A DNA stretch of 64,000 nt, taken from positions 23,985 to 87,984 of the forward strand of contig CANQMO010000011.1 in NCBI GenBank assembly GCA_947624985.1, in the 5' to 3' direction. Of the stretch, positions 1 to 64,000 are shown in pieces. Origin of the DNA: an uncultured Oscillospiraceae bacterium. GTDB taxonomy: Bacteria; Bacillota; Clostridia; Oscillospirales; Oscillospiraceae. Within the stretch, counting starts at the first letter, position 1, and each line of letters opens with the position of its first letter. The translations under genes were made by a program, and so were the position numbers. The notes beneath the pieces were generated by a model. It did not search any database. It worked only from the letters and a program-made list of their open reading frames with translations, and had not been told where the DNA came from.

Positions 1-19
1 GGGGCTCATGCTCTGTATG

Positions 20-1006
20 TCATGCCCGGATATCCGAAAGGGACAGGCCGGGGAAATACTTTTCCGCGAAGGGCACCTGCCGGACCGTAAAGACCCGACC
101 GGTCAGATACGCCAGCGCGCCGCTGTCGCCGGTGAAGTCGAAGGCCACCCGCCAGGACCACAGGAGCTGCCGGTTTTCCCCGTACCGGCGGTTGAGCTTT
201 TCCCGGCCATATTTGCCGTCGCCCAGCAGGGGGAAGCCCGCGTGGGCCATCTGGACCCGGATCTGGTGGGTGCGGCCTGTGTGCAGCCGGCAGGCCACCA
301 GGGACAGGCCGTCCCGGCTGGCCAGGACCTGATAGTCCGTGGCGGCGAAGCTGGCGCCGGGCTCGGAGCGGGGCTTGACGTAGACCTGATTTTTCACCGC
401 GTCCTTGAAAAGCCACCCCTCCAGCCGCCCGGCGGCCGGCCTGGGGACCCCCGCGCAGACGCACAGGTATTCCTTCGTGACCTGCCGGGTCCTGATCTTC
501 TCGTCCATGACCCGCAGGGCGGGGGCGTTTTTCGCGGCGATGACGATGCCGCCGGTGCCCCGGTCGATACGGTTGCACAGGGCGGGGGCGAAGCTGTTCT
601 CCGCCCGGGGGTCCCACTGGCCCGTCTGGTAGGCCCGGGCCTGGATACGGGCGACGAGCGTGTCCGCCTGCCAGCCGTCCGCGGCGTGGCACAGCACGCC
701 GGGCCGCTTGTTCACCAGCAGGATGTTGTCGTCCTCATAGACCACGTCCAGCTCGGGCCTGATCCCGGCCAGCCAGACGTTTGGGTCCTGCCGCCGGGCG
801 GTAAAAAACTCCTCCGGCACAAAAAGACGCACCACGTCGCCCTCCGCCAGACGCGTGTCCGGTCTGGCCCAGTGGCCGTTGATCTTGATCTCCTTCCGGC
901 GAAAGTACTTTTGCAGCAGGGCGGAGGGCATGGAGGGGACCTGCTTCGCCGCGAATCGGTCCAGCCGCTGGCTCGCGTCGTTTTTTGTGACGGTGAATTC
1001 TCTCAT
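20..1006 (-). CDS. RluA-family 23S/tRNA pseudouridine synthase
   Basis: A 328-residue protein that probably converts specific uridines in rRNA or tRNA to pseudouridine in the cytoplasm. An S4-like RNA-binding segment occupies about residues 12-70. The RluA catalytic domain follows, with the motif NRIDRGTGG near residues 145-153, where D148 is the expected catalytic aspartate. The family more often has HRLD at this site, so the leading Asn is a variant. The later motif LHTGRTHQIRVQ is characteristic of RluA/RluC/RluD enzymes. Length is normal for the family. The target uridine cannot be told from sequence. It is transcribed divergently from yceD. Confidence 0.9.
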   Translation of the reverse strand: MREFTVTKNDASQRLDRFAAKQVPSMPSALLQKYFRRKEIKINGHWARPDTRLAEGDVVRLFVPEEFFTARRQDPNVWLAGIRPELDVVYEDDNILLVNKRPGVLCHAADGWQADTLVARIQARAYQTGQWDPRAENSFAPALCNRIDRGTGGIVIAAKNAPALRVMDEKIRTRQVTKEYLCVCAGVPRPAAGRLEGWLFKDAVKNQVYVKPRSEPGASFAATDYQVLASRDGLSLVACRLHTGRTHQIRVQMAHAGFPLLGDGKYGREKLNRRYGENRQLLWSWRVAFDFTGDSGALAYLTGRVFTVRQVPFAEKYFPGLSLSDIRA

Positions 1007-1034
1007 GCCATTATAATAACATGAAAAAAATGCA

Positions 1035-1063
1035 TTGACAACGGGCTGGACATAATTTATAAT
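1035..1063 (+). promoter_or_regulatory. Sigma-A promoter for yceD-rpmF
   Basis: Perfect TTGACA (1035-1040) and TATAAT (1058-1063) separated by 17 bp, about 30 bp upstream of the yceD start. It is in the correct orientation and lies in the divergent gap after the pseudouridine synthase start. Confidence 0.85.
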
Positions 1064-1092
1064 ACTTTGGCGACTGTATCGAGGTTTGTCAC

Positions 1093-1599
1093 ATGTATTT
1101 GGATCTGCACGAGATCATCGAGATACCGGGAAGGAGCGTTCCCTTCCGGTGCGACCTGGACCGGGAGCGGCTGGCGTTTCCCACGCTGGAGGCCTTTCAG
1201 GGGCCGGTGGTGGCGGAGGGAACGGTGAGCAACACCGCCGGTGTGCTGGAGCTCTCCTGCGACGTTGTGGCGGATATGACCGTCCGCTGCGACCGGTGCG
1301 GCAGGCTCTTTGAAAAGCGGCTCACGCCCCGGTATACCGCTACGCTGCAGGCGGACGCGGAGGACACGGACAGCGAGGACGTTTTCCCTCTGGAGGGGGA
1401 CGGCGTGGACGTGTCGGACGTGGTGGAGACGTGCATGATCCTGGATATGGACACAAAGTTTCTGTGCCGGGACGACTGTAAGGGCCTTTGCCCCACCTGC
1501 GGCAAGGACCTGAACGACGGCCCGTGCAACTGCAAAAAACAAATCGATCCGAGAATGGCTGCCCTGGGGCGGCTATTGGAAGATGATCAGGAGGTGTGA
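1093..1599 (+). CDS. YceD/DUF177 family protein
   Basis: A 168-residue protein of the DUF177 (YceD) family, known for its conserved position just upstream of rpmF and linked in other bacteria to 23S rRNA accumulation. Visible features are a CDRCG motif in the middle and a Cys-rich C-terminal part (CRDDCKGLCPTCG, then CNC), consistent with metal binding. A GAGG ribosome site precedes the ATG. The gene ends 3 bp before rpmF, so the two are almost certainly co-transcribed from the strong promoter at 1035-1063. Its exact biochemical role is not established. Confidence 0.88.
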   Translation: MYLDLHEIIEIPGRSVPFRCDLDRERLAFPTLEAFQGPVVAEGTVSNTAGVLELSCDVVADMTVRCDRCGRLFEKRLTPRYTATLQADAEDTDSEDVFPLEGDGVDVSDVVETCMILDMDTKFLCRDDCKGLCPTCGKDLNDGPCNCKKQIDPRMAALGRLLEDDQEV

Positions 1600-1602
1600 A
1601 CG

Positions 1603-1791
1603 ATGGCGGTCCCCAAGAGAAAAGTTTCCCATGCAAGAAAGAGCAAGCGCCGTTCCAGCGTCTGGAAGCTGAGCCTTCCCAAGCTGGTGGCGTGCCCCAA
1701 CTGCGGCGAGTACCACATGCCTCACCGCGCCTGCCCTGCCTGCGGCAAGTACGACGGACGCGAAGTCATCGCTGTGGGCGAGGAGAAGTGA
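1603..1791 (+). CDS. rpmF: Large ribosomal subunit protein bL32
   Basis: A 62-residue ribosomal protein L32. The N-terminus MAVPKRKVSHARKSKRRS is typical of the family. Two CxxC pairs (CPNC and CPAC) form the zinc-ribbon, so this is the zinc-binding C+ form. It follows yceD by 3 bp with a GGAGGTG ribosome site overlapping the upstream stop, and a T-rich terminator hairpin follows. Paralogues lacking cysteines exist in some species, but none is seen in this window. Confidence 0.97.
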   Translation: MAVPKRKVSHARKSKRRSSVWKLSLPKLVACPNCGEYHMPHRACPACGKYDGREVIAVGEEK

Positions 1792-1805
1792 TCTTGGCAA
1801 GATAA

Positions 1806-1829
1806 GGGGGGCGATGGCCTCCCTTTTTT
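1806..1829 (+). terminator. Intrinsic terminator after rpmF
   Basis: Stem GGGGGGC (1806-1812) pairs with GCCTCCC (1817-1823) across the loop GATG, with one G-T pair, followed directly by six T. A second hairpin without a T-run (GGGGCGGC/GCCGTCCC, about 1857-1878) sits between this terminator and der. Confidence 0.75.
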
Positions 1830-1917
1830 GCTGGGCGAATGGCAACAGGATCTTCCGGGGCGGCATAGAGGCCGTCCCGCGTGCGCTATACTAACAGGAA
1901 AGGAGGCGGAGAGGGTC

Positions 1918-3243
1918 ATGGCAAGACCGCTGGTGGCCATCGTCGGCCGGCCCAACGTGGGCAAGAGCATGCTCTTCAACCGGCTGGCTGGCCGGCGTCT
2001 GGCCATCGTGGAGGACACCCCCGGCGTGACCCGGGACAGGCTGTATGCCCCCTGCGAGTGGGCCGGGCGGAGCTTCGATATCGTGGATACCGGCGGTATC
2101 GAGCCCAATACGGACAACGAGATACTGCTTTTTATGCGCGAGCAGGCTATGCTGGCCATCGACAGCGCGGATGTGATCGTCATGGTGACGGAGATCGGCA
2201 CCGGCGTCACGGCGGCGGATCAGGAAGTGGCCGGTATGCTCCTGCGCAGCGGCAAGAGCGTGGTGCTGGCGGTGAACAAGATGGACGCCATCGGCCCCAA
2301 CGACCCGGGCATTTACGAGTTTTACAACCTGGGCCTGGGGGACCCCATCGCCGTCTCCGCCGTACACGGCCACGGCACCGGCGATCTGCTTGACGCCTGC
2401 GTGGCCCATTTCCCGCCCCCCGAGGCGGAGCAGGCCGACGACGGGCGTATCCGCGTGGCGGTCATCGGCAAGCCCAACGTGGGCAAAAGCTCGCTCATCA
2501 ACCACATTCTGGGGGAGAAGCGGGTGATCGTGGCGGACATGCCCGGCACCACCCGGGACGCGGTGGACACCCCCGTGGACAACGAGTCCGGCAGCTATCT
2601 GTTCATTGACACGGCGGGCCTCCGCCGCAGGAGCAGGGTCAACGACCGGGTGGAGAAATTCTCGGTCATGCGGGCCCAGCTGGCCGTGGAGCGCAGCGAC
2701 GTGTGTCTTATCATGCTGGACGCCCGGGAGGGGGTCACGGAGCAGGACACCAAGATCGCGGGCCTGGCCCATGAGGCCGGTAAGGCCAGTATCATCGTGG
2801 TGAACAAGTGGGACCTGGTGGAGAAGCAGACCAACACCATGGCCGAGATGCGCCGGCGGGTCAAACAGGACCTTTCCTTCATGGATTATGCGCCGGTGGT
2901 GTTCATCTCGTGCTTGACGGGACAGCGAACTGGGCGTATATTTGATATGATAAACGCCGCCAACGAGCAGGCGTCCCTGCGTATCTCCACCGGCAGGCTC
3001 AACAATCTGCTGGCCGACGCGCAGGCCCGGCAGCAGCCCCCTACGGACAAGGGCCGCCGGCTGAAGGTGTACTACATGACCCAGACCGGCGTGAAGCCGC
3101 CCCACTTCATCATCTTCTGCAACGACAGGGAGCTGTTTCATTTTTCCTATCAGAGATACATTGAAAACCGTATCCGGGCGACCTTCGGTCTGGAGGGCAC
3201 GCCGGTGCGGCTGACGATCCGTCAGAAAGGAGAAAACGAATGA
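1918..3243 (+). CDS. der: Ribosome assembly GTPase Der (EngA)
   Basis: A 441-residue double GTPase needed for 50S subunit maturation. Two tandem G domains are present, each with a P-loop (GRPNVGKS at the N-terminus and GKPNVGKS near residue 186) and NKxD motifs (NKMD, NKWD). A KH-like C-terminal domain follows. The residue after the first P-loop is Met (GKSM) instead of the usual Thr. The ATG at 1918 is chosen over an upstream in-frame start because AAAGGAGG lies 8-10 bp before it and MARPLVAIVG is the family N-terminus. The stop overlaps the plsY start by 4 bp. Confidence 0.95.
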   Translation: MARPLVAIVGRPNVGKSMLFNRLAGRRLAIVEDTPGVTRDRLYAPCEWAGRSFDIVDTGGIEPNTDNEILLFMREQAMLAIDSADVIVMVTEIGTGVTAADQEVAGMLLRSGKSVVLAVNKMDAIGPNDPGIYEFYNLGLGDPIAVSAVHGHGTGDLLDACVAHFPPPEAEQADDGRIRVAVIGKPNVGKSSLINHILGEKRVIVADMPGTTRDAVDTPVDNESGSYLFIDTAGLRRRSRVNDRVEKFSVMRAQLAVERSDVCLIMLDAREGVTEQDTKIAGLAHEAGKASIIVVNKWDLVEKQTNTMAEMRRRVKQDLSFMDYAPVVFISCLTGQRTGRIFDMINAANEQASLRISTGRLNNLLADAQARQQPPTDKGRRLKVYYMTQTGVKPPHFIIFCNDRELFHFSYQRYIENRIRATFGLEGTPVRLTIRQKGENE

Positions 3244-3911
3244 TCCCGCTGCTTTTTATCCTCATCGCCGTGGTATCCTACGGACTGGGCGCGCTGAACA
3301 GCGCCGTGCTTCTCAGCCGCTTCGCCTTCCACAAGGATCTGCTCAAGTCCGGCAACGGCCGGCCCACCTATGCCAACTTCGTTCGGGTGTTCGGCAGCAA
3401 ATGGGGCCCCGCGGTCATTGCGGTGGACATTCTCAAAAGCGCCATTGCGGTGCTGACCGGCGGGCTTTTGATGTTGATCGTGAACCGGGACGGGAACTAT
3501 GTGGTCGTGGGCAAGCTGTTCGCCGGCTTCTGCCTGACCCTGGGACAGATGTACCCCATCCAGCACAGGCTCCGCGGCGGACGCGGCGTGGTGTGCTGCA
3601 TGACGACCTTCTGGCTGACGGACTGGCGGCTGGGTCTGGTGGCCACGGGCGTTTTCGTCATCGTGGTGGCCTTTTCCCAGTATGTGTCTCTGGCCAGCAT
3701 GACGGGGTGCCTGGTGGGCGCGCTGTCGGCGTGGGTGTTCATCCCCTCCGAGAACCTGAAGGGCGTGGCCGGCGCGCTGGCGCTGTTCACGGCGCTGGTG
3801 ATCGTCTGGCGGCACCGGGGCAACATCCAGCATATCCTGGCCCACAGAGAGCCGAAGGTCAAATGGGGCCCGTCCCAGTCGGGCCGCCGCTCCCGCGGCG
3901 ACAGATTCTGA
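3240..3911 (+). CDS. Divergent PlsY-like glycerol-3-phosphate acyltransferase
   Basis: A 223-residue polytopic membrane protein with about six hydrophobic segments and overall PlsY layout (acyl-phosphate to glycerol-3-phosphate acyl transfer at the membrane). It starts inside the der stop (ATGA overlap), a common der-plsY neighbourhood. The signature motifs are altered. The usual GSGNxGATN appears as KSGNGRPTYANF, and the second motif region reads MYPIQHRLRGGRGV instead of HxxPxFxxFKGGKG. It may be a clade-specific functional variant or a paralogue with changed substrate. Function is inferred from fold and context. Confidence 0.7.
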   Translation: MIPLLFILIAVVSYGLGALNSAVLLSRFAFHKDLLKSGNGRPTYANFVRVFGSKWGPAVIAVDILKSAIAVLTGGLLMLIVNRDGNYVVVGKLFAGFCLTLGQMYPIQHRLRGGRGVVCCMTTFWLTDWRLGLVATGVFVIVVAFSQYVSLASMTGCLVGALSAWVFIPSENLKGVAGALALFTALVIVWRHRGNIQHILAHREPKVKWGPSQSGRRSRGDRF

Positions 3912-3924
3912 ATCGGCCAAGCAT

Positions 3925-3951
3925 AAAGCGCCTCCCCCGGGGAGGCGCTTT
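3925..3951. terminator. Palindromic terminator-like hairpin after plsY
   Basis: AAAGCGCCTCCCC pairs with GGGGAGGCGCTTT around a single central base. A near-identical hairpin recurs at 4132-4158, so the pair brackets the hairpin array between them. The T-run is only three bases. Confidence 0.6.
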
Positions 3952-4131
3952 GAGCTTGTCAAAAAACAGGTTTTTTGACCGCTCAGATTGAAACTGCTCG
4001 GCGGAAGTGAATCCCGCCGGCAGGAAGTCAAAAGCCTGTTGTATTGCGGCCTTTGACTTCGACGCGCGGGAATGCCGCGCGGCTCGGCCTGACCGGCCTT
4101 CGCTCCCATTCATCCATTCTTTGACAGTCTG
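3952..4131. repeat. Hairpin-array intergenic element (array A)
   Basis: No credible gene. The gap is filled with consecutive hairpins: GTCAAAAAA/TTTTTTGAC with loop CAGG (3958-3979), GGCGG/CCGCC (about 4000-4018), AAGTCAAA/TTTGACTT (4025-4058), CGCGCGG/CCGCGCG (4063-4081) and GGCC/GGCC (about 4086-4098). A possible outer pairing joins TCAGATTG (3983-3990) to CAGTCTGA (4125-4132). Arrays at 23275-23462 and 24595-24735 have the same style, with different arm sequences. Confidence 0.6.
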
Positions 4132-4159
4132 AAAGCGCCTCCCCCGAGGAGGCGCTTTT
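4132..4159 (+). terminator. Terminator-like hairpin upstream of rpmH
   Basis: AAAGCGCCTCC (4132-4142) pairs with GGAGGCGCTTT (4148-4158) with a 5-nt loop and a T4 tail. It is a near copy of the hairpin at 3925-3951 and insulates the rpmH promoter from upstream transcription. Confidence 0.65.
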
Positions 4160-4204
4160 CCTTGCCGGCTGGCAGTATGATATGGCGGCAGGCATAACTT
4201 TTGG

Positions 4205-4233
4205 TTGACAGAGATGGGATTCTTTTATATAAT
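4205..4233 (+). promoter_or_regulatory. Sigma-A promoter for the rpmH operon
   Basis: TTGACA (4205-4210) and TATAAT (4228-4233) with a 17-bp spacer, about 95 bp before rpmH. The leader contains a GC-rich hairpin (GGACCGGCG/CGCCGGTCC, about 4268-4289). Confidence 0.85.
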
Positions 4234-4327
4234 AATCAAGTTGCCAGCCAAAACTGCCAACTAACGGCGGACCGGCGCCGCGCCGGTCCGGCGATGAGTA
4301 ATATGTGAAGAAAGGACGAGAAGAAAA

Positions 4328-4462
4328 ATGCTGAGGACGTATCAGCCCAAGAAGCTCCACGCCCAGAAGGAGCACGGTTTCCGCAAGCGCATGTCTACCC
4401 GCAATGGCCGTAAGGTGCTTTCCGCCCGTCGGGCCAAGGGCCGCAAGAGACTGAGCTACTGA
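4328..4462 (+). CDS. rpmH: Large ribosomal subunit protein bL34
   Basis: A 44-residue, very basic protein beginning [18 protein letters not shown] and ending KGRKRLSY, the classic L34 sequence. A GAAAGGACGAG ribosome site precedes the ATG. It is the first gene of the conserved rpmH-rnpA-yidD-yidC-jag operon. In many bacteria this operon sits beside dnaA and oriC, but here the upstream neighbour is plsY. Confidence 0.97.
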
Positions 4463-4487
4463 AAGCCGCCGGCAGGGGTGGGGAACA

Positions 4488-4823
4488 GTGCGATTCACGA
4501 CCTCCCTGAAGCTGGACCGGGATTTCCGCAGGGTCTACCGTAAGGGGACCAGCGCCGTGCGGCCCTGCCTTGTGGTGTACGCAAGGCGCACCAATGGCCG
4601 GGCGAACCGGCTGGGCCTCACGGTGACGGCCAAGGTGGGCAAGGCCCACACCCGGAATCTGGTCCGCCGCCGTCTGCGGGAGATATACCGCCTGAATGAG
4701 GACGGGCTCAGACCGGGATACGACCTGGTGGTGGTGGCCCGGACACGGGCGGCCACAGCGGGATACGGGCGGCTGGAGAAGGAATTTCTGTCTGCAAGCA
4801 AAGAGCTGGGAGCGGCGCTGTGA
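4488..4823 (+). CDS. rnpA: Ribonuclease P protein component
   Basis: A 111-residue basic protein that assists the RNase P RNA in 5-prime tRNA maturation. It carries the family RNR region ([13 protein letters not shown], about residues 56-68) and an N-terminal [15 protein letters not shown] segment. The start is GTG at 4488. It follows rpmH by 25 bp and its stop overlaps the yidD start. Confidence 0.95.
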
Positions 4824-5038
4824 AAGGGCTGCTGCTGGCTATCGTGCGTTTTTACAGAAAACGCATTTCCCCCCTGACAAGGCCATGCTGCCGGTTCATC
4901 CCCACCTGCAGCGAGTACGCCCTGATCGCCATCGAGCGATACGGGGCCTGGAAGGGCGGGTGGCTGGCGCTCAAGCGCTTTTGCCGGTGCCATCCCTTCC
5001 ACCGGGGAGAACACGATTTTTACGACCCTGTACCGTGA
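4820..5038 (+). CDS. yidD: Membrane protein insertion efficiency factor YidD
   Basis: A 72-residue protein with the conserved YidD core: [20 protein letters not shown] and [10 protein letters not shown]. An amphipathic N-terminal helix attaches it to the inner face of the membrane, where it aids YidC-dependent insertion. It starts at a GTG overlapping the rnpA stop and is followed 14 bp later by yidC. Confidence 0.93.
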
Positions 5039-5052
5039 AATAGGAGAGAAGT

Positions 5053-6399
5053 ATGTTAAAAGCGATCGCAAAGCCGTTCGGCGCGCTGATGCTTTGGCTT
5101 TACAACCTGACGGGCAACTACGGCGTGGCCGTGATCCTGTTCGCCCTGGTGGTGAAGCTGATCATGCTGCCCTTCCAGCTGAAGAGCAAGAAGAGCATGA
5201 TGCGCATGAGCCGCATGACCCCCCGGCTCAAGGAACTGGAAAAGAAATTCGGCAACGACCAGCAGCGCTATCAACAGGAGATGGCCAAGCTGTATCGGGA
5301 GGAGGGCGTCAACCCCATGGGCGGGTGCCTGTGGAGCTTCCTGCCGTTCCCCATCCTGATCGCGCTGTACCAGGCCATCCGCTACCCCCTGACCATCATG
5401 ATGGGCGTGCCGGAGAGCCTGCTGGCGGAGGGCGGCGCCGCTTCCCAGCTTTTACAGCAGCTGGGATATGACATCGCCAACTTCACGTCCGGGCGCAGCG
5501 CCCAGTTTTATGAGCAGATCTACCAGTCCGAGTTCATTTCCCAGGGCCACCTGGCGGCCTTCCAGAACATTTCGGACAAGTTCCAGGAGCTGAGCTACCG
5601 GTTTTTGGGCCTGGACCTGAGCCAGGTGCCCCAGTTCTCCTTCTGGCGGTGGGATTTCAGTGACGCGTCCAAGTGGCTGCCGGCGCTGGGCCTGTTCATG
5701 ATCCCGGTGCTGAGCGCCCTTTTGAGCTGGCTTTCCATGAAGGCCGCCAACGCGGGCAATCCCCAGATGGAGCAGCAACAGCAGCAGATGAAGATCATGA
5801 ATCTGTTCATGCCGCTGATGAGCCTTTATATCTGCTTCACCATGCCCGGCGTCATGGGTATCTACTGGATCGCCCAGAGCGTGTTCGCCATGGCGCAGGA
5901 CCTGATCCTGAACAAGGTGTACAACCGGCAGCTGGACATCGAGGACGCGGACCGTATCGCCCGGGAGAAGGCCAAGGAGGCGGAGCTTGAGGCCAAGCGC
6001 GCCGAGACCGAGCGGCTGAAGGCCGAGGGCGCCACCGTGGAGAACCGGAACACCTCCAAGAAGAACAAGCGCGCCGTGGCCGCCCAGAAGGAAGTGGAGC
6101 GCAAGGCCGCCGAGGCCCGCGCCGCCCGCCGGGCCAAAAAGGGTCTGGACGCACAGGAGGATATCCCCGCCTCCCAGGTGGGAGACCGGCGCTATGCCCG
6201 TGGCCGGGCCTATGTGCCCGACCGCTACACCAACCCCGACGAGGCCGAGGCCAAGACCCTGGCCGCCGCGGAGGAGAGCGCGGAGTATGACGAGACGCTG
6301 ACGGCTGTCATGGCGGAAGCGGCCGCCGGGGACGAGCCCGCCCCCCATCAGGAGGCTGAAGCCATGGCTGCCGGCGATGAAGTAACGGAGGAAAATTGA
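5053..6399 (+). CDS. yidC: Membrane insertase YidC (Oxa1 type)
   Basis: A 448-residue integral membrane insertase. The N-terminus lacks the large periplasmic domain of Gram-negative YidC. Hydrophobic segments cover about residues 10-45, 85-110, 200-230 and 245-285, with the conserved NPMGGC region near residue 94. After about residue 285 there is a long charged Ala/Glu/Lys tail of some 160 residues, longer than usual and probably ribosome- or RNA-contacting. No lipobox is obvious at the N-terminus. It has a GGAGAG ribosome site and sits between yidD and jag. Confidence 0.93.
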   Translation: MLKAIAKPFGALMLWLYNLTGNYGVAVILFALVVKLIMLPFQLKSKKSMMRMSRMTPRLKELEKKFGNDQQRYQQEMAKLYREEGVNPMGGCLWSFLPFPILIALYQAIRYPLTIMMGVPESLLAEGGAASQLLQQLGYDIANFTSGRSAQFYEQIYQSEFISQGHLAAFQNISDKFQELSYRFLGLDLSQVPQFSFWRWDFSDASKWLPALGLFMIPVLSALLSWLSMKAANAGNPQMEQQQQQMKIMNLFMPLMSLYICFTMPGVMGIYWIAQSVFAMAQDLILNKVYNRQLDIEDADRIAREKAKEAELEAKRAETERLKAEGATVENRNTSKKNKRAVAAQKEVERKAAEARAARRAKKGLDAQEDIPASQVGDRRYARGRAYVPDRYTNPDEAEAKTLAAAEESAEYDETLTAVMAEAAAGDEPAPHQEAEAMAAGDEVTEEN

Positions 6400-6403
6400 C
6401 GAT

Positions 6404-7240
6404 ATGCAAAAGTCATTGGAAGTCCGGGGAAAGACGACGGAGGACGCCATCGCCAAGGGTCTGGCGGAACTGGGCCTGGAGCGGGACGACGTGTCCGTCG
6501 AGATCATAGAGCGGGGCAAGAAGGGCGTGTTCGGTATCGGCGCGGTGGACGCGGTGGTGCGCCTCACCTACGGCGCGCCGGACGAAAAGCCCGCGCCCAA
6601 GATGGAAAAGCCTGCCCCTAAGGCGGAGAAGCCCGCCCCCAAGATGGAAAAGCCCGCCCCTAAGGCGGAGAAGCCCGCACCCAAGGCGGAAAAGCCTCTC
6701 CCTGCCGGACCGGTGGACGTATCCTGGAAGGATGCCGGCACCCAGGCGGAGCAGACGGAGCAGTTTCTGAAGGGCCTGCTGGCCCACATGGGCGTGCAGG
6801 CGGAGATGACCATCGCCCCCCGGGAGGGAGGCGGTCTGGACGTGCAGCTTTCCGGCGAGCACATCGGCGCGGTCATCGGCCGCCGGGGGGAGACGCTGGA
6901 CGCCATCCAGCACCTGACCAACTATGCCGTCAACCGGGGCTCGGACCGTCACGCCCACATCAATGTGGACGCGGAGAATTACCGGGCCAAGCGGGAGGAC
7001 TCTCTGGTCCGTCTGGCGGAAAAAATGGCGGATAAGGCCGTCCGGTACAAACGGAGCATGGCGCTGGAGCCCATGAATTCCTACGAGCGGCATGTGATCC
7101 ACACCGCGTTGCAGGGCTATGAGGGCGTGACCACCAGCTCCATCGGCGCCGAGCCCAACCGTCGGGTCGTGGTCTCCTATGTCAAGCCTGACGGCGAGAA
7201 AAAAGAGGACGACGACAAGGGCTACAAAGAGTGGTGTTAA
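6404..7240 (+). CDS. jag: RNA-binding protein Jag/KhpB
   Basis: A 278-residue RNA-binding protein tied in other Firmicutes to cell elongation and division control. Domains in order: Jag_N (about 1-55), a low-complexity linker of KPAPK(M/A)E heptads (about 62-100), a KH domain with GRRGETLDAIQ (about 163-173) and an R3H domain (about 200-265). It starts 4 bp after the yidC stop and a hairpin terminator follows. The usual next genes mnmE, mnmG and rsmG are absent. Confidence 0.92.
   Translation: MQKSLEVRGKTTEDAIAKGLAELGLERDDVSVEIIERGKKGVFGIGAVDAVVRLTYGAPDEKPAPKMEKPAPKAEKPAPKMEKPAPKAEKPAPKAEKPLPAGPVDVSWKDAGTQAEQTEQFLKGLLAHMGVQAEMTIAPREGGGLDVQLSGEHIGAVIGRRGETLDAIQHLTNYAVNRGSDRHAHINVDAENYRAKREDSLVRLAEKMADKAVRYKRSMALEPMNSYERHVIHTALQGYEGVTTSSIGAEPNRRVVVSYVKPDGEKKEDDDKGYKEWC
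6587..6691 (+). repeat. Five 21-bp in-frame repeats in jag
   Basis: Five tandem 21-bp units encode KPAPKME or KPAPKAE, alternating in part, and end in KPLP. They form the flexible linker between Jag_N and the KH domain. Copy number of such repeats can vary between strains by slippage. Confidence 0.85.
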
Positions 7241-7256
7241 AACCATGACCGCAACA

Positions 7257-7276
7257 GGGACGGCTTAGGCCGTCCC
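7257..7276 (+). terminator. Hairpin terminator after jag
   Basis: GGGACGGC (7257-7264) pairs with GCCGTCCC (7269-7276) across TTAG. The stem is strong but the T-run is weak, so termination may be partial. Confidence 0.55.
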
Positions 7277-7309
7277 GATTGCTATGTACGGAAGGGAGGC
7301 GCGGCGCTT

Positions 7310-8776
7310 ATGGTCTTTTCCAGCGCGATCTTTCTGTTCGCCTTTTTCCCGCTGACCTGGGCCGTGTACACGCTCACGCCGGGGATACGGGGCAAAAATA
7401 TCGTTCTGGCGCTGGCGAGCCTGGTGTTTTACAGCTTCGGGAAGCTGGCGTATCTGCCGCTGCTCATGGTCTCGATCCTGGTCAACTGGGGAGCGGGCCG
7501 TCTGCTGGGCACGCTGGAGGGCCGGGGGTGCCGGCGGGCCGTGGGCGTGGCGGCGGTGGCGTTCGATCTGGCCCTGATGGGCGTTTTCAAGTATTTGGAC
7601 TTTATCCTTGAGAATATCAACGCCCTGCTGGGCACGGCCATACCGGCCGTGGGCATACCGCTGCCGCTGGGCATATCCTTTTTCACCTTCACGGCCCTGA
7701 GCTATGTGATCGAGGTCTGGCGCAAGCCGTCCAATATGGCGAAGAGCCTTCTGGACGTGACGGTGTACATCGCCTTTTTCCCGGCCATCCTGTCCGGCCC
7801 CATCATGGGCTGGAAGGCCGCCGCGCCCCAGCTGCGGGAGCGGACCTGCGACCCGGCCAGGACCGCCCGGGGCATTCGCCGCTTCCTTGTGGGCATAGCC
7901 AAAAAGCTGCTGGTGGCGGACGTGGCGGGCCGGGTGGTGGACGGCGTTTACGCCTCCGCTGCGCTGGACGCCCGGCTCGCCTGGCTGGCCGCCGCGGCCT
8001 ACGCCGTGCAGATATACTTTGACTTTGCCGGGTACTCCGACATGGCCATCGGCGTGGGCCAGACCTTCGGCTTCGCCCTGCCGGAAAACTTTGACCGGCC
8101 CTATACGGCCCTGGGGCTCACGGACTTCTGGCGCAGGTGGCACATGAGCCTGACCGGGTGGTTCAGAAACTACGTCTATATGCCGCTGGTCATGACCCGG
8201 CCTTTGCAGAAGCTCTATAAAAAATGGGCTGCCAGATACGGACGGCGGAAGGCCAACAAGCTGTCCATCCTGATCCCCATGGGCGTGGTGTGGCTGCTGA
8301 CCGGCCTGTGGCATGGGGCGGCCTGGACCTTTGTGCTGTGGGGGCTCTGGCACGGGCTTTTCTGCGCTCTGGAGGGGGTGGGTCTCATCCGCACCAGAGG
8401 CCAGGAAAAGAGCTTTTGGGGCCGGTGCGTGCTGCATATCTACACCTGGCTCGTGGTGCTGCTGGGCACGGTGCTGTTCCGGGCCGGCTCCCTGCCTGTG
8501 GCGGGGCGGATGCTGGCCGCCATGTTCACCGGCTGGCGCTTCACGGCTATGGGGACGCTGACTTTGCAGCGGCTGCTGACCGGCCAGAGCGTGTTCTGTC
8601 TGGCGCTGGGCCTTCTGCTGGGCACGGTCGTGCCGCCGAAGGCTTTCAAGACGCCTGAGAGAGCCAAAAAATGGGCCGAGCCGGCCAGCTACGCGCTGGC
8701 GCTGGCCCTGGGGGTGCTGTGTGTGCTGAGCATGGCCCAGAGCGGCTTCGCGCCGTTCGTATATCAGCAATTCTGA
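7310..8776 (+). CDS. MBOAT-family O-acyltransferase (AlgI/PatA-like)
   Basis: A 488-residue membrane-bound O-acyltransferase with about ten or eleven membrane segments. It carries the conserved core LTDFWRRWHMSLTGWFRNYV and the catalytic His region GLWHGAAW. This family moves acyl (usually acetyl) groups across the membrane to a surface polysaccharide. The next gene, 14 bp downstream, encodes an AlgX/AlgJ-like protein, the usual partner that transfers the group on the outside. The glycan acceptor cannot be told. A GGGAGG ribosome site lies 11-12 bp before the ATG. Confidence 0.9.
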   Translation: MVFSSAIFLFAFFPLTWAVYTLTPGIRGKNIVLALASLVFYSFGKLAYLPLLMVSILVNWGAGRLLGTLEGRGCRRAVGVAAVAFDLALMGVFKYLDFILENINALLGTAIPAVGIPLPLGISFFTFTALSYVIEVWRKPSNMAKSLLDVTVYIAFFPAILSGPIMGWKAAAPQLRERTCDPARTARGIRRFLVGIAKKLLVADVAGRVVDGVYASAALDARLAWLAAAAYAVQIYFDFAGYSDMAIGVGQTFGFALPENFDRPYTALGLTDFWRRWHMSLTGWFRNYVYMPLVMTRPLQKLYKKWAARYGRRKANKLSILIPMGVVWLLTGLWHGAAWTFVLWGLWHGLFCALEGVGLIRTRGQEKSFWGRCVLHIYTWLVVLLGTVLFRAGSLPVAGRMLAAMFTGWRFTAMGTLTLQRLLTGQSVFCLALGLLLGTVVPPKAFKTPERAKKWAEPASYALALALGVLCVLSMAQSGFAPFVYQQF

Positions 8777-8789
8777 GGGGGGAGGGCAC

Positions 8790-10106
8790 ATGAAAAAGCT
8801 CGGGTACGTTCTTTTTATCGCGGTGTTCTTCCTCGCCAGCCTGATCCCGTCGGTGGGGATGCTGGTCAACGGCCCCGCGCCGGCGGTGGCCAACGAGATC
8901 CCCGCCGCCAGGCCCCATCTGGTGGGCTTTGACGGAGCGCCGGACCCGGATTACCTCAGCGATGTGCAAAAATACCTGTCCGGCAGCTTCTATGGGCGGC
9001 TTGCGTGTATCAACGCCTGGGACAGCCTTCTGGCCGGCGCGTTCGATACCTCCGCCCGGGACGACGTGCTCATCGGACCGGACGGCTGGCTCTTTTTCGG
9101 GGAGGCGGTGAACGACATCTCCGGCGCGGAGCAGATGTCGGACCGGGAGATATGGTGCGCCGCCCGGAGCCTGGCCCTCATGCAGGAGTATGCCGCCGGT
9201 CAGGGGGCGGACTTCCTGTTCACCGTCCCCTGTGGGAAATACACCCTCTACCCGGAGCACGCGCCCTCGTATGTGACCGTGGCGGAGGGGAGCAACCGGG
9301 AGCGGCTGGAGGCCGCTCTGGTAGATCAGGGTGTAAATTATGTAAACCTATATGACCCCTTTACCGCGGTGGACGAGGAACTCTACTGGCAGTGGGACAG
9401 CCACTGGAACAGCCGGGGCGCGGCTCTGGCGGCGGACACGATCCTGGCCGCCGCCAGTCAGCAGACGGACTACTTTGCCGGGCCCTTCACCGAGGTGGTG
9501 GACCACACCGGGGACCTCTATGAAATGCTGTACCCCACCGGGACGGCCCGGGAGGCGGACTATATCTGGGAGCCGGGGTTCACGTTCTCCTACCTGAGCC
9601 GCTTCCGCTCGCCGGACGACGTGACCATCGAGACGGAGAACGCCGGGACGGCGGGGAGCCTGCTCATGTTCCGGGATTCCTCGGGCCGGAGCCTGTACCC
9701 CTATATGGCCCAGAGCTTCGGCAGGGCGTATTTCTCCCGGCTGAACAACTATAGGATAGATTATGTTGACCAGCAGAACGCCACGCTGGTGGTGGTGGAG
9801 CTGGCGGAGCGGACGCTGCCGTACCTGTTGCAGTATCCGGCGGTGTTCCCCGCCCCGGAGCGGGACGGCTCGGTGCTGGACGGCGCGGAGGCGGTGGAGA
9901 GCCAGCTCTCCGCCCAGGAGCCGGACGCCACGCTGGAGGGGTATGTGTGCCTGAGCGGGACCCTGCCGGAAACGGCGGTGGACGCGGCGGTCTATGTGGC
10001 CGTGGGCGGGGCGGTATACGAGGCCATCCCCGGCGCGGCGGGCTTTACGGCGTACATCCCGGGCGGGGCGGACGCCGCCGGCGCCAGGGTCTATGTGGGG
10101 CCGTGA
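8790..10106 (+). CDS. AlgX/AlgJ-like (DHHW) SGNH acetyltransferase
   Basis: A 438-residue extracytoplasmic protein with one N-terminal membrane anchor (about residues 5-27). The GPDGWLFF motif (about 95-102) and DSHWN (about 203-207) match AlgJ/AlgX/DHHW proteins, whose SGNH-like site passes acetyl groups to a glycan. The C-terminal 100 residues are acidic and Ala-rich and may be a binding module. It pairs with the upstream MBOAT gene and runs into the response regulator operon with a short gap. The substrate is unknown. Confidence 0.82.
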   Translation: MKKLGYVLFIAVFFLASLIPSVGMLVNGPAPAVANEIPAARPHLVGFDGAPDPDYLSDVQKYLSGSFYGRLACINAWDSLLAGAFDTSARDDVLIGPDGWLFFGEAVNDISGAEQMSDREIWCAARSLALMQEYAAGQGADFLFTVPCGKYTLYPEHAPSYVTVAEGSNRERLEAALVDQGVNYVNLYDPFTAVDEELYWQWDSHWNSRGAALAADTILAAASQQTDYFAGPFTEVVDHTGDLYEMLYPTGTAREADYIWEPGFTFSYLSRFRSPDDVTIETENAGTAGSLLMFRDSSGRSLYPYMAQSFGRAYFSRLNNYRIDYVDQQNATLVVVELAERTLPYLLQYPAVFPAPERDGSVLDGAEAVESQLSAQEPDATLEGYVCLSGTLPETAVDAAVYVAVGGAVYEAIPGAAGFTAYIPGGADAAGARVYVGP

Positions 10107-10117
10107 GGGGGGCTATG

Positions 10118-10789
10118 ATGTACAGGATCCTTATCGTAGAGGACGACCGGGCTCTGGCGGACCTCATGGCCCGGCAGATATCCTCCTGGGGCCATGAGGT
10201 CCGGTGTGTCAAAGACTTCCAGAACGTGATGGGGGAGTTTGCGGACTTCGACCCCCACCTGGTGCTGCTGGACATCGGCCTGCCCTTTTATAACGGCTAC
10301 CACTGGTGCGAGGAGATACGCCGGGTGTCCGGCGTGCCGGTGGTGTTCATCTCCTCTGCTTCGGACAACATGAACATCGTCATGGCCATGACCATGGGCG
10401 GGGACGACTTTCTGCCCAAGCCTGTGGACCTGAACGTGATGACGGCCAAGCTGCAAGCCGTGCTGCGCCGGGCCTACGACATGGGCGGCAAGACCCCGGT
10501 GCTGGAGCACAGGGGGGCGGTGCTGAATCTGAACGACGCCAGCCTCACCTATAACGGCGTCCGGGTGGAGCTTACGAAAAACGAGTTCCGTATTTTACAG
10601 ACCCTGATGGAGAACAGGGGCAAGGTGGTCAGCCGGGACACGCTCATGACCCGGCTGTGGCAGATGGACGCCTATGTGGAGGAGAACACCCTGACCGTGA
10701 ACGTGACCCGCCTGCGGCGGAAGCTGGAGGAGGCGGGGCTCACCGACTTCATCGCGACCCGGGTAGGCGCGGGCTATATCGTGGGGTGA
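10118..10789 (+). CDS. OmpR-family response regulator (BceR-like)
   Basis: A 223-residue two-component regulator. The receiver domain has the acidic pair near residues 9-10, phospho-acceptor D52 (LLDIGLPF) and the lysine in LPKPVD. The C-terminal winged helix includes ELTKNEF and TVNVTRLRRKLEE. ATG 10118 gives better spacing from the GAGGGGGG ribosome site than the adjacent ATG at 10115. The histidine kinase starts 3 bp downstream. With the following ABC genes it forms a Bce-type peptide-sensing and detoxification module. Confidence 0.9.
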   Translation: MYRILIVEDDRALADLMARQISSWGHEVRCVKDFQNVMGEFADFDPHLVLLDIGLPFYNGYHWCEEIRRVSGVPVVFISSASDNMNIVMAMTMGGDDFLPKPVDLNVMTAKLQAVLRRAYDMGGKTPVLEHRGAVLNLNDASLTYNGVRVELTKNEFRILQTLMENRGKVVSRDTLMTRLWQMDAYVEENTLTVNVTRLRRKLEEAGLTDFIATRVGAGYIVG

Positions 10790-10792
10790 GCG

Positions 10793-11800
10793 ATGGAGCG
10801 TAGAGGGAACAGGAGCCTTTTTCGGGCCTATATCCGGTCCTACTGGCGGGACATGGCCGCCTTCGGGCTGTTCGCGGGCATTTTTTGGGTGGTCCTGGCC
10901 CTGTACGGCGCCGGGGCGGAGGCGGTGCTGTACGCCGCGGGGCTGTGCGTCCTGGCGGGGACCGCGCTGCTGGCGGCGGGGTATGTGCGCTTCCGGCGGG
11001 AGCATATGCGCCGGCTGGCGGCGCTGGAGAACCTGCTGGTCCTGACGGAGCCTCTGCCGCCGGCCGGTACGCCGGCGGAGGCGGATTTCCGGGCCATGGC
11101 CCAGCGGATGAAGGAGGCCTACGGCGCGCTGGCGACGGAGACGGAGCGCTCCCGCCGGGAGGATCTGGACTGGTTCACTGCCTGGGTACATCAGATCAAG
11201 ACTCCCATCGCGGTCATGCGCCTGACCCTTCAGGCGGAGGACACGACGGAGCACCGGGCGCTGGAGACGGAGCTTTTCCGCATTGGCCAGTACGCCCAGA
11301 TGGCGCTGACCTACCTGCGGCTGGGGGAAGGGACCGGGGACCTGCGGATCGAGACGGTGGCGCTGGACGGCGTCATCCGCCAGGCGGTGCACAAGTACGC
11401 CCCCCAGTTCGTACAGCGCAAGCTGTATCTGCGCTACGACGGCACGGACGCGCGGGTGCTCACGGACGAGAAGTGGCTGTCGTTCATTTTGGAGCAGCTT
11501 CTGGACAACGCGGTGAAGTACACCGTGTCCGGGGGCGTGACCATATCCGTCTCGCCGGAAAAGGTCCTTTCCGTGTCGGACACGGGGATCGGCGTGGAGC
11601 AGGCGGACCTGCCGCGGATCTTTGAAAAGGGCTTCACCGGCTTCAACGGCAGGACGGACAAGACCGCCACGGGTCTGGGGCTATATCTGTGCAGGCAGGC
11701 GGCGGACAGGCTCCGCCACCGGCTGTGGGCGGTATCCGAGCCGGGGAAGGGCAGCACCTTCTATCTGGACATGCACAGCGATAAGCTGGAAGTGGAGTGA
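10793..11800 (+). CDS. Intramembrane-sensing histidine kinase (BceS-like)
   Basis: A 335-residue kinase with two membrane helices (about 22-42 and 46-66) separated by only a few residues and no extracellular domain, the hallmark of BceS-type sensors that read the state of their ABC transporter. The H-box is WVHQIKTPIA with H133. N-box and G-boxes follow (QLLDNAVKY, DTGIGV, TGLGLYL). It partners the regulator just upstream. Confidence 0.92.
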   Translation: MERRGNRSLFRAYIRSYWRDMAAFGLFAGIFWVVLALYGAGAEAVLYAAGLCVLAGTALLAAGYVRFRREHMRRLAALENLLVLTEPLPPAGTPAEADFRAMAQRMKEAYGALATETERSRREDLDWFTAWVHQIKTPIAVMRLTLQAEDTTEHRALETELFRIGQYAQMALTYLRLGEGTGDLRIETVALDGVIRQAVHKYAPQFVQRKLYLRYDGTDARVLTDEKWLSFILEQLLDNAVKYTVSGGVTISVSPEKVLSVSDTGIGVEQADLPRIFEKGFTGFNGRTDKTATGLGLYLCRQAADRLRHRLWAVSEPGKGSTFYLDMHSDKLEVE

Positions 11801-11824
11801 GGCCGCCTTACAATAATGTCATAT

Positions 11825-11866
11825 CCGGGCGTCAAAATGTCACGCAAAGCGATTTTGACGGCCCGG
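11825..11866 (+). promoter_or_regulatory. Inverted repeat upstream of the Bce-type ABC genes
   Basis: CCGGGC-GTCAAAAT (11825-11838) is mirrored by ATTTTGAC-GGCCCGG (11852-11866) around a 13-bp centre that includes part of a TGTCAC motif. The position is just upstream of bceA, where a phosphorylated BceR would bind. Assignment as the regulator's operator is inferred from position. Confidence 0.5.
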
Positions 11867-11907
11867 GTGTTTTGCTATGATGGTGGCACAAAAAGGAGGA
11901 AACGACG

Positions 11908-12675
11908 ATGACGATCCTGGAAGTGCAAAACCTTGGAAAGATCTACATGGGCCGTTTCGGGGCCAATCAGGTGAAGGCCCTTGCCAACGTGTCCTTTTCC
12001 GTGGAAAAGGGGGAGTATGTGGCCATCATGGGCGAGTCCGGCTCCGGCAAGACCACGCTTCTCAATCTGCTGGCGGCCTTCGACAAGCCCACCAGCGGCA
12101 AGGTGCTGCTGGAGGGCCGGGACCTGGCCGCCATTCAGGAGGAGGAGCTGGCCGCCTTCCGGCGGGACAGCCTGGGGTTCGTATTTCAGGACTTCAACCT
12201 GCTGGACACCTTCAACCTCCGGGACAACATCTTCCTGCCCCTGGTGCTGGCGGGCAAGGGATATGTGGAGATGGCCGAGCGGCTCCAGCCCATCGCCCGG
12301 AAGATGGGTATCACGGACATTCTGAACAAGTACCCCTATGAGGTCTCCGGGGGGCAGAAGCAGCGCGCGGCGGTGGCCCGGGCGGTGATCACGGCGCCCC
12401 GGCTGCTGCTGGCCGACGAGCCCACCGGGGCGCTGGACTCCCGGTCCTCCGACGGGCTGATGGACCTTTTTTCCGAGCTGAACCGGGAGGGCCAGACCAT
12501 TTTGATGGTCACCCACTCCACCAAGGCCGCCAGCCACGCCGGCCGGGTGATCTTCATCCGGGACGGAGAGCTTTTCCATCAGATATACCGGGGCGACGCC
12601 ACCAACGAGCAGATGTACCAGAAGATCGCGGACACCCTGACGCTGCTGGCCACGGGAGGGGACGGCCATGAATAA
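11908..12675 (+). CDS. ABC transporter ATPase, BceA-like
   Basis: A 255-residue ATP-binding subunit of the MacB/BceA group. It has Walker A GESGSGKTT (about 44-52), signature VSGGQKQRAAVARA and Walker B LLLADEPTGALDS. With the FtsX-type permease encoded 8 bp upstream of its stop, it would drive resistance to or sensing of cell-wall-targeting peptide antibiotics. An AAAAAGGAGG ribosome site precedes the ATG. Confidence 0.92.
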   Translation: MTILEVQNLGKIYMGRFGANQVKALANVSFSVEKGEYVAIMGESGSGKTTLLNLLAAFDKPTSGKVLLEGRDLAAIQEEELAAFRRDSLGFVFQDFNLLDTFNLRDNIFLPLVLAGKGYVEMAERLQPIARKMGITDILNKYPYEVSGGQKQRAAVARAVITAPRLLLADEPTGALDSRSSDGLMDLFSELNREGQTILMVTHSTKAASHAGRVIFIRDGELFHQIYRGDATNEQMYQKIADTLTLLATGGDGHE

Positions 12676-14692
12676 GCGCTTCTATGCCCGTCTGGCCCGC
12701 CGGAACCTGCAAAAGAATATCCGCTCCTACGGTCCCTTCCTGCTGGCCTGTGTGCTGACGGTGTGCATGTTCTTCATCATCCTGGCCCTGTCGGTGAGCC
12801 CGAGCTTGCAGTCCATGACCGGGGCCAACACCATTCAGGTGGTCATCCGCTACGGGGTGATCGTGGTGGGGCTGTTCGCGGTGATCTTCATCTTCTACAC
12901 CAACAGCTTTCTCATCAGGCGCCGCAAGCGGGAGTTCGGCCTGTTCAACGTGCTGGGTCTGGAGAAAAAGCACCTAGCCAGGGTGATCGCCCTGGAGACC
13001 CTGTATGTGGCCCTGATCAGCGTGGGGCTGGGACTGGTGCTGGGCGTGGCGCTGGCAAAGCTGCTGCTTTTGACGGTGGCGAAGATACTGGGTATCGCGG
13101 CGCCCACGGGCTTTTTTGCCGGTCCCCGGCTGCTGGCCGCGACGATCGGTATCACGGCGGCCTTTTTCGCGGGGATATTCCTGCTCATCTTCCTGTACAG
13201 CATTCGGCAGGTCTATGTGGCCAGACCGGTGGAGCTGCTCCAGTCCGAGCACGCCGGGGAGCGGGAGCCGAAGGCCAAGTGGCTCATAGCTCTGATCGGG
13301 CTGGCCTGTCTGGCGGCGGGGTACTACATCGCCGTCACCACCACAGACGTGATCCAGGCCCTGTTCCTGTTTTTCGTGGCGGTGGTGCTGGTGATCGCCG
13401 GCACATACCTGCTCTTCACCGCCGGCAGCGTGGCCCTTTTGAAGCTCTTGAAAAAGAATAAGCGCTACTACTACAAGACCCGCCACTTCACCGCCGTGTC
13501 CGGCATGATGTACCGGATGAAGCAGAACGCTGTGGGTCTGGCCAACATCTGCATTTTGTCCACCATGGTGCTGGTGATGATCTCCGGCACAAGCTGCCTC
13601 ATGCTGGGCATGGACGCGGCGCTTTATGAGCGCTATCCCTACGACATGAACATCTCCCACAGCGACGAGGCCACCATAGAGCTGTCCAAAAAGGCCGTGG
13701 CAGATGCCGGCATCGTGCCAGAGAACGAGGCGGAGTATAGTTATGTAAACTTCGCCGCCTACAGCCAGCCCGACGGGCTGTTGGTCACCACGGACTATAC
13801 CTTCAATACGGAGAGCGCGCTGTGCGACGTGCTGGTGACGGACCTGGACGATTATAACCGCTGTACCGGGCAGGAGTATGACCTGGCGCCCGGGGAGATC
13901 CTGCTCAAGGTGGAGCGGATGAAATACGCCTCGGACACCCTGGAACTGCTGGGCAGGACCTATACCGTGAAGGAGCAGGTGGAGGATATGGTCCGGTACG
14001 GGCTGATGACCGCCAACCTGACCAGCACCTGCTACATCGTGGTGCCGGACAGGGAGGCCCTGACGGCTCTGGCCGCCGCCATTGCCTCGGAGGACGTCAG
14101 GTCGTCCGAGCAGTATCGGGTGGATGGGCTCTATACCATGCAGCGGTTTTACGGCTTCGACGTGGCCGGCCACGATGAAAAGACGGCGCTTGCCGCCCGG
14201 CTGGCCGTGCGGGCGGCCTGGAACGAGGCGCTGGAGGATGAAGGTTCGGACCTGGCGGGCACTTATGAGTGCCGGGCCTGGGAGCGGCAGGACTTCGTGA
14301 GCCTGTACGGCAGCCTCTTTTTCCTGGGTATCTTCCTGGGGCTGCTGTTCACCATGGCGGCCATCCTGATCATCTACTACAAGCAGATGAGCGAGGGCCG
14401 GGACGACCGGGAGCGGTTCCAGATCATGCAGAAGGTGGGCATGAGCAGGCTGGAGGTGAAGCGCACCATCCAGGCCCAGGTGCTGATCGTGTTTTTCCTG
14501 CCGCTGGTGACGGCGGGGCTGCACACCGCCTTCGCCTTTCCCATCATCAACCGGGTGCTGGCGCTCTTCAACCTGATGAGCAGCGGATTTTACCTTTGGT
14601 GTGTGCTGGGCAGCTTTGGGGCGTTCGCGGTCATCTACGCGGTGGTCTACGCCCTCACCGCCCGGACCTATTACAGGCTGGTGAGCATGTGA
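12668..14692 (+). CDS. FtsX-type ABC permease, BceB-like
   Basis: A 674-residue permease with about ten membrane segments arranged as in BceB. Four lie before residue about 310. A large extracellular domain covers about 320-540, and there is a C-terminal group of three. This extracellular domain is where Bce-type transporters contact peptide antibiotics or their lipid targets. It overlaps the ATPase gene and is followed 16 bp later by a lipoprotein gene that may be part of the same unit. Confidence 0.9.
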   Translation: MNKRFYARLARRNLQKNIRSYGPFLLACVLTVCMFFIILALSVSPSLQSMTGANTIQVVIRYGVIVVGLFAVIFIFYTNSFLIRRRKREFGLFNVLGLEKKHLARVIALETLYVALISVGLGLVLGVALAKLLLLTVAKILGIAAPTGFFAGPRLLAATIGITAAFFAGIFLLIFLYSIRQVYVARPVELLQSEHAGEREPKAKWLIALIGLACLAAGYYIAVTTTDVIQALFLFFVAVVLVIAGTYLLFTAGSVALLKLLKKNKRYYYKTRHFTAVSGMMYRMKQNAVGLANICILSTMVLVMISGTSCLMLGMDAALYERYPYDMNISHSDEATIELSKKAVADAGIVPENEAEYSYVNFAAYSQPDGLLVTTDYTFNTESALCDVLVTDLDDYNRCTGQEYDLAPGEILLKVERMKYASDTLELLGRTYTVKEQVEDMVRYGLMTANLTSTCYIVVPDREALTALAAAIASEDVRSSEQYRVDGLYTMQRFYGFDVAGHDEKTALAARLAVRAAWNEALEDEGSDLAGTYECRAWERQDFVSLYGSLFFLGIFLGLLFTMAAILIIYYKQMSEGRDDRERFQIMQKVGMSRLEVKRTIQAQVLIVFFLPLVTAGLHTAFAFPIINRVLALFNLMSSGFYLWCVLGSFGAFAVIYAVVYALTARTYYRLVSM

Positions 14693-14708
14693 AAGGGGAG
14701 AAAATGCC

Positions 14709-15167
14709 ATGCGTGTGACGCTGATATCGTTCGTGCTGCTGCTTCTGGCGGGGACGCTCCTGCCGGGTTGCAGCAAGGACCAGGCGCTGGATGTGTACGG
14801 CGCGGCGGTGGCCGCGGTGGGCAACATCGGGCTGGACAGCGACTTCACCCTGAAAGGGGAGCGCGCGTTCGGCGCGGATAAGTATACCGGGACCTATACC
14901 GCCGCGTATGAGGACTTCACCGGCGAGGAGTGCCCCTTTGGCGGCACCATGCTGGAGCGGCGGGAAAACGAGCATGTGGCCGTGACGGTGACCATCGAAG
15001 GTGAGGGCGGCGCGAAGCTTGTCTGGAACTGCGGCGCCGAAGATCCGGTGACCCTGGCCGACGGGGAGGGGACCTTTACCGAGACGGCGTATCTGGCCCC
15101 CGGCAGCAACTACTTCGACTTACAGTTCGACCATTTCACCGGCAGCGTGGACCTGACCATCGAGTGA
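14709..15167 (+). CDS. Predicted lipoprotein downstream of BceAB
   Basis: A 152-residue secreted protein. The signal peptide ends in LLPGC, giving lipidation at about Cys21. The mature part is beta-rich, with no family I recognise. It is 16 bp downstream of the BceB-like permease, has its own GGGGAG ribosome site, and is closed by a terminator at 15184-15216. It may be an accessory binding protein of the transporter, but that rests only on position. Confidence 0.65.
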   Translation: MRVTLISFVLLLLAGTLLPGCSKDQALDVYGAAVAAVGNIGLDSDFTLKGERAFGADKYTGTYTAAYEDFTGEECPFGGTMLERRENEHVAVTVTIEGEGGAKLVWNCGAEDPVTLADGEGTFTETAYLAPGSNYFDLQFDHFTGSVDLTIE

Positions 15168-15183
15168 AAACAGGACAAAAGCT

Positions 15184-15216
15184 CCCCGGGACGCTCCGTC
15201 CCGGGGATTTGATTTG
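15184..15216 (+). terminator. Terminator of the Bce operon
   Basis: CCCCGGGA (15184-15191) pairs with TCCCGGGG (15199-15206), followed by ATTTGATTTG. Confidence 0.7.
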
Positions 15217-15264
15217 TAATTATACAGGCATATGGGGTAGAATAGGTAAAAAGGAGGGAGCGAA

Positions 15265-16515
15265 ATGAGACGTATCCTTTCGATGGCGCTGCTGCTCAGC
15301 CTGCTGGCCGGGTGCGGCGCCCGCACCCCGGCGGCCGACGAGCCGCCTCCCACTATGGCGGCGGAGGCCGGGACCGGCGATCTTGCCCAGAGCGTCTCCG
15401 GCGGGGACGGGGAAGAGGCGACGGATGCGGTAACGGACTTTGGAGTGAGGCTGTTTCAAAACTGCTTTGACGGGACCGGCAATACGCTGGTGTCGCCGCT
15501 GTCCGTCATAGAGGCCCTGGCCATGACCGCCAACGGCGCCGGCGGGCAGACACTGACCCAGATGGAGACGGCCTTCGGCCTTCCGCTGGAGAAGCTGAAC
15601 GCCGCGCTGCCGGACTATGTGAGCGCGCTGCCGGCGTCGGACGGGGGCCGGACGGCGCTCGCCAACGGTATCTGGCTCAACAGTGACGCCGGTCTTGCCG
15701 TGCTGCCGGAGTTTCTCCAGACGACCACCGAACGCTATGGGGCGACGGTCCGGACCGCGCCCTTCGACCAGGCCGCGGCGGACGATATCAACGGCTGGGT
15801 GAAGGAGAATACTGCCGGGCGCGTTGACCGGATCGTGGACGGGCTGTCCCCCGGCGGGGCCATGGTGCTGGTGAACGCCTTGGCTTTTGACGGGGTCTGG
15901 GAGGATATCTACCGGGAGGACCAGGTCCGGCAGGGGACCTTTACTACCGCTGACGGCCAGACCCGGGACGTGGAGATGATGTTCTCCGAGGAAACGGCGT
16001 ATTTGTGCGATGAGAACGCCACAGGCTTTATCAAGTATTACGCGGACCGGGGCTATGCCTTCGCCGCGCTGCTGCCCGAGGCGGGCGTGGATATGGCGGA
16101 TTACGCGGCATCTCTCACCGGGGAGCGGGTGCGCGCTCTGCTGGGCGCGGCCCGGGAGGACGTGGCGGTGGAGGCGGCCATACCCAAATTCACCACCCAG
16201 TACGGCGTGACGCTGAACGACGCTCTGGCGGCCATGGGGGTCACGGACGCCTTTGACGGCGAAAGAGCGGACTTTTCCCGCCTGACGGAGGCTGCGGCCG
16301 GCGGCGTATACATCGACCGGGTGCTGCACAGGACCTTCGTCAGCGTGGACGAGCAGGGCACCCGGGCCGGGGCGGCCACCGCCGTGGAGATACGGCAGGC
16401 GTCCCTGATGGGGCCCGCGGAGCGGGTCTATCTGGACCGGCCCTTCCTCTATATGCTCGTTGACTGCGCCCGGGGCGTGCCGCTGTTCATCGGCGCGGTG
16501 ACAGATGTCGGATAA
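15265..16515 (+). CDS. Serpin-family protease inhibitor lipoprotein
   Basis: A 416-residue serpin exported as a lipoprotein (LLAGC, Cys17). The mature region has the full serpin fold order, beginning with FGVRLFQNCF and NTLVSPLSVIEALAMTANGA. It includes the hinge (DEQGTRAGAATAVEI, about residues 364-378) and ends PFLYMLVD. The Ala/Gly-rich hinge suggests a true inhibitory serpin that traps serine proteases by loop insertion. The likely targets are host or microbial proteases outside the cell. It is a single-gene unit with GGAGGGAG before the ATG and a terminator shared with the convergent gene. Confidence 0.9.
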   Translation: MRRILSMALLLSLLAGCGARTPAADEPPPTMAAEAGTGDLAQSVSGGDGEEATDAVTDFGVRLFQNCFDGTGNTLVSPLSVIEALAMTANGAGGQTLTQMETAFGLPLEKLNAALPDYVSALPASDGGRTALANGIWLNSDAGLAVLPEFLQTTTERYGATVRTAPFDQAAADDINGWVKENTAGRVDRIVDGLSPGGAMVLVNALAFDGVWEDIYREDQVRQGTFTTADGQTRDVEMMFSEETAYLCDENATGFIKYYADRGYAFAALLPEAGVDMADYAASLTGERVRALLGAAREDVAVEAAIPKFTTQYGVTLNDALAAMGVTDAFDGERADFSRLTEAAAGGVYIDRVLHRTFVSVDEQGTRAGAATAVEIRQASLMGPAERVYLDRPFLYMLVDCARGVPLFIGAVTDVG

Positions 16516-16526
16516 GAGAAAATGAA

Positions 16527-16554
16527 ACAGCCGCCGGGTCAGACCGGCGGCTGT
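16527..16554. terminator. Bidirectional terminator between serpin and DUF1002 genes
   Basis: A perfect 11-bp stem, ACAGCCGCCGG (16527-16537) with CCGGCGGCTGT (16544-16554), lies between two convergent genes. Confidence 0.65.
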
Positions 16555-16568
16555 CGTTGCCAGAAGAC

Positions 16569-17432
16569 TTAATTGAACAGATTTTGGAAAAAGCTCTTGA
16601 TGCTATCCAGGATACTGGATATCTTGGCGCCGAAGCCCTGTACCTGCTGGGCATACTGGGCCACATTGGACAGCGTGCTTTTGAACTGCTCCACCTTGCT
16701 TTGCAGCTGGTCGGTGGAAAGACCCTCCAGCGTACGGCACAGGCTCACCAGCTGGCTCACGATGGCGTCGCTGAGGGTATAGCCGTACTGGCCGGCGATC
16801 TGGACGATCTGGGCCCGCAGGTCCTCGTCGGTCATGTTCTGGGTCTCGTCCAGAATGAGCTTCAACTCGCTGACGATGGCCACCGCGTCCACATCCTCGA
16901 TTTGGTCGGCCAATTCCGCGGTGATGACCAGCTCGTCGGTGGCGGCGGACTTGGCCTGCTGCTGTAGCTGCACGCCGGTGATACTCTCATAGGCCTTGTA
17001 GATACCCGTGAGGGCGGCGGTGCCGGACACGCCGAAGGGCGCGCCCACCCGTACCTCCGCGTCATAGACGCCCGCCGTCATGAGGGCGGCACGGTACATA
17101 TCCTGCGTGCACCAGGTTATATTGTTGGTGGACACGGTGAGACCGGAGCCCGACGGCAGCGTGCGGATATATACGCAGGAGATACTGTTGTGGCCGATGA
17201 CGTCCTCGCTGACCAGCCCTTCCAGATAATCCCGTTCCTCGGCATTGGTGACGGTGAGCTCCGTCACGCTGCCGCGGGTAAGGCCGAACTGGCCGTACAC
17301 GGAGAGGATCTGCTCCTCTGTCAGATCCGCGCCGACGACCACCCGCTCCTGTCCCTCGCCCATGGCCAGAGCGGGGACGGACAGGGCCGCCAGCATACAA
17401 AATGCGACAATGATGCTGATAAATCTTTTCAT
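16569..17432 (-). CDS. DUF1002 secreted protein
   Basis: A 287-residue exported protein with a clean signal peptide (residues 1-23, cleavage near ALA-MGEG). The mature region matches the DUF1002 family: RGSVTELTVTNAEE, an SISCVYI segment and a helical C-terminus. The family is common in Firmicutes and has no proven function. The start is ATG 17432. The in-frame extension upstream overlaps phosphoglucomutase and is rejected. The GGAG site lies 13 bp upstream, inside the end of the preceding gene. Confidence 0.85.
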   Translation of the reverse strand: MKRFISIIVAFCMLAALSVPALAMGEGQERVVVGADLTEEQILSVYGQFGLTRGSVTELTVTNAEERDYLEGLVSEDVIGHNSISCVYIRTLPSGSGLTVSTNNITWCTQDMYRAALMTAGVYDAEVRVGAPFGVSGTAALTGIYKAYESITGVQLQQQAKSAATDELVITAELADQIEDVDAVAIVSELKLILDETQNMTDEDLRAQIVQIAGQYGYTLSDAIVSQLVSLCRTLEGLSTDQLQSKVEQFKSTLSNVAQYAQQVQGFGAKISSILDSIKSFFQNLFN

Positions 17433-17442
17433 AAACCCGGTA

Positions 17443-19179
17443 TTACTCCTTTCCCAGCGCCTCCGCCGCCGCGGCGCAGGCGTCGGTCCGGGCCTGGCAC
17501 TCGGCCCGCTCCTTCCCTCTGGTGAGGATATAGATCTTGATCTTCGGCTCCGTGCCGGAGGGACGGATGATAAAGTTTGTGTCGTTTTCAAGCTCGAAAT
17601 ACAGGACATTGGAGCCGGAAATGGGCGTGCGGTCCACCGCGCCCAGCCCCGGCACGGTGACGGTGCCGTCCCGGTAATCCCGCATGCGGACCACCCGCTG
17701 GCCGGCAAGTTCCGTGGGCGGCTCCTCCCGCAGCCGGGTCATCAGCGCCGCCATGCGCTCCGGCCCGTCCACGCCCTCCATATAGACGTTGACGGTCTTT
17801 TCGGCAAAACAGCCATATTTTTCATACAGCGCGTCGATGGCGTCCAGCAGCGTCATGTCCTTCCGGTAATAGTGGGCGGCCATCTCCGCGATCATCATGG
17901 AGGCGGTGACGGCGTCCTTGTCCCGGACATAGTCGCCCATCATGTAGCCATAGCTCTCCTCAAAGGCCAGGATATACTGCTCGCCGGTGCCGGCGGCGGC
18001 ATAGGACGCCAGCCGCTCCGCCATGAACTTGAAGCCGGTGAAGGTCTCGCCGTAGGCCACGTTGTTGGCCTGGCAGATGGTGCGTGTCATGTTGGTGGAG
18101 ACGATGGTGGACAATATCACGGGCTTGGCCGGCATGGCCCCGGCTCTCTGCCGGGCGGTGATGACGTAATCGGCCAGCAGCGCGCCCATCTGGTTGCCGG
18201 TGATGGTGTGGAACTCGCCGTCCTTGCCCCGGGCCATGACGCCCACACGGTCGGAGTCCGGGTCCGTGCCGATGATCAGATCGCTCTTGACCTTCTTGGC
18301 CAAGTCCACCGCCAGATAAAAGCCCTCCGGATTCTCCGGATTGGGGCTCTCCACCGTGGGGAAGCGGCCGTCGATGACCATCTGCTCCGGCACGGGATGG
18401 ATGTGCTTCAGCCCCAGACGCTTCAACGCCTCCGGCACCAGGATGTGACCGGCGCCGTGGAAGGGGGTGTAGACAACCTGGAACTCGTCCGCCACATCCC
18501 GGACCGCCGCCGGGTCGATGGCCTGGGCCAGGACGTTTTTCAAAAACACCTCGTCTGTCTCGGCGCCGATGACCTCGATGAGGCCCTTCTCCACGGCCTC
18601 GTCGAAGGGCATGGAGGAGATGTCGTTGAAGATGTCGATCTCGGCCATGTTCCGGGCCACCGCCTCCGCGTGGTGAGGCGGGAGCTGCGCGCCGTCGGAC
18701 CAGTAGACCTTGTAGCCGTTGTAGGCCATGGGGTTGTGGCTGGCGGTGATGTTGATACCGGCGGTGGCGCCGTAGTGCAGCACGCTGAAGCTCAGCTCCG
18801 GGGTGGGGCGCAGAGCGTCGAAGATACGCACATGGATACCGCTGGCGGCGCAGACGCAGGCGGCCTCCCGGGCAAACTCCTGGCTGTTCAGCCGGCAGTC
18901 GTAGGCGATCACCACGCCCTTGTGCCGGGCCTCGTCGCCCTCCGCCACGATCAGGGAGGCGAAGGCCTGGGTGGCCCAGCGGATCACATGGATGTTCATC
19001 CGGGCAAGCCCCGCGCCCATCACGCCCCGCAGTCCGGCGGTGCCGAATTCCAGCGGGCCGCGGAAGCGGCTTTTGATCTCGTCGTCGTTGTCCCGGATGG
19101 CGTCCAGTTCGTGCCACTCCTCGTCGGAAAGGGCCGGGCTGTCCAGCCAGCGCTCATATTCCTTCCTGTAATCCGTCAT
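17443..19179 (-). CDS. Phosphoglucomutase/phosphomannomutase
   Basis: A 578-residue alpha-D-phosphohexomutase that interconverts hexose 1- and 6-phosphates, feeding glycogen, cell-wall and glycolipid precursors. It has the catalytic phosphoserine loop TASHNP (S147), the metal loop GTDPDSDR (about 310-317), the sugar loop FEESYG and the phosphate loop RPSGTEPKIK. The length fits the PgcA type of Firmicutes. Its start overlaps the end of the DUF2007-like gene by 26 bp. Confidence 0.95.
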   Translation of the reverse strand: MTDYRKEYERWLDSPALSDEEWHELDAIRDNDDEIKSRFRGPLEFGTAGLRGVMGAGLARMNIHVIRWATQAFASLIVAEGDEARHKGVVIAYDCRLNSQEFAREAACVCAASGIHVRIFDALRPTPELSFSVLHYGATAGINITASHNPMAYNGYKVYWSDGAQLPPHHAEAVARNMAEIDIFNDISSMPFDEAVEKGLIEVIGAETDEVFLKNVLAQAIDPAAVRDVADEFQVVYTPFHGAGHILVPEALKRLGLKHIHPVPEQMVIDGRFPTVESPNPENPEGFYLAVDLAKKVKSDLIIGTDPDSDRVGVMARGKDGEFHTITGNQMGALLADYVITARQRAGAMPAKPVILSTIVSTNMTRTICQANNVAYGETFTGFKFMAERLASYAAAGTGEQYILAFEESYGYMMGDYVRDKDAVTASMMIAEMAAHYYRKDMTLLDAIDALYEKYGCFAEKTVNVYMEGVDGPERMAALMTRLREEPPTELAGQRVVRMRDYRDGTVTVPGLGAVDRTPISGSNVLYFELENDTNFIIRPSGTEPKIKIYILTRGKERAECQARTDACAAAAEALGKE

Positions 19180-19468
19180 TGTCGGGCACTCCTTTCAAAA
19201 GTTCCTGAGCCTCCTCCAGTCGGCTTTTCGGTACATAGATATCCACCCCGCTGCCGCTCATGCCGATCATGACCTTGCCGAAAGCGCCGTCTCCGGGGTA
19301 GCGGGAAAAACTGGGTATGCCGTAAGCGCCCAGCATACTGCGGGTCATCTCCGCCTGCATATCCAGCTGTGAACAGTTCAGAAGCAGGGCCGGTTCCTCC
19401 GGCTCGCCGTCCGGTCCCTTGGGCCAGGCCTCATAGTCCTGGCCGAATCTGTGCAGTCCAAAGGACAT
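19154..19468 (-). CDS. DUF2007-like small protein
   Basis: A 104-residue soluble protein resembling DUF2007 putative signal-transducing domains (LLNCSQLDMQAEMTRSMLGAYGI, followed by a V-rich strand and VPKSRLEEAQELL). The family is poorly characterised. It lies between rlmH (24 bp upstream) and phosphoglucomutase (26-bp overlap), so translation is probably coupled to the latter. Confidence 0.65.
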   Translation of the reverse strand: MSFGLHRFGQDYEAWPKGPDGEPEEPALLLNCSQLDMQAEMTRSMLGAYGIPSFSRYPGDGAFGKVMIGMSGSGVDIYVPKSRLEEAQELLKGVPDNDGLQEGI

Positions 19469-19492
19469 AACCGCACCTCATTTCAAATACGT

Positions 19493-19918
19493 CTATTTGT
19501 GGTATTTGGTTCCGGCGTTGATGGAAAACGCCCGGTATATCTGCTCCAGGACCATCACCCGCGCCAGGTGGTGAGGGAAGGTCATGTCCGACATGGAAAG
19601 ACGCAGATCGGCGGCGGCTTTCGCCCGTTCCGGCAGGCCGTCCGACCCGCCGATGAGAAAGCACAGCCGGCTGACGCCGCTGTTTGCCAGCTTCTCCAGC
19701 CTGGCAGCCAGGGCGGGGCTGGACATCTTCTCGCCCTCGATACACAGGGCGATCACATAGGCGCCCCCGGGGATACGGGAGACGACGTCCCCGCCATCGG
19801 CAAGCTCGGTCACTTCGATCTTGCAGAAGGCGCCCAGGCGCTTCAGATACTCCTGACAGGCGGCGATGTAATAAGGCTCCTTCAGCCGTCCCTGACAGAT
19901 GACACTCATGTGAAACAC
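19493..19918 (-). CDS. rlmH: 23S rRNA (pseudouridine1915-N3)-methyltransferase RlmH
   Basis: A 141-residue SPOUT methyltransferase acting on 23S rRNA helix 69. C-terminal family sequences are plain: LSMSDMTFPHHLARVMVLEQ and YRAF, ending in YHK, with FLIGGSDGLP for SAM binding. GTG at 19918 is preferred to the ATG at 19909. GGAGGTG sits 5 bp before the GTG, and its N-terminus (MFHMSVICQGRLKE) aligns better with the family. It is shorter than the usual 155-160 residues through a shorter middle loop. It overlaps the end of the MBL-fold gene. Confidence 0.9.
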   Translation of the reverse strand: MFHMSVICQGRLKEPYYIAACQEYLKRLGAFCKIEVTELADGGDVVSRIPGGAYVIALCIEGEKMSSPALAARLEKLANSGVSRLCFLIGGSDGLPERAKAAADLRLSMSDMTFPHHLARVMVLEQIYRAFSINAGTKYHK

Positions 19919-20685
19919 GGCGTCACCTCCACCTCCAGCCTGCCGTATTCCGGCGCCACGGCTATCTCTGCCCGGGTGCCCTCCAGAGCCCGGCAGACGG
20001 TCTGCCGGGCAAGAGCGGGCAGATTGTTGTTTTTGGACAGGTGCCCCAGCACGATCTGCCGGGTGCCCTGCCGGGCCAGCACCGCCGCCAGCCATGTACA
20101 CTCCGCGTTGGACAGGTGCCCTGTGTCGGAGAGGATACGCCGTTTCAGATAGGCGGGGTAGGGGCCGTTTCGGAGCATGGAGACATCGTGGTTCGCCTCT
20201 ATAAGGGCGGCGTCCGCCCCGGTGAAATACCGCAGCATGGTATCGGTCACGCAGCCGGTATCCGTGGCCGCGGCCAGCACGGCCCCGTCCGCCTCGATCC
20301 GATAGCCCACGCTCTGGGCCGTGTCATGGGGCGTGGGGAAGGCCGTCACGGTCATGCACCCAAGCGAGAGAGGCCGCTCCGGCTCCAGGACCCGCACATA
20401 AGAGCTTGCCCCGGGAACAGCCCGACGCAATGCGTCCGCCACCGTCCCGGGGGCATAGACCGGCAAAGGATATTGTTTCGTGAAAACAGTCAGCCCTGAG
20501 ACGTGGTCCGCGTGTTCGTGTGTGATGAAAATGCCGTCCAGACTGGCGGGCTCTACGCCCTCGTTCAGAAGCGACTGCCGCATCCGCCTGGCGGAGATGC
20601 CCGCGTCGATGAGGATGCCGCGGCCGCCGCCCTGCACCAGCGCGCAGTTGCCGGAGGAGCCGCTGGCAAAGACCACCAGACGCAT
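19906..20685 (-). CDS. MBL-fold hydrolase, YycJ/WalJ-like
   Basis: A 259-residue metallo-beta-lactamase-fold protein with the metal motif THEHADHVSGL, a conserved N-terminus FASGSSGN and a later GHLSNAE. These match YycJ/WalJ-type proteins, implicated in Firmicutes in DNA metabolism or cell-wall coordination. The nuclease activity of the subfamily is suggested rather than proven. The start codon overlaps the murA stop by one base and the end overlaps rlmH. Confidence 0.82.
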   Translation of the reverse strand: MRLVVFASGSSGNCALVQGGGRGILIDAGISARRMRQSLLNEGVEPASLDGIFITHEHADHVSGLTVFTKQYPLPVYAPGTVADALRRAVPGASSYVRVLEPERPLSLGCMTVTAFPTPHDTAQSVGYRIEADGAVLAAATDTGCVTDTMLRYFTGADAALIEANHDVSMLRNGPYPAYLKRRILSDTGHLSNAECTWLAAVLARQGTRQIVLGHLSKNNNLPALARQTVCRALEGTRAEIAVAPEYGRLEVEVTPCFT

Positions 20686-22001
20686 TAGCCCGCGGACACG
20701 CAGGCCGGGTCCGCCTGCGCTTCATCCGGCTCATCGACGCAGCGCATGTCCGCGCCCAGTGCCCGGAATTTGCCCACGATGTCCTGGTAGCCCCGCTCGA
20801 TGTAGACAATGTCCTCGATCTTCGTCTCGCCCCGGGCGGCAAGACCCGCTATGACCATGGCCGCGCCGGCCCGCAGGTCGCAGGCCCGGACCACCGCGCC
20901 GGTGAGACGGTCCACGCCCTGCAAAAAGGCGGACTGGTCCTCCACCTCGATCCGGGCGCCCATCTTTTTCAGTTCGCCGACGTATTTGAACCGCCCATTG
21001 TTCCACACGCCCTCCGTCACCACGCTCACGCCGGGGGCGCAGCACAGCACCGCGGTCATCTGCGGCTGCATGTCGGTGGGGAAGCCGGGGTAGGGCTTCG
21101 TTTTCAGGTTCGTGGGGTGCAGAGGGCCGTCCCGGCGGACCAGCACATAGTCGTCGCCCTCCTCCACCTCCACGTTCATCTCCCGCAGCTTGGAGGAGAT
21201 ACACTCCAGGTGCTTGGGTATCACGTTGGCCACCCTCACCGCGCCGCCGGCGGCGGCCACGGCGGCCATATAGGTGCCCGCCTCGATCTGGTCGGGGATA
21301 AGGGCGTAGGTGCCGCCGTGCAGCTGCTTCACGCCCCGGATCTTGATGACGTCGGTACCGGCGCCGCGCACGTCCGCGCCCATGGAGTTGAGGAAGTTCG
21401 CCAGATCCACGATGTGGGGCTCCCGGGCCACGTTTTCGATGACTGTGCGCCCTTCCGCCGTGGCGGCGGCGATCATGATGTTGATGGTGGCGCCGACGGA
21501 TACTTTATCGAGATATACCGTCGTGCCGGTCAGCCGGCCGTTTTTGGCCGTGGCGTTGATAAATCCGCCGGAGAGGCTGATGTCCGCGCCCAGGGCCGAG
21601 AGCCCCTTCAAGTGCTGGTCGATAGGCCGCACGCCGAAGTTGCAGCCGCCGGGCATGGTGGTGCGGGCCCGGCCAAAGCGGCCCAGCATGGCGCCGATCA
21701 GATAATAGCTGGCCCGGATCTTCCGGGTCCTGACCCACATATCCTCCGGCAGAACGTCCATCTGCACATGGGTGCAGTCCAGTTCTACGGTGGAGGGGTT
21801 GATCATGTTCACCTTCGCTCCCATGTAGGTGAGGGTGTGCAGCAGGGTGTCGGTATCGCTGATCTGAGGCAGATTCTCCAGCCTGCATACGCCACGGACC
21901 ATGATGGCCGCCGGGATGATGGCCACCGCCGCGTTCTTCGCGCCGGAGATCTCCACCGTACCGCGCAGGGGTTTTCCGCCTTGAATAACGTACTTTTCCA
22001 T
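20685..22001 (-). CDS. murA: UDP-N-acetylglucosamine 1-carboxyvinyltransferase
   Basis: A 438-residue enzyme of the first committed step of peptidoglycan synthesis, which adds enolpyruvate to UDP-GlcNAc. It shows the substrate lysine in GAKNAA (K22), the catalytic and fosfomycin-reactive Cys in PGGCNFG (C120) and the PTDMQPQ motif. The ATG at 22001 with GGGAG 5 bp upstream is favoured over a TTG at 22013. A second MurA copy, common in Firmicutes, is not in this window. Confidence 0.96.
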   Translation of the reverse strand: MEKYVIQGGKPLRGTVEISGAKNAAVAIIPAAIMVRGVCRLENLPQISDTDTLLHTLTYMGAKVNMINPSTVELDCTHVQMDVLPEDMWVRTRKIRASYYLIGAMLGRFGRARTTMPGGCNFGVRPIDQHLKGLSALGADISLSGGFINATAKNGRLTGTTVYLDKVSVGATINIMIAAATAEGRTVIENVAREPHIVDLANFLNSMGADVRGAGTDVIKIRGVKQLHGGTYALIPDQIEAGTYMAAVAAAGGAVRVANVIPKHLECISSKLREMNVEVEEGDDYVLVRRDGPLHPTNLKTKPYPGFPTDMQPQMTAVLCCAPGVSVVTEGVWNNGRFKYVGELKKMGARIEVEDQSAFLQGVDRLTGAVVRACDLRAGAAMVIAGLAARGETKIEDIVYIERGYQDIVGKFRALGADMRCVDEPDEAQADPACVSAG

Positions 22002-22105
22002 ATAGGCTCCCAAACTTTTTTATATGCGCCGGAGCGGAATGACAGCGCCCGGGCCTTATATCTTCGCAAACACGAAAAATATTTTACCACATCTCCGGGG
22101 GAAAA

Positions 22106-22645
22106 TCAATTCCCGGCGAGGAAGGCGGCGGCCTTCAGCACGCCTGCGACCGTCTTGGCGTCCCGTATCCGGCCCGCCAGGACCATGTCCGCCAGCTCAC
22201 GCAGGGGCATCCTCTCCACGTCCAGAAACTCGTTGGGGTCCGGATGGGCCTTGCCCTGGCGCAGGCCGGTGGCAAGGTAGATGTATATCTTCTCCGTGGA
22301 GATACCGGGAGAGACGTACAGAAAGCCCAGATCCTTCCAGTTCTCGGCCACCAGACCGGTCTCCTCACCAAGCTCCCGCTGCACGGCGGCGAAGGGCTCT
22401 TCGCCCGGCTCCAGCTTTCCGGCGGGCAGCTCCAGAAGGTGGGTCTGGAAGGGGTAGCGGTACTGGCGCACCAGCGCCACGTCCCCGTGTTCGTCCACCG
22501 CCGCCACACAGACCCCGCCCGGATGGTGCACCACCTCCCGGATACTGGTGGCTCCGTTGGGCAGCGTCACCAGGTCCGCGGTCACGTCCACCACCACGCC
22601 CTTGTAGGCGTTCACCCGGCGCAGCGGCTTTTCCGTGTAGTCCAT
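22106..22645 (-). CDS. Nudix hydrolase, ADP-ribose pyrophosphatase type
   Basis: A 179-residue Nudix protein with a full Nudix box (GKLEPGEEPFAAVQRELGEE, then TGL, about residues 77-99). The downstream proline-type spacing (LYVSPGISTEKIYIY) is typical of ADP-ribose diphosphatases. It would hydrolyse ADP-ribose or related nucleoside diphosphates. It is transcribed away from the MecA-like gene and toward murA, about 100 bp away. Confidence 0.88.
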   Translation of the reverse strand: MDYTEKPLRRVNAYKGVVVDVTADLVTLPNGATSIREVVHHPGGVCVAAVDEHGDVALVRQYRYPFQTHLLELPAGKLEPGEEPFAAVQRELGEETGLVAENWKDLGFLYVSPGISTEKIYIYLATGLRQGKAHPDPNEFLDVERMPLRELADMVLAGRIRDAKTVAGVLKAAAFLAGN

Positions 22646-22809
22646 AGTATCCCCCCTTCTCTAAGAAGGCAGTTCAAGGTTACATAATATAGCTGTTGAC
22701 CAGTATAGCACACCTTTCGGCAAATTACCACATTTTTATGCATGCGTTTGTGAAAATGTTATGGTATCATCGTATCACGGACCATATGAGCCGGGGGAGG
22801 ACATACATA

Positions 22810-23265
22810 ATGAGGACCATACAGGCGGCGGACACGGCGGTATCCATCTTGATCACCAGAGAGGAAGCGCCCACGGGGCGGGCGCTTCTGGCGCTGATAC
22901 GCCAGGCGCTGACGGAGCGGGGCCTGACGCCCTGGCCGGACGCGGAGGCGGAGTGCTTTGCCGCGGGGGAGGACACGCTGGTGATCGCCCGGCCCGCTCA
23001 TACGCGCAGGCCGGCTTTTTATTTTGCCGATCTGGAGGCGCTCCTGGGGGGAGCGCTGGTCAGCGCCGCCGAGGAGAGCGCGCTGTATCTGGCCCGGGAG
23101 GGCGGGTATATCCTGGTGGTATCGGCGCCGGCGGCGCCGGCGCTGTATGAGTATGGAGAGGCATTCGCGGCCTCCTCCCTCTGGGAGGAACATGCCCGGG
23201 AGCAGGGGATGTGCCTGGTGCCGGAACGGGCACTGGAGACGCTGGCTCGGCATTTTTCGCGCTGA
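22810..23265 (+). CDS. MecA-like adaptor protein (tentative)
   Basis: A 151-residue acidic protein. The C-terminal half (FYFADLEALLGGAL, SALYLAREGGYILVV, EYGEAF, the spaced EH-G-LVP pattern and ALETLARHF) resembles the MecA C-terminal domain that docks substrates onto ClpC. The N-terminal half is shorter than in B. subtilis MecA. GGGGGAGG lies 9 bp before ATG 22810. It sits upstream of smpB, but a hairpin array and a separate promoter intervene. The family call is by eye only. Confidence 0.5.
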   Translation: MRTIQAADTAVSILITREEAPTGRALLALIRQALTERGLTPWPDAEAECFAAGEDTLVIARPAHTRRPAFYFADLEALLGGALVSAAEESALYLAREGGYILVVSAPAAPALYEYGEAFAASSLWEEHAREQGMCLVPERALETLARHFSR

Positions 23266-23274
23266 GCAGGTGAT

Positions 23275-23462
23275 AATGATTATCTGATGGCAAAACGCCG
23301 CAAGGCGTTGTGCCGAGCCGCTTTGCGGCTCAGCAAAACAGCGGGGCTGTTTTGCCAGATAGTCATTGCAATGAGCATCGCGCAAATGATCCCTTGGCTC
23401 ATTTGCTGCCAAACGTGTCGTTTGGCGGCGAAAACATTTGTTTTCGCCTTGCGATGATCATT
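23275..23462. repeat. Double-cloverleaf hairpin array (array B)
   Basis: Two tandem cloverleaf-like units with no credible gene. Unit 1: outer arms 23275-23286 and 23356-23367 pair over 12 bp (one G-T) and enclose three perfect hairpins: GGC..ACGCC/GGCGT..GCC (about 23289-23314), GAGCCGC/GCGGCTC (23315-23331) and GCAAAACAGC/GCTGTTTTGC (23333-23355). Unit 2: outer arms 23370-23381 and 23451-23462 pair over 11 of 12 bp. They enclose GCAAATGA/TCATTTGC (23382-23406), GCCAAACG/CGTTTGGC (23408-23426) and GGCGAAAACA/TGTTTTCGCC (23427-23448). It lies between the MecA-like gene and the smpB promoter. Confidence 0.75.
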
Positions 23463-23508
23463 ATACATTACCAATGTGTAAACTTTTTTCGGGCCCGGCA
23501 GGTTATAA

Positions 23509-23537
23509 TTGCGAAAAGCGCGAAGTCGTTGTATAAT
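23509..23537 (+). promoter_or_regulatory. Sigma-A promoter for smpB
   Basis: TTGCGA (23509-23514) and TATAAT (23532-23537) with a 17-bp spacer, 40 bp before the smpB start codon. Confidence 0.75.
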
Positions 23538-23576
23538 GTTGCTGTGAGAAAGCCCCCGGGGAAGGGAGATGAGCCG

Positions 23577-24047
23577 ATGCCGGCCAGAGGCAAGGGGACG
23601 AAGCTGATCGCGGAAAACCGCAAGGCGTACCACGATTATTTTGTTCTTGACCGCTATGAGGCGGGTATCGAGCTTACGGGCACGGAGGTCAAATCCGTCC
23701 GCGCCGGCACCCTGAACCTGAAAGACTGTTACGCCCGGGTGAAAAACGGGGAGCTGTGGATCCGGGGCATGCACATCAGCCCCTACAGGCAGGGCAGTTA
23801 TTTCAACGCCGACCCGGACAGGGACCGCCGGCTGCTGATGCACCGGCGGGAGATCGTCCGGCTGGGGGCGAAGGTGCAGCAGGAGGGACTGGCGCTGGTA
23901 CCGCTGAGCCTGTACTTCAAGGACAGCCTCGTCAAGGTGGAACTGGGGCTGTGCAAGGGCAAAAAGCTGTACGACAAGCGCAGCGACGCGGCGGAAAAGA
24001 GCGCCCGCCGCGAGATGGATCGGAAATTCAAGGAGGCAAACGCATGA
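23577..24047 (+). CDS. smpB: SsrA-binding protein SmpB
   Basis: A 156-residue partner of tmRNA in trans-translation. It binds the tRNA-like domain and delivers it to stalled ribosomes. Family sequences include [36 protein letters not shown] and the Lys-rich tail [12 protein letters not shown] 23577 is chosen because GGGAG lies 8 bp upstream and it gives the usual length. An in-frame upstream extension runs through the hairpin array and is rejected. The cyclophilin gene overlaps the stop, and ssrA itself lies about 0.7 kb downstream. Confidence 0.96.
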
Positions 24048-24562
24048 AAAATCCTATCGTGACCATTCGGATGCACGACGGCGGCGTCATCAAGGCGGAG
24101 CTCTATCCGGAGATCGCGCCCAATACGGTCAACAACTTTATCTCCCTTGTGAAAGAGGGGTTTTATAACGGCCTTATCTTCCACCGGGTGATCCCCGGCT
24201 TCATGATCCAGGGGGGCTGCCCCCAAGGCAATGGCACCGGCGGACCGGGCTATTCCATCCCCGGCGAATTCACCGCCAACGGCTATGGCAACGACCTGCG
24301 CCACACCCGGGGCGTGCTGAGCATGGCCCGGGCCATGGACCCGGATTCCGCCGGCAGCCAGTTTTTCATCATGCATGAGGACGCGCCCCATTTGGACGGC
24401 CAGTATGCCGCCTTCGGGCAGGTGCTGGAGGGCATGGATGTGGTGGACAGGATCGCCGCGGTCAAGACCGGCTGGGGCGACAAGCCCCTGACCCCCCAGG
24501 TCATGGATAAGGTCACGGTGGACACCTTCGGCCAGGAGTATCCCGCGCCGAAAAAAGTATAA
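24044..24562 (+). CDS. Cyclophilin-type peptidyl-prolyl isomerase
   Basis: A 172-residue cytoplasmic PPIase that speeds proline isomerisation. Active-site sequences [29 protein letters not shown] and [12 protein letters not shown] are intact. There is no signal peptide. It starts within the smpB stop (ATGA overlap) behind AAGGAGG, so it is translated from the smpB transcript. Confidence 0.95.
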
Positions 24563-24594
24563 TATAATACCTTATAGGAAAGGTTCGTTCTCAT

Positions 24595-24735
24595 ATCTTC
24601 CTCCGAAGCGCAAATCGACACTTCGCCCCGGACAAGGGCCCCCGCGCGAACGCTGTTCGCGTGGGGAGAGGAGGAGCCGCGGAGTATCCGGGATATGACG
24701 CTTGCGCCATATCCCGGCCTACGGAGCGCACTCCG
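24595..24735. repeat. Hairpin-array intergenic element (array C) upstream of ssrA
   Basis: Consecutive hairpins: CGAAG/CTTCG (about 24603-24625), GCCC/GGGC, CCCC-CGCGAAC/GTTCGCG-GGGG, CCGGGATATG/CATATCCCGG (10 bp) and CGGAG/CTCCG. CTTCCTCC before the first and GGAGGAG after the third can pair imperfectly, giving a cloverleaf like those of array B. No promoter for ssrA is obvious in it, and no credible gene is seen. Confidence 0.55.
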
Positions 24736-24740
24736 ACGAG

Positions 24741-25101
24741 GGGCTGCAATGGTTTCGACGGGGGCGTGGGGACGGAATAAGCGGGCGGATGTCCCGGACA
24801 TCCATAAAACCGGGAACCTTTCAAATTAACTGAGAACGACAACACCGTTCTGGCCGCCGCTTAAGGCAGGCCCGTCCAGCCCGGGAGCGCTGCGGCCCGG
24901 GGCCTGGGCGTCGACTAGCAGCGTCCGTGCGTGCGCAAAGCTTTGAGCGCACCATGCATAATGAAGCTACCTGACCCGTCATGCGTGACGGCCTGCACCG
25001 GGAAGGGGAAAAGCGCGTAAGCGCAGTATGACCGTCTGCGCCCGGAGAAGGTTCCGTTGAAGCGTTTTCGGACAGGGGTTCGATTCCCCTCAGCTCCACC
25101 A
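24741..25101 (+). ncRNA. ssrA: Transfer-messenger RNA (tmRNA)
   Basis: A complete one-piece tmRNA of about 361 nt that rescues stalled ribosomes with SmpB. The 5-prime end GGGGCTGCAATGGTTTCGAC pairs with the 3-prime acceptor strand CAGCTCC (25091-25097). The T-loop GGTTCGATTCC and an encoded CCA end follow. The tag reading frame is at 24832-24864. A terminator follows at once. The gene is intact although a mobile element begins shortly downstream. Confidence 0.97.
24832..24864 (+). other. tmRNA tag-peptide reading frame
   Basis: Resume codon GAG, then AAC GAC AAC ACC GTT CTG GCC GCC GCT and stop TAA, giving the tag ENDNTVLAAA. The context TTAACT-GAG-AAC-GAC aligns with the E. coli resume site TTAGTC-GCA-AAC-GAC. 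The first codon is Glu where many species use Ala. The LAAA end is a typical protease recognition tail. Confidence 0.85.
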
Positions 25102-25107
25102 AGATTG

Positions 25108-25152
25108 AGAAATCCGAACTTGATTCCAATAGGAAACGGGTTCGGGTTTCTT
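25108..25152 (+). terminator. Terminator of ssrA
   Basis: AGAAATCCGAAC (25108-25119) pairs with GTTCGGGTTTCT (25140-25151), with one G-T pair, ending in a T-rich tail. Confidence 0.7.
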
Positions 25153-25186
25153 GTGTATATTGAGGATATTGAGTTGTAAACAGAAC

Positions 25187-25221
25187 GGGTCCGCTGCAAA
25201 ACGCGAGTTTGCAGCGGACCC
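25187..25221. terminator. Strong 14-bp hairpin at the left end of element A
   Basis: GGGTCCGCTGCAAA (25187-25200) pairs perfectly with TTTGCAGCGGACCC (25208-25221). It has no long T-run. It may insulate ssrA from the minus-strand mobilization genes or mark the element end. The remaining gap to 25375 holds only a small GC hairpin (CCGGG/CCCGG, about 25346-25361). Confidence 0.5.
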
Positions 25222-25375
25222 TTACCAATTGTGGAGGTGCTGGAAAGCACAGATCAGCATATCAGAATTTGCGGCATATATGTCGGAATGGCTTAGAATG
25301 ATAAAGCCTGATTTTGCAGGGGGAAATGGTAGGATACCACCCCTCCGGGTTTTGCGCCCGGAAAGTCTTACAAAT

Positions 25376-25813
25376 TCAGTGGCTTTGCTGGTCTAACGTT
25401 CTACTCTCCGCCCTATGGCGCTTGGCGTACTCCGCTTTTTGCCGCCGCCGGGCTACGGGCTTACAGTCGTCACAGTACAGCGACCGGTTAGAGCCGGGGA
25501 TAAACGCTTTCCCGCAGATCGCGCATCGTTTCGCTGCGTTCTTGCCGAAAACCTCCGTTTCAAGATCCTCTCCATCTTTATCCTTCAACAGCACCCAGCG
25601 AAAGAACTTGCAGCAGACGGAATAAGAGAGCGTTTGAGGACACGGGACTTCCTCGCCGTCATCCAGATACAGACAGTGCCCATTATCACAGGCACTGCAC
25701 AGTCGGTGGATGAGCGTGACGGCCCGTTGCCGCTGTCTGCCGGTCATGCGCGGGAGAGACCCATCCGGCTTCCGCTCAATGGGCGGCAGCAGCTCAAGAT
25801 GGAATAAGCTCAT
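25376..25813 (-). CDS. Cysteine-rich VLP-domain protein
   Basis: A 145-residue protein of the Cys-rich VLP family found beside MobA/MobL relaxases in Firmicute mobile elements. It shows LCSACDNGHCLYLDDGEEVP, CPQTLSYSVCC and a C-terminal zinc-finger-like CAICGKAFIPGSNRSLYC with DDCKP. The function is unproven. Zinc binding and a role in mobilization are inferred. It is the last gene of the minus-strand mob operon, about 100 bp after the relaxase. Confidence 0.85.
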   Translation of the reverse strand: MSLFHLELLPPIERKPDGSLPRMTGRQRQRAVTLIHRLCSACDNGHCLYLDDGEEVPCPQTLSYSVCCKFFRWVLLKDKDGEDLETEVFGKNAAKRCAICGKAFIPGSNRSLYCDDCKPVARRRQKAEYAKRHRAESRTLDQQSH

Positions 25814-25910
25814 AGCGTTTTTCTTTTCTCATTAAATGTAAGCGATTATCTCCTTTCTCGTCTTCAATTAATTTTATGTGGAGGCGGGCGCGATGCCCGC
25901 CTCTTGCGCG

Positions 25911-27482
25911 TTAGTGTTCCATGTCTTGTGTCTTTTGCTTTGCTGGATGGGCGCCCGGCTGCGGCGAGGCGTCTTGCAGCTTTGCAAGCACAGAAGAACG
26001 CTCCTGCTTCTGTTCGGCAGGGTCCGGCAACAAGCCGGGGATGACCTTATCGACCCAGGCGCGGATCTCCTTTAGCTTGCGCAGATCGCCTTGGATGGCC
26101 GCCAGCCGGGTTTCCTTGTCCCGGTTCTGCTCCCGCAGAGCGTTGTATTCCGCTTGCAGAGCCTGGACAGGCGGCACATCGTCCACTCCGCCGTGGTGCA
26201 TAAGATAGCCATATGCCTTTTTCATGGCGGCAAGCTCATCTTTGTGCTCGGTGGCATACTTTTCTTTTGCCCGCTTGAAACCCTTTTTGCTGTAAGCGTC
26301 GTACACGGGCTTGAGCTTTATGTATGTCTCGTATGCGTCCAGCGTGGCGGCGATGACCTTCATTCGCTTTTCGTTGGCCCGCATATCCTTGCGGATCGTG
26401 TCGGCTTTGCTCTGGGTCGCAGACAGTTTGGCCCTGAAAGCATCCACGGAAATCAGGCCGTTATCTTTCAGATACGATATGGCTTGCATCACCTTGTCGA
26501 GGTCTGCGGCGGTTCCTTTGAGCTGCCCCATGGCAGACCAGCTGGCGCGCTCGTCCTCCCGCATTTCCATGTATCGGGCCAGCAGCGCCGGGACGGTCGG
26601 CTCCTTTCGCGTTTCCAGAGCGTTTGCCAGCGTTTCCAGCCACGCTTTCAAATGCCGGATGTGGGCGCGGATGGATGCCATCAGGCTATTGGCGGCTTTG
26701 ATGTCCCTGTTGAGATCGCCGATGTTGGTCCGTATGCCCCGCTTCTCCATCTGGAAGACTGCCGGGCCCATGTGGACAGTCGGTATCTTGTCAACGCCCT
26801 GCCGAACATAGGAACGCAGGTCCACGCGCTCCGGGCGATCATTTCGCTCCAGGTAATCGTTCTGCACGACCTCCCAAGCGTGCCGCCAGATCTCGCCGTA
26901 TTTTCTGTCGTTCCAGTCAACTGTGTCTTCCTTATGGCTGGCCCAATAGCGGCTGTTGGGGCATTTGTATCGCTGGCCGTTTTCGTCCAGATCGTAGACC
27001 TTTTTGGTCTTTGGCAGCCAGCGGCCATGCTCGTCCATCGGCCGCATGGTCAGCATGACGTGGGCGTGGGGATTGCCGGTCCCCTTGTCGTGGATAGCAA
27101 AATCGACGCACATCCCTTTGGAAACGAATTGTTCTTGGCAGTAATCGCGCAGCATCTGCGGATACTGTTCCGGCGGAACCTCTCGCGGCAGAGCCATGAC
27201 GATGCGGCGGGCAAGCTGAGAGTTCCACTGATTCTCTTTCCGTTCAACCGAATTCCAAAGCGTGTTCCGATTTGCAAATTCCGGCGGCGCGTTTGGCGGG
27301 AGCATGATCTCCGTGTAGACGATGCCGCGTTTCTCAGAATAGGATTTCCGCTTTCCGTCGTATTCGGAAAACAGGCTCTCGCCGCTCTGATATGCGGCAC
27401 CGGCGACGGCGGACTGGCCCAGGCTTCGCTGGGTGATTGTGAGCTTAAAGTGCGGACATGGTATAGGCAAAACCTCCTTCAA
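25911..27482 (-). CDS. MobA/MobL (MOBQ) relaxase
   Basis: A 523-residue relaxase that would nick the transfer origin and lead the strand into the recipient. The N-terminus has the family block HFKLTITQRSLGQSAVAGAA. The metal-binding His motif is HDKGTGNPHAHVMLTMR (about 150-166). The C-terminal half is a long charged helical region. It is full length for this family. No coupling protein or type IV secretion genes are in the window, so transfer would depend on a helper element. Confidence 0.92.
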   Translation of the reverse strand: MKEVLPIPCPHFKLTITQRSLGQSAVAGAAYQSGESLFSEYDGKRKSYSEKRGIVYTEIMLPPNAPPEFANRNTLWNSVERKENQWNSQLARRIVMALPREVPPEQYPQMLRDYCQEQFVSKGMCVDFAIHDKGTGNPHAHVMLTMRPMDEHGRWLPKTKKVYDLDENGQRYKCPNSRYWASHKEDTVDWNDRKYGEIWRHAWEVVQNDYLERNDRPERVDLRSYVRQGVDKIPTVHMGPAVFQMEKRGIRTNIGDLNRDIKAANSLMASIRAHIRHLKAWLETLANALETRKEPTVPALLARYMEMREDERASWSAMGQLKGTAADLDKVMQAISYLKDNGLISVDAFRAKLSATQSKADTIRKDMRANEKRMKVIAATLDAYETYIKLKPVYDAYSKKGFKRAKEKYATEHKDELAAMKKAYGYLMHHGGVDDVPPVQALQAEYNALREQNRDKETRLAAIQGDLRKLKEIRAWVDKVIPGLLPDPAEQKQERSSVLAKLQDASPQPGAHPAKQKTQDMEH

Positions 27483-27620
27483 AGATAGGGTAGACAGCGC
27501 AGCTGGCGCAGGGGAAGTGAGCTTCCCCTGTTTTTGTGCGGCGCAGCCCGCACAGCACCCTCGCCCTTCGGAGAACGCAAACTCCCCAGGACGGGGGTAT
27601 AATTGCGCCCTTGCCTAAAG

Positions 27621-27917
27621 TCAAGGGTTTGGATAGTCGGCTTTTTCCAGCATTTGCTCCAGAAGCTGTTGCACAGCTGGCTGACGGAACGCGGTCTTGA
27701 GCAGGTCCATGACCTGATCGTTGGACAGTGCCTCCGGGTGTTGGAGAAAGCTCTCCAGCATCCCCGCCCGTGTGCACAGGCGGTTGGTCCGCTCCCTGCG
27801 CGTCAGCTCGCTGATTTTCCGGGCGATCATCTTCTGATGATCTTCCGTGTACCGCAGCTCACGCTGTGCCTTTTCCACGCTCTCCCGCAGCTTGGCGATC
27901 TTTGCGATGTTATCCAT
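27621..27917 (-). CDS. DUF3847 mobilization-associated protein
   Basis: A 98-residue helical, basic protein matching DUF3847 (KAQRELRYTEDHQKMIARKI, RRERTNRLCTRAGMLESFL). The family sits next to MobA/MobL genes and may be a relaxosome accessory, judged by association. Its start overlaps the stop of the upstream small gene by 8 bp, and the relaxase follows about 140 bp downstream. Confidence 0.8.
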   Translation of the reverse strand: MDNIAKIAKLRESVEKAQRELRYTEDHQKMIARKISELTRRERTNRLCTRAGMLESFLQHPEALSNDQVMDLLKTAFRQPAVQQLLEQMLEKADYPNP

Positions 27918-28089
27918 GCCGGCCCTCCTTTGCCTGTCGCCGGGCCTCCCACTGCCGCAGCTCCTTCTGGCCTTCTTCGCTCTCGTAGTAGCGCTGGATC
28001 ATGGGAAGCAGACAGCGGGCCATGCGCTCGATGGCGTAGTCTGGGATCGGCATGGATTCGGTTTTGCCGGGGTTATTCTTTTTTGACAT
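27910..28089 (-). CDS. Small mobilization-linked protein, 59 residues
   Basis: A short gene on the relaxase strand, beginning MSKKNNPGKTESMPIPDYA, with a conserved-looking core around RYYESEEGQKELRQWEARR. Its stop overlaps the DUF3847 start (ATGGATAA), which supports real translation. A second, degraded copy of the same family is at 41053-41193. I do not recognise the family. Confidence 0.65.
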   Translation of the reverse strand: MSKKNNPGKTESMPIPDYAIERMARCLLPMIQRYYESEEGQKELRQWEARRQAKEGRHG

Positions 28090-28950
28090 CTAGTTCCTTT
28101 CTCAAATGTTCAATCGCATAAAATTCCTCCTTTGGTTCTTGATGATGTCTTGGTGTCTTACAAAAAGAAAAGCTGCGCCTCGTAAACGGAGACACAGCTC
28201 TTGGTTGGTATTCAGCTTATATCGTTTCCGTCCGTGATGGGATTCCCTGGTGCAGCGGCGCTCAGACATCTTCCTGCATTGCCAATGATCTGAAAAATGG
28301 GGACACTACTCCCTCGGCCATCGGACGGGACTGAAAAACTGAATCAAACTGCTGGTATAAATCATCCCGGCATGTTTGTGCCGGGTCCGTCGGGTTTTGT
28401 CCTTACTTTACAAAAGGACCGTACTATAGATGTCTTAAGCGCCGCTTCACCGAAATCCGTTCCTGCCCCGGCGTCTCACCGCGGCGTTTTGCTCCCTTGG
28501 CGCGCTGATGCGTTCGCTTCTCCAGGAGCGTATCCATTTCGGACGGTCATTCACTTGTGATCATGGGAAAACCTGTGTGCTATCTGCCTCCCTTCCTAAT
28601 TACTCACCTATATCATAGCACTGCAGATTTGAGGTGTCAAGAGAAATCATGAAAAAAGTTACAAAAATAATACGAATCAGAAACAGCGAGGAGGCGGGAG
28701 CGCAATAACGCTGGCATACTGGATTCCAAAGAAAAGCGGTTGTCCTGACACATGGGAGACACGGGGTGTAATGGTAAGGACAAGTGATGGTCGATATACG
28801 CATTTAGAAGGCTTGGAAGCCTTGCGGCGCAAGGGGTTCAGAATGGCAAACCGACAGGGGGAATGATACTATACGGCACCCCTCGAAAACCGGGGTCTAT
28901 TGCGTGACATACTTCAAAGACTTTATGGAATTGATATGGCGGAAACAAAA
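28090..28950. other. Gene-poor stretch upstream of mob operon
   Basis: No convincing gene. The left part must hold the promoter of the minus-strand mob genes and is the natural place for an origin of transfer. Direct features are GC-rich hairpins (CCCGGCATG/TGCCGGG about 28368-28389, ACCCC/GGGGT about 28884-28902). A short basic minus-strand frame at about 28436-28549 has no clear ribosome site. The right part (about 28600-28900) looks like decayed coding sequence with many stops. Confidence 0.4.
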
Positions 28951-28984
28951 CAGGTACGGAGTTCATTTGCGAAATCCGTACCTG
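28951..28984 (-). terminator. Terminator on the minus strand
   Basis: A perfect 10-bp stem, CAGGTACGGA with TCCGTACCTG. Read on the minus strand it is followed by TTTTGTTT. It lies directly after the stop of the HTH remnant and would end transcripts coming from the defence operon. Confidence 0.75.
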
Positions 28985-29161
28985 TTAATTACTGTCGGGG
29001 ATGTATTCAGCTATGTCCTCCAGCTTGCAGTCCAGCACTGTACATAGCTTGTTGAGCGTCTTGGTTTCCATGTTGTCGTTTGCCCGCAAGCGCCGGACCG
29101 TCTTGCTGTCAATGCCGCACTTTTCTCTTAACTGGTATGTGGAGACGCCATTTTCTTTCAT
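28985..29161 (-). pseudogene. Truncated Cro/C1-type HTH regulator
   Basis: The frame reads MKENGVSTYQLREKCGIDSK and TVRRLRANDNMETKTLNKLC, ending DIAEYIPDSN, a Cro/C1 HTH of the small YozG-like type. In-frame sequence upstream of the ATG encodes FDKLWGV, the usual first helix. A stop lies just before it and no start or ribosome site is visible, so the 5-prime end appears lost. It resembles the intact controller at 36254-36496 and may be a relic of an earlier cargo. Confidence 0.55.
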
Positions 29162-29277
29162 AACGCCCCACAGCTTATCGAAAACGACTGTCTACGCACA
29201 CTCGAATTGTCCCCATTTAATGAAGAAGTTATAACCTCAAGACGTGCAATAGCAGTATAGTTTAGAATTGGTTATGT

Positions 29278-29631
29278 CTATTCGCAGAGAGAATAGATTT
29301 TCGGCATACCACCAGTATCTATAACTTTACCGATCTCAAGAAGGCCGTAAACAATCAAAGCCCGAACATAAATGTATGGAGTGTCTGTATCAGGATATAA
29401 AACCTTTACATAGGGGGCGAGATCATCAAAAGAGCCTACACTGTAGTTGCTGCCATTGCTGTCGGGGACAACATATGTGGCAGGGTCAAATTTGCCATAG
29501 AAATTCTTAACTGCATATGCAAAAGCAAATTTCGCAGCAGATGTCCCGTGGTCGAATTTTCCTGTTGCGACCAGTTTGTCAGCAACATCATTGGCGGTTT
29601 TTGATAGGCGGAAGTTTGTTATATCGTTCAT
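29278..29631 (-). CDS. Small protein, possibly DndE-like, end of defence operon
   Basis: A 117-residue protein, last in the minus-strand defence operon, 15 bp after the DndD-like ATPase. The start NFRLSKTANDVADKL, the middle GSNYSVGSFDD and the hydrophobic segment RALIVYGLLEIGKVID recall the layout of DndE (DUF1832), the small DNA-binding member of phosphorothioation clusters. Similarity is weak and judged by eye. ATG 29631 has GGAG 9 bp upstream, while ATG 29640 abuts it. No DndC, DndA or DndB is present, so DNA sulfur modification is not implied. Confidence 0.45.
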   Translation of the reverse strand: MNDITNFRLSKTANDVADKLVATGKFDHGTSAAKFAFAYAVKNFYGKFDPATYVVPDSNGSNYSVGSFDDLAPYVKVLYPDTDTPYIYVRALIVYGLLEIGKVIDTGGMPKIYSLCE

Positions 29632-29646
29632 ACCAGTCATCTCCGA

Positions 29647-31641
29647 TTACTGCAATTCTATCTCTGTATGGAAAGAACCATACTTTTTTAGGCGGTACTC
29701 TTTTTTCAGTGTGCTTCCCAAAACCTGTCTAGCGGTCTGTCCATCGATTTCATCTGTGTATGCTAGAAGGATGATCTGATCAGACATTAAGGGAAGCGCT
29801 TTCGTTATATTCTTCTTATGGGTCGGGTCAAGACGTCCAAAAGGTGAATCCATTATAATGGGTCCGCTCAAAGGAGCATTTTTGTGCAAAGCTCCAATCA
29901 ATGACAACGCTACAATATGCTCGAATCCAGCGGAACGGAATGGTATCATTTCACCTGAACGATGCTGTATAGAGAGACCATAGTTATCATTGATCTTCAA
30001 TGCGGTATAATCGGGATCGCTACTAATATTACGGAAAAGCTCGGTAGCATCATTTTCAACGTCCGCTTTCAGTTTATCACGATATGCGGCAATGCCGTCG
30101 TTGAACAACTGATGAAGCGCTGCACATATCTCGACCTTTTTTACTGCAAGATTTAAATCGGCATCAGAAGTTCCCGCCTTCCTAACTCTTTCTTCAAGGC
30201 TTGCCAAAGCGGTGTCTGCTTCTCGTATTTTTTCCTTGGTCGCCTGAATGCCCTCTTTGAGATTCTCAATCTTTGCGTAGCATTTAGCCAAGTTCTGCGC
30301 ATTTTCTTTTGCGGCAGCGGTAAGGTCGCGTACGTTTCCATAGCGGCTGATATCGTCCCGCAGATCTTTGAGTTGACCATTTGCGTCATCGATTTGAACT
30401 AAGAGATCAGCCAATTGTCCTTCATAGACCTTGAGAACCTGGACGTCTACGGAGCTCTGCATACTTTCCAAAGATACCTGCTGTATTTGAAGGGCCTTCA
30501 TTCGCTCGGTTTCTTCAGGGGACAATCCTCCAAACTCTCCGGGTTCTTCATCAAGCCGCTTTTTGAGCGCAGCTACATGAGCCTCATCCACATCCTGATC
30601 GCAGCATTCACAATGATGCGTTTCCACAATATGCTGAATGTAGGCGATAAGCCGTGCAGCTGATTCGTGGGTATTGTGCTTCTTCTGGAGCGCGGAAAGT
30701 TCATCCCTAACCTGAGATAGTATTCTAGAGGTCTGCTTGCCAATCACATATTTCCAGACATCTTTTGTCTCAGCAACGATTGACTGTAGAAGACCGTCGC
30801 GCAAAGCTTCTTTTGCAGCAATGTCGCTCTCCAAGTGTTCTTTATTTTGTATTAACGTCCTGAGATGCTCGTTCTGCTTTCCCTTATCCTCAAGCTTAGC
30901 TCTGAGATCCTGCTCCTCTTCATATGCCTTCTGAAGCCGGGCCAATTCTTTGATCTGCTCTTCTTTCTTTGCAGTTTCCGATTCAATCTGTGCAGCATAC
31001 TTTTCTGTCTGCTTATTTGCTTGAGCTGCTTTTGTCTGCTCCTTCCGGTACTCGTTTAGCACAAAAAGAGTATCATTTGCGGCGTTTGTCAGAATAGGGA
31101 CCCCTAAGATTGACTCAATGGATTTCTTGATTCTCTCGCCGACAGAGGTCTCATCCTTTACAAGCTCTTCATATTCCTGTAGCAGTTCGCCGTCAAACAG
31201 AAAGAAGCGGGATACTTCCTCCGGCATTATCATTGCGAGCTCATGCTCTTTGTTAGGGGGGAAATGCCCATCGACTTTAAGAAAAACATCCTGGACATAG
31301 TCGTCATTTCTGGAAGGAACTGTTACTCCGGAGCGAACGCTGTATTGACGGGTAAGTTCATATCTCTTTCCATCAAGGAGCATTTTCAATACGATCTTAA
31401 AGTCGTATTTACCCGCTTTCATCCCTTCCCTGTTTACCAGTTTAAGGATATCGTCCACTGTTTCGTGGCGATATTGGAATCTTCCGAATAAGGCATAACG
31501 AAAGAGATTAAGGAGCGTGGTTTTTCCATGACCGTTGTCTCCCCAGATAAGAGTGACACCGTCTCCATCACCGAAGTCTATCGTCTGCTCGCCTTCATAA
31601 GGGCCAAAATTGCTGATAGTCATACTCGTGAACTTCAACAT
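29647..31641 (-). CDS. DndD-like SMC/Rad50-type ATPase with zinc hook
   Basis: A 664-residue ATPase. Walker A is GDNGHGKTT (34-42). Long coiled coils run about 195-340 and 360-510 with a zinc-hook turn CECC (C344 and C347) between them, and Walker B with D-loop is IIMDSPFGRLD (about 595-605). FFLFDGELL near 147-155 is typical of DndD, the ATPase of phosphorothioation and related restriction systems. Such proteins couple ATP hydrolysis to DNA end or lesion recognition. It lies 18 bp after the 65-residue gene and is followed by the DndE-like gene. Confidence 0.8.
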   Translation of the reverse strand: MLKFTSMTISNFGPYEGEQTIDFGDGDGVTLIWGDNGHGKTTLLNLFRYALFGRFQYRHETVDDILKLVNREGMKAGKYDFKIVLKMLLDGKRYELTRQYSVRSGVTVPSRNDDYVQDVFLKVDGHFPPNKEHELAMIMPEEVSRFFLFDGELLQEYEELVKDETSVGERIKKSIESILGVPILTNAANDTLFVLNEYRKEQTKAAQANKQTEKYAAQIESETAKKEEQIKELARLQKAYEEEQDLRAKLEDKGKQNEHLRTLIQNKEHLESDIAAKEALRDGLLQSIVAETKDVWKYVIGKQTSRILSQVRDELSALQKKHNTHESAARLIAYIQHIVETHHCECCDQDVDEAHVAALKKRLDEEPGEFGGLSPEETERMKALQIQQVSLESMQSSVDVQVLKVYEGQLADLLVQIDDANGQLKDLRDDISRYGNVRDLTAAAKENAQNLAKCYAKIENLKEGIQATKEKIREADTALASLEERVRKAGTSDADLNLAVKKVEICAALHQLFNDGIAAYRDKLKADVENDATELFRNISSDPDYTALKINDNYGLSIQHRSGEMIPFRSAGFEHIVALSLIGALHKNAPLSGPIIMDSPFGRLDPTHKKNITKALPLMSDQIILLAYTDEIDGQTARQVLGSTLKKEYRLKKYGSFHTEIELQ

Positions 31642-31659
31642 AACGAACGACCCTCCTTA

Positions 31660-31857
31660 TCAAACAGTCACCGTATTTAGAAAAACATCTATAACTTTCT
31701 GCGTATCGTACCTTGCTTTTGTTCTGTCGTCCTGGGTCGAGAATTCAGCTGCTACTATCTCCTGGATTAAATGCGCGGGTATTTCGGGATGCTGCTCGGT
31801 TCGGAGATGTTCTAATACAGAGATTAGTTCGTTGATTTCGATGTTAGTCACTGTCAT
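31660..31857 (-). CDS. 65-residue protein of the defence operon
   Basis: A small acidic, helical protein beginning MTVTNIEINELISVLEHLRT. It overlaps the end of the helicase gene by 14 bp, which supports coupled translation and a structural or regulatory role in the complex. No family is recognised. In Rad50-like and DndD-like systems small partner proteins are common, but assignment here is by position only. Confidence 0.6.
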   Translation of the reverse strand: MTVTNIEINELISVLEHLRTEQHPEIPAHLIQEIVAAEFSTQDDRTKARYDTQKVIDVFLNTVTV

Positions 31858-33973
31858 CTTCCTCCATTCCGGTGTTTTGCAAATTTTGGTAGTCGATCTG
31901 GTAATCGACAGCTATATTTTTTAAATCAGTAACACAGGCAGGGTTTTCTGCACCTAAACCGAACTGAATGGCCCTTGATAATTCACCGATAATAATCGAC
32001 ATAGATTTTGGCGTTTCCTTGGTTTCGATTACGGGAACCGTAATCGCATCATAGAGATGAGCGAAGAGCTTGCCGGGCGAATTTCTTAAGATTCTGCCTC
32101 TGCGTTGGATGAATTCTCTTGGGTTCTGCGAAGATGCAAGAATCAAAGCGTGAGTGACAGAGGGGATGTCAACGCCTTCATCCAAGCACTTGATTGAGAC
32201 CAGAATGCCACCGTTCTTGGAAAAGTATCGGATCGTCTCGTCTCGATCACCTTCCATATCTGCGTAGTATTCAAATGCATCAAGACCCGCATTGATTGCA
32301 CTGTTCAATACTTTTTTCAACTGCGTAATGTTGTCACAATAAATTATCCAACTCTGACCTCTTACATATTCTTTCAGCAAAAGGTTAATGGCCAGCGGGA
32401 CCTTACTGGAAGCGGTCTTGACAATGTGCGCTCTCTTAATCAGTAACTGCTTGAGCCGTGTGTTAGATGCAATGTTTATATCTGCATTCTCGCCAGAAGT
32501 CAGACGAGCCACAAGATGGCTTATCTGTTCTGTTATAGCATTCCATTCCTCCTGTTCCTTTTGCGTGAGGGTAATAGTCAGCGGGTTATAAAAATACCTT
32601 GTTAAAACGCCACTTTTAATAGCGTCATCCAATGTATAAGGCGGGGGAACTATGCCACCAAAATAATCAAAAAGTGCGGCTGTGCCTTCGGGATCTCCGT
32701 ATCTGCGTGGCGTTGCAGATAGGCCCAATCTTGCACCTACTTCTATGTTCAAAAAATTACGTCTGCGCGGGCTGCCCAATCTATGGACCTCGTCAGCTAC
32801 GACGAAAAGATGCTCACCCTGCGATATATTTTTTGAAAAGTCATCTGAACATGCCGTATCCATGGTAGCAAGTATAATGCGATGAGTTGAACTGCCGTCG
32901 CTCGTCCAAGCTGCCAAGGAATCAGGCTTTTTCCATTCGTTGTTTTTATCTCCGCAAAGAAGATAATATATTATATCTTCGCGTAAGGTCTCTCTTAATT
33001 CCCGATCCCATTGTTTTAGGAGATCTCTGGAGGGGACTAAAATCAGCACGACTTCATTTCTTTTGAAAGCGTCATGAATTGCACACATGGCAGTAAAAGT
33101 CTTTCCGCTGCCCGTTGCGTGTTCAAAAATACCTCTTCGACCATTCTTTACCCAAGCTTCGAGTGCATTCACTTGATGAGGTCGAGGTGTGCGACTTCCG
33201 GCATGATTGCTGGGTTTCCACCGTTTTGCCTTGCTTTCTTCAACGTGAATCTCATCCAATAATTCGTGCCATTTTACTCCTTCGGCTTTAGTTCGTAATA
33301 TTTCCTTAGAGGCACGTGGGAATGGATATACAGTGATGCCGGGAACAAACCCTGACCATAATCTTTCAAAAAATGTCGAAGCGTCATTGACCCGTTCAGC
33401 ATCGCGGTTGTCGAGCCAATTAGGAAACACATCGATAGATTCCATGTTTCCATCGGAGGACAGTCCTTTGTACGTTTCATTCATCGAACCACGGAAGCCT
33501 ACTTTATTACCATCCAAATCAGTGAAAATTCCGACTTTGTCGTGAAACAGCCTTTTTGCGTTTGGTGATTCATTGCCGGTTGGTACAGCAATTTTAACAT
33601 CGATGATGCCTTTTGAAACCATATATGCCAGTAGTTTTGCGGGTGCAGTCAAAAATGGGTCATCAAATAATGCCTGTACTTCTTTTACGAGTGCCTCCGC
33701 AAGCAGCCTATCATTTTTTGCTGAATAGCCGTTAGCTAATGCAGCAGCATCCTCGTCAGATACATACGGCGAGCATATCAAACGCATCTTACCATCATTA
33801 TCAATAAACTCTCGTAATGCATCCCAAGCAATAATGTAAATCGTGCTTCCAAAATACCCGGAGATTCTGTCGTAATAGCTTGCATGCCTCATGCATGGAA
33901 GATAAAACATTTCGGCTATGTCATGTTCGGCTTTGTTGTAAGACGTCAAATAGACTTGTTCCTTAAGGCCCAT
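31844..33973 (-). CDS. PLD-family nuclease fused to SF2 (DEAD/DEAH) helicase
   Basis: A 709-residue putative restriction effector. The N-terminal phospholipase-D-like domain (about 1-210) has HDKVGIFTD (H144, K146) followed by GSMNE (about 162-166), a full HKD nuclease half-site. The SF2 motor follows: Walker A HATGSGKT (about 285-292), DEVH (394-397), SAT (about 419-421) and the arginine finger region QRRGRILR (about 632-639). PLD nucleases of this kind cut DNA without metal, usually as dimers. ATG 33973 has GGGGG 7 bp upstream and the start overlaps the previous stop. Compare the PLD/helicase restriction systems CglI and NgoAVII. Confidence 0.85.
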   Translation of the reverse strand: MGLKEQVYLTSYNKAEHDIAEMFYLPCMRHASYYDRISGYFGSTIYIIAWDALREFIDNDGKMRLICSPYVSDEDAAALANGYSAKNDRLLAEALVKEVQALFDDPFLTAPAKLLAYMVSKGIIDVKIAVPTGNESPNAKRLFHDKVGIFTDLDGNKVGFRGSMNETYKGLSSDGNMESIDVFPNWLDNRDAERVNDASTFFERLWSGFVPGITVYPFPRASKEILRTKAEGVKWHELLDEIHVEESKAKRWKPSNHAGSRTPRPHQVNALEAWVKNGRRGIFEHATGSGKTFTAMCAIHDAFKRNEVVLILVPSRDLLKQWDRELRETLREDIIYYLLCGDKNNEWKKPDSLAAWTSDGSSTHRIILATMDTACSDDFSKNISQGEHLFVVADEVHRLGSPRRRNFLNIEVGARLGLSATPRRYGDPEGTAALFDYFGGIVPPPYTLDDAIKSGVLTRYFYNPLTITLTQKEQEEWNAITEQISHLVARLTSGENADINIASNTRLKQLLIKRAHIVKTASSKVPLAINLLLKEYVRGQSWIIYCDNITQLKKVLNSAINAGLDAFEYYADMEGDRDETIRYFSKNGGILVSIKCLDEGVDIPSVTHALILASSQNPREFIQRRGRILRNSPGKLFAHLYDAITVPVIETKETPKSMSIIIGELSRAIQFGLGAENPACVTDLKNIAVDYQIDYQNLQNTGMEEDDSD

Positions 33974-34496
33974 GATCAACCCCCAGCAAATCTTCGTGCA
34001 TTATATCCATACGTCGAATTATTGCGTCATACAAGTATTGCGGTCGAGCACAAACGATTCGCTCATTGTTATTTCTGACCGACTCAGATATTCTCGTACA
34101 CAACGATTCAACAATCGCATCCACTTTTACCTGCATGTTGCCGCTATATGCAAAATCGCTGTGTTTGTCTGCATCCCAAAAAGCAAAAGAAATATCGTCA
34201 CCATCCCGTACTAACGCACCAATAATGGGAAGCCGTCCGTCGGAGTAGTCAAGTTGCCCGCGTTCCCCTCGTTGTTGACCGGGAAGAATCACCTGTATCT
34301 TGTATTCATCTAATGTGCGACCGCCAGGTGGATTTGTACAGTTCCATAAATATACGCGCAAATGTAGATTTCTTGGCTGCAAATCTACAAGTAAAGGAAA
34401 TGATGATATATCACTATGCCAAACGATATGATCACCGAGCCCTTCAATGAAGATGGTATTCAGCGCCTGTTTACTTAGTCTTGTGCCCTTCGCCAT
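33963..34496 (-). CDS. EYKIQ-motif protein associated with methyltransferases
   Basis: A 177-residue protein carrying LRVYLWNCTNPPGGR, DEYKIQVILPGQ and FAFWDADKHSDFAYSGNMQV. I associate this pattern with domains found beside DNA methyltransferases and in modification-dependent restriction enzymes, perhaps as the DNA-recognition part. That link is from memory and unverified. ATG 34496 has GGAGGAG 6 bp upstream. A TTG 18 bp earlier is rejected. It overlaps methyltransferase 2 by 26 bp and the helicase by about 11 bp, so the operon is tightly coupled. Confidence 0.6.
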   Translation of the reverse strand: MAKGTRLSKQALNTIFIEGLGDHIVWHSDISSFPLLVDLQPRNLHLRVYLWNCTNPPGGRTLDEYKIQVILPGQQRGERGQLDYSDGRLPIIGALVRDGDDISFAFWDADKHSDFAYSGNMQVKVDAIVESLCTRISESVRNNNERIVCARPQYLYDAIIRRMDIMHEDLLGVDHGP

Positions 34497-35340
34497 TACC
34501 CACTCCTCCAGCAATAGAGAGCAGTCGGATGTTTGCCTGTGCTACATATTCCTCTACGACATCAAAGCCGGCAAAATACCTTCCAAGGGAGAGCGCGGCA
34601 TATCCCGTCGTTCCGCTCCCCATCCAGGGATCTACTACCAAATCATTCTCAGACGTTGTTGCCTTGATATATTTCTCTGGCAAATACAGTGGCTGCATTG
34701 CAGGATGACCGTCTATTCGAGAAGAAACTCCGCCGCATATGACGTTTTTGGGTAATGCTCCTAGCGGATTGGGAGATATTCTTTTATTTTTGCGAACGTA
34801 GGTATTCCCGTTTGATCGAGGTTTATATTCATATGACTCGTATGTCTGTACACTATGAGATTCGTATGGTCTGCGTATTGCATCAAGGTTGATATTCCAT
34901 TTTGGAGATTTTGAAAACCACAAGTTCTGTTCGTATGCATCTTGGCATGCGACGCGAAGACCTGTTGGCACTGGATTTTCCTTGATCCATATTTCAATGT
35001 CAACACAATGAAACCCCCAAGTCTCTTCCATCTCTATTGCGAGTTTTTCTATAATCAAGGATCGTTTAGATGCAAACTTAGCAGAGGCTTTTTCTCTATT
35101 TGCCTTAACATTTATGACGATAAAACCATCATCACGCAACTTTGTGTAGCCAGCGTCTAAAAAGGGAGCCATTTTCTTAATATATTCAGATGCCCGCCAT
35201 ACACCGTAATCACGTTCTGCATTTGGATATGGTGGAGAACCATAAATCAGCTTTATGGATTTGTCTGGGAGAAGAAGCATCCCTTTGGAACCATCCATCT
35301 GCCGGACGCAGTATTTGTTTTCACTGATCTCCTGCAACAT
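34471..35340 (-). CDS. DNA methyltransferase 2, beta class (N4-C or N6-A)
   Basis: A 289-residue amino-methyltransferase. The catalytic motif GSPPYPNAERDYG is near the N-terminus (about 33-45) and the SAM motif DPWMGSGTTGYAALSLG near the C-terminus, so the order is circularly permuted (beta class). ATG 35340 is chosen because GAGG lies 9-10 bp upstream. It leaves only a 20-bp overlap with methyltransferase 1 and places SPPY at the same distance as in that protein. Longer starts back to a TTG at 35427 exist. Two different methyltransferases suggest an asymmetric target, with one enzyme per strand. Confidence 0.85.
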   Translation of the reverse strand: MLQEISENKYCVRQMDGSKGMLLLPDKSIKLIYGSPPYPNAERDYGVWRASEYIKKMAPFLDAGYTKLRDDGFIVINVKANREKASAKFASKRSLIIEKLAIEMEETWGFHCVDIEIWIKENPVPTGLRVACQDAYEQNLWFSKSPKWNINLDAIRRPYESHSVQTYESYEYKPRSNGNTYVRKNKRISPNPLGALPKNVICGGVSSRIDGHPAMQPLYLPEKYIKATTSENDLVVDPWMGSGTTGYAALSLGRYFAGFDVVEEYVAQANIRLLSIAGGVGNGEGHKTK

Positions 35341-36247
35341 CTGCGTTAACCTCTTCGTGTAAGCCTTGTTCATAATCCAATCTAAGGGTGGCAAGCTTGC
35401 AATACTCTGCATTGGCATCAATGCCAATCCATACGCGGTTCAGCCGTTGTGCCACAGCGGCCGTTGTGCCAGAGCCAGAAAAAGGATCAAGGACAACATC
35501 GCCTTCGCAACTTCCAGAAAGAATGAAAAATTCTGCGAGTTTCTCGGGAAAACGTGCCGGGTGTCCGATTCCGTTTTCCTTACAAAGTTTCATAAAATAG
35601 TCATTGCTGCTCGTATTCGCTATTTCAATCACACTTCCAGGATCGGAGCCACCATTATCAGCCCAAGTCTTTTCGCAATCAAAGTTATGTGTGCTTGGGC
35701 GGATATTCTGGTTTCTATCACCTTTACCTTTTCCTTGGAGATACTTCTGCATATCTTTGCTGTATGGTTTTCTGATTGGATCCATATTAAATTCCCAAGA
35801 ATCACCTTTTGCTAGCCAAAAACAATATTCATGTGATTTCTTCGTTCGACCATAGCCGCCTCTTGAGTACACGTTAGGCGGAGTTGCAGGATTATACCAG
35901 ATGTAGTCTCGCACAAGATGAAAGCCAACATCCTTACATAAGTTAAGTAAAAGCTCAAAGACATATAAATGCTGATAGTTACCCACAATTTTGTCGCTGA
36001 TATTCAAAACGAAACTGCCGTCGTTCTTAAGAACCCGGTAAATTTCCTTTGCTTTTGGAATAAACCAGTCAATATATTCATCTGGGGGGATTGTCCCATC
36101 AACCTCACCGTAATCTCTTTTATCAGCATACGGAGGTGATGTAAGAACCAAGTCTACGCTCGCATCAGGCATAGTTTTAAGAATGGTCTCACAATCACCG
36201 CATATAAATTTATTTATAAATGTCTTTAGCGTCCGTTTCTTTCTCAT
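35321..36247 (-). CDS. DNA methyltransferase 1, beta class (N4-C or N6-A)
   Basis: A 308-residue amino-methyltransferase with TSPPYADKRDYGEVDG (about 36-51) and C-terminal DPFSGSGTTAAVAQRL, giving the beta-class order IV then I. The middle part carries the variable target-recognition region and differs from methyltransferase 2. It starts 6 bp after the controller gene, behind AAAGG. It protects host DNA if the downstream PLD-helicase is the restriction arm. The target sequence cannot be predicted from sequence. Confidence 0.88.
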   Translation of the reverse strand: MRKKRTLKTFINKFICGDCETILKTMPDASVDLVLTSPPYADKRDYGEVDGTIPPDEYIDWFIPKAKEIYRVLKNDGSFVLNISDKIVGNYQHLYVFELLLNLCKDVGFHLVRDYIWYNPATPPNVYSRGGYGRTKKSHEYCFWLAKGDSWEFNMDPIRKPYSKDMQKYLQGKGKGDRNQNIRPSTHNFDCEKTWADNGGSDPGSVIEIANTSSNDYFMKLCKENGIGHPARFPEKLAEFFILSGSCEGDVVLDPFSGSGTTAAVAQRLNRVWIGIDANAEYCKLATLRLDYEQGLHEEVNADVAGDQ

Positions 36248-36253
36248 TATTAA

Positions 36254-36496
36254 TTATACCTTTTTGTCTTCGTCGTCAGATTGCACTTCGACGTCGAGTG
36301 AAACTTCCATGATATCTGAAATATCGCATTTAAGAGCATCACATATTTTTAGAAGAACATCGGTAGTTAGGTTTTCATTTTTAGAAAGTTTTGCCATGGA
36401 AGCTGTACTTATTCCGGTTGCTTCCCGAAGGTCCTTCCTTTTCATATCTTTATCAATGAGAAGTTTCCAAAGTTTTTTATAGCTGACAGTAGACAT
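36254..36496 (-). CDS. Cro/C1-type HTH controller of the defence operon
   Basis: An 80-residue regulator (YKKLWKLLIDKDMKRKDLRE, then ISTASMAKLSKNENLTTDVL), a small Cro/C1 HTH like the C-proteins that time restriction after entry into a new host. It is the first gene of the minus-strand operon. GAGGAGG lies 7 bp before the ATG. A perfect promoter is 75 bp upstream with an inverted repeat just after it, which fits autoregulation. Confidence 0.85.
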   Translation of the reverse strand: MSTVSYKKLWKLLIDKDMKRKDLREATGISTASMAKLSKNENLTTDVLLKICDALKCDISDIMEVSLDVEVQSDDEDKKV

Positions 36497-36540
36497 TCAG
36501 AGGCCTCCTCAATATGTACATGCGCATTTTTGAAATCAAA

Positions 36541-36561
36541 TCGCAAAACAATTCTTTGCAA
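36541..36561 (-). promoter_or_regulatory. Candidate operator of the defence operon
   Basis: TCGCAAA-7 bp-TTTGCAA, an imperfect inverted repeat (6 of 7 bp). It lies between the minus-strand promoter and the controller start, where a C-protein or repressor would act. Confidence 0.5.
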
Positions 36562-36570
36562 CTGCATAAT

Positions 36571-36599
36571 ATTATATCGGCTTTCTACTTCTATGTCAA
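36571..36599 (-). promoter_or_regulatory. Sigma-A promoter of the defence operon
   Basis: On the minus strand, TTGACA (36599-36594) and TATAAT (36576-36571) with a 17-bp spacer: a perfect consensus promoter reading into the controller and methyltransferases. Confidence 0.85.
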
Positions 36600-36749
36600 G
36601 GCTAGTGGTGAATCATCTTAAACGTGCTATATCATATACGGAACTGTATGATTTGCTAAGTTGTAGTAAGAGAAGATCAGAAAATGAAAACTAACGTCAG
36701 ATAATTGAATGTTCAGGAATAGAACAAGAGTAGAAACACTCACACAATA

Positions 36750-36791
36750 ATTAAAATCCGGGTTGACAGCGGCTCGGATTTTAATTATAAT
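36750..36791 (+). promoter_or_regulatory. Promoter with palindromic operator for XRE-YhcG
   Basis: TTGACA (36763-36768) and TATAAT (36786-36791), 17 bp apart. A perfect 11-bp inverted repeat, ATTAAAATCCG (36750-36760) and CGGATTTTAAT (36775-36785), brackets the -35 element. Binding there would block the polymerase, so the HTH gene downstream probably represses itself. Confidence 0.8.
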
Positions 36792-36821
36792 AGGACTACC
36801 ATTCTGTAAGGCGGTAATGCT

Positions 36822-37175
36822 ATGAAGTTGCTTGGTAGCAGGCTCCGCGCTTTGCGTGAGAGCGTCGGGATGTCGCAGATCAAACTGGCTGAGGAGATCG
36901 GCTCTACACAGTCCAGCATCAATCGCTATGAAAACGGACAGTCTGCCCCTCCGATCCGGTTGATGCGGAAGTATGCGGATTACTTTGATGTGTCTATGGA
37001 CTACATCTACGGGCGCTGTGATGATCCGCGAGGCAAGCTATACAGTGCCAAGCCGCCGGTGGCCGCAAGCAACCCGGAATTGCGGAAGTTCATAGATATG
37101 TGCTTTGACCCGGAATCGCCTATGAATGAGAAGCTCAAGGCTGCGCTGCTTCAAATGTTGGAGGAAAAACCATGA
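36822..37175 (+). CDS. XRE-family regulator preceding YhcG nuclease
   Basis: A 117-residue protein with a Cro/C1 HTH at the N-terminus (LRALRESVGMSQIKLAEEIG, then STQSSINRYENG), followed by a short helical tail. AAGGCGG precedes the ATG. The stop overlaps the YhcG start (ATGA), so the two are translationally coupled. The promoter carries a palindrome suited to autorepression. A regulator-plus-nuclease pair of this kind could work like a toxin-antitoxin or a silenced defence gene. Confidence 0.85.
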   Translation: MKLLGSRLRALRESVGMSQIKLAEEIGSTQSSINRYENGQSAPPIRLMRKYADYFDVSMDYIYGRCDDPRGKLYSAKPPVAASNPELRKFIDMCFDPESPMNEKLKAALLQMLEEKP

Positions 37176-38176
37176 GTGAGGAAATGACACCGAAACTTCA
37201 ATTTGATGAGATATTATCTATTATTGACGGTGCCCGTAATCGTGCGTTAAAGGCCGTCAATGCAGAACTGATCCATATGTATTGGGATATTGGCGCTTAC
37301 CTCTCCAAACTGTGTGCAGACTCTTCTTTCGGCGATAAGGTCATTGATGAAGTGGCAGCCTATATTGCAGACCGCGATCCTGAGGTGAAAGGATTTACCC
37401 GCCGTGGGTTATACCGTATGCGCCAGTTTTATGAGACTTACAAGGACGATGAATTTGTGTCACCACTGGTGACACAAATTAGCTGGACGAATCATTTGCA
37501 AATAATGTCTGGTTCAAAGACAGCGGAAGAGCGACATTTCTATATGGCCTTGTGTGCGAAAGAGCGGTATTCCAAGCGCGAGTTAGAGCGCCAGATGGAG
37601 AGCGGCTACTATGAGCGGTATATGCTCTCGGAGCAGAAACCGTTGCCAAAGCTCGTGTCCAAAGATGTTCGACACAGCATTCTGGACACCTATGTGCTTG
37701 AATTCTTAGACTTGCCGAAGGATTATTCTGAACGCAATCTCAGGAAGGCGATTACTAGCAATCTGAAGGACTTTATTCTGGAATTCGGCAAGGATTTCAC
37801 TTTCATTGGCGAAGAGTATCGCATACAGGTTGGCGGCGAGGATTACTATATTGACCTTCTCTTTTATAATCGGGCACTGTCCTGTCTGGTTCCGGTTGAA
37901 CTGAAGATCGGAAAGTTCAAGCCAGAGCACATCGGCCAAATCAATTTCTATCTGGAAGCATTGGACCGCGATGTGAAAAAGCCCAACGAAAACCCCAGCG
38001 TGGGTGTTGTCCTGTGCGCCGCCAAGGATGATGCAGTTGTGGAGTACGCACTTAGCCGCAGTACGTCCCCTACGCTTGTTTCGAGTTATACAAGGTATTT
38101 GCCGGATAAGAAATTGCTGCAGGACAAGCTACGCGAACTCACGGAGCTTGTGTTAGACGCTGGTGAGGATGCATAA
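37172..38176 (+). CDS. YhcG-family PD-(D/E)XK nuclease (DUF1016)
   Basis: A 334-residue protein. The N-terminal DUF1016 domain (MYWDIGAYLS, FTRRGLYRMRQFYETY, QISWTNHLQIM) is followed by a PD-(D/E)XK nuclease fold with YYIDLLFYN and VPVELKIGKF (D228, E243, K245 intact). Genes of this family occur next to restriction systems and in defence islands. The target and trigger are not established. It is the second gene of the XRE-YhcG operon. Confidence 0.9.
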   Translation: MSEEMTPKLQFDEILSIIDGARNRALKAVNAELIHMYWDIGAYLSKLCADSSFGDKVIDEVAAYIADRDPEVKGFTRRGLYRMRQFYETYKDDEFVSPLVTQISWTNHLQIMSGSKTAEERHFYMALCAKERYSKRELERQMESGYYERYMLSEQKPLPKLVSKDVRHSILDTYVLEFLDLPKDYSERNLRKAITSNLKDFILEFGKDFTFIGEEYRIQVGGEDYYIDLLFYNRALSCLVPVELKIGKFKPEHIGQINFYLEALDRDVKKPNENPSVGVVLCAAKDDAVVEYALSRSTSPTLVSSYTRYLPDKKLLQDKLRELTELVLDAGEDA

Positions 38177-38261
38177 AGCCAGAGTTTAAGACCCATGCGC
38201 GATAGCGATGACACTTAAGAAATCCGCATAGTGACTTCCAGATTGAGGGAGAAGCATTGAT

Positions 38262-39392
38262 ATGGATACAATTACAACCAGAACAGTCGGAGCGAGATTT
38301 GCGGAGACCGATGAATTCATTTTGACAGAAACGCCGAATACAGCCATAGTATTTAAGCCGCAGATACATGAAGGTGGTGTTCGAGGTTCAATTATTCGAT
38401 ATAAAAAAGATAGAAATGGGAATAGAGCGGTTCCTGTCTCCGTTGATTTTCGTCGATTAAATGCTGGCGATGGAATAGAAGTTGAACTAAATACGGAAGC
38501 GGTTGATAATTTGATTCGACACGTTCAAGAATTACAAGCGCTCATTGAGGAAGAAGGAGTTCGGCCTGGCACCCACCGATACCGGGTTGCTGATGCCGAT
38601 GACCTCATTATAACAGATCAGAATAAAGCGTGTGTAATTCAAAGACTTCTAGAAGCCAATCTAGGAGAGGAGGTTTGGGGTCAATTAGCGCATAATAATC
38701 CTGATATTGCCACTCGCCTAGCTAACTCAAGGATTCATGAAGAAAGATTAGAAGTCTTACGGACATTTGAAGGGATGCTTCAAGATAATACACTTACTGA
38801 GAATGAATGGCAGAACTTTTTTGAGGAGAATACCTGGATATTTGGCTATGGTCTTAGATATCAGGTGCTACGAGTGATACAGCCGCAGCCAGATCTTGGA
38901 GGAGCTGCCGTAACGGGAAGAGGAGGTCAGCGAGGAGATTTCTTAACTGCGACAGAGGCAGAAACAAGATTCACTTGTTTAGTAGAAATTAAGACGCCTA
39001 CAACACTTCTTTTACAGAGGGAACGCTATAGAAATGGTGTGTGGGGCGCCAGTAAAGAGTTGGCTGGAGCTATTTCACAGGTGCAGGTTAACTGTGCGCA
39101 ATGGGAGATTGAAGGCGCTCGAACTGAACAAAACCGCGAGTTGCTTGCGGGTAATTATACGATTTCCCCAAAAGGAATTGTGGTTATTGGAAAGACAAGC
39201 GAATTGACTGACTGGAATAAACAGAACTCTTTTGAGCGTTTTCGGAGAGAAATACGCAGCCCGGAAATCATTACTTATGATGAACTCTATGAGCGAGCTA
39301 GATACATTGTGGGTATGCCAGCAGCCCAAAACGCTGCTATTACCAACGTGCCGATGACCGAAATTGCCGACGATGACGACTTGCCCTTCTAA
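38262..39392 (+). CDS. Shedu-type anti-phage nuclease (DUF4263)
   Basis: A 376-residue protein. The C-terminal half is the SduA/DUF4263 nuclease: ENTWIFGYGLRYQ, QRGDFLTATEAETRF, CLVEIKTPTTLLL, then ELAGAISQVQ. PD-(D/E)XK residues D226, E242 and K244 are present. The N-terminal 170 residues are a variable region presumed to sense phage. Shedu is a one-gene defence system in other bacteria. It lies 85 bp after yhcG and 70 bp before the serine recombinase, inside element A. Confidence 0.85.
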   Translation: MDTITTRTVGARFAETDEFILTETPNTAIVFKPQIHEGGVRGSIIRYKKDRNGNRAVPVSVDFRRLNAGDGIEVELNTEAVDNLIRHVQELQALIEEEGVRPGTHRYRVADADDLIITDQNKACVIQRLLEANLGEEVWGQLAHNNPDIATRLANSRIHEERLEVLRTFEGMLQDNTLTENEWQNFFEENTWIFGYGLRYQVLRVIQPQPDLGGAAVTGRGGQRGDFLTATEAETRFTCLVEIKTPTTLLLQRERYRNGVWGASKELAGAISQVQVNCAQWEIEGARTEQNRELLAGNYTISPKGIVVIGKTSELTDWNKQNSFERFRREIRSPEIITYDELYERARYIVGMPAAQNAAITNVPMTEIADDDDLPF

Positions 39393-39462
39393 CAAAATGT
39401 CTGAAAGAATTACCCTTGCGAGTCAGATGATGTCGGTATTAACACAGGGGAGGGGAGGATAA

Positions 39463-40992
39463 ATGAAAGCAGTAATCTATGCCCGGTACTCCTCCGACAA
39501 TCAGCGGGAAGAGAGCATAGAGGGACAGATACGCGAATGCAATGAGTATGCCGAGCGCAACGGGATCACGGTCCTGTGCAGCTATATCGACCGAGCCCTG
39601 TCCGCCCGCACCGCCGACCGTCCCGACTTCCAGCGTATGATCCGGGACAGCGAAAAGGGTCTGTTCGACGTGGTGCTGGTGTGGAAGCTGGACCGCTTCT
39701 CCCGCGACCGCTATGACAGCGCACACTACAAGCACATTCTGAAAAAGAACGGCGTCAAGGTGCTGTCCGCCAAGGAGAATATATCCGAGGGGCCGGAGGG
39801 TATCATCCTGGAATCCATGCTGGAAGGCTACGCGGAGTATTACTCGGCGGAGCTGTCGGAGAAGATCCACCGGGGCCAGAAGGAAAACGCCCTGAAATGC
39901 AAGAATAACGGCGGATGGCGAGCATTGGGCTATACCGTAGACGCAGACGGCTCCTTTGTGATCGACCCGCTGACCGCGCCGATCGTCAGGGAGATATTCA
40001 CCCGGTATGCCGACGGCGAGACGATCACGGACATTGCACAGTCGCTCAATGACCGGGGACTGACAACGACCCAGGGAAGACCGTTCCGGTGCGCTACGGT
40101 GAGCATCATGCTGAAAAACCGGAAGTACATAGGCGAGTACCGCTACGGCGGTGTGGTCGTGCCCAACGGCGTTCCGGCCATCATCGACGAGGGGACCTTT
40201 GCACGGGTGCAGGAGCGGCTGGAGAAGAACAAGAGAGCTCCCGCCAAAGCGAAGGCGGCGGACGAGTATCTGCTGACCACGAAACTATTCTGCGGGACCT
40301 GCGGGCGGCTGATGGTGGGCGAGAGCGGCACCAGCAGCACGAAGGGCGTCAAGCATTATTACTACAAATGCGGCGGTGCGAAGCGGCATCTGGGATGCAA
40401 ACGAAAAGCGGTCAAAAAACAGTGGATAGAGCGGGCCGTCGTGCTCTGTACGGTGAAGCGGGTATTGCAGGACCATGAGATCGAGCGCATTGCTGAGTCC
40501 ATCGTGAAGCTGCAGGAGCAGGAGGACACGACCCTGCCAGCGTTGCGGCATCAGCTTCAGGAGTGTGAAAAGGGCATAGAGAATATGCTCAACGCGATAC
40601 AGGCGGGAGTGCTCACCTCATCCACCAAGGAGCGGCTGGACAAGCTGGAGGCCCAGCGGGATGATCTGAAAATCGCCATCCTGCAAGCGCAAATGCGAAG
40701 GCCCACATACACGAAAGAGCAGATCGTCAGCTGGATCGGTCGATTCAAGTACGGCAATGCCAACGACCCGGCCTATCAAAAGGGCATTATTGATACGTTC
40801 ATCAATTCGGTCTATGTCTTTGACGATAAGCTGGTATTCACTTTCAACTACCACGACGGGACGGAGACCATCACACTGAAAGAGATCGAAGAAGCGTTCG
40901 GTTCGGATTTAACGCAACATGCTCCACCAAATGGACATTGGACGAACACCTATTATTTCAAAGGCGGCTTTGCTGTTATGGTGTGGCTCTGA
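39463..40992 (+). CDS. Large serine recombinase (integrase of element A)
   Basis: A 509-residue site-specific recombinase that would integrate and excise the element. Its domains are a resolvase catalytic domain with YARYSSDNQ (nucleophile S10) and DRFSRDRYD, a recombinase domain with RNRKYIG-like LKNRKYIGEYRYG, a zinc ribbon (CGTCG, then C..C near 300-325) and a coiled coil about 350-430. Its last 21 codons and terminator recur almost unchanged at 46550-46667. Large serine integrases usually act alone for integration and need a small directionality factor for excision, which was not identified. Confidence 0.93.
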   Translation: MKAVIYARYSSDNQREESIEGQIRECNEYAERNGITVLCSYIDRALSARTADRPDFQRMIRDSEKGLFDVVLVWKLDRFSRDRYDSAHYKHILKKNGVKVLSAKENISEGPEGIILESMLEGYAEYYSAELSEKIHRGQKENALKCKNNGGWRALGYTVDADGSFVIDPLTAPIVREIFTRYADGETITDIAQSLNDRGLTTTQGRPFRCATVSIMLKNRKYIGEYRYGGVVVPNGVPAIIDEGTFARVQERLEKNKRAPAKAKAADEYLLTTKLFCGTCGRLMVGESGTSSTKGVKHYYYKCGGAKRHLGCKRKAVKKQWIERAVVLCTVKRVLQDHEIERIAESIVKLQEQEDTTLPALRHQLQECEKGIENMLNAIQAGVLTSSTKERLDKLEAQRDDLKIAILQAQMRRPTYTKEQIVSWIGRFKYGNANDPAYQKGIIDTFINSVYVFDDKLVFTFNYHDGTETITLKEIEEAFGSDLTQHAPPNGHWTNTYYFKGGFAVMVWL

Positions 40993-41003
40993 TGTCAAAC
41001 AAA

Positions 41004-41041
41004 AAAGCGGAGGTCAAGACTTTTGCCTTGGCCTCCGCTTT
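41004..41041 (+). terminator. Terminator of the serine recombinase
   Basis: AAAGCGGAGG-T-CAAG pairs with CTTG-G-CCTCCGCTTT around an 8-nt loop. It is duplicated at 46628-46666, and homology ends with this hairpin in both copies. Confidence 0.75.
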
Positions 41042-41052
41042 ACTATGTTCAT

Positions 41053-41193
41053 TCAGTCTCTGCCCGTCATGCCGCTGTGTTCCTCCTGCCAGCGTGCAAA
41101 CTCCTTTTGCCCCTGTTCGCTGTCGTAATACTTCCGTATCTCCGGCACAAGGAACCGGGCAAAGGATTCTATCACGGACCGGGGAAGTTCAAT
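41053..41193 (-). pseudogene. Fragment of the small mob-linked gene family
   Basis: The minus-strand frame reads IELPRSVIESFARFLVPEIR, then KYYDSEQGQKEFARWQEEHS, closely matching the core of the intact 59-residue protein at 27910-28089. No start codon with a ribosome site is visible and an in-frame stop lies a little upstream, so the 5-prime end is missing or degenerate. It marks the left end of element B. Confidence 0.6.
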
Positions 41194-41231
41194 GTGATAT
41201 GTGAGTAAATCAGTGACTCCCCATCGCCACC

Positions 41232-41258
41232 TGTCGGTTTATGTTATAAGCAGGTAAC
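41232..41258 (+). promoter_or_regulatory. Regulatory box 1 upstream of the secreted peptide gene
   Basis: TGTCGGTTTATGTTAT (41232-41247) matches box 2 at 42744-42759 in 15 of 16 positions. The following spaced CAGG..AC is also shared. It lies 250 bp before the secreted short protein gene, in the same orientation as box 2 relative to the maturase. It is a candidate binding site for the RRNPP-like regulator. Confidence 0.55.
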
Positions 41259-41324
41259 TGAAAACGACATGGCATTTAAGATGAATATGGTGTATGACAG
41301 TAAATGTCAGAATAAGAAAGTGGT

Positions 41325-41451
41325 AGTTAAAAAACTGGACCTGACTTGTCAAATATATGCCTAGACAAAGACAGCACGAAATATGTTGCCCTCGAAGTAC
41401 CCGCACCACACAATATGAGCCTTTACGGGTGCAGGTCCAGAATTTTTAACT
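41325..41451. repeat. Long inverted repeat before the secreted peptide gene
   Basis: AGTTAAAAAACTGGACCTG (41325-41343) is mirrored by CAGGTCCAGAATTTTTAACT (41432-41451), with a one-base indel and one mismatch near the middle. The enclosed 88 bp has no gene. It could be a leader RNA structure or a small MITE-like insertion. The right arm ends 30 bp before the GTG start of the secreted protein. Confidence 0.55.
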
Positions 41452-41481
41452 GTACCCAAAAAGAAAGGATCGTTATCCAAG

Positions 41482-41718
41482 GTGAAGAACAAACTGGCCG
41501 CTCTGCTGGCAACATTGTTGCTGAGTCTCTCCTTGCTTCCCACCCAAGCCCTGGCCGTTTTCTCCAAAGACCCTGGCACTCCTGCGGCTATCTCAGAGCA
41601 GGATCAGCCAGAAACGCCCGATTCCCCGGATGACCTGGAAGATTTTGCATCCCTGGCCCCGCTGTCCGGCGTGTCGGCGCAGTCAGAGGAACCGGATTCG
41701 CCTGATACAGAGCATTAA
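41482..41718 (+). CDS. Short secreted protein, candidate pheromone precursor
   Basis: A 78-residue protein with a clear Sec signal peptide (residues 1-26, cleavage near ALA-VFSK) and a short, acidic, Pro/Ser/Asp-rich mature part ending EEPDSPDTEH. It starts at GTG behind GAAAGGA. It is convergent with and overlaps by 4 bp the RRNPP-like regulator gene, the position and type expected of a propeptide whose processed C-terminal piece signals to that regulator. This role is inferred from arrangement. Confidence 0.55.
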   Translation: MKNKLAALLATLLLSLSLLPTQALAVFSKDPGTPAAISEQDQPETPDSPDDLEDFASLAPLSGVSAQSEEPDSPDTEH

Positions 41719-42665
41719 AAGGGGAATTTCAGGCCCAAATGTTCAGCTATGTCCTTTTCCAAAAGCCGGCGGTTGTGCTCATCTCCGATCACTTTGTAAA
41801 GACAATACGCATCTCTGTAGTATTCTTTACATCTGTTCACATCGCCCTGGCAGAAATAGCATTCGCCCATGAGGTGCAAAATGATAGGCAGAAACTGATA
41901 GTGCGCGTACTCCACGCAAGCTTTCCGCCCCAGCTCCGCGACCTCAAGCGCATCATCATAGCGTCCCACCTTAAAGAGTTCATGGGTGTAGTTACAGGCG
42001 ACCAAAGTAAATTTTCCGGCATACCGGGACATCCCATATGAATAATGCTTCTGCACATACTTAAGCAATTGCCGATAAATATCGACTGATTTTTTTGGCT
42101 GCCCCATCTGTGAATAGGTTATTGCGATCTGGTTCAACAGCGTGGTTTCTTCCATACTGTACAAGCCCAGGTTGAGTTCCTCCAGGTCAAGGTTGGGGAC
42201 TGTAAGGCGTAAAGCCTCCATCAGGAGTTCCAGCCGCTCTTCCGGGCAATAAGGGCCATCCGGCTTACCTAGAGTGACCCGCTTACCTATAATGTATTGG
42301 TGGATGATTCGGTCGTCAGGTTCTGAAAGTTTTTCCAGTTCCTCCAGCTTTTGCAGTCCTGCCGCCTGAATGCGGGGGCGGTCCTCCGGTGACGCCCGCT
42401 CGAATCGGATGACATCGGCACGGATCTCATCTTCCAGGGTTTTGATTTCCAGTTCGTGTTTACTCAGCAGGGCATAAAACCGCTCGTCCGGCAGACCAAG
42501 CCGCTGAAGAAGGACGCGGATACGGCTATAGGAGGGCATCTGTTTCCCATTTTCCATGCGGGAGATGGTAATGGGTTCGCAAATGCCAGAGCACAATTGT
42601 TCTTGGGTGATCCCCTGCTTCCGTCGTTCCTGCTTGATGTATTCGCCCAGAAAAATTTCCCTCAT
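41715..42665 (-). CDS. RRNPP/Rgg-like HTH-TPR regulator
   Basis: A 316-residue regulator. The N-terminal Cro/C1 HTH (about 5-60: LGEYIKQERRKQGITQEQLC, SRMENGKQMPS) is followed by helical TPR-like repeats to the C-terminus (for example ETTLLNQIAITYSQMGQPKK and GECYFCQGDVNRCKEYYRDA). This is the plan of RRNPP peptide-pheromone receptors. GGAGG lies 8 bp before the ATG. It is divergent from the radical SAM gene and convergent with the secreted short protein. It probably controls the RiPP operon in response to a peptide. Confidence 0.8.
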   Translation of the reverse strand: MREIFLGEYIKQERRKQGITQEQLCSGICEPITISRMENGKQMPSYSRIRVLLQRLGLPDERFYALLSKHELEIKTLEDEIRADVIRFERASPEDRPRIQAAGLQKLEELEKLSEPDDRIIHQYIIGKRVTLGKPDGPYCPEERLELLMEALRLTVPNLDLEELNLGLYSMEETTLLNQIAITYSQMGQPKKSVDIYRQLLKYVQKHYSYGMSRYAGKFTLVACNYTHELFKVGRYDDALEVAELGRKACVEYAHYQFLPIILHLMGECYFCQGDVNRCKEYYRDAYCLYKVIGDEHNRRLLEKDIAEHLGLKFPF

Positions 42666-42707
42666 GGATGTGCCTCCTTCTCAGTAAGGTAGAAAGTGAC
42701 TGGGATT

Positions 42708-42735
42708 ATTATATATTTTTCATCTCCCATGTCAA
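42708..42735 (-). promoter_or_regulatory. Sigma-A promoter of the RRNPP-like regulator
   Basis: On the minus strand, TTGACA (42735-42730) and TATAAT (42713-42708) with a 16-bp spacer. Box 2 begins 8 bp upstream of this -35 element, so one site could serve both divergent transcripts. Confidence 0.7.
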
Positions 42736-42743
42736 GATAAGCT

Positions 42744-42770
42744 TGTCGGTTTGTGTTATTTTCAGGGGAC
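42744..42770 (+). promoter_or_regulatory. Regulatory box 2 upstream of the RiPP maturase
   Basis: TGTCGGTTTGTGTTAT (42744-42759), then CAGG..AC, is the partner of box 1. It is in the divergent gap between the regulator and the radical SAM gene. Confidence 0.55.
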
Positions 42771-42898
42771 AAGAATCGATATGTACTTTGAGTCCTTGCT
42801 GTGATATCTTACATTTAGGCAGTCCGATGGGGTGTTGTACAGGGGGTTATAGGACTTAGTACCTGATATAAACGGTATGTTTCAGAGAGGGCCGTTGG

Positions 42899-44206
42899 AT
42901 GTGTGATATAAGACCTGACGAATATATGGTCATCTACGATGATGAACTGGGTGTTGTGTATGCTGCGCGAAAAGGGATCATGAAGACCACAACGCCAGAT
43001 CATGCAAAGGCAATAGAGAAGTGTTTAGAACAGTATTTCGATGGTACAATGGCAAAACAAGATAAAAAGGAATTGGAGGCTTATTTGAAGCGGTCCTTTG
43101 ATGATAGGGGGAACCTTCCAATTATCTCCTGCCCCAATTTGCTGGAACGAGATACATTACGTCGTCTTGAAATTCTGGTGACGAACGAATGCAACTTGAG
43201 ATGCCGGTACTGTTATGCTCATGGCGGCACCTATGGGAAAAAGGTAGAGAGTATGTCGCCCAAAACTGCACGTACATATCTTCAATCACTGCTTATCGGA
43301 AGGTATAAGTCGGTTAGTAGTGTCATGTTTTTTGGTGGAGAGCCCACATTATGTCCTGATACCATTCAAGCAGTGTGCGAGTTTTTTAAGAATAACGTAA
43401 ACGATCATGTTTTTGACAAGATGCCTGATTTTGTTATGGTGTCAAATGGGACGCTGATTGATGAAAATATGGCGCAAATCATTCACAGGTATGATATTGG
43501 CGTTACGGTCAGCATTGATGGCCCACAGGAAATCAATGATCTTAACCGTATAGATATGAGGGGCAAAGGTGCGTATGCCCGAGCGGTGCAGGGCCTCAAA
43601 AATCTTATTGCAATTGGCACACCACCCCGCTTAATCGAGGCTACATATACAGCGAAACATTTGCAAATGGGATATTCCAAAGAAGATATTTATGATTATC
43701 TCAAGGGAAAATTTGACACGGATGTGTTGGTCACCGACTGTGAGAGTGGTGGCGATGAGGATCTCACTTTTATAGACTTTGATTTACACATTCGAAACGG
43801 TGAAATGCCGCTTTCCGATATTGAAAATATGTCCAGACGACTTGCTTCTGAAACAGTATGCGGTATTAGCTGTGATGTAGCCCTCGGGTCAGTAACCTTA
43901 TTACCAAATGGTGATTTGTATCCATGCCATTATTTTATTGAACACTCAGAATATAAACTTGCATATTTCAAAGATGGTACGTTTGACTTTTCCTCATACG
44001 CAAACATCGTACCTCAGTTCATAGGGTTAAATAAACTGACGAATCCTCGATGTGCAAATTGCTGGGCAAAAGCGGTCTGTACACTATGTCCGGCCTTTGC
44101 ATTACTACACGGAGCAGAAATGGATCAATACTGTCGTTTAAGAAAATATAATATGCAATTTGAGGTATTGCAATGTGCGAAAAAATTCACTGACTCCGGT
44201 GATTAA
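42899..44206 (+). CDS. Radical SAM/SPASM peptide maturase
   Basis: A 435-residue enzyme expected to modify the adjacent precursor peptide, for example by forming thioether or other Cys crosslinks. The [4Fe-4S] radical SAM motif is CNLRCRYCY (C98, C102, C105). FFGGEPT and VSIDGP follow in normal order. The C-terminal SPASM region supplies further cysteines (CGISCD, YPCHYF, CANCWAKAVCTLCP, YCRL). The N-terminal 85 residues may form the peptide-binding region. The next gene, 49 bp downstream, encodes the precursor. The reaction type is inferred. Confidence 0.85.
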   Translation: MCDIRPDEYMVIYDDELGVVYAARKGIMKTTTPDHAKAIEKCLEQYFDGTMAKQDKKELEAYLKRSFDDRGNLPIISCPNLLERDTLRRLEILVTNECNLRCRYCYAHGGTYGKKVESMSPKTARTYLQSLLIGRYKSVSSVMFFGGEPTLCPDTIQAVCEFFKNNVNDHVFDKMPDFVMVSNGTLIDENMAQIIHRYDIGVTVSIDGPQEINDLNRIDMRGKGAYARAVQGLKNLIAIGTPPRLIEATYTAKHLQMGYSKEDIYDYLKGKFDTDVLVTDCESGGDEDLTFIDFDLHIRNGEMPLSDIENMSRRLASETVCGISCDVALGSVTLLPNGDLYPCHYFIEHSEYKLAYFKDGTFDFSSYANIVPQFIGLNKLTNPRCANCWAKAVCTLCPAFALLHGAEMDQYCRLRKYNMQFEVLQCAKKFTDSGD

Positions 44207-44255
44207 GCTTTGCACATTCAAAATATAGTTGTGAAAAGAAAGAAGGTGACAAGCT

Positions 44256-44387
44256 ATGTTGAAAGATGTGTTGAATCTGGAACTTACCAATGTCGACATG
44301 CAAAAGTGTCGTGTGCATTCGCATATAGTCGGACACGGTTGCGGTGGCGGCAGTGCGAGCGGGACTTGTAGTGGCACTTGCAGCTGA
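44256..44387 (+). CDS. RiPP precursor peptide, 43 residues
   Basis: A short gene between the maturase and exporter. AAGGTG lies 7 bp before the ATG. The leader-like start MLKDVLNLELTNVDMQ has the hydrophobic/acidic pattern typical of maturase recognition. The C-terminus is rich in Cys, Gly, Ser and Thr (GHGCGGGSASGTCSGTCS), with Cys at 18, 29, 38 and 42. A perfect terminator follows. The Cys-rich core next to a SPASM enzyme suggests a sactipeptide- or ranthipeptide-like product. The cleavage site may lie near the GG region. No close relative is recalled with certainty. Confidence 0.75.
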   Translation: MLKDVLNLELTNVDMQKCRVHSHIVGHGCGGGSASGTCSGTCS

Positions 44388-44405
44388 TTTGAGTCAGTAA
44401 TCCCA

Positions 44406-44454
44406 CAAAATGGCAGACAGCATTAGCGTGATGCCTTCTCGCTGTCTGCCATTT
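44406..44454 (+). terminator. Terminator after the RiPP precursor
   Basis: AAAATGGCAGACAGC (44406-44420) pairs perfectly with GCTGTCTGCCATTTT (44440-44454) over 15 bp. It separates the precursor from the exporter gene, which therefore needs its own promoter or read-through. The 44455-44632 gap shows no firm promoter. A 38-codon frame at 44494-44610 lacks a ribosome site. Confidence 0.8.
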
Positions 44455-44632
44455 TGTTCTATGATGAACAGAATTTTTAGTTATATATTATAAGATGGGC
44501 AAATTTGTCTGCGCAGAGAAAACACATTTGCCAGAGCCAGGAGGCATTGTCATCTTCACAAGGACAAGATATTCCAATTTTTGTGCACATTTTGAATATG
44601 CTCATTTATAGTTACGATATCAGGTGGGTCAA

Positions 44633-46246
44633 ATGAAAACACTGACATCCAAAGGAAAACGGCTCATGGTGCTGACATGTCTCTTATATGCCGCACAGTC
44701 CGTCCTTTTTGTATTCATTGCTTATGTCAACGGACACTTGATCGACTGTGTGACAACAGCCGACATGGATGGCCTGCTGTGGACAGCCCTGCTGAGTGCC
44801 GGACTGGTCATAGTGAGCTATGGGATGGATGCAGTCATGATGTCCTCCCGGCTGGCTGTTATTGCCGATGGGGAAGTGGGGCTGAAAACCGGGATCATGA
44901 GAAATCTCCTGCGCCGCCCGCTGAAAAAATTCCGAGAGGAACCGGATGCCTATTACCTGAATCTCCTCACCACAGATGTGGAGATGTTCCAGCAGTATCT
45001 GCGATATATCCCCCTGTTCTTTACAAGCGCCGCCTCCATTCTCGCGGCCTCGTGGATGCTTCTCAGGATGCATCCGCTTTTACTGTTGACTGCCATTGTT
45101 GCCGCGGCCATCCCCCTCGTGATCATGAAGCCCTTCACGAAGCTGGGGACAAAATGTACGAACGCCTACTCAAAAGCGGCTGAAGGTTATACCAGTGTGT
45201 TAAAGGAAAACATTGAGGGCTGTGAGATCATCCGCGCGGCAGGCGCGGAGGATACGTTCCTGGACCGCTACGCCGCCGCCAGCAGGAAGCGTCAACGCGC
45301 CTGGTCCAAAAATGATTTTGTCGAAAACATGACATTCCAGACCCTTTTGTCCGTCGCGTCCCTGGCCTCCGTCGCCTGCACGGTACTGGGCGGCTGGCTG
45401 ACCATCCGGGGTGTGATGACGGTGGGCATGCTCGTTGCCGCACAGACCTATTTTGTCAATATCTCCAACTATTTTTCCAACCTTACCGGCTATATCGTAG
45501 AGATCCGCGCGTCCAAAAAGATACGGGAAAAGCTGCAGGGCCAAATGGATATGCCCTGCCTTGTGGACAGCGGCCTGCCCCTCTCCCCCCGGCCGGAAGT
45601 CATCTATGACAAGATATCCTTTGCCTTTGGCGACCGGCAGCTCTACAGCGGGCTGACCGAGCGCTTTGTTCCGGGGGGCTGCTATGCGGTGGTCGGGGAG
45701 AGCGGCAGCGGAAAATCTACGCTGGTCAAGCTGCTCCTCAAATACTATGATGATTATCAAGGGACCATTTCCCTGGCCGGACAGGACATCCGCCAGCTTT
45801 CCGAAAGGGAGGTATATAAACTGGTGGGCGTGGTCGACCAGTCACCATACCTGTTCAACGCTTCTTTATATGAGAATATCACCCTGTTTAGCGGCCAGCC
45901 TGGACAGGGCTCGGAGGAATACCAGGCGCTTGTCCAGAAGCTGAATCTGACCGCTCTGGCCGAGCGGGTGGGGGATGTGCCTCTGGGAGATTTTGGCGAT
46001 AAGATCTCCGGTGGTGAACGCCAGCGGATCAATATTGCCCGCGCCTTGCGGCTGGATCCCAAGATACTGGTTTTCGATGAGCCTACCACTGGCCTGGACC
46101 CGGAAAATGTGGAAATGATCAATGAGTTTATTTTTGATCTTCAGGGCGTGACCCGCATTGTCGTTTCCCACAATTGGTCGGAGGATTATTTGGGGCGGTT
46201 TGATGGTGTAATAAGGATCGGAAGCGGAAAATCATCCGAGCAGTAA
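44633..46246 (+). CDS. ABC exporter (membrane plus ATPase domains)
   Basis: A 537-residue half-transporter with six membrane segments (about 15-310) and a C-terminal ATPase: Walker A GESGSGKST, signature ISGGERQRINIARAL and Walker B ILVFDEPTTGLDP. There is no N-terminal C39 peptidase, so leader removal must be done elsewhere. ATG 44633 follows AGGTGG by 5-6 bp. A GTG 9 bp earlier is less likely. Placed after the precursor, it probably exports the mature peptide or gives self-immunity. GC content is higher than in the two genes before it. Confidence 0.85.
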   Translation: MKTLTSKGKRLMVLTCLLYAAQSVLFVFIAYVNGHLIDCVTTADMDGLLWTALLSAGLVIVSYGMDAVMMSSRLAVIADGEVGLKTGIMRNLLRRPLKKFREEPDAYYLNLLTTDVEMFQQYLRYIPLFFTSAASILAASWMLLRMHPLLLLTAIVAAAIPLVIMKPFTKLGTKCTNAYSKAAEGYTSVLKENIEGCEIIRAAGAEDTFLDRYAAASRKRQRAWSKNDFVENMTFQTLLSVASLASVACTVLGGWLTIRGVMTVGMLVAAQTYFVNISNYFSNLTGYIVEIRASKKIREKLQGQMDMPCLVDSGLPLSPRPEVIYDKISFAFGDRQLYSGLTERFVPGGCYAVVGESGSGKSTLVKLLLKYYDDYQGTISLAGQDIRQLSEREVYKLVGVVDQSPYLFNASLYENITLFSGQPGQGSEEYQALVQKLNLTALAERVGDVPLGDFGDKISGGERQRINIARALRLDPKILVFDEPTTGLDPENVEMINEFIFDLQGVTRIVVSHNWSEDYLGRFDGVIRIGSGKSSEQ

Positions 46247-46329
46247 GGGTCTGGGTAACGGCAAGCAATGCGCCGGTATATACCTGGCGCGTGCTTGTGG
46301 TGGCTGACCGCCCCCAAGCCCCTGTAGAT

Positions 46330-46354
46330 CCCGGCGAATACGCCGGGAATTTTT
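46330..46354 (+). terminator. Terminator of the ABC exporter
   Basis: CCCGGCG and CGCCGGG flank the loop AATA, followed by AATTTTT. Confidence 0.75.
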
Positions 46355-46549
46355 AGCCGTTTCTGGCGTCCGCTGTGTCCTGCCGGACAAAGATAATTCG
46401 CATTAGTCAAGGTTTAGAATACCGCCAGACAGTAATGACGCTTCTATTGTCAAACGATTCAGATTTGGTTTTAGATGCTGCCATTTTTGAGGGCGTGGAG
46501 GATGAAAAGGGCCTTGGTACTGCCATTGTATCATTTTAGCCCTACGAAG
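46355..46549. other. Relic sequence between exporter and recombinase fragment
   Basis: No confident gene. A 34-codon plus-strand frame (46435-46539) has no ribosome site. Probably debris left when the right part of element B was lost. Confidence 0.35.
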
Positions 46550-46615
46550 CCAAATGGACATTGGACGAACACCTATTATTTCAAGGGCGGCTTTGCCGTG
46601 ATGGTGTGGCTCTGA
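46550..46615 (+). pseudogene. Last 21 codons of a serine recombinase gene
   Basis: It encodes PNGHWTNTYYF, then KGGFAVMVWL and a stop, identical in protein to the end of the intact recombinase at 39463-40992. A few silent DNA differences (for example AAG for AAA, GCCGTG for GCTGTT) show it is a diverged relative, not a fresh copy. Upstream similarity stops abruptly at the first Pro codon. Confidence 0.85.
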
Positions 46616-46627
46616 TGTCAAAACAAA

Positions 46628-46666
46628 AAAGCGGAGGTCAAGACTTTTAGCCTTGGCCTCCGCTTT
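46628..46666 (+). terminator. Duplicate recombinase terminator
   Basis: It has the same hairpin arms as 41004-41041, with one extra base in the loop. With the coding remnant it forms a direct repeat of about 117 bp (40926-41042 and 46550-46667). Confidence 0.75.
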
Positions 46667-46703
46667 GCCATACGCGGCTGTGCCCGGCGCCGGAAAGAAG
46701 CGG

Positions 46704-46731
46704 TTGACACCGGGGAATGAGACGGTATAGA
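46704..46731 (+). promoter_or_regulatory. Promoter of the polysaccharide deacetylase gene
   Basis: TTGACA (46704-46709) and TATAGA (46726-46731), 16 bp apart. TAGAAT at 18 bp is an alternative. It lies just past the element B boundary. Confidence 0.6.
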
Positions 46732-46796
46732 ATAAAAGACCGGTAGACAAGCGAAAAACGGTATGACCTTGACAGGGACCAGGAAGGAAAAGATAG

Positions 46797-47918
46797 ATGA
46801 ATATGCGTCGATTGGCAATCATTCTGCTGGCGCTGGCGCTGGTCGTGGGAGCGGAGGCGGTGCTCCTGACCCGGTTCGCCGGGGATTCCGCCTCCGCGCC
46901 TCAGGCCACGGCGACCCCGGTACCCACGGCGGAGCCCACCGCAACGCCCACGCCCACCCCGGAGATCGATCTGGAAAAGACAAAGCCCAACGAGGCCGGC
47001 GAGGTACCCATCGTCATGTTCCATGCGTTCGTCGACGAGCTGGACCCGAACGAGACGTATTCCAACGACTTCCTGCGTTATACCCAGAGCCTTTCGTATC
47101 TCAGAGATCTTCTCGGCCGTCTGTATGAGATGGGGTACAGGATGACGTCGATGAACGACTTTCTGAACAACGAGATCAAGGTGGAGGCCGGCTATAAGCC
47201 CATCATTTTCACCTTTGACGACGGCACCCCCAGCCAGTTCAGCCTGATCGAGCAGGACGGGGCTCTGGTGCTGAACCCTGACTGCGCGGTCGCGGTCCTG
47301 ATGGATTTTTATGAGGAACACCCCGATTTCGGTCTGGGTGGGACGTTCTACGTCAATATGGGGGTCTCGCCGTTTTACGAAGAGCGCTCGTCCGGCCAGC
47401 AGCTGGCGGGAACGCTCCAGGAGCGGCTCCAGTATCTGATCGACCAGGGCTTTGAGGTGGGCAACCACACCTATTCCCATTACAGCCTCCCGGACGCCAC
47501 GGACGCGGAGACCGTGCTGTACCAGGTGGGCAAGAATCAGGCCGCGATGTACGAGACCATAGATGGCTATACGTTCACCAGCCTGTCGCTTCCTTTCGGC
47601 AGCACCACGGCCGATCTGTTCGAGTATGTGAAAGGCGGCGTCTATGAGGGCGTGGAGTATAAAAACCAGGGGATCGTGGAGGTCGGGTGGGACCCGGCCA
47701 TCTCTCCTGTGAACCCGGACTATGACCCCTACAGCATCCACAGGATAAGAGGGACCGGCTTTTTGGCGGAGGACTGCGACTTTGAGTGGTGGCTGGAGAA
47801 TCCCAGAGAGCCGGAATATGTGAGCGACGGGGACCCCAATACCATCACGGTACCGGAGGCATACATGTCGCTGGTGGACCAGAGCAAGCTGGGGAGCAAA
47901 CAACTGCGGGTCTACTGA
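46797..47918 (+). CDS. Secreted polysaccharide deacetylase (CE4/NodB)
   Basis: A 373-residue extracellular enzyme. It has an N-terminal membrane anchor (about 5-24), a Pro/Thr-rich linker of ATPTPTPE type (about 38-60) and a NodB domain. The metal-binding DD is in FTFDDGTPS (about 140-148) and the HxxxH is HTYSH (about 223-227). It probably removes acetyl groups from peptidoglycan or another glycan at the cell surface. An internal ATG 6 bp later is an alternative start. It has its own promoter and a hairpin terminator. Confidence 0.88.
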   Translation: MNMRRLAIILLALALVVGAEAVLLTRFAGDSASAPQATATPVPTAEPTATPTPTPEIDLEKTKPNEAGEVPIVMFHAFVDELDPNETYSNDFLRYTQSLSYLRDLLGRLYEMGYRMTSMNDFLNNEIKVEAGYKPIIFTFDDGTPSQFSLIEQDGALVLNPDCAVAVLMDFYEEHPDFGLGGTFYVNMGVSPFYEERSSGQQLAGTLQERLQYLIDQGFEVGNHTYSHYSLPDATDAETVLYQVGKNQAAMYETIDGYTFTSLSLPFGSTTADLFEYVKGGVYEGVEYKNQGIVEVGWDPAISPVNPDYDPYSIHRIRGTGFLAEDCDFEWWLENPREPEYVSDGDPNTITVPEAYMSLVDQSKLGSKQLRVY

Positions 47919-47933
47919 ATATCTGAGCCGGAA

Positions 47934-47962
47934 CGAGAGGACGCCGCTCGCGCGTCCTCTCG
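47934..47962 (+). terminator. Terminator after the deacetylase
   Basis: CGAGAGGACGC (47934-47944) pairs with GCGTCCTCTCG (47952-47962) over 11 bp. It has no T-run. Confidence 0.55.
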
Positions 47963-48007
47963 GTTCGCGTCACAATGGGAATTGGACTTTGAAGGGAGCA
48001 GAGCGCT

Positions 48008-48613
48008 ATGTTTGATGTGAGCAAATTGGAGTGGACGAGGCAGCCCCTGTCCTATACGGTATCGGACGGCAGTATCGAGATCGTCACCCGGCCCCACACG
48101 GACCTGTGGCAGCGCACCTATTACCACTTCCGCAACGACAACGCCCCGGTCCTGCAAATGCGCACGGGGGAGAAGTACTTCTCATTCGTCGTAAAGACGG
48201 CCTTTGCCAGCTCTCACCGCTTCGACCAGTGCGGCGTGGTGCTGTATCTGGACAGCGAGAACTGGCTCAAGGGGTCCGTCGAGTATGAAAACGACTCGTT
48301 CCAGCACCTGGGCAGCGTGGTCACCAATCACGGCTATTCCGACTGGGCCACCACGGCCATCGACGCGTCTGTGAAGTCCATGTGGTACCGGCTGAGCCGG
48401 CGGGAGGACGACTTTTGTATCGAGTGTTCCCAGGACGGGACCCGCTTCTCCCAAATGCGTATCTGCCACATGTGGGAAGGCGCCGGCGAGGTGCGCTTCG
48501 GGGTCTACGCGTGCAGTCCGGAGGACTCCTCCTTCCGGGCCGTGTTCACCGATATGGACCTGGGCCCGTGCCAGTGGCAGGCCCACGACGGCCAGCAGCC
48601 GGACAAAGACTGA
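48008..48613 (+). CDS. DUF1349 family protein
   Basis: A 201-residue soluble protein of the DUF1349 family, which has a concanavalin-like beta-sandwich related to C-terminal domains of glycoside hydrolases. It begins MFDVSKLEWTRQP and contains LKGSVEYENDSFQHLGSVVT. There is no signal peptide. It may bind or act on sugars, but activity is not established. GAAGGGAG lies 8-9 bp before the ATG. It stands between the deacetylase and the sugar ABC ATPase. Confidence 0.82.
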   Translation: MFDVSKLEWTRQPLSYTVSDGSIEIVTRPHTDLWQRTYYHFRNDNAPVLQMRTGEKYFSFVVKTAFASSHRFDQCGVVLYLDSENWLKGSVEYENDSFQHLGSVVTNHGYSDWATTAIDASVKSMWYRLSRREDDFCIECSQDGTRFSQMRICHMWEGAGEVRFGVYACSPEDSSFRAVFTDMDLGPCQWQAHDGQQPDKD

Positions 48614-48642
48614 AACAGGCACTTAAAAATGTAGAAAAAATC

Positions 48643-48671
48643 TTGACTAAAGACCTGTGATATAGTACAAT
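48643..48671 (+). promoter_or_regulatory. Sigma-A promoter of the sugar ABC ATPase
   Basis: TTGACT (48643-48648) and TACAAT (48666-48671), spacer 17 bp. The leader is about 170 nt long and contains a strong ribosome-site-like GGAGG at 48731-48735 with no start codon after it. Confidence 0.75.
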
Positions 48672-48743
48672 TATACCAAATCCAAATGGCGGCGGACCAC
48701 TCCACTTCATGGTCCCCCGTACATAAAAAAGGAGGATAAAGAT

Positions 48744-48845
48744 CCGCGTAGCTCGCGGTGCGGCAGTGTGGAGACCTGTCGTAAGGCGGTTCGTCCCCTG
48801 TGGACGACGCGAGGCAGCAGGGCGGAGGCCCGGCTGTCAGAGCTG
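48744..48845 (+). repeat. Hairpin-rich segment between a ribosome site and msmK start (array D)
   Basis: Hairpins CCGCG/CGCGG (48744-48758), TCGTCC/GGACGA (48791-48807) and CAGC-GGGC/GCCC-GCTG (about 48813-48836) fill the space between an orphan AAAAAAGGAGG (48725-48735) and the ATG at 48852, which itself has no good ribosome site. It looks like an insertion that displaced the ribosome site, or a structured leader. Confidence 0.5.
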
Positions 48846-48851
48846 AAAAGT

Positions 48852-50006
48852 ATGTCTGAAGTCATCATCAAAGGTCTGAAGAAGGTCTACGACGGCGGCG
48901 TAACGGCGGTGCACGATGTGAACCTGACTATTGCGGACAAGGAATTCATCGTTCTTGTCGGCCCGTCCGGCTGCGGCAAGTCCACCACCCTGCGCATGGT
49001 TGCCGGCCTGGAGGACATCACCGAGGGTGAGCTGTACATAGACGGCAAGCTCTGCAACAACGTGGAGCCCAAGGACCGCGACATCGCCATGGTCTTCCAG
49101 TCCTACGCCCTGTATCCCCACATGAGCGTGTACGACAACATGGCCTTTGCCCTGAAGCTGAAGAAGGTGCCCAAGGCGGAGATCGACAAGAAGGTCAAGG
49201 AAGTGGCGGCCATCCTGGACATCACCCAGTACCTGGACCGGAAGCCCAAGGCTCTGTCCGGCGGCCAGCGCCAGCGTGTGGCCATTGGCCGGGCCATGGT
49301 CCGTGACCCGAAGGTGTTCCTGATGGACGAACCTCTGTCCAACCTGGACGCAAAGCTCCGTAACCAGATGCGCGCGGAGATCATCAAGCTGCGCAGCCGT
49401 ATCAACACCACGTTCATGTACGTCACCCACGACCAGACCGAGGCCATGACCCTGGGCGACCGGATCGTCATCATGAAGGACGGTTTCGTCAACCAGATCG
49501 GCACCCCCACCGAGGTGTTCGACAAGCCCGTGAACCTGTTCGTGGCCGGCTTCATCGGCATGCCGGTGATGAACTTCTTCGACAACTGCAAGCTGCTGCT
49601 TGAGGATGGCGAGTACTACGCCCAGATCCGTAACGCCAAGATCAAGCTGAGCGACTTCCAGCAGAAGGCTCTGAAAGCCAATGGCGCCAAGGCCTGCGAC
49701 ATCATTGCCGGCATCCGTCCTCAGCACATCAGCGTGGGCGCGGGCGATCTGGAGGCCAAGATCGTGGTCAACGAGATGATGGGCTCCGAGGTGCACCTGC
49801 ACGCGGACAGCAACGGCGACGAGGTGGTCATGGTCATCCCCACCGTGGATCTGAAGGTGGACGTGTCCATGGGCGCTACCGTGAAGTTCTCCACCAAGCC
49901 GGAGCTTATACAGCTGTTCGACAAGGAGACCAGCAACAACCTGATCTGGTACGACGCCGAGTCCGCCGCCAACAACTCCCCCGTCTGCAAGAGCTACGAT
50001 TTCTGA
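48852..50006 (+). CDS. Sugar ABC transporter ATPase, MsmK/UgpC type
   Basis: A 384-residue ATPase that energises carbohydrate importers. It has Walker [11 protein letters not shown] (about 37-46), signature [15 protein letters not shown], Walker [16 protein letters not shown] and the C-terminal TOBE-like regulatory region (about 240-370). It is encoded alone. Such orphan MsmK-type ATPases often serve several sugar importers elsewhere in the genome. ATG 48852 gives the family N-terminus [13 protein letters not shown]. An in-frame GTG at 48768 would add 28 non-conserved residues. Confidence 0.93.
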
Positions 50007-50023
50007 GCTTTACAAAAAAACAG

Positions 50024-50055
50024 GCTCCCGCCCCTTTTCGGGGCGGGAGCTTTTT
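50024..50055. terminator. Strong bidirectional terminator
   Basis: GCTCCCGCCCC (50024-50034) pairs with GGGGCGGGAGC (50040-50050), with T5 after it and A7 before it. It serves msmK on the plus strand and the convergent sugar cluster on the minus strand. Confidence 0.9.
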
Positions 50056-50071
50056 GCGCTCCGGCCGGTTT

Positions 50072-51706
50072 TTACCTGTGCATGAGCTCGTAGCTGACGA
50101 AGGCCAGACGCCGGCTGTCCCCGGCCCAGCTGTTCACGTTCATGGTGCCCTGGCCCCCAAAGAGGGTGACCACCGGGTGGGGGTCGGAGCCGTCCGCGTT
50201 CATGAGCCATATCTGGACCTGCATATTGGGCAAATGCTCCTCCGCGTCCAGATCGCCTTCCCGGTAGGAGAGCCAAGCGACCTTTTTCCCGTCGGGGGAC
50301 ACATGGGGGAACCAGTCGTTCCGCCGGGAGAACGTCATCCGGGTCTGGCAGCCGCCGTCCCGGTCCATCCGCCAAAGCTGCATGAGCCCTGTGCGGGTGG
50401 AGTTGAACCAGATGTGCCTGCCGTCGGGCGCGTATTCCGGGCCGTCGTTGAAGCCGCCCCGGGTCAGGCGGCGCTCCCGGCCGCCACCGGCGGGGATGGT
50501 GTAGACGTCGGCCTGCGTCTTTCCGTCATGCTCCCGGAAGGCGCAGTAGGCGAATTCGCCGCCGTCCGGCGACCAGCCGTGCAGATAGCTGGGGGCGTTT
50601 TCCGTGACCAGCCGGGGCGTGCCGCCGGTCAGAGGCAGCACATACACCCGGGAGGCCCAGGGGGCCTGCTTCTCCGCGTGGCTCACGGCGATGGACCGCC
50701 CGTCCGGGGCGAGCACATGGTCGTTGTTGCAGTTGTCGCAAAAGCCGGTATCTACCGGCGTCTGCGCGCCCGTCCCCATGTCGTAGGCGTAAATATGCCC
50801 CTCCGCGTTGAAAATGACGCGGTCGGCGCCGTTCAGCCAATTGGGGGCCTCGATGATCCTGTCAAACCGGCGCAGGGTGCGCACCTGGCCGGTGACGGTG
50901 TCCAGTACGTTCAGGTAGCTGACGGTCCGGTCCCGGACCTGCCCCAGCCGCCGCAGCACCTCCAGCGCCTGACCGAACTCGCCGGCCGGGTCCCCGCCGA
51001 AGTCGTCCGGATCGACGATCTGGGCGACGCCCATGGCCCGGGCGAACTGGAAGCAGGCCACGGTATCCCCATCGGCGCCGGCGGCGTCCGGGACCCGCGC
51101 TCCGTCCTCCCGGCGAAGGCTCTTGTAGTGCAGGCTCTTCACCAGCGGGCCGAGCCGCCAGAGCAGCGCATCCGGGTCCTGCCCGGCGGCCCGGGCCCGG
51201 CCCACGTCCACCTGGGCGCCTACCTTGCCGAGACACAGGGCCAGCAGGTGCTCGTAGGCGGTCTTTCCGTGGACGGCGGCCGCCGTATCCGCGTACTCGT
51301 TGTGCAGCAGCAGCGCCGCGCCCGCTTCCGCCAGTACGTCCGCAGCGCGCATATAGGTCAGCGCCGCCTGTTGCAGGCTCTCATCGGACATGTCCCGGGG
51401 CGTCTTGACCACGAACTGCCGTATGCCGTACGCCGACGCCAGGTCCTTCAGCCAGCCGGTGGCCGCCGAGAGGTCTTTCACGAAAACATGGGCGGAGACG
51501 ATCTCCAGCCCCATAGCGCGGATCTGGTCCGCGTGGGCGCGGAACCAGCCGTCCGGCCAGACCGCCCGTTCCATGCCGGGGACGGGGTCCGGCGAGAGGC
51601 AGGGCTCGATCCGGGAAAACCCGGCGGCGCGAAGCTGGCGCAGGATATCCATCGGGTCGGAGCGGGTGGCGCGGAGAACGCCGAAAAGCTGTATGCCGAA
51701 TCTCAT
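50072..51706 (-). CDS. Fusion: TIM-barrel sugar isomerase/epimerase plus TolB-like beta-propeller
   Basis: A 544-residue cytoplasmic protein (no signal peptide). Residues 1-250 match xylose-isomerase-like TIM barrels (RFGIQLFGVLR, GLEIVSAHVFV, LLLHNEYAD, QVDVGRARAAG). Residues about 275-544 carry TolB/PD40-type beta-propeller repeats (HVLAPDGRSIAVSHAE, YAPDGRHIWFNS, HVSPDGKKVAWLSYREGD, VQIWLMNADGSDP). The two parts are in one frame with no break. It lies 10 bp after the Gfo/Idh/MocA gene. ATG 51706 is chosen because the longer frame upstream overlaps that gene. Confidence 0.8.
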   Translation of the reverse strand: MRFGIQLFGVLRATRSDPMDILRQLRAAGFSRIEPCLSPDPVPGMERAVWPDGWFRAHADQIRAMGLEIVSAHVFVKDLSAATGWLKDLASAYGIRQFVVKTPRDMSDESLQQAALTYMRAADVLAEAGAALLLHNEYADTAAAVHGKTAYEHLLALCLGKVGAQVDVGRARAAGQDPDALLWRLGPLVKSLHYKSLRREDGARVPDAAGADGDTVACFQFARAMGVAQIVDPDDFGGDPAGEFGQALEVLRRLGQVRDRTVSYLNVLDTVTGQVRTLRRFDRIIEAPNWLNGADRVIFNAEGHIYAYDMGTGAQTPVDTGFCDNCNNDHVLAPDGRSIAVSHAEKQAPWASRVYVLPLTGGTPRLVTENAPSYLHGWSPDGGEFAYCAFREHDGKTQADVYTIPAGGGRERRLTRGGFNDGPEYAPDGRHIWFNSTRTGLMQLWRMDRDGGCQTRMTFSRRNDWFPHVSPDGKKVAWLSYREGDLDAEEHLPNMQVQIWLMNADGSDPHPVVTLFGGQGTMNVNSWAGDSRRLAFVSYELMHR

Positions 51707-51716
51707 GGCGGGCCTC

Positions 51717-52892
51717 TCAGTCCACCAGGGACTTTTCCGCGTCGGCCCGGCCCGTGCCGCCCATGAAGGAGGAGTAATAGCCCGGGGCCAGAGGCCGCAT
51801 TTTGAACCGGGAGACAGGCTCCACCGTCCGGCCTGTGGCGGCGGACTGTTCCATGCCCGCCAGCACCTCCAGACAGTGCAGGCCGTATTCCTTGCCACAG
51901 CGATTGGGCCGTCCGGCCCGGATGGCATAGGCCATCTCCGCCACGCCCACGCCCCGGTGCCCGTAGTGGTCGAAGGGGGTGGGCGCCAGAGTGTTGACGC
52001 CGTCATAGCCGTGGGTAAAGGGCAGGACGCAGGGGGGCTGGTCGGCGTAAATGAGCGTGACGGGGCCGTTGAACGCATTGGGGTCTCCCACCTTCAGGAC
52101 GCCCCGGGTGCCGAACAGGGTGATATCGTGCTGGGTGGCGTTGACGGTGTTGCCGTCGAACAGCACGCTGACCAGCGCGCCGCATTCAAATCGCAGGCTG
52201 GCGGAGAGCACGTTCGCGCCGGGTATCCGCCAGGGCTCCGCCTCCGCGTTGGCGTAGAGGAATTGCGGCTCGTGCAGCGGCGCGGGGGCCCCGAAGGCCC
52301 GGATGGCCTCCACCGGTCCCAGAAGGCTCACCAGCGCGCCGATGTAGTACACGCCCACGTCGTAGGGCAGGCAGCCGCCGTTGCCGCGCAAAAAGGTGAA
52401 GTATTCGGAATTCAGCGCCTGGTCCCGGTTGACGACGGCGACGCCGGAGGTGACGGCGCCGATCATGTCCGTGTCGATGGCCCGGCGGGCGGTCTGCAAT
52501 CCGGCGCCCAGCACGGTGTCCGGGGCCACGCCCAGATAAAGGCCCTTTTCGTTCGCGATCTCCACCAGCTCCCGGGCCTGCTCCACCGTGACGGCCAGGG
52601 TCTTTTCCGTCCAGACGTGCTTGCCCGCCAGCAGCATTTTTCGGATGACGTCGTAATGGGAGAAGGCGGGGGTCAGATTCACCACCAGCTCGATATCCTC
52701 CGCCGCGGCGATCTCATCGACGGTCATCACCCGCCCGATCCCGTAGGTCCTTGCCTTCTCCTCCGCCGGGGCCATGGACCGGTTGCCCACCGCCACCAGG
52801 TCGATGATGGAAAACAGATCTTTCAGGTTTTTGATATAGATGTTGCTGATCATGCCGCAGCCCACTACGGCGGTACGGACTTTTCGGTACAT
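51717..52892 (-). CDS. Gfo/Idh/MocA family oxidoreductase
   Basis: A 391-residue NAD(P)-dependent sugar or cyclitol dehydrogenase. The Rossmann fold has VVGCGMIS at the N-terminus, and the family EKP motif appears as EKT (VWTEKTLAVT). The C-terminal domain is of the DUF/GFO type, with GGCLPYDVGVYYIGAL. AAGGAGG lies 8 bp before ATG 52892. Its neighbours (isomerase fusion and arabinofuranosidase) suggest processing of plant-derived sugars. The substrate is unknown. Confidence 0.9.
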   Translation of the reverse strand: MYRKVRTAVVGCGMISNIYIKNLKDLFSIIDLVAVGNRSMAPAEEKARTYGIGRVMTVDEIAAAEDIELVVNLTPAFSHYDVIRKMLLAGKHVWTEKTLAVTVEQARELVEIANEKGLYLGVAPDTVLGAGLQTARRAIDTDMIGAVTSGVAVVNRDQALNSEYFTFLRGNGGCLPYDVGVYYIGALVSLLGPVEAIRAFGAPAPLHEPQFLYANAEAEPWRIPGANVLSASLRFECGALVSVLFDGNTVNATQHDITLFGTRGVLKVGDPNAFNGPVTLIYADQPPCVLPFTHGYDGVNTLAPTPFDHYGHRGVGVAEMAYAIRAGRPNRCGKEYGLHCLEVLAGMEQSAATGRTVEPVSRFKMRPLAPGYYSSFMGGTGRADAEKSLVD

Positions 52893-52944
52893 CGCGCGTT
52901 CCTCCTTTTTTAAAACGGATCTGCCCGCCGCCGGGCGGACGGCT

Positions 52945-53220
52945 CTAAGGCTCCGCTCCGTTCCCGCGCCGGGGCCATTTTTCGTAGGGACAGCGGCCCC
53001 GCCGGGAGGCGGCTCGCAGTTCGATATAGCACCCGCAGGCAAGGCATACGCCCCGCTCCAGCCGGTCGCAGGCCCTGCACGCGTCCAGCCGCGCGGCGTA
53101 TTCCGCCGGGCCGGTGCGCTCCCGCTCCGGCGTGCGCTCGATACGCTCTTTCAGCGTTTCGATATACGCCTGCCTGTCAAACTCCTGTAACAGGCAGCGC
53201 AGACAGCGGCGTCCGCTCAT
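52945..53220 (-). CDS. DUF6171-like cysteine-rich small protein
   Basis: A 91-residue protein with CxxC pairs (RCLRCLLQEF; CRACDRLERGVCLACGCYIE) and ELRAASRRGRCPYEKW near the C-terminus, a pattern I associate with the DUF6171 family. It probably binds zinc. Function is unknown. It starts 2 bp before the stop of the arabinofuranosidase gene, so translation is likely coupled. Confidence 0.65.
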   Translation of the reverse strand: MSGRRCLRCLLQEFDRQAYIETLKERIERTPERERTGPAEYAARLDACRACDRLERGVCLACGCYIELRAASRRGRCPYEKWPRRGNGAEP

Positions 53221-53221
53221 C

Positions 53222-54715
53222 TCAGCGAAGCTGGACGGCCGCCACGGAGCAGGCGGGCATATGGATCGTGACCGCCGGACCCACGGACGTCACGTCCAGC
53301 TTCTTCTCCCGCACCGCGTCGGGGCGGTCGAAGGTGTTGTGGCTGTGTACGTCTCCGGTGAGGACGGACCCCTCCCCACGGGCGGTGGGAACGCCCCTGA
53401 GCCGGATCGTCACATCCTGCCCATGGGTGAGCGACAGGTTGGCCGCCGTCACCGTGACGGTCCCGTCCTCCGCCAGGGAGGCGGAGGCGTGGATGGCCGG
53501 CAGGCCCCCGTCTACGGCGCCGGCGCCCTCCACCTCGGCGTCCAGCAGCCGGGCGCCCTGGTGGTCCCGGTACATATGGAAAACATGATAGGTGGGCGTG
53601 AGAAGCATACGGGGCCCCTCCGTCAGGATGACGGACTGGAGCACGTTCACCATCTGGGCGATACAGGCCAGACGCACCCGGTCACTGTGGCCGTTGAAGA
53701 TGTTCAGCGTCACCGCCGCCACCAGCGCGTCCCGCATGGTGTTCTGCTGATAGAGGAAGCCCGGCTCGGTGCCCGGCTCCACGTCGTACCACGCGCCCCA
53801 CTCGTCCACCATGAGGCCGATCTTCTTCTCCGGGTCGAATCCGTCCATGACGGCGCTGTGCATGGCGATCAGGTCCTCCATATGGAGGGCCTTTTTCATG
53901 GTGGCGTAGTATTCCGTATCGGAAAAGGCCGTGGCGCTGCCCTTGTGGTCCCAGCCGCCGGGATGGACGTAATAGTGCAGGCTCAGCCCGTCCATATACC
54001 CGTGAGCGCCGTCCGGATGGGGGCTGGCAAAGCAGGTCTCAAGCACGGTCCTGGTCCAGTTCACGTCGTCCGCGTTGGGCCCGCCGCAGATCCTGGCGAT
54101 GGGCGCGCCGGGGTCATATTGACGCACATAGGTCTGATAGCGCCGGTAGAGGTCGGCGTAATACGACGGGGTCATGTTGCCGCCGCAGCCCCAGTTTTCG
54201 TTGCCCACGCCGAAGTAGTCCAGCCGCCAGGGGGCCTCGTGCCCGTTTTTTGCCCGGAGCTCCGCCATGGGCGAGAGGCCGCCGAAGGTCATATACTCCA
54301 CCCACTCGCTCATCTCCCGCACGGTGCCGCTGCCCACGTTGCCGTTGACGTAGGTCTTGCAGCCAAGCTGCCGGCACAGCTCGAAATACTCGTGGGTGCC
54401 GAAGGAATTGTCCTCCAATACGCCGCCCCAGTGGGTGTTGACCATCCGCTTGCGGCTCTCCCGGGGGCCGACGCCGTCCTGCCAGTGATACTCGTCGGCG
54501 AAGCAGCCGCCGGGCCAGCGCAGCACGGGCACGCGTATCTTTCGCAGCGCCTGCGTCACGTCCCGGCGTATGCCGTTCTCGTTGGGGATGGCGCTGTCGG
54601 GGCCGACGAAGATCCCCTCGTAGATACACCGGCCCAGGTGCTCGGAGAAATGGCCGTATATCTCCGGCGCGATACGGCTGCGGGGTCTGGTGGGGTCGAT
54701 ATGGATCGTCGCCAT
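53222..54715 (-). CDS. GH51 alpha-L-arabinofuranosidase
   Basis: A 497-residue intracellular glycoside hydrolase that removes arabinose from arabino-oligosaccharides. It has the N-terminal family pattern [20 protein letters not shown], acid/base E173 in GNENWGCGG and nucleophile E305 in VDEWGAWYD. There is no signal peptide, so it acts on imported oligosaccharides. GGGAGGG lies 7 bp before ATG 54715. An upstream in-frame extension is not family-like. It heads the minus-strand sugar cluster. Confidence 0.94.
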
Positions 54716-54776
54716 GCGGGTCCCTCCCAAGTCAAATTTTCTGTCGTCCGGCGTGCCGGGGGAAAAGGCGGCGCGC

Positions 54777-55988
54777 TCAGGCGCCAAACACATATTTGTC
54801 CAGCCGGTCACAGGCCTCCACCATCCTGGAGAAGGGGGAGGCCACGTTCAGCCGGATGTGACAGGGCCCGCCGAAGGGACGCCCGTCCTGCCAGCCGACG
54901 CCCACGTCCCAGCCGGCCCGCAGGAGATCGTCGATGGTCTTGCCGTGTTCCTCGCACCAGGCGGTACAGTCGGCAAAGATCATGTATGTGCCCTCCGGAT
55001 CGGTGGCGGAGACGCCGGGCACGCTGTTCAAGTACCGGGAGACATAGCGGCAGTTGCCCTCCAGCACCTGCCGCAGCTGCTCCACCCACGCCGCGCCCTC
55101 GTCGCTGTAAGCGCCGATGAGGGCGTGCATGGACAGGACGTTCTGCTCGTTGTAGTGGGTGCCGGCGGCGTAGCGGCTGATACGGTCGCGCAGGTATTCG
55201 TTGTAGATGATGTGATAGCTGCCGATCATCCCGGCCAGGTTGAAGGTCTTGCTGGGGGCGTAGACGGCCACGGTGTGCTGCCGGGCCCACGGGCTCACCG
55301 ACTGGGTGGGGATATGCTGATGGCCGGGGTAGGTGATGTCGGCCCAGATCTCGTCGCTGATGACGAGCACCTGGTTCCGCTCAAAGACCTCCATGGCCTT
55401 TTCCAGCTCCCACCGCTCCCAGACACGGCCCGTGGGGTTGTGGGGAGAGCACAGGATGGCCAGGTGGCAGCGGCTCGCCTTCAGCTTGGCGTCCATATCC
55501 GCAAAGTCCATGCGGTAGACGCCGTTCTCGTCCTTTTTGAGCTCGCTGCGGACCGGCACGCGCCCCAGCCCCTCCACGTCGGCGCTGAAGCCCAGGTAGT
55601 AGGGCGTATGCAGAAAGACCGCCTCGCCCGGCTGGGACAGCGTCTGTACGCAGGAGGTGACGCAGCCGTGCACGCCGTTTTCATAACCGATGTCCGCCTC
55701 GGTCAGGTGGGACACATGGTGGTGGGTCTGCTGCCAGCGGATGATGGAGGCGGCATACGCGGGCCGGGGGGCGAAGTAACCGTACAGCGGGTGGCCGATA
55801 CGCTCCCGGAGCGCCCGGGTGACGGCGGGGGCGGTGGCGAAGTTCATGTCGGCCACCCACATGGGGATGGCGTCAAAGCCCTCCCTGGGCGCGCCGGGCT
55901 CGTTGCCCCAGACGCGCTTGCCGATACCGTCTACCGCCGTGGCGTCCATGCCGCGCCGGTCGATGATGGAAGTGAAATCGTATTTCAT
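54777..55988 (-). CDS. PLP-dependent aminotransferase/C-S lyase (MalY/PatB)
   Basis: A 403-residue fold-type I PLP enzyme of the MalY/PatB group, usually a cystathionine beta-lyase. It shows [15 protein letters not shown] near the N-terminus, [11 protein letters not shown] and the PLP lysine in [11 protein letters not shown]. The C-terminal RLNVASPFS is typical. It is monocistronic, about 60 bp before the arabinofuranosidase start. Confidence 0.92.
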
Positions 55989-56037
55989 TAAAGTGTCCTC
56001 CGTGATAACACACCGGCGAGCCGGCGCGTATTTTTTT

Positions 56038-56065
56038 GCCCTGTCCGGGAAGGACCGGGCAGGGC
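56038..56065. repeat. Hairpin between cls and the MalY-type gene
   Basis: GCCCTGTCCGG pairs with CCGGGCAGGGC (one G-T). A T7 run lies on its left side, so it does not act as a classical terminator for the minus-strand cls gene. A smaller CCGG/CCGG hairpin lies at about 56012-56024. Confidence 0.4.
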
Positions 56066-56118
56066 CCTTGCCGCCGGGGGGAGCGCCGGACTATAGAGAC
56101 GGCGGCCGGGAAGGGCCG

Positions 56119-57636
56119 TCAGCACAGGGGCGCGAAAATGCGCAGCACCCCGTCCACGAGCCAGTGCCAGAAGCCCCTGTCGATGTTGTCCGGCGTCCGC
56201 TCCCGGCATTTTGCCTGGGTGGCCAGATAGTCCGCCTTCAGGTCCGCCAGCAGGGAGGCGCGGTAGAACAGGGAGTTGTTTTCAAAGTGCAAAAACAGGC
56301 TCCGGTAATCCAGATTGACCGTGCCCACCGTGCACAGCACGTCGTCCACGATACTGGCCTTGGCGTGTACGAAGCCGGGGGTGTACTCGTAGATCTTCAC
56401 CCCTGCCTCCAGCAGCACGGGATAGAAGCTCCGGCCCATGCGGTAGACCAGCTTCTTGTCCGGGATGCCCGGCATGATGATCCGCACGTCCACGCCCCGG
56501 CGGGCGGCCCGGACGAGGGCGCCCAGCAGCGCGTCGCCGGGCATGAGATAGGGGGTATAGAACCAGGCGTAGTCCCTGGCCTGGCTGAGCAGGTCGATGA
56601 AAAGCTCGTTGCTCACGGCGTAGTTTTTCAGAGGGGAGTCATAGTAGCTGAGGACAAAGCCGTCCTTCGGCCCGGCGGGGTCTGGCGCCTGCGGCGGGGC
56701 CAGGAACTGGTCCGGGACGGGGTCGTTGTGGGCGAAGGCGTTCCAGAACGCGGCGAACATGCGGGTATAGCTGCCCACGGCCTCGCCGGTGAGCTTGAAG
56801 CCGATGTCTTTCCAGTGGCCGAACCGCTCCACCTTGTTGATGTACTCGTCCGCCAGGTTCACGCCGCCGGAGAAGGATACCTTCCCGTCGATGATGAGCA
56901 TTTTCCGGTGGTCCCGGCAGTTGAGGGTCCCCTTGATGAACACCAGCGGGTTGAAGGGGGCGATACGTATGCCCTTTTTCGTGAGGCTCTCGGCGTTTTT
57001 CCAGGAATAGGTGCCAATGCTGCCCAGATCGTCGTACAGCACCCGCACGTCCACCCCCTGGGCGGCCTTGCGGGCCATGATGTCCACCATGGAGTCCCAC
57101 ATGACGCCGTCCTCCAGGATGAAGTACTCCACGAAAATGAATTTTTCCGCCTTTTCAAGCTCGGCGAGCATTACGGGGAACATGTCGTCTCCCAGCGGGT
57201 AGTATGTCGCGGAGCGGTTGGGGCACAGGGGGAAGCACGTGGCGGCCTGCACGGTGCGGAAGGTCTGCGCGGCGCGGCAGTCCGCGGCGGAAAGCTCCTC
57301 GTAGAGCGGGGCCGACTCGTCCGGCCAGTCCGGCAGGGGGCGGGCCTCCGCCAGCTTCTTTTGCAGGGGCCTGGTGGTGCGCTTATTGCCGAAGATGAGA
57401 TACAGCAGCGCGCCGGGCAGGGGGAGGGTCAGCACCAGCAGCAGCCAGATGATCTTGTAGGTCCCCTCGTCCTGCTTGGTGATGATGTACAGCACCAGCA
57501 AAAACGCCAGGATGGACAGCACGAAGTTGATGACCGCCGCCCAGGGCGCCAGCCAGGAGAAGAGCACGGCCAGCCACGCTCCCTGTAGCAGTACGGCGGG
57601 GAGGATCGTCAGCACCCGCCGGATGATCTTGTTCAT
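56119..57636 (-). CDS. cls: Cardiolipin synthase
   Basis: A 505-residue membrane enzyme that joins two phosphatidylglycerols into cardiolipin. Two N-terminal membrane helices (about 10-32, 36-52) and a third near 62-83 precede two phospholipase-D HKD motifs: DHRKMLIIDGKVSFSGG (about 242-258) and VHAKASIVDDVLCTVGTVN (about 426-444). Length and layout match Firmicute ClsA. It is a single-gene unit. Confidence 0.95.
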   Translation of the reverse strand: MNKIIRRVLTILPAVLLQGAWLAVLFSWLAPWAAVINFVLSILAFLLVLYIITKQDEGTYKIIWLLLVLTLPLPGALLYLIFGNKRTTRPLQKKLAEARPLPDWPDESAPLYEELSAADCRAAQTFRTVQAATCFPLCPNRSATYYPLGDDMFPVMLAELEKAEKFIFVEYFILEDGVMWDSMVDIMARKAAQGVDVRVLYDDLGSIGTYSWKNAESLTKKGIRIAPFNPLVFIKGTLNCRDHRKMLIIDGKVSFSGGVNLADEYINKVERFGHWKDIGFKLTGEAVGSYTRMFAAFWNAFAHNDPVPDQFLAPPQAPDPAGPKDGFVLSYYDSPLKNYAVSNELFIDLLSQARDYAWFYTPYLMPGDALLGALVRAARRGVDVRIIMPGIPDKKLVYRMGRSFYPVLLEAGVKIYEYTPGFVHAKASIVDDVLCTVGTVNLDYRSLFLHFENNSLFYRASLLADLKADYLATQAKCRERTPDNIDRGFWHWLVDGVLRIFAPLC

Positions 57637-57718
57637 ACCATCGCCTCCGCAATATGTTCGCTCACCATTTTACCCCATTTTCCCCTCTTCCACAAGAGGG
57701 TCGCCGCACAAATAAGTA

Positions 57719-57744
57719 GCGGAGCGGGCCTGTGCCCGCTCCGC
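57719..57744 (-). terminator. Terminator after the aldo/keto reductase
   Basis: GCGGAGCGGG and CCCGCTCCGC form a perfect 10-bp stem with a 6-nt loop. Read on the minus strand it is followed by TACTTATTTG. Confidence 0.65.
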
Positions 57745-57791
57745 CGCGCTCCATATGTGACCGGTCGTTTTTTCCTCCTTCCGCGCTCCGT

Positions 57792-58922
57792 TTAGCCGTT
57801 CAGCCTGGCCGCGAAGTCCGACATGGCATCGGATATCCTGATCTGCTGAGGGCAGACCTTCTCGCAGCTCCGGCAGCCGACGCAGGCGGTGGGGTGCTTT
57901 TCCTCCGGCACGGCCATCAGCGCCATGGGCGCGATGAAGCCGCCGCCGGTAAAGCTGTGTTCGTTGTAGAGCTCCAGCAGCATGGGGATATCCAGTCCCT
58001 TGGGACAGTGGCTGACGCAGTAATGGCAGGCGGTGCAGGGCAGCCTCCCGCCGAGCATGTCGTCCGCCACGGCCAGAAGGGTCTCCATTTCCTTTTCGTC
58101 CAGAGGCGCGTCCGTCTCAAAGGTGCGTATGTTCGCCTCCATCTGCTCCGCGCTGGACATGCCGGACAGGATCACGGTCACGCCGGGGACCGACTGCAAA
58201 AACCGGAAGGCCCATGCCGGGACGGTCTCCTCCGGACGCAGGGCCCGGAGCTTTTCCGCGCTGTCCTGGGGCAGCTTGGCCAGCCGCCCGCCCCGCAGGG
58301 GCTCCATCACCCACACGGGCAGGCCCCACCTGCTTAGAAGCTCCACCTTTGCCTTGGCGTCCTGGAAGGTCCAGTCCAGATAGTTGAGCTGGATCTGGCA
58401 AAATTCCATATACTGGCCCCAGGCGTCCAGGAACCGCTCCATCACCGGCACGGCCCCGTGGGCGGAAAAACCCAGATGACGGATCCGCCCGGCCTTCTTC
58501 TGCTCCAGAAGGTAGGGCACCACGCCGTATTCGGGGTCCAGATAGGCGTCGATGTTCATCTCGCACACGTTGTGGCAGAGGTAGAAGTCGAAATGGTCCA
58601 CGCCGCACTTTTCCAGTTGCTTTTCAAAGATCTCTTTGACCTTGGGCATGTTGGCCAGGTCGTAGCCGGGGAATTTGGTAGCCAGGTAAAAGCTCTCCCG
58701 GGGGTATTTGGCCAGAGCCTTGCCCAGCACGGTCTCGGAATGGCCGTCATGGTAGCCCCAGGCGGTGTCATAGTAGTTGACCCCGTGGGCCATGGCGTAG
58801 TCCACCATCGCCTCCGCCGCGGGCACGTCGATCCGGCTGTCGTCGCCGTCGATCACCGGCAGGCGCATGGCGCCCATGCCCAGCGCGGACAGCTTCATGT
58901 TATGGAATGTCCTGTAGATCAT
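57792..58922 (-). CDS. Aldo/keto reductase with C-terminal ferredoxin domain
   Basis: A 376-residue protein. The aldo/keto reductase barrel (about 1-280) has D-Y-K-H type residues in YYDTAWGYHDGHSE, ATKFPG and LCHNV. A bacterial-type 2[4Fe-4S] domain follows, with CTACHYCVSHCP and CVGCRSCEKVCP. Such fusions occur in anaerobes and may link NAD(P)H and ferredoxin pools. The substrate is unknown. ATG 58922 follows GGGAGG. It is divergent from the LysR gene. Confidence 0.92.
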   Translation of the reverse strand: MIYRTFHNMKLSALGMGAMRLPVIDGDDSRIDVPAAEAMVDYAMAHGVNYYDTAWGYHDGHSETVLGKALAKYPRESFYLATKFPGYDLANMPKVKEIFEKQLEKCGVDHFDFYLCHNVCEMNIDAYLDPEYGVVPYLLEQKKAGRIRHLGFSAHGAVPVMERFLDAWGQYMEFCQIQLNYLDWTFQDAKAKVELLSRWGLPVWVMEPLRGGRLAKLPQDSAEKLRALRPEETVPAWAFRFLQSVPGVTVILSGMSSAEQMEANIRTFETDAPLDEKEMETLLAVADDMLGGRLPCTACHYCVSHCPKGLDIPMLLELYNEHSFTGGGFIAPMALMAVPEEKHPTACVGCRSCEKVCPQQIRISDAMSDFAARLNG

Positions 58923-59051
58923 GTATGCCTCCCTGTAAGTCAGACGTATTTTTCTGAACCCGTATGCACCGGCCGGATGGGCTTTCCTCAACTCTCCCGA
59001 TGGAACGCCCCCGGCCCGCCGGATAGGCTACTTTTTATATAATATACACGC

Positions 59052-59108
59052 TTGACGGTCGCTCCGCCAATTGCTATAATTTATATCACATTATTCCTTT
59101 TTGGAATA
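59052..59108 (+). promoter_or_regulatory. Promoter and operator of the LysR gene
   Basis: TTGACG (59052-59057) and TATAAT (59075-59080), 17 bp apart. A perfect palindrome, TATTCC-TTTTT-GGAATA (59092-59108), lies between the -10 element and the ribosome site and suits autoregulation or control of the divergent reductase. Confidence 0.75.
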
Positions 59109-59124
59109 TCACAGGAGGCCGACC

Positions 59125-60024
59125 ATGGAAATACGGACCCTGCGCAACTTCCTCGCCGTGGCGGAGGAGGAAAACATGACCCGGGCCGCGGAGATACTGC
59201 ACATCACCCAGCCGACCCTCTCCAAGCAGATACAGGCGCTGGAGGAGGAGCTGGGGAAGAAGCTGTTTGTCCGGCACAGCTTCAGTATCCAGCTCACGGA
59301 GGAGGGGATGCTGCTCCGCAAGCGGGCGGAGGACCTGATAAAAATGGCCGACAAGATCACCCGGGAGTTTCTCACGCTGGATGACGTTGTCGGCGGGGAT
59401 GTTTATTTCGGCCTGGCGGAGTCCTATCAGATACGGCATCTTGCCGGGGCGATCAGGGAGTTTAAGAAGGAATGCCCCGATCTTCATTACCACATCACCA
59501 GCGGCGACACGGAGCAGGTCACGGAGAAGCTGGACAAGGGCGTGATCGATTTTGCGGTGCTGGCGGAGAAGCCGAACGCGGCGAAATACAACTACCTGAC
59601 GCTTCCGGAGGCGGACGTATGGGGCGTGGTCATGCCGGAGGACTGCGCTCTGGCGGAGAGACCGTCGGTTGTTGTGGAAGATCTGGCGGGCAAGCCCCTG
59701 TTTTGCTCCGAGCAGGGCTGGCGGGAAGATATCCCCCAGTGGTGCGGCGAGCGAATGGACGAGCTGCGGCTGGAGGGCTCCTTCCGCCTGCCCTACAACG
59801 GCTCCCTGTTTGTCAGGGCGGGCCTTGGGTATTTGCTGTCGTTTGATCATCTGATCGACACCGGGCCGGGCAGCGGACTTGCGTTCCGGCCCCTGTCGCC
59901 CCGATTGGAGACGCGGCTGTATTTGATCTGGAAAAAGCACCCGGCCTTTACGCCCATCGCGGAGCGGCTGCTGGAAGCGGTCAGGAAGGCGTTCGACCCG
60001 GCGGGGGCGGCGGGAAGTGCCTGA
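59125..60024 (+). CDS. LysR-family transcriptional regulator
   Basis: A 299-residue LTTR with an N-terminal winged HTH (MEIRTLRNFLAVAEEENMTR, THITQPTLSKQI-like IHITQ... region through residue 60) and a periplasmic-binding-type effector domain. AGGAGG lies 6 bp before ATG 59125. It is divergent from the ferredoxin-type aldo/keto reductase, a usual arrangement for a LysR and its target. The inducer is unknown. Confidence 0.92.
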   Translation: MEIRTLRNFLAVAEEENMTRAAEILHITQPTLSKQIQALEEELGKKLFVRHSFSIQLTEEGMLLRKRAEDLIKMADKITREFLTLDDVVGGDVYFGLAESYQIRHLAGAIREFKKECPDLHYHITSGDTEQVTEKLDKGVIDFAVLAEKPNAAKYNYLTLPEADVWGVVMPEDCALAERPSVVVEDLAGKPLFCSEQGWREDIPQWCGERMDELRLEGSFRLPYNGSLFVRAGLGYLLSFDHLIDTGPGSGLAFRPLSPRLETRLYLIWKKHPAFTPIAERLLEAVRKAFDPAGAAGSA

Positions 60025-60051
60025 AGACATAAGGAGCGGGACCGTGCCCAC

Positions 60052-60900
60052 TTACAGCGCGCGCAGCGTCCGGGCGATGTCGCCCTGTATGCAGATGGAC
60101 CGCCGGGCGATCTCGTCCGGGACCGCGGCGTGGCTACGGTTGACGCAGGCGTAGAGCGCGTTCGGGCTTTCCGCTGTCATGCGCCAGAAGGGGTATTTGA
60201 TGATACCGGGGGTGTTGTAGCCCACGCCCAATTCCCAAAACAGGACGCGCTTTCTCTGCCGGGAGCGAAGAAAGCGGGCGTACCGCCGGGCGGCGGCGTG
60301 CCAGCCACCGTCCTCCACGAAGCTCCCGTCGGCGCGCAGATTCATGGTCAGCGGCCTGCCGCAGCGGGGGCATACCGGCAAAAGCTCCGCCGGCACCCGC
60401 ATATCCTTTTGCCGCTCTGTCATGGCGCGGATGGCGGTCTCGTTGTCCCAGGTCTGCTGGCAGCAGGGCTCGCTGCACTGGAAAAGGCCGTAGTCCCCCT
60501 GGGTATAGAAAAGCCGGTCTTTGTCCACGCCCGCCTTCTGGAAGCAGTGGTCCACATTGGTGGTGAGGACGAAATAGTCCTTGCCCTTCACCAGCTCCAG
60601 CACCTTTTCATAGACCGGCACGGGCGGGTCCATGTAGCGGTTGATGAAGATGTAGCGGCTCCAGTACGCCCAGAATTCCTCCGGGCTCTCAAAGGGATAG
60701 AAGCCTCCGGAGTACATGTCCCGGATACCGTACTTTTTCGCAAAGTCGGAAAAGTATCTGTAAAACCGCTCTCCGTCGTAGACGAAGCCCGCCGCGGTGG
60801 ATAGGCCGGACCCGGCGCCGATCACCACGGCGTCCGCCGCGTCCAGCGCGTCGCGCAGCCTTTTTACGTTGTCCGCAAAACTCTCCATACCGTACTCCAT
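60052..60900 (-). CDS. Sir2-family protein, SirTM-like
   Basis: A 282-residue NAD-dependent sirtuin-fold protein. The NAD motif GAGSGLSTAAGF (about 29-40) and a zinc module (CSEPCCQQTWDNE, then CPRCGRPL) are present. The usual TQNID..H catalytic segment reads TTNVDHCFQKAG. This resembles class M sirtuins (SirTM), which act as ADP-ribosyltransferases rather than deacetylases. The usual SirTM partners (macrodomain, GcvH-L, LplA) are not in the window. ATG 60900 has AAGGAG 11 bp upstream. An in-frame GTG at 60912 overlaps that site. Confidence 0.75.
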   Translation of the reverse strand: MEYGMESFADNVKRLRDALDAADAVVIGAGSGLSTAAGFVYDGERFYRYFSDFAKKYGIRDMYSGGFYPFESPEEFWAYWSRYIFINRYMDPPVPVYEKVLELVKGKDYFVLTTNVDHCFQKAGVDKDRLFYTQGDYGLFQCSEPCCQQTWDNETAIRAMTERQKDMRVPAELLPVCPRCGRPLTMNLRADGSFVEDGGWHAAARRYARFLRSRQRKRVLFWELGVGYNTPGIIKYPFWRMTAESPNALYACVNRSHAAVPDEIARRSICIQGDIARTLRAL

Positions 60901-61005
60901 AGCGCGTTCCACTCCTTCGGGGCCAGAATAACACGTTCCGTCCGGAAAGGCAATCGGTCTGTCCTTACATCATTGAGAACAGGTAAAGCATTCAAGGCTT
61001 ATCCT

Positions 61006-61641
61006 TTAGCGGGCTTGACCGCCGGTGTGGATCCGCTCCACGGCTCCCGCGGGACACACCGCGAAGCAATTGCCGCAGTGCAGGCAGTTCTCCTGCCGGA
61101 TGGCGTAGGGCATCCCCGGCTCGATGCACCGCTGGGGGCAGTTTTTCAGACACTTGCCGCAGCCGACGCACCGCGCGGAAATGACATAGCCCTTTTTCGT
61201 GACGTTCCCCGCCCCGATAGCATAGCTCTCCCGGAAGATGGGGTTGACGCCCAGGTTGAAATACTCGATCTGGCCGTCCCGTATCTCAAAGACGATCCCC
61301 GCCAGCTTCCTCGTATCGCCGGGATAGACGTTGGAAAGATAGGGCTGCTCGGCAAAGATCGTGTCGATCCATTTCTCCTGCTCATCGCCCGGCACGGGGA
61401 CCGCTCTGCCGGCCAGCCGGATCATCTCCTTGTACTTCGTATAGCCAAGCACCTGCACCCGGCCATCGGCCAGAAGCTCTCGGCAAAAGTCCTTGCCCTT
61501 CGCGGTGAAAAACACCATCCGGTCCGGCTCATAGTGGATAGCGGAAATATTGCGTATCTGCGGCGCGCCGTCTTTATCCACCGTGGCGAAGGCCAGCACG
61601 CCCACATATTCTAATTTTTTGAGACAAGTCTGTACGTCCAT
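61006..61641 (-). CDS. Flavin (PNPOx-fold) protein fused to 2[4Fe-4S] ferredoxin
   Basis: A 211-residue redox protein. The N-terminal FMN-binding pyridoxamine-oxidase-like split barrel (about 1-135: LEYVGVLAFATVDKDGAPQI) is fused to a C-terminal ferredoxin with CVGCGKCLKNCPQRC and CLHCGNCFAVCPAG. It is probably a small ferredoxin-dependent flavin reductase. It is a single gene on the minus strand, between the sirtuin and XRE genes. Confidence 0.85.
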   Translation of the reverse strand: MDVQTCLKKLEYVGVLAFATVDKDGAPQIRNISAIHYEPDRMVFFTAKGKDFCRELLADGRVQVLGYTKYKEMIRLAGRAVPVPGDEQEKWIDTIFAEQPYLSNVYPGDTRKLAGIVFEIRDGQIEYFNLGVNPIFRESYAIGAGNVTKKGYVISARCVGCGKCLKNCPQRCIEPGMPYAIRQENCLHCGNCFAVCPAGAVERIHTGGQAR

Positions 61642-61677
61642 GCCTAATACCTCTTTGAAAAATGACTATGAAGAAAC

Positions 61678-61711
61678 AAAAGCGGCAGGAAGTCCATTTC
61701 CTGCCGCTTTT
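61678..61711 (-). terminator. Terminator after the XRE gene
   Basis: AAAAGCGGCAGGAA and TTCCTGCCGCTTTT form a perfect 14-bp stem. On the minus strand it is followed by TTTTGTTTC. Confidence 0.8.
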
Positions 61712-61713
61712 TC

Positions 61714-61926
61714 TCAGCTTCTCGGTGCGGGATCGTCGGTGAGGCCGACCAAGTAATCCAGACTCGTCTTGTAAAAGAGCGCCAATCTTACCGCCATCTC
61801 CAGAGGGAGTGGCCGCTCGCCGCGCTCGTACTTGGAGTACAGGGACTGGTCGCACATCAATTCTTCCGCCACCTGGCGTTGTGTCAGATCCGCATCCTCT
61901 CGCAAGTCGCGTATCCGTAGACGCAT
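61714..61926 (-). CDS. Small XRE-family regulator
   Basis: A 70-residue Cro/C1 HTH protein (IRDLREDADLTQRQVAEELM, SLYSKYERGERPLP). ATG 61926 follows GGTGAT by 6 bp. The longer frame upstream is not conserved-looking. It is divergent from the 56-residue gene, with a palindrome in the shared region, so it probably regulates both genes. Confidence 0.85.
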   Translation of the reverse strand: MRLRIRDLREDADLTQRQVAEELMCDQSLYSKYERGERPLPLEMAVRLALFYKTSLDYLVGLTDDPAPRS

Positions 61927-61970
61927 ACTCATCACCAACGCCAATATACAACAGCGGAAAGGGTCATATT

Positions 61971-61999
61971 GACGGATTGGACAATATGTCCTATAATCC
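61971..61999 (+). promoter_or_regulatory. Promoter with palindrome for the 56-residue gene
   Basis: TTGACG (61971-61976) and TATAAT (61994-61999), spacer 17 bp. GGACA-ATA-TGTCC (61981-61993) lies inside the spacer, a likely XRE operator. Confidence 0.75.
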
Positions 62000-62016
62000 G
62001 CGTTGGAGGTGAGCAT

Positions 62017-62187
62017 ATGCCGGACTATAAGGAAATGTATTTGAAATTGTTTCGTGCTGCTGAGGAGGCTATCAATATCCTAATAGCGGCTCAGCGGGAT
62101 TGTGAGGAAATGTATATCAGTGACCAAGAGCCGCCGATCATACATATAGTACCGCCTAACGAACCCGACAAAGACCAGCCCAAATGA
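62017..62187 (+). CDS. Hypothetical 56-residue protein
   Basis: A short acidic protein: a helical first half (MPDYKEMYLKLFRAAEEAIN) and a Pro-rich end. GGAGGTG lies 5 bp before the ATG and a consensus promoter is upstream, so it is very likely expressed. It is divergent from the XRE gene and ends 4 bp before the convergent radical SAM gene. No family is recognised. Confidence 0.65.
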   Translation: MPDYKEMYLKLFRAAEEAINILIAAQRDCEEMYISDQEPPIIHIVPPNEPDKDQPK

Positions 62188-62190
62188 GGC

Positions 62191-63228
62191 TCAGGGCTCC
62201 ACTTCCTTCCAGCATTGGGGGTCGGGGGCGTAGAAATCACCGTTTGTCCCCTTCGCCACGGCGGGGCAGCCCCGGCACCAGGGCATCAGCTCACACCTGG
62301 CGCACTTTTCAAACTTACTGTAGTCCCGGTACCGCTCCATCTGGCACACCCACACGTCCGCCAGCCGGTCCTCAAAAATGTTGCCTACTTTGCTGTCCGC
62401 CACCCGGCGGCAGGCGTACACGTCCCCGGTGGGCAGGATGGTGATATGGCAGTTGCCGCAGTTGCAGCCGCCGTTGATTATGCCCTCTTTGGCGTTTTCC
62501 GGGATAGTGAACGCGCCCGTCTCGTATTCATAAAGGGTCCAGAGATGGTCCTTTTTGTTGAAGTATGTCTTACAGCTCTGGGCCTCATATTCCTTGAATT
62601 TCCTGTCGCACACCGCAAGCAGGTCCCGGTACTCCTGGGCCGTCATGGAGGCGTCCAGGTCCCCGCCGCTGGGGACATAGCGGGAGAAGGCGAACACGTC
62701 CGCCCCGGCAGCCACCGCCGCGTCGATGATGCCGGGCACCTCCATGCGGTTGGTCCTGGACACCGTGGTCATGATGACGGCGCGGATGCCCGCCCGCTTG
62801 ATGCAGCCGATCTTCTCCAATGTGCAGTCATAGGAGCCGGGCTTGCGGAACCAGTCGTGGGTCTGACGGAGGCCGTCCAGGGACAGCTGGTACTTCTCGC
62901 AGCCCAAGGCCTTCAGCTCCCGGCACACCTGGTCGTTCAGGTGAAAGGGATTGCCCAGGATGGTAAAGGGCACGTCATGCCCGTGTAGCAGCTCCAGCAG
63001 CCGCCAGAAGTCCGGGTGCAGGATGGGATCGCCGCCGGTGATGTAAAAATAGGGCAGCCGGTCATAGACCGCGCAGAAGTCCAGGCAGTTATAAAACGTG
63101 TCCTCCATCTGTTCCCAGGTCATGGAGTCCAGATGCTTGCATTGGTCGCCGGAGAAGATATAACAGTGCTTGCACCGCTGGTCACACTGGTCTGTGATGT
63201 GCCACTGGAAAGAGAAATACTGTTTCAT
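62191..63228 (-). CDS. Radical SAM/SPASM enzyme of the ACGX peptide system
   Basis: A 345-residue radical SAM protein with CDQRCKHCY (C15, C19, C22) at the N-terminus and a SPASM region (CNCGNCHI, ACRRV, CARCELMPWCRGCP, CW). It lies about 60 bp downstream of a precursor with repeated ACG motifs, the pairing known as the ACGX system. It probably modifies the Cys-containing repeats. The chemistry is not established to my knowledge. ATG 63228 has GAGGG 6 bp upstream. Confidence 0.85.
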   Translation of the reverse strand: MKQYFSFQWHITDQCDQRCKHCYIFSGDQCKHLDSMTWEQMEDTFYNCLDFCAVYDRLPYFYITGGDPILHPDFWRLLELLHGHDVPFTILGNPFHLNDQVCRELKALGCEKYQLSLDGLRQTHDWFRKPGSYDCTLEKIGCIKRAGIRAVIMTTVSRTNRMEVPGIIDAAVAAGADVFAFSRYVPSGGDLDASMTAQEYRDLLAVCDRKFKEYEAQSCKTYFNKKDHLWTLYEYETGAFTIPENAKEGIINGGCNCGNCHITILPTGDVYACRRVADSKVGNIFEDRLADVWVCQMERYRDYSKFEKCARCELMPWCRGCPAVAKGTNGDFYAPDPQCWKEVEP

Positions 63229-63256
63229 GTCGTGCCCTCGAAACAACAAATTTGTT

Positions 63257-63278
63257 CCCGGCGGTATGACCCGCCGGG
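63257..63278 (-). terminator. Hairpin between ACGX precursor and maturase
   Basis: CCCGGCGG and CCGCCGGG form an 8-bp stem without a T-run. It probably gives partial termination or RNA stability, so precursor exceeds enzyme. Confidence 0.5.
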
Positions 63279-63285
63279 AGTGGTC

Positions 63286-63471
63286 TTACTTACCGGCAGC
63301 GCCACAAGCGGAGCCGCAAGCCGCGGGCTTCTCTTCCGGCTTGCCAGCCGCGCCGCAGGCAGAACCGCAGGCCGCGGGCTTCTCTTCCGGCTTGTCAGCC
63401 GCGCCGCAGGCAGTGCCGCATGCGGAGGCCGCCTTGTCCTGGGCCCACCCAGCCAGATCAGAAAGTGCCAT
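63286..63471 (-). CDS. ACGX-repeat RiPP precursor peptide
   Basis: A 61-residue peptide. A 16-residue leader-like start (MALSDLAGWAQDK) precedes two full and one partial 17-residue repeats of the form ACGxACGAAxKPEEKPA, with six cysteines in all. AAGGAGG lies 8 bp before ATG 63471. In-frame upstream sequence is not conserved-looking. It is first in the operon with the radical SAM enzyme. The final product and role are unknown. Confidence 0.85.
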   Translation of the reverse strand: MALSDLAGWAQDKAASACGTACGAADKPEEKPAACGSACGAAGKPEEKPAACGSACGAAGK

Positions 63472-63523
63472 CGTGCTGTCCTCCTTGTCAGATTCAGAAA
63501 GCTGTCCGCCTCCTGTGGTCTCC

Positions 63524-63622
63524 ATTATAGGGACATTTTCGCCCTCCACAAGTACGCACAAAAAGGTGGGGTACGCACCTTTTTGTAACTGATTGACAGG
63601 TGCCGGACAGCGCAGTATCATT
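63524..63622. promoter_or_regulatory. Divergent promoters with HxlR-type operator
   Basis: Minus strand toward the ACGX precursor: TTGTGG (63551-63546) and TATAAT (63529-63524), 16 bp apart. Plus strand toward HxlR: TTGACA (63594-63599) and TATCAT (63617-63622), 17 bp apart. Between them a perfect 10-bp inverted repeat, ACAAAAAGGT (63558-63567) and ACCTTTTTGT (63577-63586), and two copies of GTACGCAC form a strong operator candidate. Confidence 0.75.
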
Positions 63623-63661
63623 CAAGTGTAACATTCGATTTTGACTGTATGGAGGCGCGAT

Positions 63662-63997
63662 ATGAAAACAAAGGACGAACTTCTGCCCGAATGCCCTGTG
63701 GCCACCACCGTGCAGCTCATCGGCAACAAGTGGAAGCTGCTCATCATACGGAATCTCATGGTCCGTCCCTGGCGGTTCAACGAATTGCAGCGGGATCTTG
63801 ACGGTATCAGCCAGAAGGTGCTGACCGACAGCCTGCGGTCCATGGAGGCGGACGGGCTCGTCACTCGCACGGTCTACCCGGAGGTGCCGCCCCGGGTGGA
63901 ATACGCCCTGTCCGACCTGGGCCGGAGCCTTCAGCCCATCCTGGACGCCATGCGGGCCTGGGGCGAGCAATACCGCGCCGCCAAGCTGGCCGGGTGA
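63662..63997 (+). CDS. HxlR-family transcriptional regulator
   Basis: A 111-residue winged-helix regulator. Family sequences are CPVATTVQLIGNKWKLLIIR, RPWRFNELQRDLDGISQKVL and LSDLGRSLQPILDAM. Many HxlR proteins sense reactive electrophiles or thiol stress through a conserved N-terminal Cys, present here in ECPV. GGAGG lies 4 bp before ATG 63662. It is divergent from the ACGX locus with a palindrome between them, and is the probable regulator of both. Confidence 0.92.
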   Translation: MKTKDELLPECPVATTVQLIGNKWKLLIIRNLMVRPWRFNELQRDLDGISQKVLTDSLRSMEADGLVTRTVYPEVPPRVEYALSDLGRSLQPILDAMRAWGEQYRAAKLAG

Positions 63998-64000
63998 GAC

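Follow-up and report, generated by a model that had tools for sequence, protein, structure and literature searches.

The question raised by this locus is whether an eight-gene operon on the minus strand (29278-36496) of the window, a stretch of 64,000 nucleotides from an uncultured Oscillospiraceae bacterium, encodes a new kind of restriction-type defence system. The first-pass annotation had answered yes. Its prediction, from sequence, of a restriction-type operon with methyltransferases, a PLD-helicase, a zinc-hook ATPase and a DndE-like protein, with an order conserved elsewhere, is upheld, but its claim that no known system has the full set is not. When PADLOC was run on the eight proteins, the helicase was assigned to PbeA and the ATPase to PbeC, and a named system with the same genes exists: the methylase-containing CxC-ABC/DndE (PbeABCD) systems of Rakesh 2024 (PMC10853773); Xiong 2019 (PMC6459918) likewise treats PbeAC pairs near candidate base-modifying genes. 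The gene set is already in print, described from sequence, and is not a new kind. On balance, we consider it probable that PbeABCD, placed behind an HTH gene, two methyltransferases (MTases) and MTaX1, is a restriction-modification defence with an N4-cytosine-type self-mark, a check by PbeC, PbeD and MTaX1, and attack by PbeA. What is added here is the separation of MTaX1 from sulfur genes, a split in the PbeA tree and a contrast in hook type.

All eight ORFs were found in the ORF reading of the window and form one operon (Table 1). From the HTH gene to the last gene, the spacings are +6, -20, -26, -11, -14, +18 and +15 (or +6) bp; the largest intergenic gap is 18 bp, and the remaining junctions are shorter or overlap. 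The tightly packed operon and its perfect promoter were thus read correctly at first. A second exact sigma-70 promoter, in the opposite direction, is found at 36763-36791.

Table 1. Features of the operon, listed in the direction of transcription (positions in the window).
Feature	Position	Strand	Basis
Sigma-70 promoter, TTGACA-N17-TATAAT	36571..36599	-	12/12 consensus positions, sequence read
HTH_26 (Cro/C1-type) regulator, 80 aa	36254..36496	-	PF13443 7e-21
MTase1, DNA methyltransferase, motif IV TSPPY	35321..36247	-	PF01555 1e-50
MTase2, DNA methyltransferase, motif IV GSPPY	34471..35340	-	PF01555 5e-37 (query one codon longer)
MTaX1 (methylase-associated X1), "EYKIQ" protein	33963..34496	-	PF20296 2.7e-20 (Pfam)
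PbeA, PLD (HKD) nuclease fused to SF2 helicase	31844..33973	-	PADLOC PbeA 6e-215
PLD motif of PbeA, H144-x-K146 ... G162-S163-x-N165	33479..33544	-	invariant in 15/15 aligned sequences
Small protein, 65 aa, PbeB-equivalent	31660..31857	-	by place and size
PbeC, coiled-coil ABC ATPase with zinc hook	29647..31641	-	PADLOC PbeC 7e-223
Zinc-hook apex of PbeC, Cys-Glu-Cys-Cys	30601..30612	-	alignment of 84 PbeC, sequence read
PbeD, predicted DndE fold, 117 aa	29278..29631 (start at 29640 gives 120 aa)	-	predicted fold

The locus survey comprised 106 stretches: the best 80 of at least 554 genome loci from a PbeA alignment search, 25 from the same phylum (drawn from 32 genomes that match TIGR04095, the own one not counted) and the window. 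Because the ranking behind the best 80 was by similarity to the query, shares are not frequencies. A PbeA gene is present in 105 of the 106 stretches and lacking in L151. Ten of the 104 other PbeA loci, all from Bacillota, likewise have MTase, MTase, MTaX1 and PbeA in this order on one strand (set including the best 80 of at least 554); the arrangement is therefore more than chance.

All features of the PbeABCD cassette (PbeA, a 65-aa PbeB-equivalent, PbeC and a DndE-like PbeD) occur in the window. The proposed fusion of a PLD nuclease to an SF2 helicase is confirmed by the PADLOC match and by conserved HxK...GSxN and ATGxGKT motifs, the latter likewise invariant in 15 aligned PbeA sequences; TIGR04095 (2e-102), and PF13091 taken alone, match below their cut-offs. 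The gene for the small protein overlaps that for PbeA and ends 18 bp before PbeC. Related small proteins (17) are encoded between or after PbeA in 17 other loci, and the protein is recognisably conserved across 18 aligned sequences, which shows that it does not evolve freely in the methylation branch. The DndD-like ATPase, too, had been recognised correctly, although the match to the DndD family itself (TIGR03185, 1e-51) is under the family cut-off. For the last gene, tentatively called DndE-like, the predicted fold is indeed that of DndE. The model has loops of six residues between helices, which may place it nearer the compact clade 1 than clade 2 of Rakesh 2024 (PMC10853773), as these are described there.

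Two DNA methyltransferases are encoded as annotated, with PF01555 and a motif IV in both. M.PvuII (m4C) is the best solved relative of MTase1 (4.8e-49) and of MTase2 (1e-17), and by the motif rule the TSPPY of MTase1 presumably indicates the N4-cytosine type. Motif IV is present in 55 of 58 MTase genes near members of the methylation clade defined below, as SPPY or SPPF in 42 and TDPPF in 13 (set including the best 80 of at least 554). For C5 methyltransferases, present in variants described by Rakesh 2024, one motif pattern was used, and it gave no match in the 106 stretches. The HTH_26 gene is likely an autoregulator. Relatives found by phmmer are encoded upstream of MTase genes in L050, L051, L052, L058 and L060, and also in L112, L133 and L142, which lie outside the methylation clade. 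The label of a C-protein was dropped for this first gene, as the PADLOC control-protein model is absent from its matches; that model weakly matches (1.3e-5) a divergent 117-aa HTH protein at 36822-37175.

Other known systems share parts of this set. CglI/NgoAVII combines a PLD nuclease, which has a B3 DNA-binding domain, with a methyltransferase and an SF2-type helicase as a separate subunit. In the window, PLD and helicase form one chain, PbeC and PbeD are added, and no B3 domain was detected by Pfam in any of the eight proteins (E <= 0.1). DISARM has methyltransferase, PLD and helicase functions, as has the window. None of DrmA, DrmB and DrmC appears among the PADLOC matches listed for any of the eight proteins, where the lists of the two MTases, PbeA and PbeC each cover the best 25 families out of totals between 35 and 83. 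PbeA is weakly similar to DISARM DrmD (5e-6). Identities as DISARM, BREX, Dnd or CglI/NgoAVII were dropped, since PADLOC and Pfam put the core in Pbe.

According to Rakesh 2024 (PMC10853773; Rakesh, Aravind, Krishnan), PbeABCD are CxC-ABC/DndE systems, first described in its ref. 24, and some include cytosine-5 or N4 methylases and MTaX1. The operon resembles them in its HKD-SF2 helicase, small protein, zinc-hook ABC ATPase and DndE, and also in MTaX1 and the methylases, here predicted to be of the N4-cytosine type from TSPPY and GSPPY. Xiong 2019 (PMC6459918) had proposed that PbeABCD pairs with methylation; of 320 solitary PbeAC pairs counted there, 155 have candidate genes for base modification no more than 10 kb away. 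The DndCDEA-PbeABCD system characterised in that paper has pbeA to pbeD in the identical order, with a PbeB of 66 aa in the archaeal system; its correspondence to the 65-aa protein here is by place and size alone. The window differs in having MTases and MTaX1 where the phosphorothioate (PT) genes would be. Among the matches listed from the open-licence papers searched, none was seen to report experiments on Pbe in its methylation form.

Each PbeA locus was labelled by the genes within 9.5 kb of PbeA. Among the 105 PbeA loci (including the best 80 of at least 554), 29 have an MTase plus MTaX1, 13 an MTase only, 5 MTaX1 only and 25 a DndC/SspD-like gene, while 33 have none, part of these being on short contigs. 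A quick PbeA tree was computed from 99 rows, 6 of the 105 being excluded as shorter than 600 aa; many rows drew warnings on letter make-up. The window falls in a clade of 51 rows (SH-aLRT 99) with 29 MTase-plus-MTaX1, 10 MTase, 4 MTaX1, 8 unlabelled and no sulfur-labelled rows, and one change suffices to explain the MTaX1 and sulfur labels on the tree (99 rows, including the best 80 of at least 554). The sequences thus point to a branch of the PbeA family apart from the sulfur-linked systems. Against a strict rule speak the 8 of 51 unlabelled rows; the MTase-labelled L115 lies outside the clade. In two unlabelled clade rows (L082, L083), a TSPPF MTase gene is located just beyond the 9.5-kb limit. 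Around loci without an MTase label, Pfam found no MTase among the neighbouring genes scanned in L070, L077, L079, L083 and L090, a sub-threshold D12 match in L072 and no match for the upstream gene of L074.

In the ATPase tree (FastTree), a split with support 99 has 47 PbeC on one of its sides (set including the best 80 of at least 554): 43 from the PbeA clade plus L089, L090, L102 and L113, whose PbeA are too short for the PbeA tree. The other 37 PbeC are not separated from seven DndD, so that the tree gives no deeper order of the ATPases. Median phmmer scores of the window PbeC are 329 bits to its own clade, 73 to sulfur-labelled PbeC and 56 to DndD.

Hook types were compared in 84 PbeC of sufficient length (from loci including the best 80 of at least 554). 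Of 41 loci labelled MTase or MTaX1, 40 have CxxC, the exception being L115. All 20 sulfur-labelled loci have CxC and none has CxxC, and 11 of the 23 unlabelled loci have CxxC; the CECC of the window satisfies both patterns. The labelled loci here thereby differ from the CxC systems of Rakesh 2024 (PMC10853773), the main text of which does not use the term CxxC. The seven DndD proteins have neither pattern. Four unlabelled CxxC loci (L146-L149) fall outside the 51-row PbeA clade, so CxxC is no private mark of the methylation clade. The gene after PbeC also differs: its median length is 126 aa in the methylation clade (37 loci) and 168 aa elsewhere (40 loci). An ORF of at least 45 aa lies between PbeA and PbeC in 35 of 44 loci of the clade and in 29 of 41 loci outside it (both in sets including the best 80 of at least 554). 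Because the labels follow one split, the differences in hook, PbeD length and small ORF count as one event, not many.

MTaX1 and a DndC/SspD-like gene occur together in none of the 34 MTaX1 loci among the 105 PbeA loci (Fisher p 1.4e-5, relatedness ignored; set including the best 80 of at least 554). Against this separation runs the count in Xiong 2019 (PMC6459918) of DndCD plus an MTase near 105 of 553 PbeAC; there, MTases were counted more widely and MTaX1 was not scored in the passages cited. The operon could also be a phosphorothioate-type Pbe system with its dnd genes elsewhere in the genome, as the own assembly is 87.6% complete. This is extremely unlikely: DndC (PAPS-reductase-like; TIGR03183) has no match in the own draft genome, and the 51-row PbeA clade (from a set including the best 80 of at least 554) holds no sulfur-labelled row. 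The methylation form is rare in its own phylum. MTaX1 was found in 1 of 398 genomes of the phylum sample, the own genome, and in 1 of 24 phylum genomes, those among 33 in which PbeA matches best; DndC-like matches occur in 12 of these 24, two exceeding the family cut-off.

The protein first noted for its EYKIQ motif is MTaX1. Its gene lies directly upstream of PbeA, overlapping the PbeA start by 11 bp. MTaX1 is found fused to methyltransferase, HTH_17, HNH and AAA_5 domains, which fits a role in reading DNA, and it is likely the reader of the mark or site. In the fusions it sits N-terminal to AAA_5 and HNH domains, a placement known from McrB-like and modification-dependent enzymes. That placement speaks for a Type IV-like arm, in which MTaX1 would recognise modified phage DNA and the MTases would serve another purpose. 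Two MTases are, however, part of the operon, and an MTase accompanies MTaX1 in 29 of the 34 MTaX1 loci (set including the best 80 of at least 554), which makes such an arm very unlikely.

The methylation-marked reading draws on the PADLOC, Pfam and NCBIfam identities, the predicted DndE fold, the MTase motifs and kinship to M.PvuII, together with the PLD and helicase motifs, the recurring order, the pairing of MTaX1 with MTases, the MTaX1 fusions, the lack of a DndC match in the own draft genome and the published restriction of SNJ1 by DndCDEA-PbeABCD (Xiong 2019, PMC6459918), detailed below. Rad50-like ATPases clamp and scan DNA. Together, MTase1 and MTase2 would place the methyl marks at a single site of the host DNA, probably on one strand each of an asymmetric sequence; such an asymmetric target is plausible. 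The search for this site would fall to PbeC, the presumed clamp and scanner, and to PbeD, a double ribbon-helix-helix protein. MTaX1 would read its methylation state and couple the result to PbeA. On DNA with unmarked sites, the SF2 motor may translocate, the PLD site nick or cut, and replication be blocked. The 65-aa protein may be a needed linker or brake, and the HTH gene may time expression so that methylation precedes.

Whether DNA is cut at all is where the main rival differs. The mark would license PbeABCD, and replication of unmarked DNA would be halted without cutting, as in the archaeal DndCDEA-PbeABCD. That system lowered SNJ1 plaques about 10^4-fold; pbeB, pbeC and pbeD were needed and pbeA partly, PT-marked virus escaped, viral DNA was not degraded, and the system was inactive without PT (Xiong 2019, PMC6459918, as reported there). 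The block ranks as main rival because no degradation was seen. Rakesh 2024 (PMC10853773) argues for cleavage, and the retention of HxK..GSxN in 98 of 99 PbeA rows (set including the best 80 of at least 554) argues for catalysis; we regard a block without cutting as unlikely. A 2025 review (PMC12707154) terms the restriction event of PbeABCD obscure. Rakesh 2024 also proposes a suicide mode in which the small protein acts as a negative regulator: once a phage interferes with that protein or with methylation, PbeA would cut host DNA. Since Xiong 2019 (PMC6459918) reports no toxicity of Pbe lacking its mark, and the small protein is conserved, we hold this to be quite unlikely.

Returning to the methylation-marked reading, it is tempting to speculate that PbeABCD is one engine for different self-marks. 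A single split would separate a sulfur branch (CxC, longer PbeD, no MTaX1) from a methylation branch (CxxC, short PbeD) in which MTaX1 is a PD-(D/E)XK-like reader that licenses or blocks by N4-methylcytosine, a mark for which we know of hardly any dedicated reader. This is tentative and rather doubtful as a whole, being weakened by the occurrence of CxxC in L146-L149, beyond the clade, and by DndD not branching apart from the other 37 PbeC. If true, DNA sulfur would direct the ATPase-DndE-nuclease engine in one lineage and base methylation would direct the same engine in another, comparison of the two would reveal the mark-reading part of PbeABCD, and MTaX1 would be a concrete candidate. A mark that only protects would mean classical restriction; one that also licenses would mean a new logic.

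No near copies of the operon were found in plasmids, and no PbeC in phages at 1e-20. Three plasmid records contain MTaX1, all haloarchaeal. Another Oscillospiraceae MAG (L073) has 12.3 kb in common with the window at 96% identity, so the block is likely mobile. One flank of the operon carries a MobA/MobL relaxase gene (25911-27482), and the other (37172-40992) carries genes for a DUF1016 nuclease, Shedu and a serine recombinase.

At L103, one of the comparison loci, the genes for PbeA (PLD-SF2 helicase), the small protein, PbeC (zinc-hook ABC ATPase) and PbeD (predicted DndE fold) are directly preceded by SspA-, SspB-, SspC- and BrxP/SspD-like genes. By its gene content, this arrangement is an Ssp-PbeABCD composite. 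PADLOC was run on L103 only; the remaining loci (L107, L110-L112, L114, L121, L132, L133, L135, L136, L138 and L141) were assigned from gene lengths like those of L103 and a DndC-like match. In L137, a 749-aa gene takes the place of the SspA-like gene.

Sigma-70-region proteins are encoded directly 3' of PbeD in L056 and L082, and one of the two additionally has an RNA polymerase alpha-CTD domain. The post-PbeD gene is comparable, judged by length alone, in L058, L076, L078, L080, L083, L088 and L102. In L050-L053, an HTH gene and a larger partner adjoin the methylation-type operon (MTase or MTaX1 near PbeA) and are possibly a regulator pair; the partner has an M78 (IrrE-like) domain in L050 and L053.

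Coordinates of the features discussed
Locus	Feature	Position
Window	14-bp perfect inverted repeat	36747-36788
Window	Exact sigma-70 promoter	36763-36791
Window	Small HTH_26 gene	28985-29161
Window	Shedu	38262-39392
L073	Hypoth_Ymh gene	4997-5788
L050	HTH gene and partner	1152-2271
L051	HTH gene and partner	5965-7079
L052	HTH gene and partner	6040-7164
L053	HTH gene and partner	5914-7684
L056	Sigma-70-region protein	14719-16386
L082	Sigma-70-region protein	14616-17252
L103	Ssp-like genes to PbeD	2581-14861
L154	MTaX1-HNH fusion	5986-6939
L155	MTaX1-AAA_5 fusion	5983-8511

In the window, the promoter serves a divergent 117-aa HTH gene, and the inverted repeat overlapping it is likely the operator of that gene. 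The small HTH_26 gene lies just 3' of the operon and shares its Pfam family with gene 1. The window and L073, an Oscillospiraceae MAG locus, carry the same element with its cargo swapped: in the slot bounded by a DUF1016 gene and a serine recombinase, the window has Shedu and L073 the Hypoth_Ymh gene.

Both MTaX1 (PF20296) fusions are on haloarchaeal plasmids, that of L154 adjoining DUF1156, DUF499 and GmrSD genes.
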